A stretch of 64,000 bases of DNA, from assembly GCA_948567375.1 (NCBI GenBank), contig OX419756.1, forward strand, positions 67,098,333-67,162,332, written 5' to 3'. This stretch comes from Lunularia cruciata. Lineage: Eukaryota; Streptophyta; Marchantiopsida; Lunulariales; Lunulariaceae. A program made the translations under genes and the position numbers. Position 1 is the stretch's first letter; every line of letters starts with the position of its first letter. Positions 1-64,000 of the stretch are shown one piece after another. The notes beneath the pieces are model-generated. The model saw only the letters and a program-made list of their open reading frames with translations. It searched no databases and was not told the origin of the DNA.

Positions 1-99
1 AGAAGGTGCTCCTTGGGAGAATCGGAGGATTGAGTGTGAAACTTGTGTTTCCTCTCTTGTATCTCTCTTGGAGAGTTCTCTTGTCTTTGGAGTATTACA
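1..99 (+). repeat. 3' end of a Family III LTR, cut by the window edge
   Basis: The segment matches the last ~100 bp of the Family III LTRs, for example the end of 16152-17036. It shares the gaaggtgctcc block, the gattgagtgtgaaa block and the terminal GGAGTATTACA. No TGGTATCAGAGC primer-binding site follows, so this is a 3' LTR or a solo LTR rather than a 5' LTR. The rest lies outside the window. Confidence 0.75.
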
Positions 100-444
100 A
101 ATTCCTCACCACTCCTCAACACAAGCATTCAACAACATTCAAAACAAAGAGATTACATTCTTGCAAAAAATTGAACTTTAATTGCATAGAAAATTGCATG
201 GATAAGTAAACTTGAAAGTTAATTGAACCAAAGCCTTATGTACATTTCCTAATTTGCTCCAAAGGGAATTAGCGGTTAAGTGGGTTAAGTTCTTGGTAAA
301 ATTCTATCTTTTCCTCCATCACTCACTTATGATTTTAATCTTATCTTATCTTAATCTTTTATCAATTAATTAAGCTCCTTATATTTGTTATAGAAAATGT
401 AAGTCTTCCCTCAAGTCAATTTGAAATATGCATTCTTTGGAATT
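100..444. other. Unassigned, no gene seen
   Basis: AT-rich stretch between the Family III LTR end and the Family I solo LTR. I see no coding potential, RNA gene or repeat that I can support. Confidence 0.5.
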
Positions 445-448
445 ACAA

Positions 449-997
449 TGTCGTGCATATACACATTGCTACACAACATACATTGCTATCAGCCTCACAC
501 ACTATAGAAGCACAAATCACACATAAGTCATACATGGACTTTAAAGTACCCCAATAATCAATTGGTTACACAAATCAAATCACACTCAATCAGATCAGTA
601 CTTGATCTATCACTCAATAATCTGCCGACAATTGGGCCCTGATTACAATCAAGCCACACCACTCTAGCTAAGAGACTCTAGGTGATGCTCGCCGGCTTTC
701 TATCCACTCCAACCAAGAACTCAAAGGCTCAACAACAGATAAGTGAGCTCTCTCGAGCTGCACTCCTATAGTATACTCTTGATTTTGACCTAGGTCTCAC
801 ATGAATGCTCCCATTGACGGCACACCCAATGGTACGAATGGTGCAAGTGACAATGGACCCCGCCATGCAATAAGTACCCAAAACACCAAATCTGACCATC
901 GGAAAGTAGTCTATGAGTAATTGCCAAAATACCTCTAACTACTATCACTGCTACTCTAGTCCAAGAAATCTAGATGCAAAGCTACAATGGTGTGACA
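449..997 (-). mobile_element. Solo LTR of Family I
   Basis: A 549-bp sequence. On the minus strand it begins TGTCACACC and ends GCACGACA, flanked by a perfect 4-bp TSD (ACAA at 445-448 and 998-1001). It consists of the ~440-bp A segment followed, on the minus strand, by the ~107-bp B segment. The same A2-B2 order ends the two long Family I elements in this window. A solo copy with clean TSDs defines the true termini of the family. It probably arose by recombination between the 5' and 3' repeats of a longer insertion. Confidence 0.82.
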
Positions 998-1004
998 ACA
1001 ACCC

Positions 1005-1047
1005 CAAAGTCTTACTCAACAACAAAGTCTTACTCAACAACAAAGTC
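1005..1047. repeat. 18-bp direct tandem repeat, about 2.4 copies
   Basis: The unit caaagtcttactcaacaa occurs at 1005-1022 and 1023-1040, followed by a partial third copy (caaagtc). It sits just right of the solo LTR. No function is apparent. Confidence 0.8.
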
Positions 1048-1170
1048 ATATATAACATTGAAGTCATTCTCCTTGAACTATTCACAACCAATATTGTTTA
1101 CAACTAAGAGTAATATCTACTACTAAGAAGGACTTTGTGTAACTCAATCATAATTTTCCCTCAGTTAGTG

Positions 1171-1828
1171 TGTCGTGTGCATATACATTGCTACACAACA
1201 TACATCAATGTCAACATCATACACTATAGAAGCACAACTCACACATAAGTCATGCATAAACTCTAAAGTGCCACAATAATCAGTTTGGTTACACAACTCA
1301 AATCACACTCAATCAGCTCAGTACTTGATCTGTCACTCAATGTTTTGCCAACAATTGTGCACTGACTATAATCAATCCACACCCACTCTAGCTAAGAGAC
1401 TCCAAGTGATGCTCACCAACTTTTTGTCCACTCTAGCCAAGAACTCAAAGGCTCAACAATAAAGAAGTGAGCTCTCTGGAGTTGCACTCCTAGTATACTC
1501 TTGATTTTGATCTAGGTCTCACACCAATGGTCCCGTTGAGAGCACACCCGACGGTGCAAAGTGATGTTGGGCCCCACTATGTAGTCAATACCAAAAACAC
1601 AAAATCTAATCGCCGGAAAGTAGTCTATGAGTAAGTACCAAAACACCTCTAACTAATATCACTACCACTACTACTCTAGTGTCTGAGCAATCTAGATGCA
1701 AAGCTACAAATGGCATGACAACTGTTGTGCGCATATGCATTGCTACACAACATACATCACTATCAACATCATACACTATAGAAGCACAACTCACACATAA
1801 GTCATACATAAACTCTAAAGTGCCACAA
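1171..1828 (-). repeat. 3' terminus of element 1: B1-A2-B2 repeat block
   Basis: Plus-strand order: B2 (1171-1276), A2 (1277-1720), a 2-nt spacer, then B1 (1723-1828). B1 and B2 are near copies of a ~106-bp sequence running TGT(C/T)GTG...AAAGTGCCACAA. A2 matches the 5' repeat at 51098-51545. On the minus strand B1 is preceded by a purine-rich tract containing TTTGGGGGTGAT, a candidate polypurine tract. The 5' end of the element lacks a B copy, so this is not a simple LTR pair. Confidence 0.78.
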
Positions 1829-1979
1829 TCACCCCCAAAGCTGGCAGTTAGGTCCCACTAACTCCAAATAGCCATCTACTCTAAGTATATGATATACCTT
1901 ATGGTGGGCAAAGATCAGGAGGCCGGGTGCTATTGAGCTCCATTGTTAGTCGCTTGTCTACAATCTATACCATATAAAG

Positions 1980-4625
1980 GATGAACTAGCTATAGGTCAA
2001 GTGCATCTAGGACATAACCACTGTCCTTGAAGAACCATCATGAGGAGAGGAGTCATACATGCCCTCCTCTCAAAAAACTATCACACACTAACATAGTAGT
2101 AGCTCCACCAGAAGAGCCGTATAACATACACCGCAAGCCTACACGTACAAGTGCCAAGCTTGGGTCCATAGTACCATCAATGTTTGGGAGGTGGCATGGC
2201 ACACAATTCTACACATGATCCTTCCAAACAACTCCATCATGTCCTTCTAACATAAGGACTCCAAATAGCAAAACCTCACGCACTTTCAAGATAGTACGGC
2301 CTATAGAAACATCAAGTGTTGTTGCGGCTATTTGCTATAGATATACATAGTCACCTAGATGAAGTTGACAAATCAAGGGTCTATAACCTCCTCCTCAAAT
2401 GGTAGCATAGCGTAAGGTATCCTTATGTTGAGCAATCACCAAGTTCTCAAAGGCCATCAACATTACTCTTTGAAAGATCTCTACCTGTTGAGAACATGCG
2501 CTCATCCATACATCTAGATCATCTAAGTCCAACACTACAATAGTATCTTGGCGAATGGCTACAAGTAAATCTGGATCTTGTTCATAGAGTAGAAATTAAG
2601 GAGAGAAGGATGCTAAGGAGGCTTGCCGGCTGAACCGATAGCCCATGGCCAACCAAGGTAATTGGAGATCCTAATCTCCCAAGTGGCCTCTCTGCAAACC
2701 ATACTTTTGCAATCCTCTCTTCATAGTGTGAACCACTCTTTGCTAAGTCATCTGCCTTAGGGTGATCTTGGGAGGTAGTACAATGATCAAACAAAGCCTT
2801 GTCACACAAGACTTGAAACTCTCCTAAGAAATTTGTACCCTGATCAATGAAAACCTCAATTAATGCACCAAAATGACTAAGAACCCGATCTAGGAAGGAA
2901 TAAGCTGTCCCTTCACTTGACTTGTCAGGAAGTGCCACCAACTCAATCCACTTAGAGAAGTGCTCCACCATCACCAAAACATACTAATGATGTCTCACAA
3001 TCAATGGTAAAGGTCCAACAAAGTCCAAACTCCAACGGTAACCCAATCCCATGATAGGTAATGGGTGTAATTGTGGTGTAGGAGCATTGAATGATGCTCT
3101 AACTTGGTCACAAACCACACATTTGGCAACAAACTATTGTACCTTGTTCTGCATACCATGCCACCAATAGTGACTCTAGAGTAAGCTATATGAACGCTTT
3201 AATCCAAAATGTCCTAGCTCCCCATGAGCATGACGGACCAATGTGGTCTCTAAGATGGAAGTGGTACTACTTGCACTCTACCATCCTCCCATGTACAAAG
3301 AAGGTGTTTGCCCTTCAATCTGAACTGCCTAGCTTGCTGAAGGACATGGTCTCTTTCTTTGGCCAATTGTGCCACCTACAATACCACTGCAGAGAAAGTC
3401 CATCACTAAGACATCATCATGAATGTCTCATTGAACTATACCACTATCTCCACTCTTTCTATCTATGACTTTAATAACTCCTCTTGTATGCGCTAAGAGA
3501 GATACCACCAAAGTCTTAGAAAATATACAAAGAAAGGCAGATGCATGCCAACCTAGCACCATCTCCTCATCCGTCTCACCATACCAATGTGCTCTAGTCT
3601 AATCTTGCTGGCTGGGACATGGGTTTCTACTCAACCCATCTACATCATGGTTCACCACTCCAGGTTTGTGAATAACCATGAAATCATACTCTTCTAAAAT
3701 TAGAGCCCATCATGCAAGCTTCTTTGAAGCTTGTCGGACTCCATCAACCACTTCAATGGCTGATGATAAATGATGAGAGTGAAGGGGTTACCAAATAGGT
3801 AACAAAGGAAATATACTATTGCCCAAATTGTTGCCAAGCACACTCCCTAATATGAACTATACTTCATCTCCATTGAATTGTTGGAGCAACTAGCATAAGC
3901 CACAAAAAAATCCTTCCCCTCATCATCATGTTGGGTGAGCACTGCTCCAAGCCCCAACATACTCCAATCAATGTGAACCTAAAATGGTTGTCCTCTGATT
4001 GGTCTCCTCAAAATAAGAGCAGATGTCAACCTCTCCTTGAGCTCTACAAAAGCTCTCTCCTGCTTATCTCCCCAACACCATTCCTATGTAAGCTTTGTCA
4101 GCTTCCTCAAGGCCTTGGCAATGGCACTAAATCCTCAAACATTGCTATGATAGAAGTTCATCAACCCAAGGAATGCTTGCACTTTGCTTACATTTGTAGG
4201 TCAAGGAATACGTGCAATAGCATCCACCTTGGTCTACTGAACACCAAGTCCTTTGGGGTAGATAGTGTGACCCAAATACTCAACCTACTTGTAGAAGAAC
4301 CTACACTTCCCAAGATGTAATTTGAGTCCATGAGATCTCAACCTCTCAAACACCTCCAACAACTATCTCTCATGCTCCTCCACAATATTGCTATAGACCA
4401 AAATGTCATCAATACAACATTGAGCAAAATCCAATCCAATTAGGATCCTATCCATGACACTCTGGAACTTAGCAAGAGTGTTCTTTAACCCAAATGGTAA
4501 GAACCTCCACTGATAAAACAAATCCTTATTGTGAGGATCAATAGCCCAAAATTATGTCTTAGACTTATCCTCCTCTTTGATTAGCAACTGATGATATCTA
4601 GCTTAAAGATCCAAAATACTAAAGT
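1980..4625 (-). pseudogene. Element 1 pol: RT C-terminal part, RNase H, integrase, degraded PHD
   Basis: Minus-strand fragments in order: RT with IDDILVYS (near 4400), connection and RNase H (SMLGLGAVLTQHDDEGK near 3930), integrase zinc region (VCDQVRASFNAP near 3090), then integrase core. The core shows FSKWIELVALPDKSSEG and DQGTNFLGEF within 2582-2977. The C-terminal PHD region (near 2220-2030) has lost key residues: a second Cys is Tyr, a later Cys is Phe, and the conserved Trp is gone. More than ten stops and shifts interrupt the frame. The intact counterpart is in element 2 (37411-40490). Confidence 0.8.
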
Positions 4626-4630
4626 CCTTT

Positions 4631-5371
4631 TGTAATACCAAGAGCTAGCCATATGATCTAGATATGAAATTTGGTTTGTGTAACATCTAGAATGATGTTA
4701 TACCTGATGGTCAAAATAAATTAGATAGAAGTATACCAAAAGAGTACTTCTACTAATAGGGCATAAACCAAAATAAATTTGAAAACCTTAGAACCAATAG
4801 CTAGACATATGATTTAAAGGTGAGAATTGGTTTGGTAACATATGGAAAGATGTTACACATGATGGACTAAACAAATCAGAAAGAGGTATCACCAAAAAGG
4901 GACTTCTACTAATAGAGTAGGAATCAAAATATGCATGAAATCTTTGAAGGCAATTTGGAGGCCTAAACGGATGAATTAGACCTCAAAAATGTACAAATTT
5001 CCCTCCCCCTTGATGGAGGAAAGGCTAGCCTTCCCTCTCCCTTGCTTTGTCTCCTCAAGAGTTTTCCAATGGTACCTTACCCCCGTGATTCTAAGATTCC
5101 TATAGGAAGATTCACTAAAAGATTACCTCCTGTCAAAGCTTGTTTGACCAACCAGTTAGGACCTAGACCGACATGTCATCCATCCAAGTAAGTAATCCAA
5201 GGGTGGAGCTTGCTGACATATCACCTATCTGTGTGCCTAATCCTATGGTGGAGCTTCCTTGGAGGAGATCCTCTTTGTCTATATAATAAAGAGAAGGTGC
5301 TCCTTTGGAGCATCGAATGATTGAGTGTGAAATTTGTGTTTTCTCTCTTCTCTTGTACTCGGAGTATTGAA
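4631..5371 (+). repeat. 5' LTR of element Y
   Basis: 741 bp, starting TGTAATACCAAGAGC and ending GGAGTATTGAA where intact relatives read TATTACA. A TATA-like tctatataataaag lies at about 5277-5290, roughly 90 bp before the LTR end, and is the likely core promoter. The adjacent primer-binding site is at 5373-5384. Confidence 0.82.
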
Positions 5372-5953
5372 ATGGTATCAAAGCTTGTGTTTTAGTCCAA
5401 GAGAGTGGATCACCCCTCTTGGAAGAATACAAACTACTGAAATTGAGTAATTTGAGGTGGAGAACATAAAGTAATTGCTAGAGTTAGGAAGGACTTTAGA
5501 GAACAAATGGGATAGATGTACCAAGAGGATAACTTCCCACACCTAGCTTTCCATTCTCAAATCCATTCCACATCAAGGTTATGTACATCCAGTGTGAGAA
5601 AATGAGGGTATTGCTAGTTTATCACTTGGGTGTAGAATTCATGGATAGGGTGATGAACTCACCAAATCCGGTGATTCTACTTGTGGTGATATATGAAAAA
5701 GAGTGGGATTTGACAATCTACATTCTATTATGATGATATGGATGTGAATGTCCTAAATCCTCTCTTTCAACAATCAAGTAGAAACCGTTATGTAGTGAGA
5801 CCAAAAGTGATGTTTAGAGATTTTGTGGTTAAGAATTTTGGTGAGGATTATTATCAATGAGTGATTGCTTTTGAGGTCCTAATGGTAGTTTCAAAAGTTT
5901 GTGTGCCTTCCAAAGTGATCATATTGACTCTATATTGAAGTAGATATTAGCAA

Positions 5954-6783
5954 TTGAGTGTTATAAGAACTATAGATCCACAATTGCAAGAGTTGGTGCA
6001 AGGAATAAAAGGGATGTTGAATGAATTTCGAGAGATTAAGATGACCATGGAAACATTACAAAGTCAAGTGCAGATCCTCAAGAACAATCAAGCAATGCAA
6101 GAAGAAGAGCCGTCTCAAAACCAAATACCTACAACCAAAGTACTTGGAGAGGCACCCGTGCCTACAAACCCTATTAACGATGAGGCCACATTGCTACTCC
6201 AGATGAAGAAGACCTGCAACATCGAGCCTTACAAGGGGCAACGTACAATGGGAGTAGTGGAAGATTGGATCTTGAGAATGAATTGATATTTCTGATTGTT
6301 CTCAACAAAGATCACAAAGCATGTTGTAGGCATGTTTGCATATGGGTACTTGACCGATAAAGCCCTCACATGGTATGATGCTTGGGAAAGATCCATGTTG
6401 GTAGAGAGAAGGAAGGTCACGTGGACAGCAATGCAAGAAGGATTGCTAAAGAATTTCCAATCAATGGATTCCGTGTAGATGGCCCACAACCGACTATGGA
6501 GATTGAGATAGAAGAATAGTGTACAAGAGTATGTGGAGGCATTTTTGGATCTACAAGTCTCAATAATCAATATGAGTCCAACAAAGGCTCTCGACAATTT
6601 CAAACAAGTGTTGAAGGAGCAGATTCGCAAAGAAGTCATGGTGCAAAATCCTTGCATGGTATTTGAAGCCATTGCTTGTGCACAAAGGATAGCAAGAGCA
6701 TTGGGTGGAGGTGGAAGAGTAGTTCCACCTCAACATTATCGGGCAAAAATGCCACATTGGGTGGACCAATATCGATAGAATTG
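5954..6783 (+). pseudogene. Element Y gag, N-terminal part
   Basis: Retrotransposon Gag-like. A coiled N-terminus (about residues 8-50) is followed by the matrix/capsid-like core with ALTWYDAWERSM and QEYVEAFLDLQ. Stops occur near 6284, 6477 and 6510. The reading is interrupted at 6789 by a Family II insertion and resumes at 12449. The same protein is encoded on the opposite strand by element X (34900-28592 and 22937-22000). Gag would form the virus-like particle. Confidence 0.7.
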
Positions 6784-6788
6784 GGCAA

Positions 6789-7211
6789 TGTAACAATATG
6801 GAGTTTAGCAATGAAGTTAGTCGGGCTCACAAAGTAGAGAATAAGACAAAATAGCCTAGAATATTCTAGAAGCATCTAAGAAGCTTCTTGGGAAGCTTCC
6901 CAACTAGTTAAAGTGCGCCCTAAGCAGGTAGCTTCTAGAAGGAAGCTTCTAGAAGCTTCTAACTAACTTAGCTTGCATGCCAAGTAGGCGGCTTCTAGAA
7001 GGAAGCTTCTTGAGAAGCTTTCTGGTTAACTTGGCTTGCACTCCAAGAAAGCGGCTCAAGGAAGCTTCTTGAGAAGTTTCAAGGGTCTTGTATGCTACCT
7101 ATAAATACCCAAGCCAAAGCTTATGCTAGGCATTTGGAATTTTCACTCATTCAAGTGTCCCAATGTGAGTTTCCATTCTCCTATTTCTCTCCTTGGTTTT
7201 GGTCTTTTAGA
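6789..7211 (+). repeat. 5' LTR of Family II copy a
   Basis: 423 bp, the same length as the copy b LTRs. It carries the same clusters of inverted GAA/TTC units (for example around 6940-6960) upstream of a TATAAATA box near 7103. Confidence 0.85.
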
Positions 7212-7482
7212 TTGGTATCAGAGCAGGAATGGGATGGATGGAATTTATGGACCACCAAATCCACTTCCGCCAAACCATTGGGACTTTCATGTCTAGATAT
7301 TACCAAAGCATTGTTTCACACAATTCATCACCACGTGCTTTGGGTAGGATTTTCTACATATGATCACCGTGTCATAGGAACCCTTGATACTTCCCGTTGT
7401 AACTTATGGAGAACGGTGGACGTGTTGTATCTATGTGTTAATCAATTAGATAAATTAAGGGTAGTGGAATAGAGTAGTAGCA

Positions 7483-8340
7483 ATGGTGGCAATACCGGAT
7501 ATTATCCTTACAATGCAACAACAAATCGAGCATCTTACTCAATTGTTGGATGAACGAGACCAACAACAATGAGAACAGATAGACAGAGCGCCAGTTCAAG
7601 ATAAAGAAGATCGCATTTGATTTCCAAAACCCAAGGTGCTTGAAGGTAAGAATCTTCCAAGCACAATGGAGAATTTTGTATTTGACTGTGAACGTTACTT
7701 TGAAACCACCAATCTTCAAGACGAGCAGAAACAAATTCTCTTGGCTTTTAGCCAATTGGATGGCATGGCAAAACTTTGGTGGCAATTCTGAGTAGAAAGA
7801 GCTGAACGACAAATTGTTACACCAATTTTGATATGGGCAGAATTCAAAGATGCAATACTTGGTCGATTTCAAACTATAAATGCCACCCAAGCCGCACGAG
7901 ATAAATTGGCGGAGTTGAGGCAGATTGGCTTAGTGAGAAGCTACATCACACAATTTCAGAACATCATCATGCAAATTCCAGATATCCAAGAAGGTGAAGT
8001 TTTGGATCTATTTGTGTGAGGATTGAAGTCACAAACCAAATTGGAGGTGACCATGCGGGTGCCACAAAACGTAGAAGAAGCCATGCAATTGGCTGAGCGT
8101 TTTGATTCCTTGGTTGTGACAACTTGGTCTTGACCTTGACCTATACAAAGCCTACTAGTACACTATGCACGAGTGGAAGAACCGGTACCAATGGAGATTG
8201 ATGCTATCCAACAAAGACCACTTGGCACAATAGATAGAGAAAGATTACGACAAAATGGAGGTTACTTTTATTGTTGCTAAGTTGGACATTGCATTGCTGA
8301 ATGTCCACTTAGGAATGGGCGACCTCGACAAGTTGCCCAA
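7483..8340 (+). pseudogene. Family II copy a gag
   Basis: Starts at the ATG equivalent to that of copy b, and the protein aligns throughout with copy b gag. Stops occur near 7570, 7617, 7789 and 8017. The longest open stretch is 7828-8019 (WAEFKDAILGRFQTINATQAA). The zinc knuckle near 8270-8310 has lost its first Cys (Tyr) and carries a stop. It cannot give a full Gag. Confidence 0.75.
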
Positions 8341-11300
8341 ATGGAGTTTGTGGAACAGAATGATCAAGTGGAACAAAGAATCCCAGTAGGAGATTTTGAG
8401 CCACCTACTGGGAGCTTGATTAGTTCCAATGGGATTGAAGGCTCGACCTATGCAAGTTTGCTTCACTTGCAAGGTACAATATCTAATCAGGGTTTTAGGA
8501 TTTTGGTTGATTTTGGAAGTTCAAAGAATTGCATGTCTTTGCAAGTAGCAAAGGAATTGGGTATTCCTATCAACCAAGTGTTTGGAAGTAGTTTGATGAT
8601 GGCGGTTGGTAGAAAGGGTTCTGCATTCCGCACCTCACATCCTGTTACCTTCAAAATTGAGAAGGAGTATTTGGAGTGTATGAGGTTTGTAGTGGCACCT
8701 CTACATTATGATATCATATGGGTCTACCTTGGCTTGAATGTCATAAGGTTCAATTTGATTGGACCCGACGACAAATTCAAGTACAACACCAAGGTAGAAA
8801 TTTCCAATTAGGTTGTCTGGCACCTCTGAGTAAGACGCCTAAGAATAGTCAGTCCCAAGATGGGAAGTTTGTCAAGAAGGTAGCCATAGAGCAAATCTGG
8901 AAGGGAGATGAGTCCCAAGATGGGAAGTTTGCCAAGAAGGCAACCATGGAGCAAGCTTGGAAGAGAGATGGGTCCCTAGAAGGGAAGTTTGTTAATGAAG
9001 CGGCCATAGAGCAAGCTTCGGAGGAAGATAAGTCTGTATTCACGGTGTGGATCAAACCAATTGCACAAGAACAATTTGAGGAGGGCCAAGAGCCTCATCA
9101 AGCAATGGTTGATCGGATAGTTCAGGAGTTTGCAGATGTATTTCCGGATGATCTGCCAAAGTAATTACCCTCCGATCGATGTATGCACTTCAAGATTGAG
9201 TTATTGCTAGGGAGTACTCCAATGAGTAGACCAATCTATCGGCTCTCACCAAAGGAGTTGGAGGAGTTGCAAACAACACTTATAGAGTTGTTGGAGAAGG
9301 ATTTCATGCAATAGAGTACCTCTCCTTGGGAAGCACTGGTACTATTTGTTCCAAAGAAGGATGAAGAATTTCGTTTCTGTATTGATTACCATGGACTCAA
9401 TAAGCAAACCATGAAGAATGCATATCCCTTGCCTTGGATTGATGACCTGCTTGATCAACTAAGTGGAGCACGCTACTTTTCCAAGTTGGATCTTTGTAGC
9501 GGCTATTGGCAAATTCCTATTGAAGGAGAGGATGTGCAAAAGATTGCCTTTTGCACAAGGTATGGACATTTTGAGTGGAGAGTTCTACCTTTTGGACTCA
9601 TTAATGCTCCAACAGTCTTCATGGATCAAATGCATCGGGTGTTGGAGGGACTATTGGATTGGTCTGTGGTGGTGTTCTTAGATGATATCTTAATCTATAG
9701 CAGGACATAGGCAAAACACATGAATCATGTGCGAGAAGTCCTAAGACGACTACGATAGTGGAAATTTTACTACAAGAAGTCAAAGTGTGTTTTTTGGCAG
9801 AAAGAGGTTACTTTCTTGGGTCATAAGATCTCATCAGAGGGGATCAAGATGGAAGAAGAGAAGATCAAGGTCATTATTGATTGGCCTACCCCAAAGGATG
9901 CTATAGAAGTACGAGCATTCAATGGATTGGCCAGTTTTTACCGACGGTTCATCCACTATTATGCTCATGTGGCTGCACCATTGACTGACCTCTTGGGAAA
10001 GAACTCAAGCTTCCAGTGGACCACCAAGCATGAAGAAGCATTCCAGAAGTTGAAGCATATGGTGTCTTCAAGATCCATTCTTCAACCATATGATCCTCAA
10101 TTACCTTGTGTGGTTGATTTTGATGCTTCTAACTTTGCAATTGGAGCTGTGTTGCAACAAGAATTTCCAAATGGACTACATCCTATTGCCTTTGTGTCTC
10201 GCTGACTAAATACAGCTGAAAGAAATTACTCTGCTCAAGATCGGGAATTACTTGCAATGGTATATGCCACCAAGGTATGGAGGCATTATCTCTTGGGGAA
10301 ACAAGTGATCATGCGAACTGATCACAAGCCATTGTTGTAGACCTTACACTTGGAGCACATGAAGAGTTGGCATCATTGATGGGAAGAGCAACTCCAATTT
10401 TTTGACATCAAACTTGAGTACAAACCAGGTTGGTTCCATGTTATCCTTGATGCTCTATCACAACGACCTGATTTGAAGGCTCTTCCTCTCATCACAGTGG
10501 CAATTACAATGGTGTCCATTGACCCTAAGGTCCATAATGAGTTTCAATCAGCTCTACAACAAGATCCCTTCTTCTAAATGGTACACGGTCGTCTAACAGC
10601 ATGCGACAAGGAGTACAACACCTTCTCCTTCAAGGAAGGCCTTTTATTCCATGCAAACCAGATCTATGTTCCAGCCAAAGGTGATCTTTGACTTGTGCGC
10701 CTTCAAGAAGCCCATGATTTACCAATAGCTAGTCACATGGGAGTGGACAAGACCTTGAGTACCCTCCAATACCAATGGTGGTGGCCCAACATGACACGAG
10801 ATGTTTGAGACTTTGCCCAATCATGTGAGAGTTGCCAACGTAACAAGGCCAGCAACCAGAAGCCGGGTGGACTCCTTCAACCACTCACCATTCCATCCGC
10901 TCATTTGGAGCATGTGAGCTTGGATCTCATCACATCCTTGCCAAAGACAAAACAAGGACACACCGCAATCGTGGTGTTTGTGGATAAGCTTAGTAAGCAA
11001 ATCCACTTAGCACCAACCTTAGATACCATGGATGCTCCAACCTTAGTGCAAATCTACTTCAACAATGTCTTCAAGCATCATGGGATGCCACGTGTACTCA
11101 TCTCCGACCATGATACTCAATTTACCGGGAAGTTTTGGCAAGCACTCTTCTAGATACTCGGCACCAAGCTTGCTTTGTCCACGGCCTATAATCCTCAAGC
11201 TGATGTACAAACCGAATGTGCAAATCATACATTGGAGGATATGTTGCGGGCCTTTGTCAATGTCCACCATACCAATTGGGATGAATGTCTTGCAGCTGCA

Positions 11301-12015
11301 GAATTTGCCTACAACAATTGCAAATAGGCAAGCATTGGATTTTCTCCCTTTTTTCTCAATTTTGGCCAAGATCTGCTTGTTCCACATTCTCTTCTTGCTC
11401 CCCCTCCCTCTCAAGTTCCTCATACTTCCACATTCTTGACCATTATATCCCAATCTCTCCAACAAGCCAAGTCTCACCTCCTTGTTGCTCAAAATCACCA
11501 AAAATAGTATGCGGATCACCATTGTCGTGATCTCACCTTTGAAGTTGGTGATAAAGTCATGCTATCCTCTAGTAACCTCCCTCTCTCCCTTGATACCCAA
11601 GTTTGTAAACTTGCTCCTAATTGGATAGGATCCTTTGATATCACCCATATTGTCTCTCCTGTTGCTTATCAACTTGCCTTGCCTTGCCTTGCCTTGTCAG
11701 ATGCGTATCCATCATGTCTTTCATGTTTCCAAGTTGAAACTCTTTGTTCCTAACCCCTCTTCCTTTTCCTCTTGAGTCCAACCTCCTCCTCTGCCTGTCC
11801 TTATCAATGATCATGAGGAGTACAAAGTTGATCGTATCCTTGCACGTTGCCATATTCAACAAGGCCGTTGCCAACATACGGAGTACAAGGTCCTTTGGAA
11901 AGGGTATCCCCTTCATGATGCCACATGGGAACCTCTTTCCCACCTCCAGAATGCACAAACGGCCATCAAGGAATTCAAAGCTTCACTAGCAATGAGGACA
12001 TCACCAACTAGCAGC
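8341..12015 (+). pseudogene. Family II copy a pol (PR-RT-RH-IN-chromodomain)
   Basis: Protease at 8341-8811 has DFGSS in place of DSGSS. The RT at 9411-9710 keeps FLDDILIYS. RNase H (9816-10205) has VVDFDASNFAIGAVLQQ. Integrase (10800-11330) has lost several catalytic-core residues; the second catalytic motif reads SDHDTQFTGKFW. The chromodomain lies near 11810-11970. More than ten stops or shifts are visible. Near 8372 an extra nucleotide puts the gag end and pol in one frame, abolishing the frameshift arrangement seen in copy b. Confidence 0.8.
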
Positions 12016-12024
12016 GGGGGAATA

Positions 12025-12443
12025 TATAATAATATGGAGTTTAGCGATGAAGTTAGTCGGGCTCACAAAGTAAAGAATAAGACAAAATAGCCTAGAATAT
12101 TCTAAAAGCATCTAAGAAGCTTCTTGGGAAGCTTCCCAACTAGTTAACTTGTGCCCTAAGTAGGTAGCTTCTAGAAGGAACCTTCTAGAAGGAACCTTCT
12201 AGAAGCTTCTAACTAACTTAGCTTGCATGCCTTCTAGAAGGAAGCTTCTTGAAAAGCTTCTTGGTTAACTTGGCTTGCACTCCAAGAAAGCGGCTCAAGG
12301 AAGCTTCTTGAGAAGCTTCAAGGGTCTTGTATGCTACTTATAAATACCCAAGCCAAAGCTCATGCTAGGAGTTTTCCCTCATTCAAGTGTCCCAATGTGA
12401 GTTTTCATTCTCCTATTTCTCTCCTTGGTTTTGGTCTTTTATA
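12025..12443 (+). repeat. 3' LTR of Family II copy a
   Basis: Ends in TTTTATA where intact copies read TTTTACA, followed directly by TSD GGCAA. It differs clearly from its 5' partner (extra aggaaccttctag unit near 12176-12200 and a missing segment after gcttgcatgcc), so the insertion is old. Confidence 0.82.
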
Positions 12444-12448
12444 GGCAA

Positions 12449-13250
12449 CCTTCGATTTCAAGATCAAGGAGCACAACCGCTTCAAGGGGAGCATGGACGG
12501 GTAGAAGAACAAAGAGATAGAGTCCCACAAGGAGAAGGAACTTGAGGCGAACAATGCTATTGTTACAATTATGGTTGTATTGTGCATATATCTACCAACT
12601 GTTGCACTTGTTTCCCTAGAGGCCCTTGGCCTTTGTACAGGCAATCTTTGAACAACATGGAGAGGCACAATGAAGAGGAGGAGGTGGAAATCACTTCAAA
12701 AAACAAACATTGCCAATAAATGTACCTTGCGGCCTTACTGGCTCAATAAGGAAGTAGAGAAGCGAGGGAAGGAAGAAGACTAATGCGCAAAGATCCCAAA
12801 GGCAACCTCATAATTGATTGTCGTGAATGGAGTCCTAGAAGGCAATCAAGTGAGAGTATTAATAGATCTGAGAGCAACAGATAATTCTTGTCTTGCTCTA
12901 TTGCAATAAGATTAAGAATGGATCTAGAGAGAGATGGGAGTGAACAAGTAGAGTTATCTAACAAGCAAACAGAGAGAATTGAATCATTACCTAGATGGGT
13001 AACACTCTTTGTAGGAGAATATCAAGAAGCAATTGAGTGGTGAATGATACAATTAGCTTGTTATGATGCAATTTTAGGCATGCCATGGATGGAGCATTAC
13101 AACCCTATGGTAGATTGGAAGAAGAAAGTAGTGAGAACCTACCAATGGTCAATCATTGGGGTTAAAGAAAAATCACACAGATAGGAATTGCCTCTATATG
13201 TCATAGGGATGGCAATTGTCTGTAAAACCGATAGATGTTTTATGGGTCTA
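12449..13250 (+). pseudogene. Element Y gag C-terminus and protease
   Basis: Continues Y gag after the Family II insertion. A degenerate zinc-knuckle-like CYCYNYGCIVHISTNC lies near 12555-12605, followed by a protease-like region with DAILGMPWMEHYNPMVDWKK near 13065-13125. Element X encodes a better version on the minus strand (21439-21876, including VLIDPGTIENFLS). Several stops are present. Confidence 0.65.
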
Positions 13251-13259
13251 ATAAGAGAA

Positions 13260-16140
13260 CACCAGAGTGCACAACTCATGGACAAATTCTTGAGAAATTG
13301 AAGGATGTGGTGGCTGAGTTTCAAGATGTCTTTCCTAATGATCTACCCTCAAGATTACCACCAAAAAGGAGAGTATATCATAAATTGAGACACTCTCGGG
13401 GAAGACACCTCCTTGTAAGGCCCCATATTGCCTATCACCTCATGAGTTGGAGGAATGCAAGACTCAAATTGAGGAGATGCTGCAAAAAGGGTTCATCCAA
13501 CCTAGTGTATCACCATATGGGGCTCCTATCTTGTTTGTGAAGAAGAAGGATGGTATAATGTGCATGTGCATTGACTATCAAGGTCTCAATCAACAAACAA
13601 TGAAGAAAAAATATCCCTTACCTTGCATCGATGACCTGTTTTGATCAACTCCATGGAGCAAGATACTTCACCAAATTGGACTTGTGGAGTGGTTACAATC
13701 AAATCCAAATTGCAGAGGAGGATGTGTACAAAACTACCTTTCAAACCAAGTATGGCCACTTCCAGTATCTTGTGATGCCTTTTGGCCTTACCAATGCACC
13801 TGCCACTTTCATGAGTCTAATGAATGATATTTTTTGTCCATACTTGGAAAAGTCTATTATTGTCTTCTTGGACAACATCTTAGTATACAATAGCACAATG
13901 ACAAAACACAAACAACATCTATGAGAGGTCCTCCAGATTCTAAAACAAAATTGATTGTACGCCAAAATCTCAAATTGCAAGTTTGGCAAGTCAAAAGTAG
14001 ACTACTTGGAGCATAGAGTAAGTGTCGAGTGTATTCAAGTATTGATGGACAAAATAGAGGTCATTCAAAAAATGGATTGCCCTAGAAGATCAACTCAACT
14101 CAAGAGCTTCTTAGGATTGACATGATTCTATCGTAGATTTGTCAAGGACTTCTCCAAGGTGGCACAGCCTTTAATGGCACTACTTGGCAAGGAGAAGAGG
14201 TGGACATGGGGAACCACACAAGAGTTGGCTTTCAAGAATTGAGAGCTGCCTTGCTACATGCACCAATCTTGAAGTGGTATGACCCAAAACATCCAATCAA
14301 GTTGGCTACAAATGCATCAAGTGTAGCAATAGGAGCAATCCTACAACAAGAACAACATGATGGATGGCATCCAATTGCATATTTCTCTTGAAAGTTATTA
14401 CCGGTAGAGCGCAACTACCACACCACAGAATGCAAAGAGCTGGCCATCATTCTGGCAACCAAGCATTGGAAGCACTATTTGGACGAGAAGGCATTTGTAG
14501 TAGAGATAGACCACAAACCTCAAGTCTACCTCGAGACGCAAAAGGATCTATCTCGTTGCTAGATTTGGTGGGTAGAGTGGCGACAACGCTTCAACATGAT
14601 AATCACCTATATGAAAGGTAAGAAGCAACTTGTAGATGCATTCACATGCATACCAATGGAAAACAACTTGGTGGTAGAGGTTAAGATTAACCTTGAATTT
14701 TGGCCAAAGATTTTGGCTACTATAAAACTGATTCACAGATTGTAGAAGCACAATCATCCAAAGGCATCACCAACACCCAAGGACTCACCTTTTGTGATGG
14801 CAAATTATGGATCCCAAATGTCTCATAATTTTGCACCACCATTCTAGCAAAATGTCATGATTCGGCCATTGCAGGTCATGTCGGAGTGGACAAGACCTTG
14901 GATGCAGTCCAACGCCATTACTATTGGCCCAAGATGAGCAACAATGTGATTACTATGTACGCAACTGCCTACTTTTTCAACAGAACAAAGCTTCTAATCA
15001 AGCTCTTGTAGGGCTCCTTCAACCTCTCCCCACTCTTACCCAACATTGGGAACAAGTGAGTATGGATCTTGTCTGTGAATTACCCAAGACCACCTCAGGG
15101 TTTGACTCCATTGTGGTCTTTGTGGACTTACTCAACAAAATGATTCATGTACGCCCTGCCACCAAGGATGTGACCGCTCCATAACTTGCTCAATTATACT
15201 TAGATGTAGCTTTCTCTCACCATGGTCTATCTAGAGTACTCATCATCAATAGAAGCACTCAATTTACCAATTTGTTTTGGTAAACATTCTTTGGTTTCTT
15301 CAAAACCAAGTTGGCCATGTCCACAACTTACCACCCACAAATAGATGGACAAACAGAGTGGGCTAATTGCATGGTTGAAGACATGTTACGTGGCTTCACC
15401 TTAGAAGAGCAAGAGAGTTGGGACACCCTACTCTCGTTGGTGGAATTCACTTATAACAATTTAGTGAATGCATCTACCCAAGTCACTCAGTTCTTTCTCA
15501 TGTATGGTGAGCATCCCTTCACACCTTCTAGCTTGATGAAGATCAGTCCATTGGCTACCAAGGTCAATGTAGTCAACACATTTGTTTCTAGAATCCAACA
15601 AGGTGTGAAGAGCGCCAAGCACAAATTACAAATTGTGCAAAATTGACAAAAGTAGTATGCTGATGCATACCCTAGGCACATGGAGTTCAATGTTGGGGAT
15701 CAAGTATAGCTATCGACAATCAACCTCACATTAGTTGGACCTTGTAAGCTCAGACCTCATTTTATTGGGACTTTCTCAATTCTTCATTGAGTCGGCGCTG
15801 TGGCTTATCACCTTGAGCTACCACCACACATGAAGATCCATCTAGTGTTCCATATTTCCCTACTATGCAGACATGCTTCCCAATCATGCTAGTGTCATTC
15901 CACACAAGACATTTGATCTTGTCTGACACTCATTGATGGCATAGAGGAATATAAAGTGGAAGGTATTCTCCAAAAATGCATGCGTGGTGCTCGCCATCCG
16001 TGGGTGGACTATCTAGAAAAATGGAAAGGTTACCTCCTCTATGAAGCAACCTAGGAGCCCTATGCCAATTTGACACATGCACCGGTGTTGGTGCAAGTAT
16101 TTAAGCAACAACTACACAATGAGGACGTTGCATATTAAAA
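13260..16140 (+). pseudogene. Element Y pol: RT, RNase H, integrase, chromodomain
   Basis: RT pieces: 13447-13644 ([23 protein letters not shown]) and 13631-13924 ([10 protein letters not shown]; catalytic YxDD-type motif changed to FLDNILVY). RNase H: 14200-14391 (GAILQQEQHDGWHPIAYFS). Integrase: 14880-15646 with a zinc region, GLSRVLI and HPQIDGQTEWAN. GPY/F-like and chromodomain remains lie near 15930-16100 (WVDYLEKWKGYLLYEAT). At least eight stops or shifts occur. The chromodomain would normally tether integration to methylated-histone chromatin. Confidence 0.78.
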
Positions 16141-16151
16141 GGAGTGAGGTC

Positions 16152-17036
16152 TATAATACCAAGAGCTAGCCATATGATCTAGATGTGAAAATTTGGTTTG
16201 GTAACTTCTAGAATGATGTTATACATGATGGTCAAAATAGATCAGATAGAAGTATCACCAAAAGACTACTTCTACTAATAGGGCATAAACCAAAATAGAC
16301 TTGAAAACCTTAGAACCAATAGCTAGACATATGATTTAAAGGTGAGAATTGGTTTGGTAATTGGTTATACATGATGGTCAAAATAGATCAGATAGAAGTA
16401 TCACCAAAAGACTACTTCTACTAATAGGGCATAAACCAAAATAGACTTGAAAACCTTAGAACCAATAGCTAGACATATGATTTAAAGGTGAGAATTGGTT
16501 TGGTTTGGTTCTAGAAGGATGTTACATATGACGGACTAAAAAGATCAAAAAGAGATATCACCAAAAGGGGACTTCTACTAATAGAGTAGGAACCAAAATA
16601 TGCTTGAAATCTTTGAAGACAATTTTGGAGGCCTAAACGGATGAATTAGACCTCAAAAATGTGCACATACCTCCCCAACAAAGGAATGGCTAGCCTTCCC
16701 ACTCCCTTGCTTTGTCTTGTTGAGAGCTTTCTAATGGTACCTTACCCAATTGATTCTAAGATTCCTATAGGAAGATTCACTAAAAGATTTCCTCCGGTCA
16801 AAGCTTGTTTGACCAACCAAATAGGACCTAGACCAACATGTCACCCATCCAAGTAAGTAATCCAAGGGTGGAGCTTGCTGACATGTCACCTATCTATGTG
16901 CCTAATCCTATGGTGGAGCTTCCTTGGAGGAGATCCTCTTTGTCTATACAATAAAGAGAAGGTGCTCCTTTGGGGCATCAAATGATTGAGTGTGAAATTT
17001 GTGTTTTCCCTCTTCTCTTATCCTTGGAGTATTACA
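16152..17036 (+). repeat. 3' LTR of element Y with internal 139-bp duplication
   Basis: 885 bp against 741 bp for its 5' partner. The excess is a direct duplication: about 16219-16357 is repeated at about 16367-16505, with 9 bp between. It starts TATAATACC (TG lost) and ends GGAGTATTACA, followed by TSD CCTTT. Confidence 0.82.
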
Positions 17037-17041
17037 CCTTT

Positions 17042-17772
17042 GCATGTCCAATCACATCAAAGATCTCCTTTGGTGTAGGCATGGCATACATATCAGCCTT
17101 AGTATGTTGGTTGATAGGATGGTAATCTTTATACATCCGCATATTCGTGTAGTTGCCATGCATATCCTTCTTGGTTGGCATCATTATCTTTGATGCATAC
17201 TCTCCATGTGAAATCTCCACCAAACCAACCTCTAAAAGGTCTCTACTCTGGCTTTAAATCAATGTCCACTCCATGTCACTATATTGATGAGGATATCAAA
17301 AAACTGGTGTATTGCTAGTCAACTCAATCCAAATACCAAGTCCTCTTAGAGCACCCAAATCCTTCATACTAAAGGCAAAACAACTCGTGTAACTCCTCAA
17401 GAACCTCCAAACTCTCCATCTTTCTTCTCATATAAGCTTTGGCCCAAGATCTAGCTCCCAAGTATCCTCTGTAACTATCTTAGGAGTGGAAGACTGTACT
17501 AATTGGCTGCTACACTAGACCCTTAAGAATAGTAGTGTCATGGTCCCAATCACTAGAGGTCCCAACCTCAGTGTGAAAAACTCCCTCCACTCACTGCAAG
17601 CTCTATACACCCTCTAGATGCATCCCAAGTAGACCAAGGGTGTAATCCAAGTAGACTATGCTCACTTGGATGGACTCCAAGTAGATTACTCTCCCTAGTA
17701 GCTATTGGTTATGTCCCAAGAATACCATGTCCACTCGGTCCATTACCCCCAACATGTGTCTCAATTGTATTG
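17042..17772 (-). pseudogene. Element 1 linker and RT N-terminus, between insertions Y and X
   Basis: Minus-strand sequence collinear with 40085-40805 of element 2. It encodes the DNMT-RT linker and the RT start, with ISHGEYASKIMMPTKKDM and DYHPINQHTKADMYAMPTP (17032-17223). It is bounded by the TSDs of Y (right end, 17037-17041) and X (left end, 17773-17777). Confidence 0.8.
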
Positions 17773-17777
17773 ATAGG

Positions 17778-18535
17778 TGTAATACTCTGAGGATAGGAGA
17801 CCTGAAGAGAAACACACCATGAGAAACACACACTTTCACACTCAAACTCCGATGCCCCAAAGGAGCACCTTCTCTTTATTATATAGGTAAAGCGGATCTC
17901 CTCCAATGAAGCTCCACCATAAGATTAGGTACATAGATATGTGACATGTCAGCAAGCTCCACCCTTGGATTACTTACTTAGATGGGTGACATGTCGGTCT
18001 TGGTCCTATCTGGTTGGTCAAACAAGCATTGATTGAAGGGAATCTTTTAGGGAATCTTCTTGTAGGAATCTCAAAATCACATGAGTGAGGTACCGTTGGA
18101 AAGCTCTCGACAAGACAAAGCAAGAGGGAGGGAAGGACAGCCTTTTCTCCATTGGTGGGGGGGGGGCATCTGTATTTTTGAGGCCTAATTCATCCGTTTA
18201 GGCCTCCAAAATTGCCTTCAAAGATTTTAGGTATATTTTGGTTCCAACTCTATTAGTAGAAGTCCCCTTTTGGTGATACCTCTTTCTGATCTATTCAGTC
18301 CATCCTGTGTAACATCTTTCTAGATGTTACCAACCCAATTCTCACCTTTAAATCATATGTCTAGCTATTGGTTCTAAGGTTTTCAAATCTATTTATGTTT
18401 TTTGCCCTATTTGTAGAAGTACCCTTTTGGTGATACTTCTATCTAATCTATTTTTACCATCATGTATAACATCATTCCAAATATTACCAAACCAAATTTC
18501 ACATCTAGATCATATGGCTAGCTCTTGGTATTACA
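17778..18535 (-). repeat. 3' LTR of element X
   Basis: 758 bp. On the plus strand it reads TGTAATACTC to GGTATTACA, the inverse of the Y LTRs. It contains a run of ten G at about 18164-18173 that the 5' partner lacks. Confidence 0.85.
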
Positions 18536-18575
18536 AACCTCCCTCCTTTTAAGACGCAACGTCCTCGTTGTGCAA

Positions 18576-19975
18576 CTATTGCTCAAATGCTTGCATCAAC
18601 ACCGGTGCATGTGTCAAATTGGCAGCGGGTTCCCAGATTGCTTCATAGAGGGGGTAACCTTTCCACTGGACAAGATAATCCACTTGTGGATGACGAGTAC
18701 CACATATGCATTTTTGGAGAATACGTTCCACCTCATATTCCTCGTTGCCATCAACTAGTGTCGGACAAGGTCGATGTCTTGTGTGGAATGACCCAAGCCT
18801 GATTGGGGAGCATATTTGCATAGTAGGAAAACATAGAACACTGGATGGATCTTCATGTGTAGTGGTAGCTCAAGGTGATAGGCCATAGCACCGACTTGAC
18901 GGAGAATTGAGAAAGGCCCAATAAAACGAGGTATGAGCTTACGAGGTCCCACTAATGTGAGGTTGGTTGTTGATAGCCACACCTAATCCCCAACATTGAA
19001 CTCCATGTGCCTACGGTGTGCATCAACATACTGCTTCTGGCCATTTTGTGCAATCTATAATTTGTGCTTAGCGCTCTGCACCCCTTGTTGGATTCTAGAA
19101 ACAAATGTGTTGACTGCATCGACCTTGGTAGCCACCGGACGGATCTTCATCAAGCTAGAAGGTGTGAAGGGATGCTCACCATACATGAGGAAGAATGGAG
19201 TTTTGACCTAGGTGGATGCATTCACTGAATTGTTGTAAGCAAATTCCACCAACGGGAGTAGGGTGTCCCACCTTTCTTGCTCTTCTAAGGTAAAGCCGCG
19301 TAACATATCTTCAATAGTGCGATTAGCCCGCTCGGTTTGTCCATCTATTTGTGGGTGGTAAGCTGTGGACATGGCCAACTTGGTTTTGAAGAAACCAAGG
19401 AGGGTGTGCCAAAAAAAACTGGTGAATTGAGTACCCCTATCGGTGATGAGTACTCGAGACAAGCCATGATGAGAGAAGACTACATCTAAGCATAATTGAG
19501 CAAGTTGTGGAGCAGTCACCTCCTTGGTGGTAGGGCGTACATGAATCATTTTGTTGAGCCGGTCCACAAAGACCATGATGGGGTCAAATCCTGATGTGGT
19601 CTTGGGTAATTCACAAACGAGATCCATACATACCTGTTCCCAACATTGTGTAGGAGTAGGGAGAGGTTGCAGGAGCCCTACAGGAGCTTGATTAGAAGCT
19701 TTGTTCTGTTGAAAAAGTAAGCAACTGCACACGTAGTCCATCACATCATTGCACATCTTGGGCCAATAGTAATGGCATTGGACTGCATCCAAGGTCTTGT
19801 CCACTCCAACATGACCTGCAATGGCCAAATCATGACATTTCGCTAGAATAGCGGTGCGCAATTCTGGGACATTTGGAATCCATAATCTACCATCACGAAA
19901 GGTGAGTCCTTGGGTGCTCGTGATGCCTTTGGATGATTGCACTTCTCCAATCAATGGATCAGTTATTGTAGCCAC
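18576..19975 (-). pseudogene. Element X integrase and chromodomain
   Basis: The frame at 19208-19975 is open over the integrase zinc region (GHVGVDKTLDAVQCHYYWPKM, with CSCLLFQQNKASN) and the catalytic core. The core acidic triad is visible: MDLVCELP, ITDRGTQFTS, and HPQIDGQTERANR. After stops, the GPY/F-like module lies at 18755-18982 (GPRKLIPRFIGPFSIL). The chromodomain lies at 18576-18821 (YEVERILQK, DYLVQWKGYPLYEAIWEP). Integrase joins the cDNA to the genome; the chromodomain is the chromovirus hallmark thought to guide insertion to heterochromatin. Confidence 0.85.
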
Positions 19976-20039
19976 CTAAATTTCTAACCAGAATTTAGGG
20001 TTAATCTGAACCTCTATTACCAAGTTGTTTGCCATTGGC

Positions 20040-21420
20040 ATGCGGTGAATGCATCTACAAGTTGCTTTTTACCTTCAACGTAGGTGATTCTCATGTTGAA
20101 GCATTATCACCACTCTGCCCATTGAATCTGGCAACGAGATAGATCCTTCTGCATCTTGAGGTAGACTAGAGGTTTGTGGTCTGTCTCTACCACAAATGCC
20201 TTCTCGCCCAGATAGTGCTTCCAATGCTTGGTGGCCAGGACGATGGCCAACTCTTCTCGTTCTATGGTGTGGTAGTTGCACTCTATTGGTAACAACTTTC
20301 AAGAGAAATATGCAATGGGATGCCATCCGGCATGCCACTCTTGTTGTAGGACTGCTCCGATTGCTATGCCTGATGCATCTATAGCCAACTTGATTGGACG
20401 TTTTGGGTCATACCATTTCAAGATTAGTGCATGTAGCAAGGCGGCTTTCAATTCTTGAAAGGCCAACTCTTGTGTGGTTTCCCATGTCCACTTCTTTGCC
20501 TTGCCAAGCAGTGATGTTAAAGGTTGTGCAACCTTGGAGAAGTCCTTGACAAATCAACAATAGAATCCCGTCAAACCCAAGAAGCTCTTGAGTTGAGTCT
20601 GATCTTTTGGGGCACTCCATTTTTGAATGACCTCTATTTTATCTATCAATACTTGAATACCCTTTGCACTTACTCTATGCCCCAAGTAGTCTACTTTAGA
20701 CTTGCCAAACTCACACTTTGAGATTTTGGCATACAATCAATTTTGTCTTAGAATTTGGAGGACTTCTCGTAGATGTTGTTTGTGTTCCGTCATCGTGCTA
20801 CTATATACTAAGATGTCATCCAAGAAGACGATGACAGACTTATCTAAACATGGACAAAATATGTTATTCATTAGACTCATGAAAGTGGCAGGTGCGTTGG
20901 TGAGACCAAAAGGCATCACAAGATACTCAAAGTGGCCATACTTGGTTCAAAAGGCAATCTTGTACGCATCCTCCTCTACAATTTGGATTTGATTATAACC
21001 ACTCCGCAAATCTAGTTTAGTGAAGTGTCTTACTCCATTGAGTTGATCGAATAGATCATCCATGCAAGGTAAGGAGTATTTGTTCTTCACTGTTTGTTGA
21101 TTGAGACCCCAATTGTCAATGCACATGCGCATTATACCATCTTTCTTCTTCACAAACAAGACTAGAGCCTCATATAGTGATACGTTGGGTTAGATGAACC
21201 CTTTCTACAACATATCCTCAATTTGATTCTTGCACTCCTCCAACTCATGAGGTGATAGGCAATATGGGGCCTTATAGGGAGGTGTCTTTCCCGAGAGTGT
21301 CTCAATTTTGTGATCTACTCTCCTTTTTGGTGGTAATCCTAAAGGTAGATCATCAGGAAAGACATCTTGAAACTCATTTACGACATCCTTCAATTTCTTA
21401 GGAATTTTTCCCTTGTTGTG
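20040..21420 (-). pseudogene. Element X reverse transcriptase and RNase H
   Basis: RT fragments at 21205-21393 ([21 protein letters not shown]), 20947-21159 ([23 protein letters not shown] split at a stop) and 20737-20919. The last has [10 protein letters not shown] and the catalytic [10 protein letters not shown]. The thumb/connection lies at 20554-20736 (KCEFGKSKVDYLGHRVSAKG), and RNase H remains at 20075-20400. Four or more stops or shifts separate the pieces. The YxDD-type active site is intact here, unlike in Y. Confidence 0.82.
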
Positions 21421-21429
21421 TACTCTGGA

Positions 21430-21900
21430 ATTCTCTTATTAGACCATGAAACACCTATCAGTCTTATAGATAGTTGTTGTCCCTATGACATACAGAGGCA
21501 ATTCTTGACTATGTGGTTTTTCTTTAACCCCAATGATCAACCATTGGTGGGTTCTCACTACTTTCTTCCTCCAATCTACCACAGGGTTGTAATGCTCCAT
21601 CCATGGCATACCTAAGATTGCATCATAATGAGCTAATTGTATCACTCACCACTCAATTACTTCTTGATATTTTCATATAGAGAGTGTTACCCGCCTAGGT
21701 AATGATTCAATCCTCTCTGTTTGTCCATTAGGTAACTCTACTTCTTCACTCTCATCTCTCTCTAGATCCATTCCCAATCTTATTGCAATAGAGTAGGATA
21801 GGAAATTCTCTATGGTTCCTGGATCTATTAACACTCTCACTTGATTGCCTTCTAGGACCCCATTCACCACAATCAATTGTGAGGTTGCCTTTTGGTACCT
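21430..21900 (-). pseudogene. Element X aspartic protease
   Basis: Retropepsin-like. VRVLIDPGTIENFLS (in 21673-21876) holds the active-site Asp, with PG where D-S/T-G is usual. DAILGMPWMEHYNPVVDW (in 21439-21645) is the conserved C-terminal block seen in Ty3/gypsy proteases. A stop lies between the two blocks. Confidence 0.7.
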
Positions 21901-22937
21901 TTATGCGCTTGTCTTCTTCCTTCCCTCGCTTTTCTGCTTCCTTATTGAGCCAGTAAGGCCACGAGGTACATTTACTGGCAATCTTCATTTTCCAAAGTGA
22001 TTTCCACCTCCTCCTCTTTAATGCATCTCTCCATGTTGTTTGAAGATTGCTTGTATGAAGGTCGAGGGCCTCTAGGAAGTCGAGCATGACAATTGGTAGA
22101 TATATGCCTAATACGACCACAATTGTAACAACGGCGTTGTTCTCCTTGAGTTCCTTCTCCTTGTGGGACTCCATCTCTCTATTCTTCTACCCGTCTCCGT
22201 TCTCCTTGAAGCGGTTGTGCTCCTCGGTCTCAAAACCAAAGGTTACCCAGTTCCATCGTTACTAGTCCACCCATGGGTGGCATTTCTGCCTGATAATATT
22301 GAGGTGGAACTACTCCTTCACCTCCACCTAATACTCTTGCTATTCTTTGTGCACAAGCAATGGCTTCAAATATCATGCAAGGATTTTGTACCATGACTTC
22401 TTGGCAAATCTGCTCCTTCAACCCTTGTTTGAAATTGTTGAGAGCCTCTCTGGACTCATGTTGGTTATTGCGATGTGTAGATCCAGGAATGCCTCCACAT
22501 ACTCTTGTATGTTGTTCTTCTATTTCAATCCCCATAGTTGGATCCGGGCCATCTGTACAGAATCCACCGATTGGAAATTCTACAACAAGCCTTCTTGCAT
22601 TGTTGTCCATGTGACCTCCCTTCTCTTGGCCAACATGGATCATTCCCAAGCGTCGTACCATGTGAGGGCTTTATCGATCAAGTACCCACATGCAAACACG
22701 CCTTCAGCATGCTCAGTGATCTCTGTTGAGAACAACTAAAAATATTGATTCATTCTTGAGATCTAGTTCTTGACTACTCCTATCGTATGTTGCTACTTGT
22801 AAGGCTCAATGTTGCAGGTCTTCTTCATCCGGTGTAGTAATGTGGCTTCATCATTGATAGGGTTTGTAGGCACAGGTGCCTCTCCAAGTACTTCAGTCGC
22901 AAGTATTGGATTTTGAGACGGCTCTTCTTCTTGCATT
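21900..22937 (-). pseudogene. Element X gag, C-terminal half
   Basis: Collinear with Y gag. It includes a zinc-knuckle-like segment near 22100-22140 and the capsid-like block REALNNFKQGLKEQI in 22230-22661. The gag is split by two Family II insertions, at 22943-28586 and 28667-34322; the intervening and remaining parts are 28592-28661 and 34328-34927. Confidence 0.72.
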
Positions 22938-22942
22938 GCTTG

Positions 22943-23365
22943 TGTAACAATATGGAGTTTAGTGACGAAGTTAGTTGAGCTTACGAAATAGAGAATAAGA
23001 CAAAATAGCCTAGAATATTCTAGAAGCATCTAAGAAGCTTCTTAGGAAGCTTCCTAACTAGTTAACTTGCGCCCTAAGCAGGTAGCTTCTAGAAGGAAGC
23101 TTCTAGAAGCTTCTAACTAGCTTAGCTTGCACGCCAAGTAGGCGGCTTCTAGAAGGAAGCTTCTTGAGAAGCTTCCTAGTTAACTTGGCTTGCACTCCAA
23201 GAAAGCGGCTCAAGGAAGCTTCTTGAGAAGCTTCAAGGGACTTGTATGATACCTATAAATACCAAGGCCGAAGCTCATGCTAGGCATTCGGAGTTTTCCC
23301 TCATTCAAGTGTCCCAATGTGAATTTCCATTCTCCTATTTCTCTCCTCGGTTTTGGTCTTTTACA
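22943..23365 (+). repeat. 5' LTR of Family II copy b
   Basis: Starts TGTAACAATATGG, ends GGTCTTTTACA. It is unusually rich in palindromic AAGCTT and TCTAGA units arranged as alternating GAA/TTC triplets, upstream of a TATAAAT box at 23254-23260. Confidence 0.92.
23030..23260 (+). promoter_or_regulatory. Heat-shock-element-like clusters plus TATA box in Family II LTR
   Basis: At 23096-23113 the LTR reads GAAGCTTCTAGAAGCTTC, four perfect alternating GAA/TTC units spaced by 2 bp. This matches the known heat-shock factor site (nGAAnnTTCnnGAAnnTTCn). It is preceded by TTCTAGAAG at 23087-23095. Further GAAGCTTC units lie around 23034-23054, 23144-23180 and 23215-23234. A TATAAAT box follows at 23254-23260. 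The spacing resembles plant heat-shock promoters. The arrangement is repeated in the 3' LTR and in all other Family II LTRs here. Heat response itself is inferred. Confidence 0.6.
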
Positions 23366-23378
23366 TTGGTATCAGAGC
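23366..23378 (+). other. Primer-binding site, Family II copy b
   Basis: TTGGTATCAGAGC directly follows the 5' LTR. It is complementary to the 3' end of plant initiator methionine tRNA, the usual primer of plant LTR retrotransposons. Confidence 0.88.
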
Positions 23379-23636
23379 AGGAATGGGATGGATGGAATTT
23401 ATGGACCACCAAATCCACTTCCGCCAAACCATTGGGACTTTCATGTCCAGATATTACCAAAGCATCGTTTCACACAGTTCATCACCTCACGCTTTGGGCA
23501 GGATTTTCTACATATGATCATCGTGTCAGAGGAACCCTTGATACTTCCAATTGTGACTTATGGAGAACGGTGGACGTGTTGTATCTATGTGTTAATCAAC
23601 TAGATAAATTGAGGGTAGTGGATTAGGGTAGTAGCA

Positions 23637-24536
23637 ATGGCCGCAATACTGGATGTTATCCTTGCAATGCAACAACAAATCAAGCATCTTACTCGATTGT
23701 TGGATGAACGAGACCAGCAACGACGAGAACAGATAGATAGAGCGCCAATTCGAGATGGAGAAGATCGCATTCGATTTCCGAAACCCAAGGTGTTTGAAGG
23801 CAAGAATGTTCTAGGCACAGTGGAAAATTTTGTGTTTGACTATGAACGTTACTTTGAAGCCACCAATCTTCAAGACGAGCGGAAACAAATTCTCTTGGCT
23901 TCTAGCCAGTTGGATGGCGTGGCAAAACTTTGGTGGCGATTTCGAGTAGAAAGAGCTGAACGACAAATTGTTACACCAATTTTGACATGGGCAGAATTCA
24001 AGGATGCAATACTTGGTCGATTTCAGACTATAAATGCCACCCGAGCTGCACGAGATAAATTGGCGGAGTTGAGGCAGATTGGTTCGGTGAGAAGCTACAT
24101 CACACAATTTCATAATATCATCATGCAAATTCCAGATATCCAAGAAGGTGAAGTTCTGGATCAATTTGTGCGAGGATTGAAGTCACGAACCAGATTGGAG
24201 GTGACCATGCGAGAGCCACAAAACATAGAAGAAGCCATGTAATTTGCTGAGCGTTTTGATTCCTTAGTTGCAACAACTTGGTCTCGACCTCGACCTACAC
24301 AAAACCTACCCGTACCACGAGTGGAAGAACCGGTACCAATGGAGATTGATGCTATCCAGCGAAGACCACTTGGCACAGCAGATAGAGAAAGATTACAACA
24401 AAATGGAGGTTGCTTTTATTGTCGCCAGTTGGGGCATCGCATTGCTGAATGTCCACTCAAGAATGGACAACCTCGACAAGTTGCCCAAGTGGAGGTTGTG
24501 GAGCGGAATGATCCGGGAAACGAGGAATCCCAGTAG
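23637..24536 (+). pseudogene. gag: Family II copy b gag (one premature stop)
   Basis: About 300 codons from the ATG at 23637 to TAG at 24534-24536. An N-terminal coiled region (MQQQIKHLTRLLDERDQQRR) is followed by a capsid-like core (LDGVAKLWWRF, WAEFKDAILGRFQ, RSYITQFHNIIMQ). A C-terminal zinc knuckle CFYCRQLGHRIAEC (CX2CX4HX4C) follows at about 24413-24454. One TAA at 24240-24242 replaces CAA, which is still present in copy a. Otherwise the frame is open. The 3' end overlaps pol and carries a frameshift signal. Gag would assemble the particle; the knuckle would bind the genomic RNA. Confidence 0.88.
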
Positions 24537-24560
24537 GAGATTTCGAGCCGCCTACTGGGA
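24515..24560 (+). promoter_or_regulatory. Candidate -1 ribosomal frameshift signal, gag-pol
   Basis: The slippery heptamer GGGAAAC lies at 24515-24521, in register with gag codons (CCG GGA AAC). After a 6-nt spacer, a perfect 10-bp stem follows: TCCCAGTAGG at 24528-24537 pairs with CCTACTGGGA at 24551-24560, with a 13-nt loop. The gag stop TAG (24534-24536) lies inside the stem. Slipping by -1 enters the pol frame, which then stays open into the protease. The stem is kept in copy a and has one mismatch in copy c. Confidence 0.8.
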
Positions 24561-27500
24561 GCTTGATTAGTTCCAATGGGATTGAAGGCTCGACCTATGC
24601 AAGTTTGCTTCACTTGCAAGGTATGATATCTAATCGGGGTTGTAGAATTTTGGTTGATTCTGGAAGTTCAGAGAATTGCATGTCTATGCAAGTGGCAAAG
24701 GAATTGGGTATTCCTATTAGGCCAGTGATTGGAAGTAGTTTGATGATGGCGGATGGTAGAAAGGGTTCTGCATTCCGCACCTTGCATCCTGTTACCTTCA
24801 AGATTGGGAAGGAGTATTTGGAGTGTATGAGGTTCGTAGTGGCACCTCTACATTATGATATCATTCTAGGTCTACCTTGGCTTGAATGTCATAAGGTTCA
24901 ATTTGATTGGACCCGACACCAAATTCAAGTACAACACCAAGGTAGGAATTTCCAATTAGGTTGTCTGGCACCTCTGAGTAAGACACCTAAGAATAGTCAG
25001 TCCCAAGATGGGAAGTTTGTCGAGAAGGTAGCCATAGAGCGAATCTGGAAGGGAGATGAGTCCCAAGATGGGAAGTTTGCCAGGAAGGCAACCATGGAGC
25101 AAGCTTGGAAGAGAGATGAGTCCCTAGAAGGGAAGTTTGTGAATGAAGCAGCCATAGAGCAAGCTTTGGAGGACGATAAGTCTGTATTCGCGGTGTGGAT
25201 CAAGCCGATTGCACAAGAACAATCTGAAGAGGGCCAAGTGCCGCATCAAGCAATGGTTGATCGGATAGTTCAGGAGTTTGCAGATGTGTTTCCGGATGAT
25301 CTGCCAAAGGGATTACCCTCCGATCGAGGTATGCCATTCAAGATTGAGTTATTGCCAAGGAGTACTCCAGTGAGTAGACCAATCTATCGGCTCTCACCAA
25401 AGGAGTTGGAGGAGTTGCGAACAACACTTACAGAGTTGTTGGAGAAGGATTTCATACGACATAGTACCTCTCCGTGGGGAGCACCGGTACTTTTTGTTCC
25501 AAAGAAGGATGGAGGACTTCGTTTCTGTATTGATTACCGTGGGCTCAATAAGCAAACCGCGAAGAATGCATATCCCTTGCCTCGGATCGATGACCTGCTT
25601 GATCAACTAAGCGGAGCACGCTACTTTTCCAAGCTGGATCTTTGTAGCGGCTATTGGCAAATTCCTATTGAAGGAGAGGACGTGCAAAAGACTGCTTTTC
25701 GCACAAGGTATGGACATTTTGAGTGGAGAGTTCTACCTTTTGGACTCACTAATGCTCCAGCAATCTTCATGGATCAGATGCATCGAGTGTTGGAGGGACT
25801 ATTAGATCGGTCCGTGGTGGTGTTCTTAGATGATATCTTAATCTATAGCAGGACAGAGGCAGAACATGTGAATCATGTGCGAGAAGTCTTAAGACGACTA
25901 ACGACAGTGGAAATTTTACTGCAAGAAGTCAAAGTGTGCTTTTTGGCAGAAGGAGGTTACCTTCTTGGGTCATAAGATCTCATCAAAGGGGATCAAGATG
26001 GAAGAAGAGAAGATCAAGGCCATTACTGATTGGCCTACCCCGAAGGATGCTACAGAAGTACGAGCATTCAATGGACTGGCCAGTTTTTATCGACGGTTCA
26101 TCCACTATTATGCTCACGTGGCTGCACCATTGACTGACCTCTTGGGAAAGAACTCGAGCTTCCAGTGGACCACCAAGCATGAAGAAGCATTCCAGAAGTT
26201 AAAGCATATGGTGTCTTCAAGACCTATTCTTCAACCATATGATCCTCAACTACCTTGTGTGGTTGATTTTGATGCTTCTAACTTTGCAATTGGAGCTGTG
26301 TTGCAACAAGAATTTCCAGATGGACTACATCCAATTGCCTTTGTGTCTCGCCGACTAAATACAGCGGAAAGAAATTACTCTGCTCGGGATCGAGAACAAC
26401 TTGCAATGGTATATGCCACCAAGGTATGGAGGCATTATCTCTTGGGGAAACAAGTGATCATGCGAACTGATCACAAGCCATTGTTGCAGACCTTACACCT
26501 AGAGCACATGAAGAGTCGACATCATCGATGGGAAGAGCAACTCCAATTGTTCGACATCAAACTTGAGTACAAACCAGGTCGGTTCCATGTCATCCCTGAT
26601 GCTCTATCACGACAACCTGATTTGAAGTCTCTTCCTCTCATCACGGCAGCAATTACAACGGTGTCAATTGATCCCAAGATTCATAACGAGTTTCGGTTAG
26701 CCCTACAGCAAGATCCCTTCTTCCAAATGGTACACGGTCGTCTAACAGCACGCGACAAGGAGTACAACACCTTCTCCTTCAAGAAAGGCCTTTTATTCCA
26801 TGCAGACCAGATCTATGTTCCAACCAAAGGTGATCTTCGACTTGTGCACCTTCAAGAAGCCCATGATTTACCAATAGCTGGTCACATGGGAGTGGACAAG
26901 ACCTTGGGCACCCTCCAACGCCAATGGTGGTGGCCCAACATGACACGAGATGTTCGAGACTTTGTCCGATCATGTGAGAGTTGCCAACGGAACAAGGCCA
27001 GCAACCAGAAGCCGAGTGGACTCCTTCAACCACTCGCCATTCCATCCGCTCATTGGGAGCATGTGAGCTTGGATCTCATCACATCCTTGCCCAAGACAAA
27101 ACAAGGACACACGGCAATTGTGGTGTTTGTGGATAAGCTTAGTAAGCAAATCCACTTGGCACCAACCTGTGATACCGTGGATGCTCCAACCTTAGCACAA
27201 ATCTACTTCGACAATGTCTTCAAGCATCATGGGATGCCACGTGTACTCATCTCCGACCGTGATCCTCGATTTACCGGGAAGTTTTGGCAAGCACTCTTCC
27301 AGATACTCGGCACCAAGCTTGCTTTGTCCACGGCCTATCATCCTCAAACTGATGGACAAACCGAACGCGCCAATCGAACATTGGAGGATATGTTGCGGGC
27401 CTTTGTCAATGTCCACCATACCAACTGGGATGAATGTCTTGCAGCTGCAGAATTTGCCTACAACAATTCCAAACAGGCAAGCACTAGATTTTCTCCCTTC

Positions 27501-28199
27501 TTTCTCAATTTTGGCCAAGATCCGCTTGTTCCAGATTCTCTTCTTGCTCCCCCTCCCTCTTAGGTTCCTCATACTTCTACATTCTTGACCACTATATCCC
27601 AATCTCTCCAACAAGCCAAATCTCACCTCCTTGTTGCTCAGAATCGCCAAAAACAATATGCAGACCATCATCGTCGTGATCTCACCTTTGAAGTTGGTGA
27701 TAAAGTCATGCTATCCTCTAGTAACCTCCCTCTCCCACTTGATACCCAAGTTCGTAAACTTGCTCCTAATTGGATAGGACCCTTTGATATCACCCACATT
27801 ATCTCTCCTGTTGCTTATCGTCTTGCCTTACCTTGTCACATGCGTATCCATCCTGTCTTTCATATTTCCAAGTTGAAACCCTTTGTTCCTAACCCTTCTT
27901 CCTTTTCCTCTCGAGTCCAACCTCCCCCTCTTCCTGTCCCTATCAATGATCATGAGGAGTACAAAGTTGACCGTATCCTTGCGCGTCGCCATATTCAACG
28001 AGGCCGTCACCAACATACGGAGTACAAGGTCCTTTGGAAAGGGTATCCCCTTCATGATGCTACATGGGAACCTCTTTCTCACCTCCAAAATGCACAGATG
28101 GCCATCAAGGAATTCGAAGCTTCACTTGCGACGAGGACGTCACCAACTAGCGGCGGGGGAATATGTAACAATATGGAGTTTAGTGACGAAGTTAGTTGA
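24522..28199 (+). pseudogene. pol: Family II copy b pol (PR-RT-RH-IN-chromodomain)
   Basis: In the -1 frame relative to gag. Protease: [13 protein letters not shown] near 24650. The linker has three degenerate repeats of about 22 residues (SQDGKF-type, 24999-25180). [31 protein letters not shown] and catalytic FLDDILIYS near 25830. RNase H: VVDFDASNFAIGAVLQQ near 26270. Integrase: zinc region then LDLITSLP, ISDRDPRFTG and HPQTDGQTERANR near 27345-27380. GPY/F: WIGPFDITHIISPVAYRL. Chromodomain: 27950-28080 (YKVDRILARR, EYKVLWKGYPLHDATWEP). Defects: a 1-nt insertion near 25900 (compare copy a at 9745) and TAG at 27561-27563. The frame closes 36 nt inside the 3' LTR. Confidence 0.9.
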
Positions 28200-28586
28200 G
28201 CTTACGAAATAGAGAATAAGACAAAATAGCCTAGAATATTCTAGAAGCATCTAAGAAGCTTCTTAGGAAGCTTCCTAACTAGTTAACTTGCGCCCTAAGC
28301 AGGTAGCTTCTAGAAGGAAGCTTCTAGAAGCTTCTAACTAGCTTAGCTTGCACGCCAAGTAGGCGGCTTCTAGAAGGAAGCTTCTTGAGAAGCTTCCTAG
28401 TTAACTTGGCTTGCACTCCAAGAAAGCGGCTCAAGGAAGCTTCTTGAGAAGCTTCAAGGGACTTGTATGATACCTATAAATACCAAGGCCGAAGCTCATG
28501 CTAGGCATTCGGAGTTTTCCCTCATTCAAGTGTCCCAATGTGAATTTCCATTCTCCTATTTCTCTCCTTGGTTTCGGTCTTTTACA
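28164..28586 (+). repeat. 3' LTR of Family II copy b
   Basis: 423 bp and near-identical to the 5' LTR, with differences seen only in tctccttggtttcgg against tctcctcggttttgg. It is followed by TSD GCTTG at 28587-28591. Confidence 0.92.
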
Positions 28587-28591
28587 GCTTG

Positions 28592-28661
28592 ATCATTCTT
28601 GAGGGTCTGCACTTGACTTTGTAATGCCTCCATGGTCATCTTAATCTCTTGAAATTTGTTC
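28592..28661 (-). pseudogene. Element X gag fragment between two Family II insertions
   Basis: Seventy bases encoding, on the minus strand, the coiled part of Family III gag (FQEIKMTMEALQSQVQTLKN). It matches 6025-6095 of element Y. Its ends are the TSDs of copies b and c, showing two independent insertions about 75 bp apart in the same gag. Confidence 0.8.
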
Positions 28662-28666
28662 AACAT

Positions 28667-29092
28667 TGTAAAAGACCGAATCCAAGGAGAGAAATAGGAG
28701 AATGGAAACTCACATTGGGACACTTGAATGAGGGAAAACTCCAAATGCCTAGCATGAGCTTTGGCTTTGGTATTTATAGGTAGCATACAAGGCCCATGAG
28801 AAGCTTCTCCAGAAGCTTCCTCAAGCCGCTTTCTTAGAGTGCAAGCCAAGTTAACTAGGAAGCTTCTCAAGAAGCTTCCTTCTAGAAGCCGCCTACTTGG
28901 CATGCAAGCTAAGCTAGTTGGAAGCTTCTAGAAGCTTCCTTCTAGAAGCTACTTACTTAAGGTGCAAGTAAAGCTAATTGGGAAGCTTCCCCAGAAGCTT
29001 CCTAGATACTTCCGGAATATTCTAGGCTAATTTGTCTTATGTGCTACTTTGTGAGCCCAACTAACTTCATCGCTAAACTCCATATTGTTACA
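28667..29092 (-). repeat. 3' LTR of Family II copy c
   Basis: 426 bp, plus-strand TGTAAAAGACC to ATATTGTTACA. It has the same GAA/TTC clusters as other Family II LTRs. The polypurine tract (GGTAGGGGAATA on the minus strand) adjoins at 29093-29105. Confidence 0.88.
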
Positions 29093-29099
29093 TATTCCC

Positions 29100-32000
29100 C
29101 TACCGCTAGTTGGTGACGTCCTTGTTGCCAATGAAGCTTCAGATTCCTGGATGACCGTCTGTGCATTTTGGAGGTGAGAAAGAGGTTCCTAGGTGGCATC
29201 ATAAAGGGGATACCCTTTCCAAAGGACCTTGTACTCCGTATGTTGGCAACGGCCTTGTTGAATATCGCGACGTGCAAGGATACAATCAACTTCGTACTCC
29301 TCATGATCATTGATATGGATAGGAAGAGAGGGAGGTTGGACTCAAGAGGAAAAGGAAGAGGGGTTAGGAACAAAGGGTTTTAACTTGGAAACATCAAAGA
29401 CTGGATGGATACGCATGTGACAAGGCAAGGCAAGACAATAAGCAACAAGAGAGACAATTTGGGTGATATTAAAGTGTCCTATCCAATTAGGGGCAAGTTT
29501 ACGAACTTGGGTATCAAGTGGGAGAGGGAGGTTACTAGAGGATAGCATGACTTTATCACCAACTTCAAAGGTGAGATCTTGACAATGGTGGTCCGCATAT
29601 TGTTTTTGGCAATTTTGAGCAACAAGGAGGTGAGACTTGGCTTGTTGGAGAGATTGGGATATAGTGGTCAAGAATTTGGAAGTATGAGGAACTTGAGATG
29701 GAGGGGGAGCAAGAAGAGAATTTGGAACAAGCGGATCTTGGCCAAAATTGAGAAAGAAAGAAGAGAATCCGGTGCTTGCCTGTTTGGAATTTTTGTAGGC
29801 AAATTTAGCAGTGGCAAGACATTCATCCCAATTAGTATGGTGGACATTGACAAAGGCACGCAACATATCCTCCAATGTACAATTTGCACATTTGGTTTGT
29901 CCATCAGTTTGAGGATGATAGGCCGTGGACAAAGCAAGCTTGGTGTCGAGTATCTGAAAGAGTGCTTGCCAAAACTTCCCGATAAAGCAAGGATCACGGT
30001 CGGAGATGAGTACGCATGGCATTCCATGATGCTTGAAGACATTGTCAAAGTAGATTTGCGCTAAGGTTGGAGCATCCACAGTATCACAAGTTGGTGCCAA
30101 GTGGATTTGCTTATTAAGCTTATCCACAAACACCACAATGGCGGTGTGTCCTTGTTTTGTCTTTGGTAAGGATGTGATGAGATCCAAGCTCACATGCTCC
30201 CAACGAGCTGATGGAACGGCAAGCGGTTGAAGGAGTCCACCCGGCTTCTGGTTGCTGGCCTTGTTACGTTGGCAGCTCTCACACGATCGGACAAATTCTT
30301 GAACATCTTGTGTCATGTTGGGTCACCACCATTGACATTGGAGGGTACCCAAGGTCTTGTCCACACCCATGTGACCAGCGATGGGTAAGTCATGGGCTTC
30401 TTGAAGGCGCACAAGTCAAAGATCACCTTTGGCTGGAACATAGACCCGGTCCGCATAGAATAGAAGGCCTTCCTTGAAGGAGAAGGTGTTGTACTCCTTG
30501 TCACTTGTTGTTAGCCGACCATGTACCATTTGGAAGAAGGGATCTTGCTGTAGAGCTAACCAAAACTTGTTATGAATCTTGGGATCAATTGACACCGTCG
30601 TAATTGCTACCGCGAGGAGAGGAAGAGACTTCAAATCAGGTCATCGTGATAGAGCATCAGGGATGACATGGAACCGACCTGGTTTGTACTCAAGTTTGAT
30701 GTCAAACAATTGGAGTTGCTCTTCCCATCAATGATGTCGACTCTTCATGTGCTCTAGGTGTAAGGTCTATAACAATGGCTTGTGATCAATTTGCATGATC
30801 ACTTGTTTCACCAAGAGATAATGCCTCCATACCTTGGTGGCATATACCATTGCAAGTTGTTCCTGATCTTGAGCAAAGTAATTTCTTTTGGTTGTATTTA
30901 GTTGGTGAGACACAAAGGCAATGGGATGTAGTCCATCTAGGAATTCTTGTTACAACACAGTTCCAATTGCAAAGTTAGAAGCATCAAAATCAACCACACA
31001 AGGTAGTTGAGGATCATATGGTTGAAGAATGGGTCTTGAAGACACCATATGCTTTAACTTCTAGAATGCTTCTTCATGCTTGGTGGTCCACTAGAAGCTC
31101 AAGTTCTTTCCCAAGAGGTCAGTCAATGGTGCAGCCATGTGAGCATAATAGTGGATGAACCATCGGTAAAAACTGGCCAATCCATTGAATGCTCGTACTT
31201 TGGTGGCATCCTTTGGGGTAGGCCAATCAATAATGGCCTTGATCTTCTCTTCTTCTATCTTGATCCCCTCTGATGAGATCTTATGACCCAAGAAGGTAAC
31301 CTCCTTCTACCAAAAAGCACACTTTGACTTCTTGCAATAAAATTTCCACTGTTGTAGTCGTCTTAGGACTTCTCGCACATGATTCATGTGTTCTGCCTCT
31401 GTCCTACTATAGATTAAGATATAATCTAAGAACACTACCACAGACCAATCCAATAGTCCTTCCAACACCCAATGCATCTGATCCATGAAGACTATTGGAG
31501 CATTAGTGAGTCCGAAAGGCATAACTCTCCACTCAAAATGTCCATACCTTGTGCGAAAGGCAATCTTTTGCACATCCTCTCCTTTAATAGGAATTCGCAA
31601 ATAGCCGCTACAAAGATCCAGCTTGGAAAAGTAGCATGCTCCACTTAATTGATCAAGCAGGTCATTGATCCGAGGCAAGGGATATGCATTCTTCATGTTT
31701 GCTTATTGAGTCCATACTAATCAATACAGAAACAAAGTCCTCCATCCTTCTTTGGAACAAATAGTACCGGTGCTCCCCAAGGAGAGGTACTATGTTGTAT
31801 GAAATTCTTCTCCAACAACTCTGTAAGTGTTATTCGCAACTCCTCCAACTCCTTTGGTGAGAGCCGATAGATTGGTCTACTCACTGGAGTACTCCCTGGC
31901 AATAACTCAATCTTGAAGGGCATACCTCGATCGGAGGGTAATCCCTTTGGCAGATCATCCGGAAACACATCTACAAACTCCTGAACTATCCGATCAACCA

Positions 32001-32700
32001 TTGCTTGATGAGGCTCTTGGCCCTCCTTAGATTGTTCTTGTGCAATTGGCTTGACCCACACCGCAAATACAAACTTATCTTCCTCCAAAGCTTGCTCTAT
32101 GGCCGCTTCATTAACAAACTTCCCTTCTAGGGACTCATTTCTCTTTCAAGCTTGCTTCATGGTTGCCTTCTTGGCAAATTTCCCATCTTGGGACTCATCT
32201 CCCTTCCAGATTCACTCTATGGCTTCCTTCTCAACAAACTTTCCATCTTGGAACTGACTATTCTTAGGCATCTTACTCAGAGGTGCCAAACAACCTAATC
32301 GGAAATTTCTACCTTGATGTTGTACTTGAATTTATTGTCAGGTCTAATCAAATTGAACCTTATGACGTTCAAGCCAAGGTAGACCTAGAATGATATCATA
32401 GTGTAGAGGTGCCACTACAAACCTCATACACTCCAAATACTCCTTCCCAATCTTGAAGGTAACAGGATGTGAGGTGTGGAATGCAAAACCCTTTCTACCA
32501 TCCGCCATCATCAGACTACTTCCAAACATTGGCTTGATAGAAATACCCAATTCCTTTGCTACTTGCATAGACATGCAATTCTCTGAACTTCCAAAATCAA
32601 CCAAAATCCTACAACCGCAATTAGATATTGTACCTTGCAAGTGAAGCAAACTTGCATAGGTCGAGCATTCAATCCCATTGGAACTAATCAAGCTCCCAGT
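29100..32700 (-). pseudogene. Family II copy c pol
   Basis: Minus-strand pieces. Protease at 32344-32691 ([13 protein letters not shown]). RT N-terminus at 31717-32088 ([13 protein letters not shown]) and RT at 31307-31696, where FLDYILIYS replaces the catalytic FLDD. Connection and RNase H at 30416-31291. Integrase at 29342-30316, open for 324 codons, with LDLITSLP, ISDRDPCFIGKFW and HPQTDGQTKCANC (a substitution next to the catalytic Glu region). The chromodomain lies at about 29130-29310. Stops and shifts separate the pieces, and the active-site change alone would disable RT. Confidence 0.83.
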
Positions 32701-32709
32701 AGGCAGCTC

Positions 32710-33635
32710 AAAATCTCCTATTGGGATTCTTTGTTTCCTTGATCATTCTTTTCCACAAACTCTATCTGGGCAACTTGTCAAGGTCGCCCATTCCTAAGTG
32801 GACATTCAACAATGCAATGTCCAACTTGGCGACAATAAAAGCAACCTCAATTTTGTCGTAATCTTTCTCTTTCTGTTGTGCCAAGTGGTCTTCGTTGGAT
32901 AGCATCAATTTCCATTGGTACTGGTTCTTCCACTTGTGCGTAGTGTACTGGTAGGCTTTGTGTAGGTTGAGGTCAAGACCAGGTTGTCACAACCAAGGAA
33001 TCAAAACGCTCAGCCAATTGCATGGCTTCTTCTACATTTTTTTGGCTCATGCATGGTCACCTCCAATTTGGTTTGTGACTTCAATCCTTGCACAAATCGA
33101 TCCAAAACTTCACCTTCTTGGATATCTAGAATTTGCATGATGATGTTCTGAAATTATGTGATATAGCTTCTCACTGAGCCAATCTGCCTCAACTCCGCCA
33201 ATTTTTCTCGTGCGGCTCAAGTGGCATATATCGTTTGAAATCGACCAAATATTGCATCTTTGAATTCTGCCCATGTCAAAATTGGTGTAACAATTTGTTG
33301 TTCAGCTCTTTCTACTTGGAATCACCACCAAAGTTTTGCCACACCATCCAATTGGCTAGAAGCCAAGAGAATTTTTTTCCGCTCGTCTTGAAGATTGGTG
33401 GCTTCAAAGTAACATTTGCAGTCAAACACAAAATTCTCCACTATGCCTAGAAGATTCTTGCCTTCAAACACCTTGGGTTTCAAAAAATCAAATGCGATCT
33501 TCTCCATCTCGAACTGGCGCTCTGTCTATCTATTCTCGTCGTTGATGGTCTTGTTCATCCAACAATCGAGTAAGATGCTTGATTTGTTGTTGCATTGCAA
33601 GGATAACATCCGGTATTGCCGCCATTGCTACCACT
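32710..33635 (-). pseudogene. Family II copy c gag
   Basis: Aligns with copy b gag. The piece 33322-33507 encodes KPKVFEGKNLLGIVENFVFD and LQDERKKILLASSQLDGVAKLWW. The zinc knuckle region lies near 32800-32850. Frameshifts and stops are scattered, and the slippery heptamer of copy b reads AGGAAAC here. Confidence 0.75.
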
Positions 33636-33896
33636 CTATTCCACTACACTCAATTTATCTAGTTGATTAACACAAAGATACAACACGTCCACTGTTCTCC
33701 ATAAGTTACAACTGGAAGTATCAAGGGTTCCTCTAACACGGTGATCATATGTAGAAAATCCTGCCCAAAGTGCAAGGTGATGAATTGTGTGAAACAATGC
33801 TTTGGTAATATCTGGACATGAAAGTCCCAATGGTTTGGCGGAAGTGGATTTGGTGGTCCATAAATTCCATCCATCCCATTCATGCTCTGATACCAA

Positions 33897-34322
33897 TGTA
33901 AAAGACCAAATCCAAGGAGAGAAATAAGAGAATGGAAACTCACATTGGGACACTTGAATGAGGGAAAACTCCAAATGCCTAGCATGAGCTTTGGCTTTGG
34001 TATTTATAGGTAGCATACAAGGCCCTTGAGAAGCTTCTCAAGAAGCTTCCTCAAGCCGCTTTCTTAGAGTGCAAGCCAAGTTAACTAGGAAGCTTCTCAA
34101 GAAGCTTTCTTCTAGAAGCTGCCTACTTGGCGTGCAAGCTAAGCTAGTTGGAAGCTTCTAGAAGCTTCCTTCTAGAAGCTACTTACTTAAGGTGCAAGCT
34201 AAGCTAACCGAGAAGCTTCCCAAGAAGCTTCCTAGATACTTCCGGAATATTCTAGGCTAATTTGTCTTATGTGCTACTTTGTGAGCCCGACTAACTTCAT
34301 CGCTAAACTCCATATTGTTACA
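33897..34322 (-). repeat. 5' LTR of Family II copy c
   Basis: 426 bp, followed by TSD AACAT. The heat-shock-like GAA/TTC clusters are retained around 34028-34190. Confidence 0.88.
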
Positions 34323-34327
34323 AACAT

Positions 34328-34927
34328 CCCCTGCATTCCTTGCATCAACTCATGCAACTACGGATCCATGGTTCCTATAACAGTTGATTGCTATACCCTA
34401 AACTTCAATAGAGAGTTAATATGATCACTTTGGAGGGTGCACAAACTATTAGAACTACTATTGGGACCTCAGATGCTACCACTTGTTGGTAATATTCCTC
34501 ACCAAAATTCCTGACCACAAAATCCCTAAACATCACTTTTGGTCTCACTACATAACAAATTTCTATTTGAGTGTTAAAAGGGAAAGGATTTGGGATATTC
34601 AAATCCATCACAACAAAATGTAAATTGTCAAATCCCACTCTCTATCGTAAATCACTACAGGCAAAATCACTGGGTTTGGCAAATTCATTACTATATCCAT
34701 GAACTCTGCTCCGAAGTGAAAAACCAAATACACTCTCACTTGCTCGCATTGAATGTACATAATCTTGATGTTGAATGGATTCAAGAATGGAAAGCAAGGC
34801 ACTGGATATTGTCCTCACGGAGCATCCATTCTATCCTCCTAATCTACCAATTACACCAGAATGTCTCTCCTCAAAATTACTCAATATCAGTAGCCCATGT
34901 TCTTCCAGGAGGGGTTGGACAACACCT
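34328..34927 (-). pseudogene. Element X leader and gag start
   Basis: Collinear with 5385-6020 of element Y. The minus-strand reading holds short open pieces (34405-34638, 34608-34802) such as LHFVVMDLNIPNPFPFNTQ. Gag proper begins near 34390 and runs into the insertion site of copy c. Confidence 0.65.
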
Positions 34928-34940
34928 ACTCTGATACCAT

Positions 34941-35696
34941 TGTAATACTCTGAGGATAGGAGACCTAAAGAGAAACACACCATGAGAAAGACACACTTTC
35001 ACACTCAAACTCCAATGCCCCAAAGGAGCACCTTCTCTTTATTATATAGGTAAAGCGGATCTCCTCCAATGAAGCTCCACCATAGGATTAGGTACATAGA
35101 TACGTGATATGTCAGCAAGCTCCACCCTTGGATTACTTACTTGGATGGGTGACATGTCGGTCCTGGTCCTATCTGGTTGGTCAAACAAGCTTTGATTGGA
35201 GGGAATCTTTTAGGGAATCTTCTTGTAGGAATCTCAAAATCACGTGAGTGAGGTACTGTTGGAAAGCTCTTGACAAGACAAAGCAAGGGGGAGGGAAGGC
35301 CAGCCTTTCCTCCATTGGTGGGGGAGCAATTTGCATTTTTGAGGCCTAATTCATCCATTTAGGCCTCTGAAATTGCCTTCAAAGATTTCAAGCATATTTT
35401 GGTTCCAACTCTATTAGTAGAAGTCCCCTTTTAGTGATACCTCTTTCTGATCTATTCAGTCCATCCTGTGTAATATCTTTCCAGATGTTACCAACCCAAT
35501 TCTCACCTTCAAATCATATGTTTAGCTATTGGTTCTAAGGTTTTCAAATCTATTTCGGTTTTCTACCCTATTAGTAGAAATACCCTTTTGATGATACTTC
35601 TATCTGATCTATTTTGACCATCATGTATAACATCATTCCAGATGTTACCAAACTAAATTTTACATCTAGATCATATGGCTAGCTCTTGGTATTATA
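34941..35696 (-). repeat. 5' LTR of element X
   Basis: 756 bp. Plus-strand TGTAATACTC to GGTATTATA, followed by TSD ATAAG. The minus-strand PBS TGGTATCAGAG adjoins at 34929-34939. Confidence 0.86.
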
Positions 35697-35701
35697 ATAA
35701 G

Positions 35702-36557
35702 CACAAGGCTCACAAGTGTTCAAGTGGTGATGTCTATCAAGCGCATCCTACCCTACTTTACAAAGCCAAGGCTCACAATCTAGGTCAAAAAATTTAGGTC
35801 AATAGCTTGACCTAACACCTGACGCTTGGATGCCTCTAACACTACTAGATCAACAATAATACTAGTGCAAAAACCCATTGCTTGCTCTCTCTCATGGGTA
35901 TTGGGCTCCACTAATTGTTGTAACTGAGAGTCTCAAACCAATCCAAGACCTCCCTCTCAAAAAGCATGAAAGCATAGGAAACTCATAGGTTTGTGAAAAG
36001 CAACTCTAAGCTGTCTAACTAGGTTCACCACTACCATGGATGACCTATCAACCACTACCACCGTCTGAGATTGACGCCCAACATCCAAGATGTCATCAAC
36101 AATGTTGTGGTCTAGTCGTTGAATCCCATCATAAGCGCATTGTAGAACCTCTCTAGGTAAGAGGTTTGTCCACCAAAGACCAAAGATGATGAGCTCGTGA
36201 TCTAACTCTGGCTGCATCTAACAATACTGTAGGTCCCAGCCAAGAATGGACCTGATGTGTACTTGCCACCACTCTGGTGCAAGAATCACCCATCAAAGGA
36301 ATGTTCTCCAAAAGGTTAGTTGGAGAAACAGATTGATGGACCTAAAGATGTCATAGTATTTGTAACATCTCCCAAAACACACCAGAATGAGGATCCTAAA
36401 GACCCAAACCTTGGCTAGCACATGTATGTCCCTAACATGGCTATCCGTCAATCACCAAATGAACATGTCTCTTTAGATCATGTGCCCCCAATAGGGAAAT
36501 GCTTGTTGGTAGGGCATTCTAGTAGCCTCTGACTACTAACACCAATAATAACTCAAG
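35702..36557 (-). pseudogene. Element 1 DNMT, motif IV to C-terminus (degraded)
   Basis: Continues the methyltransferase whose motif I is at 47164-47300; element 2 separates the two. Recognisable minus-strand motifs: HLVIDG*PC*GHT (motif IV, with stops beside the catalytic Cys), NLLENIPLMGDS (motif VI) and LLDAARVRSRAHHLW (motif VIII). The target-recognition/C-terminal segment is in 35957-36217 (DILDVGRQSQTVVVVDRSS). Stops make it non-functional. The right edge is the TSD of element 2 and the left edge the TSD of X. Confidence 0.8.
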
Positions 36558-36561
36558 ATAC

Positions 36562-37242
36562 TGTCGTGCGTATATACATCGCTACACAATATACATCGCT
36601 ACACAACATACATCGTTGTCAACATCATACACTATTGAAGCACAACTCATACATAAGTCATACATAAACTCTAAAGTGTCACAATAATCAGATTGTTTAC
36701 CACTCTCAACTCAACTCAACTCAGATCAGTACTTGATCTGTCACTCTATAAATTGCCAACAATTGGGCACTAATTACAGTCAAGCCATACCCACTCCAGC
36801 ATAGAGAATCTAGGTGATGCTCACTGGCCTCTGTCCACCATAGCCAGGAACTCAAAGGCTCAACATCAAAGAAGTGAGCTCTCTAGAGCTGCACTTCAAA
36901 AGTATACCTCCTAGACTTGAGCTAGGTCTGAACCCTAATGGTCCCACTGACGGCACACTCAATGGTGCAAACGGTGCAAAGTGATGGTGGGCCCCACCGT
37001 CAAGTTAGTACCCCAAACATGAAATCTGACCGTCGGAAAGTAGTCTCTGATGAATTGCTGAAATAACTCTAACTACTGTCACTGCAACTCCAATGTCTGA
37101 GCAATCTAGATGCGACACTACAAATGGCCTGACAGTTGTTGTGCATATATACATCGTTACACAACATACATCGCTGTCAATATCATACACTATAGAAGCA
37201 CAACTCACACATAAGTCATACATATATTCTAAAGTGCCACAA
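36562..37242 (-). repeat. 3' terminus of element 2: B1-A2-B2 repeat block
   Basis: Plus-strand order: B2 36562-36684 (with a small internal repeat of tacatcgctacacaa), A2 36685-37134 (450 bp), 2-nt spacer GT, B1 37137-37242 (106 bp). A2 matches the 5' repeat A1 at 46710-47159, also 450 bp. A1 is followed internally by unrelated sequence rather than a B copy. A purine-rich stretch (AGCTAGGGAGGCAAT, minus strand) precedes B1. Confidence 0.8.
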
Positions 37243-37410
37243 TTGCCTCCCTAGCTGGCGGTTAGGTCCCTCTAACTCCATATAGCCATCTACTCTACGT
37301 ATATGGTATACCCTATAATGGATAAAGATCAAGAGGCCGGGTGCTATGGAGCCCCATTGTTAGTCGCATGTCTGCAATCTATACCATATAAAGAATGAAC
37401 TAGCTATAGG
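37243..37410 (-). other. Element 2 3' untranslated stretch
   Basis: Lies between the pol stop and the B1 repeat. It contains the candidate polypurine tract and no coding potential. The same sequence lies at 1829-2020 in element 1. Confidence 0.6.
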
Positions 37411-38890
37411 TCAAGTACATCTAGGACATAACCACTGTCCCTGAGGAACCACCGTGAGAGGAGGAGTCATACATGCCATATGCCATCCTCTCAAACAGCT
37501 ATCACACACTAACATAATAGCAGCTCCACTAGAAGAGCCACATAACATACACCTCAAGCCTGCACGTACAAGTGCCAAGCTTGGGTCCATAGTATCATCA
37601 ATGTTTGGGAGGTGGCATGGTGCACAATTGTGCACATGATCCTTCCAAACAACACCATCACGTCCTTCTAACACAAGGACTCCAGATGGCAAAACCTCAC
37701 GCACTTTCCAGATTGTGCGGCATGTAGAAACATCAAGTGTTGTCGGTGCTATTTGTTGTAGATATACATAATCTCATGGATGAAATCGATGGATCGAGGG
37801 TCTATAACCTCCTCCTCGAATGGTAGCATAGCATAAATTATCTCTATGGTGAGCAATCACCAAGTTCTCAAAGGCCATCAGTATCACTCTCTGAAAGATC
37901 TCTACTCGTTGAGAACATGTGCTCATCCATACATCGGGGTCATCCGGGTCCAAAACTACAGTAACATCTTGATGAATGGCTGCCGGTAAATTTGGATCTC
38001 ATCTATAGAGTAGAAAGTACGGAGAGAAGGATGCTAAGGAGGCTTGCCGGCTGAACCGATAGCCCATGGCCAACCAAGGTAACTAGAGATCCTAATCTCC
38101 CAAGTGGCTTCTCTGCAAACCATACTTTTGCAATCCTCTCTTCACCGTTTGAACAACTCTCTCTGCTAAGCCATCTGCCTCAAGGTGATCTTGAGATGTA
38201 GTACAATGATCAATCAAAGCCTTGTCACACAAGACTTAAAACTCTCCCAAGAACTTTGTACCTTGATCAGTCAAAACTTCAGCTAGTGCACCAAAATGAC
38301 TAAGAACTTGATCCAAGAAAGAGTAAGATGTCCCTTCACTAGACTTGTCAGGAAGTGCCACCAACTCAATCCACTTGGAGAAGTGCTCCACCATCACCAA
38401 AACATACTGATGATCCTTGGTCTGCATACCGTGTCACCAATAATGACTCTAGAGTAAGCTATATGTATGCTTTACTCCAAACTCCAAACTCCAACGGTAA
38501 CCCAATCCCATGATAGGTAATGGGTGTAACTATGGTGTAGGAGCATTGAATGATGCTCTAACTTGGTCACAAACCACACATCTGGCAAAAAACTGTTGTA
38601 CCTTGGTCTGCATACCGTGCCACCAATAATGACTCTGGAGTAAGCTATATGTACACTTTACTCCAAAATGTCCTAGCTCCTCATGAGCATGACGGACCAA
38701 TGTGGTCTCTGAGATGGAAGTGGTACTACTTGCACTCTACCATCCTCCCATACACGCAAAAGGTGTCTGCACTCCAATCTGAACTGTTGGGCTTGCTGAA
38801 GAACACAATCTCTCTCCTTGATCCCAATTGTGCCACCTACAACACCAGTGCAAAGATAGTCCATCACTAAGACATCATCATGAATGTCTC
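37411..38890 (-). pseudogene. Element 2 integrase with C-terminal PHD finger
   Basis: The integrase zinc region (HFGVK, then CVVCDQVRASFNAP) lies near 38690-38550. The core is at 38236-38427 (VMVEHFSKWIELVALPDKS, LTDQGTKFLGEF), followed by EADGLAERVVQTVKRG with the catalytic Glu. A C-terminal region (IWKVREVLPSGVLVLEGRDG) leads into a complete PHD finger at 37551-37417. In the 97-residue open frame 37704-37411 its ligands are C52, C55, C67, C70, H75, C78, C93 and C96, with the conserved W91. PHD fingers bind histone H3 tails; here it takes the place of the chromodomain of chromoviruses. The integrase part has stops, and its first catalytic Asp region is replaced by a duplication (38419-38670). 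Confidence 0.85.
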
Positions 38891-40490
38891 ATTGAACTAT
38901 ACCAATATCTTCACTCTTTGGATCTCTGACCTCAATAACTCCTCTTGTATGTGCTGAGAGAGATACCACCAAAGCCTCAAAAAATATACATAGAAAGGTA
39001 GATGCATGCCAACTTGGCACCATCTCCTCATTTGTCTCACCATGCCAACATGCTCCGGTCTGATCTTGTTGGCTGGGACATGGGTTTCTACTCAACCCAT
39101 CTGCATCATAGTTCACCATTCCAGGTCTATGAACAACCGTGAAATCATACTCTTGTAAAATCAGAGCCCATTGTGCAAGCTTCCTTGAAAGCTTGTTGGA
39201 CTCCATCAACCACTTTAATGGATGATGATCAGTAATAGAGTGAAGGGGTTACCAAATAAGCAACATCGGAAATGTGTTATTGCCCAAACTGCTACCAAGC
39301 ACTCTTCCTCATATGAACTATACTTTGCCTCCGCTGAATTGTTGGAGCGACTAGCATAGGCCACCACAAACTCCTTCCCCTCATCATCATGCTGGGTGAG
39401 CACCGCTCCAAGCCCCAACATACTCCAATTAGTATGAACTTGAAATAGTCATCCTCTGATCTATTTCCTCAAAATAGGAGTAGATGTCAACCTCTCCTTG
39501 AGCTCGACAAAAGCTCTCTCCTGCTCATCTCCCCAACACCACTCTTGTGTAAGCTTGGTCAGCTTTGTCAAGGCCTTGGCAATGGCACTAAATCCTCTAA
39601 CATAGCGGCAATAGAAGTTCACCAACCCAAGGAATACTCGCACTTTGCTCACATCCATAGGCCAAGGAATATGTGCAATAGCCTCCACCTTGGTCTTCTG
39701 AACACCAAGTCCTCTTGGGTAGATAGTGTGACCCAAATACTCAACCTGCTCATGGAAGAGCCTACACTTCCCAAGATGTAATTTGAGGCCATGAGATCTC
39801 AATCTCTCAAATACCTCCAACAATTGTCTCTCATGCTCCTCCACAGTAGTATTATAAACCAAAATGCCATCAATATAGCACCAAGAAAAATCCAATCCAG
39901 CTAGGATCCTATCCATGACCCTTTGGAACTCAACAGGAGCATTCTTTAACCCAAATGGTAAGAACCTCCACTAATATAACACATCCTTGCCGTGAGGATC
40001 AATAGCCCTGAATGTTGTCTTGGACTTATCTTCCTCTCTGATTGGCAATTGATGATATCTTGCTTGAAGATCCAAAGAACTGAAGACCTTTGTATGCCCA
40101 ATCACATCAAAAATCTCCTCCGGTGTAGGCATGGCATACCAATCAGCCCTGGTCTATTGGTTGATAGGACAGTAATCTCCACACATCCGCCTATTTGTGT
40201 AGTTTCCATGCATATCCTTCTTCGCCGGCATCACTGTCACTAATGCATACTCTCCATGTGAAATCTCCACCAAACCAGCCTCAAAAAGGTCACTACTCTG
40301 GCTTTGAATCAATGTCCTCTCCATGTCATTATAACGATAAGGATGTCAAAAAACTAGTGTATTGCTAGTCAGCTCAATCTATATACCAAGTCCCTTTAGA
40401 GCACCCAAATCCTTCATACTAAAAGCAAAACAACTCGTGTAGCTCTTCAAGAACCTCCAAACCCTCTGTCTTTCCTCTCCAATAAGCTTA
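38889..40490 (-). pseudogene. Element 2 reverse transcriptase and RNase H
   Basis: RT begins near 40270 (ISHGEYALVTVMPAKKDM, DYCPINQ) and continues with FSSLDLQARYHQLPI and FLPFGLKNAPVEFQRVMD. The frame at 39461-39916 carries the active site as CYIDGILVYN, where the second Asp of YxDD is Gly. Element 1 still has IDDILVYS. RNase H: 39215-39421 (GLGAVLTQHDDEGKEFVVAYASRS, with EAKYSSYEEECLVAVWA). The frame 38889-39209 has LIL-EYDFTVVHRPG-type residues and DADGLSRNP. RT and RNase H would copy the element RNA to cDNA. Confidence 0.83.
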
Positions 40491-40904
40491 GGTCCAAGAT
40501 CTGGCTCCAAAGTATCCTCTATAACTGTAGTAGGAGTGGAAGATGTACTGACTAGCTACCACACTGGGCCCTTGGGAGCAATAGTGTCATGCTCTTGACC
40601 ACGAGAGGTCCCAATCTCTATGTGAAAAACTCCCTCCACTCTGGCTGCAAGCTCTACATATCCTCTAGCTGCATCCCATGTGGACCAAGGATGTAATCCA
40701 AGTAGCCCATGCTCACCTGGATGGACTCCAAGTAGACCACTCTCCCTAGTAGCTACTTGAATGTACCCCAAGAATACCATGTCCACTTGGTCCATCACCC
40801 CCAACATGTGCCTGAATTGTCTTGATAGGCATAGGGCTCACAAGTGTCAAAGTGGTGATGCCTATCAAGCGCATCCTACGCTGCTCTGCCAAGCCAAGGC
40901 TCAC
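40491..40904 (-). pseudogene. Element 2 linker between DNMT and RT
   Basis: The open frame 40556-40807 encodes a linker with short repeats (GLLGVHPGEHGLLGLHP). It has no known domain that I recognise. It is conserved in position in element 1 (17360-17772), so it belongs to the polyprotein rather than to a separate gene. Confidence 0.6.
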
Positions 40905-42511
40905 AATCTAGGTCAAAAGTTTAGGTCCATAGCCTGAACTAACACTTGATGCATGGATGCCTTTGACATTGTTGGAACAGCGATAATACCGGTGTGAAAG
41001 CCCATCGCCCGCTATCTCTCATCAGTGTTGGGCTCCACCAATTGCTGTAACTATGAGTCCCAAACAAGTCTAGGTCCTCCCTCTCAAAAAGCATGAGAGC
41101 TTGAGAAACTCATGAGTGTGGGAAATGCGGCTCTAGGCTGTCCAACTAGGTTCACCACTACCATAGGTGACCTATCAACCACTACCATTATCTGAGACTG
41201 ACGCCCAACATCCAAGATATCATCAACAAGGATGTGGTCAAGTTGTTGAATCCCATTATAACCACACTGTAAGAGGTTTGTCTTGTAACACCCATTTGTG
41301 CATGTGTGTGATATTGTGATATTTAGCTTGGTATTACAAGTACTTAAGAGATATTATTTATATAGAGATAAAGGATGGTTCTATATTAGTCATGGTTAGC
41401 TAAAGTTATTCATAGCTAAGATAGAGGGGACCTTACTTTAGAGGAAGTAGAAAAGATGAGCACCACTATTTTGGATTTTAGTGTGTGGACATGGTATTAT
41501 TCCTAGGTGTTTGGCTTTGAGGAAAGAGTTGAAAACTCTTGGGCCCGCACGCCTTTTTGTTTTGGATTCTTCTTTAGTCCAAGGATAGCCCATGTGAAGG
41601 AATCCTTGACTTAGTGGTTGGGTCAAGATAAGACCACATGCTTAGGGGAATATGCCCATGTGAATGGATATTCCTTTCTACTTTTTGACTTGACTTGACT
41701 TTTAGTCTAGTAACTTGAGTTACTACGGTACTTAGTAACTTTGGTACGTAACTATTTCACAAGTATATAAACAAGGGGTGAGGAGGTACTCATCATCCTT
41801 TCATTTGCAACTATCTCTCTCTCATTGAGTTCTCTAGTGAGCAATGTCTTGAGTCTTGGAGTGTTAGCCTTGGAGGAGTATGATGGAGTTGGGGTTCCTT
41901 GCCTTCTTAGTCCATGGTGCGCTACCATAATAGCCATCAGAGGTTCATCCTAAGTGAGAGACAGGCCGGCTCACAGTCCACCAAAGACAAAGACAATGAG
42001 CCCGTGATCCCACTCTAGCTGCATCTAACAATATAGTAGGTCCCATCCAAGAATGGACCTGATGTGTACTCGTCACCACTCTGGTGCGAGAATCACCCAT
42101 CAAAGGAATGTTCTCCAAAAGGTAAGCTGGAGAAACAGATTGATGAACCTGGAGATGTCGTAGTATCCATAACATCTCCCAAAACACACCAGAACAAGGA
42201 TCCTGAAGACCCAATCCTTTACCAGCATGTGTATATCCTTGACATGGCCATCCAAAAATCACCAAGTGAATAGGCCCATGTCTCTCTAGGTCATGCGCCC
42301 CCATTAAGGAAATGTCTGTTGGTAGGGCCTTATGGTAACCTTTGGCTATTGACATCAATAATAACTCCGGATATTGATAGGCCAAGTGTGCCACATGATG
42401 TAGAGAGACTCACCTAGATGTCTCATCTCTCTTTACATACAAGTACCTCTGTACTCGTATACCCGCCTATAACACCGCAGCTAGTCTGGTGCTAATCCCA
42501 CCAAACAACTC
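40905..42511 (-). pseudogene. DNMT3-like cytosine-C5 DNA methyltransferase domain of element 2
   Basis: Motif I ELFGGIS with AAVL*AG (42511-42450); KRDE follows (motif II-like acid). Motif IV LVIFGWPCQGYTHAGKG holds the catalytic Cys at codon 42244-42242, then SGVFWEML. Motif VI YLLENIPLMGDS. Motif VIII LLDAARVGSRAH, then LWWT, where a solo LTR (41284-41975) interrupts. After it come a target-recognition-like segment (DDILDVGRQSQ) and motifs IX-X: EPNTDER*RAMGFHTG and QVLVQAMDL near 40935. The order, the motif VIII SRAHRxRxxW style and the end resemble DNMT3/DRM-type de novo enzymes. It would transfer methyl groups from S-adenosylmethionine to cytosine. It sits between protease and RT in the same orientation. 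Stops at CAG and CGA codons show decay. Confidence 0.86.
41284..41975 (+). mobile_element. Solo LTR of an unrelated retrotransposon, inside element 2 DNMT
   Basis: About 692 bp, TGTAACACCC to GGCTCACA, flanked by GTCT (41280-41283) and GTCC (41976-41979), a 4-bp TSD with one change. The uninterrupted site is seen in element 1 at about 36165-36180. A TATA box (tatataaaca) lies at about 41764-41773 on the plus strand. There is no internal coding region. The family is not otherwise present in this window. Confidence 0.75.
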
Positions 42512-42559
42512 CAATAGACATAACCCCTCTATTGGATACTGCCAAGCAATGAGTGTGGT

Positions 42560-43700
42560 ATCCAAAGGTATCAAAGCAATCACCTTTGGAGGCTCATCTT
42601 CACACTAATCTCCTGATAGTATGAAGGCTCCACTCCAAGCTTGCTGCACCAACTAATCTGCATGTTGTTGCAACACCTCCTTGGAACTCCACAATGGAAC
42701 ATCCAAGGTGGATGGAATAATCCCACTTGTACTCTAAAGCCGAGTGATCTCCTCTGGTACTGGAGTATCCTCTATATGGGCGTTCCACTCCAACAAGTCA
42801 CCAGGCCAAGTAACTACACCATTGAAAGCTAAAACTGATGTTGCCATGGTCCCTGACTGTAGTGAGCCAAGACTACCACTACTCAAGCATATTGGTAGGC
42901 AACGTACCCATCCCTCACCAGACTGCCAACCAGGTCTATAGGAGGTTGTCTTTTCCAATAGTCAATACTGAAACCCATGGGGTATAACACGGCTTCCCCA
43001 ACTAGCACATCATATGACTCAACTATTGTCGCAATAGCTTGAGCTCTTACCACCAAGCTATCAATTGGATGACCAAGCTAAACCTGAACAACAAGCTCCC
43101 CACATGTGATGTACTATGTCGAACCACCACCTAGAGATGTCTGGGTCTGAAATAGACACCTCTCTACATCGGTCTTTTGTAAGTCCAGACCAACAACTAC
43201 AGCCTTCTCCAACATAAGGGGCTACGCACCAAAGTCTAACAAGACTCTTTGTGGTGTATAGACCTTCCTTGAAGGTCCCACCAAACGGAAAATCCCTCTT
43301 TGGTTATCCAATAGGACAACACCAGGTGTGAACCGTGCTCTCTCAAAGGCCGGTCTAGTTGGCAACTCCTCCAATCTAGCCGTTGCTGCTTGCCATAAAC
43401 CACTGGTCGCTTAACAAATCCCATGCTACTCAACCAAGTCAGCTCCACTACCAACCACCTTTGCTCTAGTAGTAGGAACCACATCATCTCTACTCTCACA
43501 AAGTGTGGCAGCCAATTAGAACACTAGGCTGGGTCAACTCCCAATGTAAACATGTCACTGGCCAAAAACAAAGGATGCCGCATAATCAGCTGAGCCGCCC
43601 CCAACATCATGCTAGACTCAGTCTATGTAGTAGCAGGTGGCTGACTAGATGGTAGTCCATCATGTACTCCATCACCACCTACCACACCTACACCGGGACA
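42560..43700 (-). pseudogene. Element 2 aspartic protease region
   Basis: Minus strand. YTPQRVLLDFGA is followed by PLMLEKAVVVGL near 43260-43180, a retropepsin-like active site with F in place of S/T (D-F-G-A). Upstream is GVVLLDNQRGIFRLVGP; downstream come HPIDSLVVRAQAIATIVESYDVLVG and GFSIDYW. Element 1 has the matching block at 47990-48070 (LLDFGVQPLMLGKA). Stops occur in both copies. This enzyme would process the polyprotein. Confidence 0.65.
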
Positions 43701-45401
43701 TCTAGGAACCATGGATGTTGTCTGCAATGCCTCAAATAGCATGAAAGATTGGGGAAGTCTGACCTATCTCCCAACCTCTCCTCTTTGTGGGTCTAACTCC
43801 ATTGATGCTCCTCTAGGCTCTGGAGCATGCACTGCACTCTTAGTCACTGCTGAAGATGCATCCACTTGTGCTGCTCCACACTTGAAGTCCAAAGCATCTC
43901 TATCACCAACATATGAGGTGGATGCCTCAGCACCCGAATCTGATCTCCTCTGAGCAATAGCCATACTAGCCAATCTCTGCTCCAACTGCTCAATCCAAGT
44001 GGCCATAGATGTGTCAGAAGTAAGGGCAGGTACTGCACCCCTACTAGGTGTAGATCCTCTACCACCTCGTCCTCCATGAACTAGAGCTCCTCTACTACCT
44101 GCCATAGCAGCCTAGGCTACCTTTCCGTAACTCTGGGTGTAGGTCAAAACACCAATCACTAGTGTGACTAAATTTGTAGCAATACTCACACTGCCTCTGT
44201 GCTGGCTATGATGCACTTGAGTCATGAGGTCCACTGCCCTCAGTACACTTTCTTTGATGGTGAGGTCCACCACAAGTCCAACAAGCAACACCACTACTCA
44301 CTGGTTGTTGTTGACCCGCAAATGAAGGTAAGGGACTAACTCCACTAGGCCCTCCACTTGCTCCATAGGATCTGGGCTGTCCACCCTGTCCTCAAAAACC
44401 AATTGGGTGTGGTGCACTCTGCTACACTCTAGAAGAAGTCATAGCCATGGATGAGGTCTCCCTACCAAATCCAGATGTCACCACACTCTCCTCCACTATG
44501 TTAAGCTCAATATGCTTAGCCAAACCAAAGACCACTACCAAAGTAGGCAAAGTAGCATGTAACAATGTAGCATCACAAACTCTATGTCGCAACTCCCTAT
44601 CTAGTATCCCATACCAAAACTAGACTACTTGGGCCTTAGTAACTCCTTGAGTGAAACTGATCAACCGCCTCATGCAAGTGTATGCCCCACGTAGGCTCTC
44701 TCCAGCCACTCTTGCAAGCTCCTCAGCTTGTCAATCCGCACTCCCTAGTAGTTCTGCCTCAAACATAGGAAGAACTCCACCATGGGGTTAAACCCCAGTA
44801 CCACACCACCTCCTGTAGCGGTACCTCCACTCATAGTAGCACTATCTCCATCTAGTGCACCTCCACTAGCTCCACCAACACTACTTGAGCTAGAACTCGT
44901 AGGTAAAGCCAATCTACTCTTGGCCACCAAACCTGAAGTGATGGAGATATAATTCGGAGACCAATATTGTCTCCATAACTCGATCTCCTCCAAATGAGCT
45001 CTCTTGAACTCATGGTAGTCATCCATTGGCAGACCCTCCAGATGCTAAAACAACCCCTTCCATGCCATGAAAGGTGTGAACAAATTCGGGTTCCGCATCT
45101 GTTGCAGATCACACCAACTGTCAAACGCCTGGATAGAGTCATCCAACTCAATGGTACCCACTGTACCAGAGTAACACCTAGGGCCTTTGGAGACCCCATA
45201 AATCTTGTCCACGTCCCACAACAATGGTGCGGACACACCAAGTGCACTCTTAATTGAATCAACTCCTATGTCAAACTCCAACTCAGAGTCAATCTCCTCC
45301 CTCACTGGGACTTGAGATACAAGCTGATATCGAGTACCACTCCAAGTAAACCCACTACGTACTATAAGGCTATCTCCTTTGGAATCTCCAAAGAATTCCA
45401 T
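43701..45401 (-). pseudogene. Element 2 gag with two zinc knuckles
   Basis: The ATG at 45401 starts MEFFGDSKGDSLIVRSGFTW; the frame is open to a TAG at 45045-45047. The same frame continues as HLEGLPMDDYHEFKRAH with a Ser/Gly-rich region (SSSSSSVGGASGG) to 44745. Near 44280-44120, minus strand, are CWTCGGPHHQRKC (CX2CX3HX4C) and CEYCYKFSHTSDWC (canonical CX2CX4HX4C). A Gly-rich and helical segment follows at 43764-44105 (MATWIEQLEQRLASM). Element 1 has a stop (TAA) at the same codon as the TAG at 45045. Confidence 0.75.
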
Positions 45402-46709
45402 CGTGACCAAGTAACCGCAATAGTAAACCAGAACCACCAACTGCAACCGCAAGTACCCCACCAAGTGCCAATACCAACTAAGCACCACCTACTAATGTTA
45501 CTCTAACCGAGATAACTACACTAGGGGAAAGAGCAACCTATAACTTGCCATCATAACACGCACTCTCATGATCTATAGGTCATCACTTCCTACCTCACCG
45601 GAGAGAAACAAAGGTAGTCTGACTAGTCCAGCCTCACTACCAAAAGTACACCAGAGCACCAATGCTCAAAAGTTAGGGCACCTCACACAAATGTGGTGCA
45701 CAAATAGGAAGTAGAGAATGGAGGGGTTCCAATCACAAGAAATCTAAACAAAAACCTCCATCTCATAACACAATACAAGATTGACTCTACCACCATTTGG
45801 CATTTGACATAAGAGAAGTTTGTATCTAAGTCCTAAGCTACTAGGATCACCAAGAATGGGATCAAACGGCCTCTCCTAGCCAAACCTACATGTGTATAGA
45901 TAACAATGGCACAGTCACTAGGACAACAAGTGAGGGTGGACCAGTTGGCTAGGGTACCAGTCTAGGAACAAGAGATCTAGGGGTCAAACCCTATTGCACA
46001 TAATCTAGCAGGAAAGGCAGATTTTGCCAATCAATGACCAAGATCTACTCTAAACTAGCTAGCCTCACGCCAACAAGCTGGCCCTTCTAGGCCTTTGTAG
46101 CCTCTCATAGCCCACAGCCCTATGCCTCTTAATGCTGAAATTCAGCCAAATGAGGCCTTTCTTCTTGCCACTTCGAACCTCCTCCAAAATTTGGCAAAAC
46201 TCCTCCAAACTTGCGAAAGTCCTCCAAGCTAGCAAAACTCCTCCAAATCAAGCCAGACAGCAAAACTTCTCCAAATTTGGCCAAAATCTAACATAAAATT
46301 TGACGTAAACCCTAAAGTTGGTTGATCACCAAATCCCCTGCTAACTTTCCACTCGAGCCAAATTGACAACACGGATTTCTCCAAATCACAAATTCATGAG
46401 AATAGCTTCTCAACTCCACCTTCAATTTGACTTTTTGAGCCCAACTCATAGCAAATTGGTCTCGCCTTCACCTCTTGAGCTCAAAATCACAACCACTGCT
46501 CAAAATTTTCTCTTTCTATGCTCAAAAATTGGCCACCGCTTCCGCACACCGTCTGCCTTATTGCCAAATTTGCATCAATTGAACAAGCTTCTGCACACTA
46601 GGGAAAAGCTGAACTTGAATCAAGCTACCAACAATCCACCAAGCTTGGAGATACCACCAACACTCAAAGTTCTTGCACTTGTTTTCCCCTTGACTTCACT
46701 TCTTTGATG
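45402..46709 (-). other. Element 2 leader between A1 and gag
   Basis: About 1.3 kb without open frames of note. A TGGTATC match to the initiator-tRNA primer site lies at 46650-46656 (minus strand), about 53 nt from the end of A1. The same spacing is kept in element 1 (51036-51042). The match stops after seven bases, so the primer-binding site is uncertain. Confidence 0.5.
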
Positions 46710-47159
46710 TAATCAGATTGTTTACCACTCTCAACTCAACTCAACTCAAATCAGTACTTGATTTCTCACTCTATAAACTACAAACAATTGGGCACTGATT
46801 ATTGTCAAGCCACACCCACTCCAGCATAGAGAATCCAGGTGATGCTCACCGGCCTCTGTCCACCATAGCCAGGAACTCGAAGGCTCAATATCAGAGAAGT
46901 GAGCTCTCTGGAGTTGCACTTCAAAAGTGTACCCCCTGGACTTGAGCTGGGTCTGAACCCGAACGGTCCCACTGACGGCACACTTGATGGTGAAAATGGT
47001 GCAAAGTGATGGTGGGCCCCATTGTGAAGTCAGTATTCCAAACACAAAATCTGACCATCAGAAAGTAGTCTTTGAGGAATTGCTGAAATAACTCTAACGA
47101 CTATCACTGCAACTCCAATGTCCGAGCAATCTAGATGCAACACTACAAATGGTGTGACA
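46710..47159 (-). repeat. 5' terminal repeat A1 of element 2
   Basis: 450 bp; minus strand TGTCACACCATTTG to AATCTGATTA. It matches A2 at 36685-37134. It lacks the B segment that follows A2 at the 3' end. TSD ATAC adjoins at 47160-47163. Confidence 0.85.
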
Positions 47160-47163
47160 ATAC

Positions 47164-48500
47164 AGATAGGCCAAGTGTGCCATGTGATGTAGAGAGACTT
47201 GCCTAGTAGTCTCATCTCTCTCCAAATGCAAGTACCTCTGTACTTGTATACCCGCCTGTAATACCGCAACTAGTCCAACATTAATCCTACCAAACAACTC
47301 CAATAGACATACTTCCTCTATTGGATACTGCCAAGCATGAGTGTGGTATCCAAAGGTGTCAAGGTAATCGACTCTGGAAGCTCATCCTCACACTCATTTC
47401 TTGGTGGTACAAAGGCTCCACTCCAAGCTGGTTGCATCAACCAATCTGCATGTTGCTACAATACCTCCTCTAAACTCCACAATGGAACATCCAAGGTGGA
47501 TGGAACAACCCTACTTGTACTCCAAATCCGAGTGATCTCCTTTGGTACTAGAGTATCCTCTGCATGAGCATTCTCCTCCAATAAGTCACCAGGCCAAGTA
47601 ACTATACAATTGAAAGCTAAAATTGATGCCGCCATGGTCCCAAACTGTAGTGAGCCAAGGCTACCACCACTGAAGCGTACTGGTAGGCAACATACTCATC
47701 CTTCACCTGACTGCCAACCTGGTCTATAGGAGGTTGTCTCCTCCCAATAGTCGATATTGAAACCCATGGGGTATAACACTACTCCCCCAACTAGCACATC
47801 ATATGACTCAACTATTATTGCAATAGCTTGAGCTCTCACCACCAAGCTATCAATCGGGTGACCAGGCTGAGCTTGGACAACAAGCTCCCCACGTGTAATA
47901 TACTATGTCAAACCACCACCCAAAGATGTCTGGATCTGAAATGGACACCTCTCCACATCGGTCTTCCATAACCCTAGACCAATAATTGCAGCCTTCCCCA
48001 ACATAAGGGGCTGAACACCAAAGTCTAATAAGACTTGTTGTGGTGTATAGACCTTCCTTGAAGGTCCCACCAAATGGAAAATCTCCCTCTAGTTATCCAA
48101 TATGACAACACCATGTGTGAACCGCACTCTCTCAAAGGCCGGTCTAGTTGGTAACACCTCCAATCTAGCCATTGTTGCTTGCCATAAACCGTTGGTTGCT
48201 AAGCAAATCCCATGCTCCTCAACCAAGTCAACTCCACTATCAACCACCTCTGATTTAGTAGTAGGGACCCTATCATCCTAACCCTCACAAAGCATGGCAG
48301 CCAACCAAAACACTAGGGTTACGTCAACTCTCAATGTACATATGTCATTGGTTGAAAACAAAGGGCAACATATAATCAGTTGGGTTGCCCCCAACATTGT
48401 GCTAGATTCAATCTGTGTAGTACTAGGTAGTTAACTAGTAGGTAGTCCATCATGCACCTCATCACCACCTACCACACCTACACTATGACGTCTAGGAGCC
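47164..48500 (-). pseudogene. Element 1 protease and DNMT motif I
   Basis: DNMT motif I region in 47164-47300: ELFGRINVGLVAVLQAG, then YLHLERDETTRQ. It is better preserved than the element 2 counterpart because Gln and Glu codons are intact. It ends abruptly at the TSD of element 2 and resumes at 36557. Protease remnants at 47760-48070 include LLDFGVQPLMLGKA. Stops are present throughout. Confidence 0.8.
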
Positions 48501-50205
48501 ATGGATGATGTCTTTAAGGCCTCAAAGAATGTGAAAGACTGGAGAAGTCTAACCTGTCTCCCAACCTCTCGTCTCTATAGGTCCAACTCCACTGATGCTC
48601 CTCTAGGCTCTGGAGCACGTATTGCACTCCTAGTCACTGCTGCAGATGCATCCACATGTGCTGCTTTGCATATTAAGTCCAAAGCATCTCTATCACCAAC
48701 ATATGAGGTGGAAGCATCAACACCCAAATCTGATCTCCTCTGAGCAATGGCCATACTAGCTTATCTTACTCCAACTGCTCAATCTAAGTAGCCATAGTTG
48801 TATCAAAAGTAAGGGCAAGTACTGCATCCCTACTAGGTATAGATCCTCTACCACCACCATTACCTCATCCTCCATGAACTAGAGCTCCTCTACTACCTAC
48901 TATAATAGCCCTACCACTCCGTAACTCCGGGTGTAGGTCAAAATACCGGTCACTTGTGTGACCAAATCTATGGCAATGCTCACATTGCCTCTGTGTTTGC
49001 TATGATGCACCAAAGGTATCAGGTCCACTGCCTTGAGTACACCCTCTCCTATGGTAAGGTCCACCACATGTCCAACAAGCAATACCACCACTCATTAGCT
49101 ACTGTTGACCCAAAAATGAAGGTAAGGGTCTAGTTCCACTAGGCCTTCCACTTGCTCTATAGGATCTGGGTTGTCCACCCTGTCCTCAAAAACCAACTAG
49201 GCATGGTGCACTCTATTGCACTCTAGAAGAAGTCACAACTATGGATGAGGTCTCTCTACCAAATCTAGATGTCACCACTCTCTCCTCCACCATGTTGAGC
49301 TCATTAGGCTCAACCAAACCAAAGACCATTGCCAAAGTGAGCAAAGTAGCCTATAGCAACATAGCATCATGAACTCTATGTTGCAACTCCCTGTCTAGTA
49401 TCCTATACCAAAACTAGACTACTTGGGCCTCAGTAACTCCTTGAGTGAAACTGATCAACCGTCTCATGCAAGTGTATGCCTCACGTAAGCTCTCTCTGGC
49501 CTTCTGTTGGAAATCTTACAAGCTCCTCAACTTGTCAGTCTGCACTCCTTGGTAGTTTTTCCTCAAACATTGGAAGAACTCCACCATGAGGTTAAACCCC
49601 AAAACTACACCACCTCCTGTAGCGGTACCTCCACTCGTAGTAGCACTATCTCTAGCTAGTGCACCTCCACTAGCTCCACCAACACTACTCGAGCTAGAAC
49701 TTGTGGATACTACCAATCTACCCTTGGAAACCAAGCTTGAAGTGATGGAGACATAGTTCAAAGACCAATACTGTCTCCATAACTCAATCTCCTCTAAGTG
49801 AGCTCTCTTGAATTCATGGTAGTCGTCCATCAGCGTACCTTCCAAATGTTAAAACAAGCCCTTCCATGCCATGAAGGGTGTGAACAAAGTTGGGTTTGGC
49901 ATATGTTGCAGATCACACTAGCTATCAAACTCTTGGATGAAGTCATCCAACTCAATGGTACCCACTATACCAAAGTAATGCCTAGGGCCTTTGGAGGCCT
50001 CATAAAACTTGTCCATGTCCTATAACAATGGTGCGGACACACCAAGGGCACTCTCAACTAAATCAACTCCTGTGTCAAACTCAAACTCAGAGTCAATCTC
50101 CTCCCTCACTAGGACTTGAGATACAGACTGATATTGAGCGCCACTCCAAGTAAACCCACTGCATATTGCAATGTTATCTCCTCCAAAATCCCCAAAGAAC
50201 TCCAT
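48501..50205 (-). pseudogene. Element 1 gag
   Basis: The ATG at 50205 gives MEFFGDFGGDNIAICSGFTW; the frame continues with stops to KGLF* near 49848 and HLEGTLMDDYHEFKRAH (49516-49845). Knuckles near 49080-48930: CWTCGGPYHRRGC and CEHCHRFGHTSDRY, where the last Cys of the second knuckle is Tyr. Here the knuckles and the following Gly-rich segment share one frame. This suggests that the ancestral gag and pol were one reading frame. Confidence 0.72.
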
Positions 50206-51097
50206 TGTGACAAAGTAACCAAGAACCCTCAATTGTAACCTCCGCGAGTACCCCCACCAAGTGCCAACATTACTAAGTGCCATTACCTCCAAGTCCTAAC
50301 ACCACCAACTAAATGTCATCGACTAATATAGCTCTAATTACAATAATTACATTAGGAGAAAAGGCAACTTGTAACTTGCCATCACAACACACACTCTCAT
50401 GGTCTATAGGTCATCATTCCCTGCTTCACCAAAGAGAAACAAAGGTATTCTGATTGGTCACTCCAACCTCACTGCCAAGAGCACATTAGGGCACTTCACA
50501 CAAACACAATGGACAAACAGGAAGCAGAGAATGGGGGGGGTCCAATCACAAGTAATCTAAACAAAAACCCTCCAAACAACAATGGATTGACTTTGCCACC
50601 ATTTGGCATTTGACATAATTGAAGTACCTATTTACTTCATGAGCTACAAGGATCACCAAGAAAGGGATCTTCTTGCCAAAATCTGACATAAACCCTTCAG
50701 TAAATCTGACATAAATTTGATATAAAATTTGACATAAATCTCTAAATTTGGCTGACCTCTAAATCCTCTGCTAACTCTTCACTTGAGCCAAATTGGAAAA
50801 ATTGGTTTTGTCCAATCTTTAATTCACATGAGTGGGTTGCCAACTCCATCTTCAATTTCACTTTTTGAGCTCAACTCGCACCAGATCGGTCTTATGTTCA
50901 CCTCTTGAGCTCAAAATCACAACTACCACTTGAAATTGACCGTTTGGCTCCAAATTTGACCAGCGCTCCACACATACTCTCTCTCAAGGAAATCTGAAAT
51001 ACTCAATCAAGACACCACGATTCACCGAGCTTGGAGATACCACCAACACTCGTAGTTGTTGCACCTGATTTCTCCTTGACTTTCACTTCTTTGTTGT
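50206..51097 (-). other. Element 1 leader between A1 and gag
   Basis: Collinear with the element 2 leader, no coding potential seen. It includes a run of eight G near 50534 and the TGGTATC match at 51036-51042. Confidence 0.5.
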
Positions 51098-51545
51098 AAT
51101 TATTTTGGTTAAACAAATTGAATCACACTCAATCAGATCAATACTTGATTTTTCACTCAATGATATGCCAACAATTGGGCATTGATTACAATCAAGCTAC
51201 ACCCACTCTAGTTAAGAGACTCCAGGTGATGCTCACAGGTCTTCTGTCCACTCTAGTCAAGAACTCGAAGGCTCAACAACAAAGAAGTGAGCTCTCTAAA
51301 GCTGCACTCCCAAGGTATACTCCTGATGTTGACCTAAGTCTCACACTAACGGTCCCACTGATGGCACACCCGACTGTGCAAACGGTGCAAAGTGACAGTG
51401 GGCCACACTATGTAGTTAGTATCCAAAACACAAAATCTGACCTTTGGAAAGTTGTCTATGAGTAACTACAAAAACACCTCTAATTACTATCACTACTACT
51501 CCAATGTCCGAGCAATCTAGATGCAAAGCTACAAATGGTGTGATA
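51098..51545 (-). repeat. 5' terminal repeat A1 of element 1
   Basis: 448 bp, matching A2 at 1277-1720. The outer end reads TATCACACC instead of TGTCACACC. TSD AGTG adjoins at 51546-51549. No B segment is attached. Confidence 0.84.
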
Positions 51546-51579
51546 AGTGAGGTGATGCACCTATGCCCTAGTGCTCTAT

Positions 51580-52384
51580 TGCAAAGAACAACCTTTGCAC
51601 TTCACATTCCTAATATGTTTGGTTTGTTCTTTATATCTGGCCATCTATAATAAATAGGTGTCATTGATTTATGTGAATTTCCTATCCAAAGCTCCAAGTT
51701 TAATTAATAGTTGGTCTATTTTGATTTTCATAATAAGTTTTCCTCTCTAATTTCTAGACTTGCAACTTGAGCTCATGTATCTTTGTCTTAAGTGCACTCA
51801 ATTGCACCTCTTCTTCTAACATTCCAAAAAAGAAGTCCCTTGTCTCTTCCAACTATTGCAGTAACTTGTGCTTCTCTTCTTCCAACCATTGGTTCTTTGT
51901 CCTCAATTTCTCCTGTAGTACCTCATGCATTTGGACTCTCTCTGCTTCTTTCTACATCTCCTTTTATAACTCCTTGGCTTGATGCTCTAGTTGGACGGCC
52001 ATCTCCTTGCAATACTCTACAATTTGCAAGTCCAAGGTCACAATCCTAACCTTGGATTTTTCTAGTTCTTTGCACCTGCTCACCACTTCTTTATCTCTTT
52101 CACTTAGATAGTTTTTGTACCCAAGCCATATTGCTTTCTTCTCCATGCAAAGCTTGTTTAGGTTCAATTGCAACTTTCTCAATTCTTTCTCTTGCTCTTT
52201 TTGTTTTGCTTTTTGTCTTTTTGTCTTGAAAGAGGCATTTTGTCTTCTTACCTCAAAGAGCTCCTACATTAGGGTATTTACTTTCTTTACTTCCTCCTTG
52301 TACATATTTAAAGCCTTGTTTTTTTCCTCCCTTGCCTTGTCATCCTTGGCTTCTTTTTTAGTGTAGATCACCTTATGCATACTT
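51580..52384 (-). pseudogene. Coiled-coil protein fragment, unrecognised
   Basis: Minus-strand translation is strongly Lys/Glu/Leu-rich with coiled-coil character. Pieces include AKDDKAREEKNKALNMYKEE near 52340, RKLQLNLNKLCMEKKAIWLG (51964-52182) and LEEETRDFF-like residues further down. Four stops interrupt about 260 codons. The upstream end is cut by the Family II LTR at about 52386. I do not recognise the family. It may be a gag-like or host-derived repeat gene fragment. Confidence 0.45.
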
Positions 52385-52385
52385 T

Positions 52386-53480
52386 TTGTAAAAGACCAAA
52401 GAGAGAACTAGGAGAATGGAAGATCACATTGGGACTCTTGAATGAGGGAAACTCCAAATGCCTAGCATGAACTTGGACTTTGGTATTTATATGGAACATA
52501 CAAAGCTATTGAGAAGCTTCTCAAGAAGCTTTCTAGAAGCCGTCTACTTGGCATGCAAGCTAAGCTAGTCGAAAAGCTTCCTGAGAAACTTCCTTCTAGA
52601 AACCACTACTTGGCATGCAAGCTAAGCTTCCCAAGAAGCTTCCTCCTAGAAGTCACCACTTGACATACACATTAATCAATACTTGGAAGGTACCAAGTAG
52701 CTTCCTAGATACTTTTAGAGTATTCTTATAATTCTTGGTTAATTTGGCATATTTGCTACTTTGTTAGTCTTGACTAACTTGTATGTAAATTCCATATTGT
52801 TATATATTCTCCCATTGCTAGTCGGTGATATCTTCATCACCATGGAAGCTTCAAACTCTTGGATGGCCATTTTTCCATTATGAAGATGAGAAAGAGGCTC
52901 CCAAGTGGCTCTATGAAGGGGATGCCCTTCCAAAGGACTTTGTACTTAGTATGTTGTTGGCGGCCCATTGAATGTGACAATGTGCAAGGATACAATCAAC
53001 TTCCTACTCCTCATGATTATTCATAAGGACGAGAGGAAGATGGGGTTGGACATGAGAGAGGAGGAAGAGGGATAAAAAAAGGGATTTAACTTGGAAACAT
53101 GAAAGACACGGTGGATTCACATGACAAGGCAAGGCAAGTCGATAAGTAACAAGAGAAATAATTTGGTTGACATCAAATGGACCTATCTAGTTAGGAGCAA
53201 GTTTATGAACTTAAGTATCAAGTGGGAGGGGTAGATTACTAGAAGAAAGCATGACCTTATTGTTGAGTCAAAAAGTGAGATCACGATGATGTTGGTCCAC
53301 ATATTGGTTTTAACAATTTTGAGCAACAAGCATATGAGATTTGTCTTGTTGTAGGGATTTGAATATTCTGGTCAATAAGGTGCAAGTATGAGTGACATGA
53401 GATGGAGGAGAAGCAAGAAGGGAATTTGGAACAAGGAGGTCTTGGCCAAAATTAAAGTTAATTAAATTAAAATTAATGTT
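52386..53480 (-). mobile_element. Truncated Family II copy d (3' LTR and pol end)
   Basis: 3' LTR at about 52386-52803 (plus-strand TGTAAAAGACC to ATATTGTTATA), then the pol end. The chromodomain end is in 52739-52933 (HPLHRATWEPLSHLHNGKMAIQEFEA). Integrase C-terminal pieces lie near 53310-53495 (FGQDLLVPNSLLASPPS). Homology stops near 53455-53480; no 5' part is present. The LTR keeps several AAGCTT units but fewer perfect GAA/TTC clusters. Confidence 0.8.
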
Positions 53481-55845
53481 TGCACAATTCATCAATTCTC
53501 CTCTATAGTCAAAGAAAATTTCTTGGTTGTTGGTGAGGTTAGTTGTTTGCTTATGTCAAAACGCTTATGTCAAAACAACCTTCATAATTACTTCAACAAT
53601 TACTCTTTGGGCCTGATCTTTGTAACTTTCTACTTGCCATCCATTGTTCTTCTGATGCTTTTAATCAAATGTTGCCTTGATGTCTTCAGTTAGCAACTTG
53701 TTTGCAAAATTTGTGTCAAGAGTCATTGCTCTTAATTATCTTACATCTAGGCTAAGTACATTCCTCTAATTCTCATTGGTCTAGTTGTAGGGATTGCCTC
53801 ACAAATACCCCAATTGTTCTCTCTCTTTCTCTTCCACTTCATCTCAAGAATCATTCTAAAATCACTCAACTCCCAATTCCATAACAAGAAGCCTAGATGC
53901 TTGCTCTAGATCACCTCAGTTCTACAATACATGGGCCACTTATTCCCTATTGGGTTTTGGAGGATGGCTTTGGGGATTTTCCTCATGGTTTTTTGAATAA
54001 GCACCATATTGTCTCTCAAAGGAATTGTAGGGAAGAAGGAGAATGTGGTACAATTTCAAAGGCAGAGAAGACTACAAATACTATGAAGACTTGGAAAATT
54101 ATAACTTTGCTCAAAGAAAAAATCTTAACTAAAATAGGCCAATGGTCTCTTGGTTTTATAAACTTAAGTAAAAGTGAAATTAGCCAATGGTCTCTTGGTT
54201 CTATAAGCAAAAGCTTGAGTCCTTTTTCAATCATTCAGTGGTTGAGGAGTGGTTAAGCATTCGTCCGCACTTTTCATGCATTTGGTATGTAGTACTTCTT
54301 CACATATGAAAAATATTTCTTGAATTTTTTTCCTCATCCATGTGAGGTCTTTGTTGAATATAAAAAATCTTCAAAGAATACGAAAGGTCTTTGGTGGTAG
54401 TTCTTTAACCAAGTGGTGGTGCATTCAAATATGTGTAAAATCTTTGGGTGTATCAATGTTCGGACCAAAGTTCTTCCGGTATGATCATCTTCATGCAAAA
54501 TTCTTGCGGGAAAAAGTTACTCGTACTTGAGTTCCTTGCCTGCAACCAACCTTTGGGGTCATTTAAAATTTGGCATTCTTCCTTTTGAGTGCCTTCTGCC
54601 TTCGACTTCTATCACTTGTAAGTATGCATAAAACAAACACAACTTAAAAGTGCACTTCAACTAAGAAATTTTCCTTCCTAAACATTAAATTAGATTGTCC
54701 TATCTCAAGAGTGAAATTAGTAAAAAGTACAAAATTTTAAAAAATGTGTGCATCACAATATTTAGATTGTTTGTGTTGTGTTATATATATATCATATAAA
54801 AGTTTGAGTAGAACTATTTCATATGATATGACTAATGAAGATAAATTATAAAAATAATATTTATTACTATAATTTTTAAATAACATAATTATTATTTACT
54901 TAACACATTCTAATTCTTGTATAGGTAATAGCCAAAGAAACTTAAAAAATGATTAAAATATTCCTTGTAATAAAAATTATAAAAGTATTCATAAATATTT
55001 CCTTACATTACAGTATCAATGGTTAATATCTCAACTGTAAATATTGATATATTGATAATATTTGGTATATAATATTTTTATCTCCTTTTAATTTTCTTTG
55101 GTTATTGCTACACTAGAATTAGAAATAAGGAAGTAAATTTTTTATTATTATTTAAATAATTTATTAAATATTATAGAATTGATCTATACTGGTAATATCA
55201 TCTGAAATAGTTTTATTGAGAGTTTTATATTGACATCATGATAATATTAGTTAATAAATAAATAAATATTATTAAAAACATGTTTTACATAGATATGATA
55301 ATTTTTTAAGATCAAAATATTTTTTTATATTCTTATCATTAATTAAAAAGATATTACTGATATAAAGATTCAGTATTACGGCAGAGTTATAATAAATTAA
55401 AATATCAGAATATGACCAAAAGAGAAAAACTTTGAGTAAATTTTTAGATTGTTTAATAAATATTAATTACATATATCTATACTATTGGAAGATATAATTG
55501 AAAAACTAAAAAATAAGTTTTTTATTATCTTAATTTAGACTTGTTTAATCATATAAAATTTTTAGATATAAAAATAATGTGTTATAAATTATAAATTATT
55601 ATATTAAAATTCACCAACATAAAGAAATTTAGTTTCAACCTTTTATTTATTTACCTATGGATATTATAAAACCTTGTATAGGTGTATTAGGAGGTTACTA
55701 TTCAAAATTGATGGTGTCTCGTCTTTTCTTATAGGTATTTGCATTCTTTTAATAAGTATCCATATTCAGTTTTAAAGGAAATTTTTTTATGAATATGTTC
55801 ATTTGAGTGGCAGATTTTCTCCATGAAATTTCCTGTAAATCTTAT
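53481..55845. other. AT-rich intergenic DNA
   Basis: From about 54.6 to 55.8 kb the sequence is very AT-rich with poly-A/T and TA-rich stretches. A 119-codon open frame at 53897-54256 contains a short internal repeat (two QWSLG-type copies) but has no recognisable domain, and I do not call it a gene. Confidence 0.55.
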
Positions 55846-55910
55846 CGGAAATTTAAGAAATATGTAATAACCATTTTGTGGATGGTTATTACATATTTCT
55901 TAATTTTCCG
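55846..55910. repeat. 29-bp inverted repeat with 7-nt loop
   Basis: Left arm 55846-55874 and right arm 55882-55910 are reverse complements with one mismatch; the loop is tttgtgg. The core of each arm is aagaaatatgtaataaccat or its complement. It could be a small fold-back element or a hairpin RNA source. No flanking duplication is obvious. Confidence 0.8.
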
Positions 55911-56690
55911 AAGTCAAAATCTCCATAAATCAATTCACTAAGTTGCTGAACATAATACACAACAGAATACATTACCATTAATATTTTAAATTAAATTTTA
56001 ATTGTACAAAATTTTGGAAGAGATTCATATCCAGAAATAGTTATTCATAATTCGAGTTTTCAGCCAAAAGTCCTTTCATCGTTTGGTCATTACTTTATAA
56101 ATGATTTATTAGCTTTACATAGTGTAATCTGGCCGTTGTAACCCAAGGTCTCGTTGAGGGGACCGACCTGTCCTCTGCTATATAGATCGATAGGTGAAGT
56201 CCATCAAACTTCCATGGTCCAAAAGCTGCAGCTCCGAGATATGATGCAGGTTTCCTTCATCAGTTAGAAATGTTAACTCAACAATAAACAAGCACGGTGT
56301 ACGAGCACAAAGGTTATCTGGGACATCAATCAAAGTCTCGTAGCTTCGGAGTCTAGAGATCTTGGCTGTAGTGTATCATCATCCGGGTCAAAAATATGGA
56401 GTGACAAACACATCGAACAAGTCAGTCTAGTCGAGTCATGGAGTCATGCGAAAGACATGACGTTAGTAAAAACAACCACAAACATAACAAGTCAAAACAT
56501 CCGACAAAATGTGAAATGGCGACCGCGTGAAAGCCACCAAAACACCGTGTGCTGATGGTTGTGGTTTCCCGAGACGGAGGTGGAGACAACGTGGTTGATT
56601 CTGTTCATGCTGTCTGTCCGAGGACGTTAGCACTCGGTGCCCAATTCCGTGCACGGCGACGCCTGACCGTTGAGTGAGAATTCGGCGCTC
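55911..56690. other. Intergenic region upstream of alpha-SNAP
   Basis: Base composition shifts from AT-rich to mixed near 56.1 kb. No gene is seen; short open frames here (for example minus strand 56463-56693) show no family features. It probably contains the alpha-SNAP promoter, but I find no clear TATA box. Confidence 0.45.
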
Positions 56691-57188
56691 CATGGACGGA
56701 ATGAGTCGGAGGAACGGGAGTTGACGAGGCGATACACCTCTCCGTTGTTTTGTCTCATACCGTATTCTTCTTCAGTGTTGAAGAAAACGAGAAGAGAAGA
56801 GCTCGAAGGAGGGAGGAAGAGATTGTGCCAGACGGGAAGAAGCTATAGAAGGAGGAGATCCGGGACTGTGGGAGGAAGAAGGCAGGTGCATCGATGTTAT
56901 GCGCCTGTCGATTACCACGGTGCTTGTTGTGATCTATCTCTGGGAGGGAGTTTGAATTTTTTAGAGAAAAGCGTTTTGGATTAGCAATTTTTGGTGGAGC
57001 TGTGATTGATTTTTAGATAGGAAAACAGGAGAATTGGATGTGGCAATAGGTTGAAGGAGAAGCAGAAGCAGCGATCGGATCGGGATCAAGAGGTTGGTTA
57101 TCTACTGGATCGGCTGGTGGTATTAGATCGAGGTGTGCCGGGGTAGAGAGGTTTTGGTTTCTGACTGTGGTAAGAAGGGGAAACAAGA
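56691..57188 (+). promoter_or_regulatory. Probable 5' leader of alpha-SNAP
   Basis: Purine-rich GAGGAA/GAAGAA tracts (56770-56890) and the absence of a TATA box are typical of housekeeping plant leaders. The transcription start cannot be fixed from sequence. An ATG-initiated open frame at 56670-56984 overlaps the leader and, if transcribed, would act as an upstream frame. Confidence 0.35.
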
Positions 57189-60100
57189 ATGGGGGATTTG
57201 GAGTCTCAGGGCAATGAGTATGAGCAGAAAGCGGAGAAGAAGCTGAAAGGATGGGGTCTCTTTGGAAGCAAATATGACGATGCGGCAGAGCTTCTGGAAA
57301 AGGCGGGGAACTCTTTCAAACTTGCCAAAGCATGTGAGAAACTTGCGACCTCTTCCCGTCTCTTTATAGGGATGTACAACGCGAGCGATAACTTCAATTT
57401 GTATTCAGAATTCGTTCAAGTATTGGCCTTCGATCCGATGATCCATTCATAGAGGGTTCAATTACGGTTTGCGGGCATTGCATGTGCATGCTTATTAAGA
57501 ATTTGAGAAGTTGCAGGGTACAATGTATAAGTTCTGTGCATGTGATTAAAGTTGTGCTCTTGAGGATTAGGTCATTGATTGTTGAGGCCTTCATCTGATC
57601 TGTGCAGGGGATAAAGCTGCTGCGGTCTACATTAAACTTGCGAATTGCCACGCCAAGGTTTGTTGTCTGTGGGCTGGGTAACCCTAGTTGTTGAGTTCAA
57701 GAGAGCTTGACAAGGATGATCAATAACCACCTATATTGATCATCCTTGCCCATATATAGTCAGCTAGCCTCTCGATTATCGTCGTAATCGCTTTGATACA
57801 ACTTCAAATTACTATCCTTGAATACCATTGAAGTTGTGCTTGCTTTCTATTGGGTCATAATATCGTGACCTTATTGATTTTGATCAGCTTGAGAGCAAGC
57901 ATGAAGCAGCGTCTGCATTCGTGGATGCCGCCAACTGCTACAAGAAAACCCAACCACAAGGTTATTACCATAAACTTGACCAGTCGTAGGAAGATTCGTC
58001 TAGGTATGATATTAAACACTCGAAATTACATTCAGGTAAATATGTCTGGATACTGGGAGAACCTCCATGTAGTTGGTGTCACCCAGCCGACTCTAGGGAC
58101 CACAACTCCGAGGTTTCAATGTTCACCTCGTTGTGTCTAAGGTCCTGCTTGATGGCTACCCATAAAAGTGTGTTGTTCACGACGCCGCAACAGTTTCTTC
58201 TTTGTCTAGTTTGGTTTCGCTCCTCCCTTTGCTTCTCTTTTTTCCCGTGTAGTGCTTTCTGCTTGCATGGTTGTACAATGTTCGGGGAAGCTGTTCTCTT
58301 GATACATGCTTCAAGCAGTCCTTGCAGTGGCTTTATCATTTTCTGGCTCTACTGAACGAATGAGTGCTTCTTTACAGAGGCAATAAAAGCTTTGAATACT
58401 GGAGTTGCTTTGTACATGGAGATAGGACGCTTGTCTATGGCTGCGAAATACTTGAAGGTATGGTTATCAATTCTATTATCTTACCCTCATTGTCCAAGTA
58501 CCTCCGGATTTTGAAAATATCCGGTTGAGGCACATGCCTCATGACTTTGATAAAGTATTTATGGTGAGACGTATCTGCCTTGAAACTTTATGGAGACTAA
58601 CTTCATGTCTTTTGGCAAAGTGGAACCTCAACAAGTCTGTGTACAGTGGTCCACGCAGTTTTAACTTTCTTCTGATCATTGCCAAAGCATCTAGTGTGCA
58701 TCGTTCGTGTCATTCTCCACTTCAGTCCACTATCTAATGGTCGCTGACTCATTTGTCACATCAGGATATCGGTGATATATACGGCAAAGAAGAAGATGCC
58801 CAGAAGGCCATGGAGTACTACGAGAAAGCAGCTGACCTTTATTCTGGTGAGGAGGCCAATAGCACTGGCAATCAGTGCAGATTAAAGGTGGCGGAGTACG
58901 CTGCTGAGCTCGAACAGTGAGTGCTAACCCTGTAGTTGCTAATAATGTTTGAATTGGAACTCCTGGTAAAAAGCGTTTAGTTGATGATGTCACACATACT
59001 ATCATATAATCTATTATATGGTGAACTATTTTGCACACCACTTGTAGTTGGTACTTATTCTGACTCTTTCTAATCATGTAACAGCCATTTATCACTTTCC
59101 GTCGTACCATCGACCACCAAGCTAGATTGTTGGTAGGCTGTGTCGTCCCTTTATATTGCTGTAAAGATTCTCGATACTAATTTCTACTTCTCATATTTGT
59201 GATTGCAGATACCCCAAAGCAATAGAAATTTACGAGTTGGTTGCAAGGCAGTCACTGGATAGCAATCTTCTGAAGTACAGCGTGAAGGGATATCTTCTAA
59301 ACGCAGGTCTTTGCCACCTATGTGGCAGTGACGTTGTTGCTATACGCAATGCTCTGGACAAGTACCAGGTCAGGAATCCTTCTTCTCATGCGTGCAGAGG
59401 ATACCTTTCTTGGAAGTTTTCTCCAATGATTCTGATTGTTATTTTGCATTCATTAATCTTCTTGGATGTGCTCTCTGCAGGACCTGGATCCAACTTTCAG
59501 CAATACGCGGGAGTGCAAGTTTTTAGTAGTATTACTCTCAACCATTCTATCCGCCCTTTCTCTGCACTTACCGGACAAATAAGAATCATGTGCTAAATTC
59601 AAGAAGCAGACAATCTGGAGTGGTTTGCTTGATTTGCTGTCCAGCTAATTGTATGGTTCAAAGATTGTGCCTCTGCATTGCAGCTGTAGCTTACGACGAA
59701 TATTTTGTGTGAATTGCAGGACTTGGCTGTTGCAGTGGATGAGGTGGATGTTGGCAAATTCACTGATGTCGTGAAGGAATATGACAGCATGTCTCGATTA
59801 GTAAGTTTCTCCTGTACATTCTCTGTCTACATCGGCGATTTTGCAAAATCTGCGTTCCACAATGCTCTTCAAGTCTAAATCTAGGCCCTGGTTAGAGCAG
59901 GCCTATCAGAGTCATTCATTTGGAAACACGTACTTTACAAGGCGTGTAATTTCAGACGGCACAAGAATTGGAAAATATTGAAAGTTCGGAATAACGGGAT
60001 TTAAGACTCTCTGGTGTTTGTTTCTGTCTGTGCTAAGGTAGTTTGGATTGTTGTGGTCAGGGTTGACCAGAATCGTCTCTTTCATCATTTGTTGGCTTCG

Positions 60101-60509
60101 TACCACTAACTTTATTGGTCTAGAGCCTATTGTGTTTTATGGCTTGCTGATTCCCTTTCCGATAGTGAGTACTTATATCGCTTCTTGCTAAGAGAATATG
60201 TAAGTCCGGACCAAATTATAGGAATATAAAGAGCGTTGAACTTATCAGTACATACAATATTTCGCTACCAGCTCACACAGTGCGGTAAAATATTTCAATA
60301 GACGTAAAAGTCCGGTGGAAATTCATGTGGGTTGTGTGCGAGTCTGCAGTCTTATCTCCCAGGCGATCTTAGAATGTTGCACCATAGTCTGAGGAACCAC
60401 TCACTAACTTTGTCCTCTGGTTGGACAGGACCAATGGAAAACGATGCTTCTTTTGCGAGCAAAGAACGCCCTGAAGGCCAAGGAAAATGAGGAGGATGAA
60501 CTCACATGA
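57189..60509 (+). CDS. Alpha-soluble NSF attachment protein (alpha-SNAP), 9 exons
   Basis: Exons: 57189-57333, 57608-57657, 57888-57960, 58378-58457, 58765-58916, 59209-59368, 59481-59525, 59720-59800, 60429-60509. All introns are GT-AG and phases match, giving 288 residues, the usual plant alpha-SNAP length. Markers: [20 protein letters not shown] (N-terminus), [80 protein letters not shown], and an acidic end finishing in ELT. The penultimate Leu, needed in animal alpha-SNAP to stimulate NSF, is present. The protein folds as a TPR-like helical solenoid. It binds SNARE complexes, recruits the ATPase NSF and so recycles SNAREs after membrane fusion. The start ATG is the first in frame after the leader and gives the conserved N-terminus. 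Introns 3 (GTTATT) and 7 (GTAGTA) have weak donors. One residue, Ala in most homologues after KFL, is missing at the exon 7/8 join. Confidence 0.95.
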
Positions 60510-61010
60510 TGGACATGGCGATTCGCTCAAGACAGTCTGGAGATTTATCCCATTCTTCGTCGCTTGTCAATGGGTGGACTGGCTGTTCAGTTTGTCAAAC
60601 ACGAACAACCATCGAGACATGTAATTGTTGTGCTAGACATTGTTATTCTTAGGGTGGAGGAGCAGATTTCATGTTCTTTCTGTGATTTGGCTTGAATGGA
60701 AGAGCTTAGTGTGTATGTAAATCCATAATTCACCACGACTGACTTCCTCGATGAAATGTGTTGCTCCTTATTGCAATTCTTAACGCCACCAATCTTCTCC
60801 TTTGGTGGTATGGCGATTCGTCTTCTAGGAGCTGAGTGGATTGAGGTTCTTTAACGTTTTTCAGGTCACGTGTGCTAGTTCTTGTCTATTGACGGCATCC
60901 TGGACCTCTTTTCTCTCACTAAGATGACAAACAGGAGGAGGGTAGCGTATCCCGTGTATCAACAGCGATGATGTGTAATCAATAAAGCTAATAGGGACCC
61001 AAACTTTAAG
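60510..61010 (+). other. 3' UTR of alpha-SNAP with poly(A) signal
   Basis: AATAAA occurs at 60981-60986, about 475 nt after the stop. It is the first good plant-type poly(A) signal downstream, so the mRNA probably ends within about 30 nt of it. Confidence 0.5.
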
Positions 61011-64000
61011 CATTTAGCAGTCGAGACTTACGTCCGTATTTCAGTTGTAAGAACATTATTAGTTCAGAAGAGAAGTTGCTACCATTTCTTTATCTCCTGG
61101 TTTCTTCTGGGTTGTCCACCGGCAGTTTGCGTTTGCGCTTTGAAAATACAGGCTTGAATTGATGGATTATCTCTTCAAGCACTCATGATCCCCTGGAGGG
61201 AACTTGTATCCAAAGGTCTCCAATCGAATGATAGTACAATTTGGTTGCAATAATATAACCAATTTGGGGTTAAACAAGCTCCGCTGGATGATTCGTAATG
61301 GTTTCCGAATAAGTTTAGGAGCTCCAAACGAGATTTTGGTCCGTGAATGGTGTCTCGGGCATGGTAATCTCCGAGTTTCAGGGGATGCGCGATTTGAATG
61401 GGCTCAGGTTCGCAAGTTTGTGAGGACTGATCCACATTCTAACTCCTTCAATGTTGAGTTCCTCTGGTCCATCTAAAGCCTAAAGCTCAGCCGGAAATGG
61501 GTGCAGTATGAATCTTAAAACAAATAGGATATGCTTCCTATATGTCCTAAATATTGACTAAACATCTTTGAATATATGTCTCTAACAGCTTCGTCGCGCC
61601 CGTAACCCAACAACTGCCTTCGTGCTGGTTGTGGGTTGATGATGAAATTGGATGTTTCTTGGATTCTAAGGCAGCTCAGATCATAAGCTACAGTATAACT
61701 TTGTCCGGTTTATGACCGGGAAGACCCTGAGATGAATAGATGACTCTATGATCCGAAGATCAACAATTCTCGATGAGGCGGGATTATTAGGGGTTCAATT
61801 GGGTCAGGCCGGGTTCTGCATTGATTTTGTTATAATTTTGTGTAGTAGGTCGAGGGTGAACTTGATTATATTAGAGTTAAAGTACTTTTTGGTACGGCAT
61901 ACCAGATCCTTAGTTTCTTTTCAAATTCGCTCCATGTCCAAGACCTGAGGTACTTTCACTACTAGCACGAATTTTCATTCGCAGTGTAGCAAATTCTTCT
62001 ATTCTAGTTAAATCTAGTGAAATCATTATGTGCATGTTAGAGAGCAATGCCCACATTTCACAAGCAGATCCATGCAAAGCCTCGAGTGAGTCACTAATTT
62101 ACCCTTGAAATCTCCATGAACATAAATTAGGGCACTTGAGGTATGCTCAAAGGTCTGTTGTGGACCTTTGCTTAGGATGCAAACCTTGCTCAGGTTCCTC
62201 GAGTTTGGTTGGCCAACACTAGACTAACAGACAGACTTTTTTGTTACGTGTGTTGCTGGAAGAAAACGAATGGAAACTAAAGCAAGTAACAAGTAACAGA
62301 CAGACTTTAGTTTCCATTGGTTTGGTTCCATTTCCGAAATGTCATCTTTGTCATATTCCTCTTGAGCTAATTGTATATCCATTTCCAACATCACTTGAAT
62401 GCGGTCTTGGCTCATGGTACTCCTTGCGAATGATTATCCTCTACTTTCTTTGAAAGGTCAGTCCACTTCACCAAGTCCTTGCCTTGAGAGATGCTCTTTC
62501 TTAGTCTCTGCTGTACTCAAGTTCTCTCTTCTACCATTCAAATTGTAAGAGTTCAACTTTACAATTCTTTCCTTCATGCTTCTTATCTACATTCTCCATC
62601 ATTATTATTGTTTTGATGAGTTCCTAATAATTAGGATCATCTTGGGCCGAAAGTAGATGAATTCGCTTCAATAAGTGGAAATATATTTTGGTTTTCATAA
62701 AACTTAAATATTTCTTGGTGGATCATGGTGAATTTCAACTCCTTTTTTGAACACACTAGATCATTTTGGCAAAATTTTAGAATGCACTAACAACATATTA
62801 TTTTTTTAATTCTTCATAAGTGTAAATCTCATTTCCTGAAAAGGAGGACTGGAGTGAGATCTATGATGAATCTCCTTCTCAAGGCCACTTTCCATCATTT
62901 TTCTTTTCTTTTTGATAGAGTGCTCTCCTTTATAACAATTACTTTTTTCCTTTTATTACAACTTCAGTTTATATTACTTTGAACGTGAAAAAAATGTCTT
63001 TGTGGATGTCTTGCTCCATGAATGCTTTAAGTATTCTTAACGACTACTATCTTGAATTGTATTTCTATGTATAAAAAACTCTCTTTTCTATATGGTGGTA
63101 TAGTCACCACTTGTTCTTGGCTGTATGCCTAACTTTCCTCTAAACAAAGCAATTCTTGGCATCCCTTCCTACCAATGACCATCATATTGTCCCAAAAGTA
63201 TGCCACATTCATTGTTAACAAAGACAATACCTCCTTATGAATAATAGCTCTGCATGTTTAGGGCCGTAAGGTTTTGATCACCATCCAAACTTTGCTTAAA
63301 TAACAAACTTGTAATTTTCTAAACACCTTATAACCTCACTTACTTGGGTCCAAGCTTACACACTTTTATTTCTAGGTTCTTTGAACTAGCTTATCACTCC
63401 ATTACATTATAATGAACATCCTACAATTGTAGAAAAGTAGTGCATCAACTACCATTGCGTTTCTTTATTTGGCTGTGGTGAAACCAATGAAAATAAGTTG
63501 GACATTGATCACCTAAGTATTTATATTGATTTCTTATTTATCCAAGTTGGCATTATTTTTTTTATAGAGATAGGAGGGTAATATACAATACATACATTAT
63601 TTTACATATATTACATATTTCCATAATTATGTATTACATATTACATCCATTATTATACAATTTATATATATTTATATACAAATTATACAAACCCTCTCAA
63701 CTCATATAAGCTATCATAACTATGATAAAATCTATCAAAGTCTCCAACACATCCTCTTTTTCTCATTGACTCACAATTATATTACTCATACATTTTAGAT
63801 ACAAGTGATATGTAGTAGTTCTGAAAAAATCTCATCCCATTCCCAATTGTAATTGATAGACATGTTTCATCACGCTTATGCACATAGCCTTCCATCTTCA
63901 TCTTTATTTGTTTGTGGATTTGAATAGTAGAATCTCTATAAAATTCAAGGATTTTGGTTAGATTTACTTTCTTTAATGTTCCCTTTGAAACTTATGATGC
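61011..64000. other. No recognisable gene
   Basis: A 90-codon open frame at 61204-61476 (plus strand; GNLRVSGDARFEWAQVRKF) has a protein-like composition but no family that I recognise. An open minus frame of similar length overlaps it. From 62.5 kb the sequence is AT-rich, and 63560-63690 is a run of TATTACATA-like low-complexity DNA. I find no tRNA, rRNA or LTR ends. Confidence 0.45.

Follow-up and report, generated by a model that had tools for sequence, protein, structure and literature searches.

The minus strand of the window, the whole 64-kb stretch of Lunularia cruciata DNA analysed here, carries two whole copies of one Ty3/gypsy-type retrotransposon family, one nested in the other. 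Element A (36562..47159, minus strand), delimited by self-comparison and its junctions, has TG..CA ends and a 4-bp target duplication, GTAT (47163-47160 and 36561-36558). It lies in the DNA methyltransferase (DNMT) region of element B (1171..51545, minus strand), which was traced by self-comparison, junctions and tblastn, is interrupted by A and two further LTR elements, and has a 4-bp target duplication of its own, CACT (51549-51546 and 1170-1167). When the flanks of the A insertion in B were joined, their length was by eye the same as that of the matching site in copy A. The two LTR elements that also split B, at 17778-35696 (duplication CTTAT/CCTAT; LTR identity 0.939) and at 4631-17036 (duplication AAAGG), belong to one further gypsy family with ~750-bp LTRs that hold ~157-bp tandem repeats; the RT-RNase H part of the former shares 75.5% identity with a Riccia sorocarpa protein. 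The window also holds a young gypsy element with a chromodomain-like C-terminus and 99.5% identical LTRs (22943-28586), Tcn1-like in our reading, whose top-scoring match was 52% to Klebsormidium, and older copies related to it lie at 6789-12441 and 34322-28669.

Elements A and B have the coding order gag, protease, DNMT, reverse transcriptase (RT), RNase H, integrase and PHD finger in common, all on the minus strand. In A, the gag region (43527..45212, colinear with the Marchantia protein P0158) and the aspartic protease region (42952..43362; tblastn) precede the DNMT, which is followed by the RT (39698..40252; profile and tblastn), the RNase H (39129..39547; tblastn), the integrase with its zinc-binding part and rve core (37798..38700; tblastn and profile, the rve match at E 3.1e-8 identifying a DDE integrase) and a C-terminal piece with the PHD finger (37414..37617; profile, PDB matches and tblastn). 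In B, the gag region (48769..50016) is in part colinear with the same Marchantia protein, and tblastn located the protease (47720..48151), the RT in two pieces (16996..17199 and 4237..4623), the RNase H (3668..4083), the integrase (2377..3253) and the PHD finger (2056..2196). Protease, RT, RNase H and integrase follow each other in the same order in a relative on contig CADCWO010000201.1 (L003), whose RT has the Ty3 RT as its best PDB match (E 6e-59). An earlier note on this DNA, made from its letters, had placed a DNMT between the protease and RT of a Ty3/gypsy-like element, and both domain maps agree with it; its domain list was incomplete in that the C-terminal PHD finger, which was matched at E 1.1e-10 in A and is also present in B, had been missed.

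Many in-frame stops were found in copy A and stops also occur in the pieces of B, so that neither can make the enzyme. A and B are dead copies of an autonomous gypsy-type lineage that was recently mobile in this genome, and we regard the identification of a DNMT-bearing gypsy element as close to certain.

A DNMT3-like domain between protease and reverse transcriptase

The DNMT3-like methyltransferase of A (40919..42529, minus strand; tblastn parts 42529-41975 and 41287-40919) is interrupted by ~690 bp of foreign DNA at 41288-41974 that is missing in copy B. This insert starts with TG, ends with CA, has a near-match flank repeat (GGAC/AGAC) and may be the solo LTR of some other element. In B, the domain consists of an N-terminal piece (47165..47318, minus strand; a tblastn match at 47318-47130 trimmed at the border of A) and of the rest beyond A (35774..36566, minus strand; tblastn matches 36566-36180 and 36178-35774). 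The second DNMT copy reported in the earlier note is therefore real and belongs to element B. In a tblastn search of the window, the DNMT query matched A and B only and none of the five other RT loci matched by the RT query.

An open reading frame within the domain of A (42409-41945, minus strand) matched the PF00145 profile at 27.9 bits (cut-off 22; E 2e-6), and the DNMT region translated with stops as X retrieved 33 database proteins at E <= 0.001 (best 1.5e-110); these E-values led us to reject chance motif matches. Motifs I, IV, VI, VIII and X occur in unrearranged order, so that the reading of ordered methyltransferase motifs on the minus strand holds, also under the profile search that the earlier note had asked for; in copy A the domain is present as read, although the insert interrupts the sequence beyond motif VIII. 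The catalytic residues are kept in the DNMT domains of relatives, while the window copies are broken.

The domain scored 60-66 bits for DNMT3A as opposed to ~19 for entries named DRM2, and its best PDB matches, both by sequence and by predicted fold, were animal DNMT3s (DNMT3A/B/C; ~24-26% identity in the fold alignment). No row named DRM, DNMT1 or CMT was present in the fold-match list, an absence that excludes nothing. DRM enzymes have a circularly rearranged motif order with VI-X before I-V (PMC9861306), whereas motif I here precedes IV, VI, VIII and X, and a DRM identity was rejected. By motif order, sequence and predicted fold we class the domain as DNMT3-like; of the label "DNMT3/DRM" given earlier, the first half was kept and the second dropped. 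Host DNMT genes were sought among eight further loci (L004-L011) by a motif filter and none was found. Of all PF00145 matches in the genome, the strongest (80 bits; G000:C7:31989837-31990154) is probably a host methyltransferase exon.

Terminal repeats

The family is gypsy by its enzymes and not by its ends, which depart from the canonical layout of two identical LTRs, one per end. Element A carries two copies of a repeat L, a 5' copy (46710..47159, minus strand) that is 90.0% identical to the 3' copy (36685..37134, minus strand; self-comparison and junctions), and two copies of a repeat A, one internal (37137..37243, minus strand) with a junction to L that reads CA-AC-TG, and one terminal (36562..36685, minus strand) with a short internal duplication. 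This layout, in which the 5' end has L and the 3' end has A-L-A, was found in both window elements and in 9/10 further copies compared at both ends, which had been selected for long open frames; in the tenth, the 3' stretch was examined and no repeat was there. Exact 4-bp duplications abut the start of L and the end of repeat A in the same elements, and a solo terminal repeat of the family, L then A (449..997, minus strand), likewise has one (TTGT). Identity between the L copies of one element was 0.900 in A and 0.849 in B and ranged from 0.967 to 0.996 in the nine genome copies, which indicates that the family moved recently.

The internal A-L junction reads CA-GC-TG in 9/9 genome copies and CA-GT-TG in B, and a G-rich run (e.g. 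CTAGGGGGGCG) directly precedes the internal repeat A in 9/9 genome copies. The junction thus consists of the two ends of the element, which meet with two bases in between. It could provide a template for restoring both ends, as the split repeats of DIRS-type elements do, with integration carried out by the DDE integrase.

Copies in the same genome

A PF00145 profile search of the genome (565.8 Mb, 74 contigs) gave at least 123 scored matches out of 2161 candidates. The protease-DNMT part of the Calypogeia protein P0005 was found in at least 62 places at 65-68% identity (17359 candidates, 62 scored), and as lower bounds 28/62 of these had no stop inside the match and 11/62 had an open frame of exactly 1428 residues. 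Young copies of the family are common in this genome, going by the L identity of the nine that were dated. Twenty DNMT-RT stretches, chosen for DNMT matches and long open frames, were taken from the genome, and the DNMT was at the same position in A, in B and in 20/20 of these copies, which upholds the earlier claim that the domain belongs to the family.

Pooled pN/pS between genome copies was 0.44 for the DNMT and 0.18 for the RT (19 copies and 171 pairs each, one of the 20 copies being dropped per domain for length; the pairs are non-independent and the copies were chosen for open frames), the DNMT being less constrained than the RT. By dS class, the DNMT ratio was 0.85 in the 19 closest pairs (dS under 0.03), then 0.46 and 0.33, a pattern that fits purifying selection between copying rounds and neutral decay after insertion. 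Elements A and B differ by 14-17%, and their Ka/Ks was not used because this is roughly the difference expected from post-insertion decay (L identity 0.900 and 0.849).

Relatives and phylogeny

In the first database search, 10/33 relatives were species-named and all were bryophytes (Calypogeia fissa, Marchantia polymorpha, Riccia sorocarpa, Sphagnum troendelagicum and S. jensenii), while 6/21 were species-named in the second, all Marchantia; no named vascular plant occurred among these 16 species-named of 54 matches from length-limited searches. Protease is followed by DNMT in 19 of the 54 relatives and DNMT by RT in one (P0028), 13 follow a second plan with the DNMT after the RNase H or directly before the integrase, and 21 have the DNMT alone. 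In P0029 (Marchantia, one of the 19), the DNMT runs into integrase and PHD finger, the RT being missing from the gene model. We refer to the order protease-DNMT-RT as type 1 and to RNase H-DNMT-integrase, its sister group, as type 2. The first-plan relative L003 lies on a contig filed under a cyanobacterial MAG, whose ends overlap by 127 bases and which is very probably a eukaryotic contaminant.

The RTs of 13 DNMT elements formed one clade (100/100) against nine other gypsy-type elements. A second RT tree, which left out P0042, P0062, P0090 and P0101 of the first, separated the DNMT elements (100/98) from eight others including Ty3 and two other window families, with type 1 at 100/99 and type 2 at 100/98. 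Most outgroups of these trees came from one search, so that other gypsy lineages could fall inside the clade. The DNMT tree (39 rows with 35/54 relatives, partial ones left out; unrooted, as two outgroup rows were very long) placed the window copy in a 13-row clade (100/100) with Marchantia and Calypogeia copies; its deep part had no resolution, type 1 needing four changes and type 2 standing at 91/64. Among viral contigs there were two weak DNMT matches only. One viral contig (L001) carries a 367-residue ORF that by eye resembles a bacterial-type C5 methylase.

Three other accounts of the element's structure were weighed. The broken state of both window copies and the interruption in the DNMT of A might suggest a host gene fragment that landed by chance in one retrotransposon and is no family trait, but the second copy, the DNMT at the same position in 20/20 genome copies (chosen for DNMT), and protease followed by DNMT in 19/54 relatives and in L003 refute a single captured fragment, to which we give practically no weight. 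An origin of the L...A-L-A ends as an artefact, by tandem insertion or recombination, seems to us just as improbable: plants commonly contain tandem LTR elements (PMC11899658), yet the layout comes with exact 4-bp duplications in A, B and 9/10 further copies, the solo L-A has one as well, and the same plan is printed for KnitGypsy-Dnmt3, the gypsy element with Dnmt3 in Pol published for Klebsormidium nitens (de Mendoza et al. 2018, PMC5890265). Separate capture of host DNMT3 genes by type 1 and type 2 elements is a much more serious alternative, which we put somewhat below even odds. The different insertion points of the DNMT speak for it, as does the DNMT tree, with its lack of deep resolution and type 1 not forming one clade; against it, all 13 RTs form one clade, a C-terminal PHD finger is common to both types, and the RT and DNMT trees agree on the type 2 pairs P0170/P0171 and P0173/P0175 and on P0168 with P0172 (plus P0176, which has no RT piece).

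A probable leaky stop after the DNMT

In 17/20 genome copies, the frame first stops beyond the DNMT at TAG CARYYA (15 TAG CAG CCA, 2 TAG CAG CTA), at a distance of 106-114 codons from the domain. Among the remaining three copies, TAG CAG CTT occupies this position in one, and the reading frame ends sooner in two. The RT follows in the same frame in 18/20 copies, and the TAG CARYYA context occurs 20 times among all 1947 TAGs of the 20 stretches (both strands). L003 has TAG CAA TCA between its two ORFs, the sole such site among 101 TAGs. In B, a motif scan located TAG CAG CCA between DNMT and RT (17504..17512, minus strand), one of six such sites among 2238 TAGs of the window, with the frame shifted after the motif, and in A the stop comes one codon later and without CARYYA (CTAG follows the stop). 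In tobacco mosaic virus and many plant viruses, CARYYA is the sequence context of readthrough (PMC4132726). Of 25 database proteins traced beyond the DNMT, 8 end after a further 80-86 residues and 14 after a further 8-175, where the end may be a stop or the contig end; the gene models P0028, P0157 and P0162 run on into the RT without the tail after the DNMT, and we infer that they are spliced predictions.

Programmed readthrough of the tobacco-mosaic-virus type at UAG CARYYA is thus highly probable from sequence context, the survey of 20 genome copies having raised our confidence from a little better than even. Its position on the Gag side of the leaky stop suggests that the DNMT is probably made together with Gag and packaged. 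Type 2 elements have their DNMT between RNase H and integrase, so that synthesis on the Gag side is not universal.

The C-terminal PHD finger

The best PDB matches of the PHD finger were CHD4, PHF12, KDM5A/B and PHF21A, several of which read histone H3 unmethylated at K4, and PHD fingers were found in 10/54 relatives. These matches are the basis for proposing that the PHD finger steers integration, a tentative proposal to which we give slightly less than an even chance. The type 2 polyprotein P0165 has a Tudor domain (PF21743) after its PHD finger. A chromodomain gypsy protein of Haematococcus lacustris (P0112), with an RT outside the DNMT clade, is listed with a PHD finger and without a DNMT; from this protein, PHD fingers may have joined gypsy elements more than once.

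Comparison with known elements

The finding is a variant of the published gypsy-Dnmt3 element that is real, family-wide and recently active. The earlier note had considered a DNMT in a land-plant retrotransposon possibly new; the species-named relatives are indeed land plants, but a gypsy element with Dnmt3 in Pol was already in print (PMC5890265). KnitGypsy-Dnmt3 is, like this family, an LTR gypsy element with an unrearranged Dnmt3 in its polyprotein and a DIRS-like repeat plan combined with gypsy domains (Fig. 4 legend, PMC5890265). It differs in its host, a charophyte alga as opposed to the bryophytes of the species-named relatives here; "PHD" does not occur in the main text of that paper, and its description of the element, as far as available to us, gave neither a leaky stop nor a second domain order, both of which were seen here. 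The likeness is by description only, since no named K. nitens DNMT element was among the matches of the two protein searches. Among the papers listed by searches of the open literature, none was found to describe a DNMT gypsy element in bryophytes, a PHD finger on a gypsy integrase, a DNMT placed with Gag before a leaky stop, or a second domain order.

SymbioDIRS-Dnmt3 and SymbioLINE-Dnmt are also retrotransposon-borne DNMTs, but their carriers are tyrosine recombinase and LINE elements and not gypsy, and the acquisitions of DNMTs by retrotransposons were called independent (PMC5890265). Both tested SymbioDIRS enzymes methylate CG de novo in yeast, while for the Klebsormidium gypsy DNMT no methylation was found there, a result its authors consider inconclusive (PMC5890265). 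Chromoviruses resemble this family in being gypsy elements whose integrase is followed by a chromatin-reading domain; here a PHD finger replaces the chromodomain, a DNMT is present, and the RT clade is apart from those sampled. Animal DNMT3 carries ADD and PWWP domains. The DNMT described here has the motif order of DNMT3A/B/C, its best PDB matches by sequence and fold, but is part of a Gag-Pro polyprotein and lacks both domains.

Proposed function

We propose that a gag-protease-DNMT3 frame, UAG CARYYA and an RT-RNase H-integrase-PHD frame together allow a packaged DNMT to methylate the cDNA and the PHD finger to target integration. For this explanation as a whole, which has the demonstrated structure of the lineage at its core, we put the probability at roughly 0.7. 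Against it count the weaker constraint on the DNMT than on the RT, the ratio of 0.85 in the closest pairs, the yeast result for the Klebsormidium enzyme, and the copies that lack CARYYA at their first stop. With a leaky stop, Gag-Pro-DNMT would be the main product, and many methyltransferase molecules would enter the particle. There the enzyme would methylate the new double-stranded cDNA before integration, most likely at CG, so that the pre-methylated cDNA would resemble resident DNA, and the PHD finger on the integrase would direct the element into chromatin marked by a certain state of the H3 tail, which may be unmethylated H3K4. Taken singly, self-methylation of the cDNA, which the earlier note had also suggested, is a possibility we hold at a little under even. 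The full combination, a gypsy lineage reaching land plants with a Gag-side DNMT3 in the particle, CG-methylated cDNA integrated and a PHD-integrase that is aimed, is more doubtful still.

The DNMT might instead serve other ends, such as RNA methylation, methylation of rival elements or DNA viruses, or taming of the element for the host. Other roles have been proposed in print (PMC5890265; antiviral use, PMC6338049), and we consider such ends a real minority prospect, roughly one in three in our estimation, against which the Gag-side location of the DNMT, before the leaky stop, points to a function within the particle. If methylation of the cDNA in the particle is correct, a retrotransposon would set its own epigenetic state before landing. 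The Gag-side placement gives a concrete hypothesis on what a retrotransposon gains from a methyltransferase. The Marchantia, Riccia, Calypogeia and Sphagnum proteins extend DNMT-gypsy elements to land plants, and as Marchantia is a laboratory plant, that gain becomes testable in a land plant.

Methylation traces were sought in the differences between copies. C-to-T differences were 0.30-0.38 at CG, 0.13-0.37 at CHG and 0.04-0.10 at CHH (some cells being small, e.g. 5/15). An unrelated LTR pair gave the same ranking as the family copies, and the spectrum is therefore taken to mark host CG and CHG methylation and lends no weight to self-methylation. In B's own L pair, CHG was slightly above CG.
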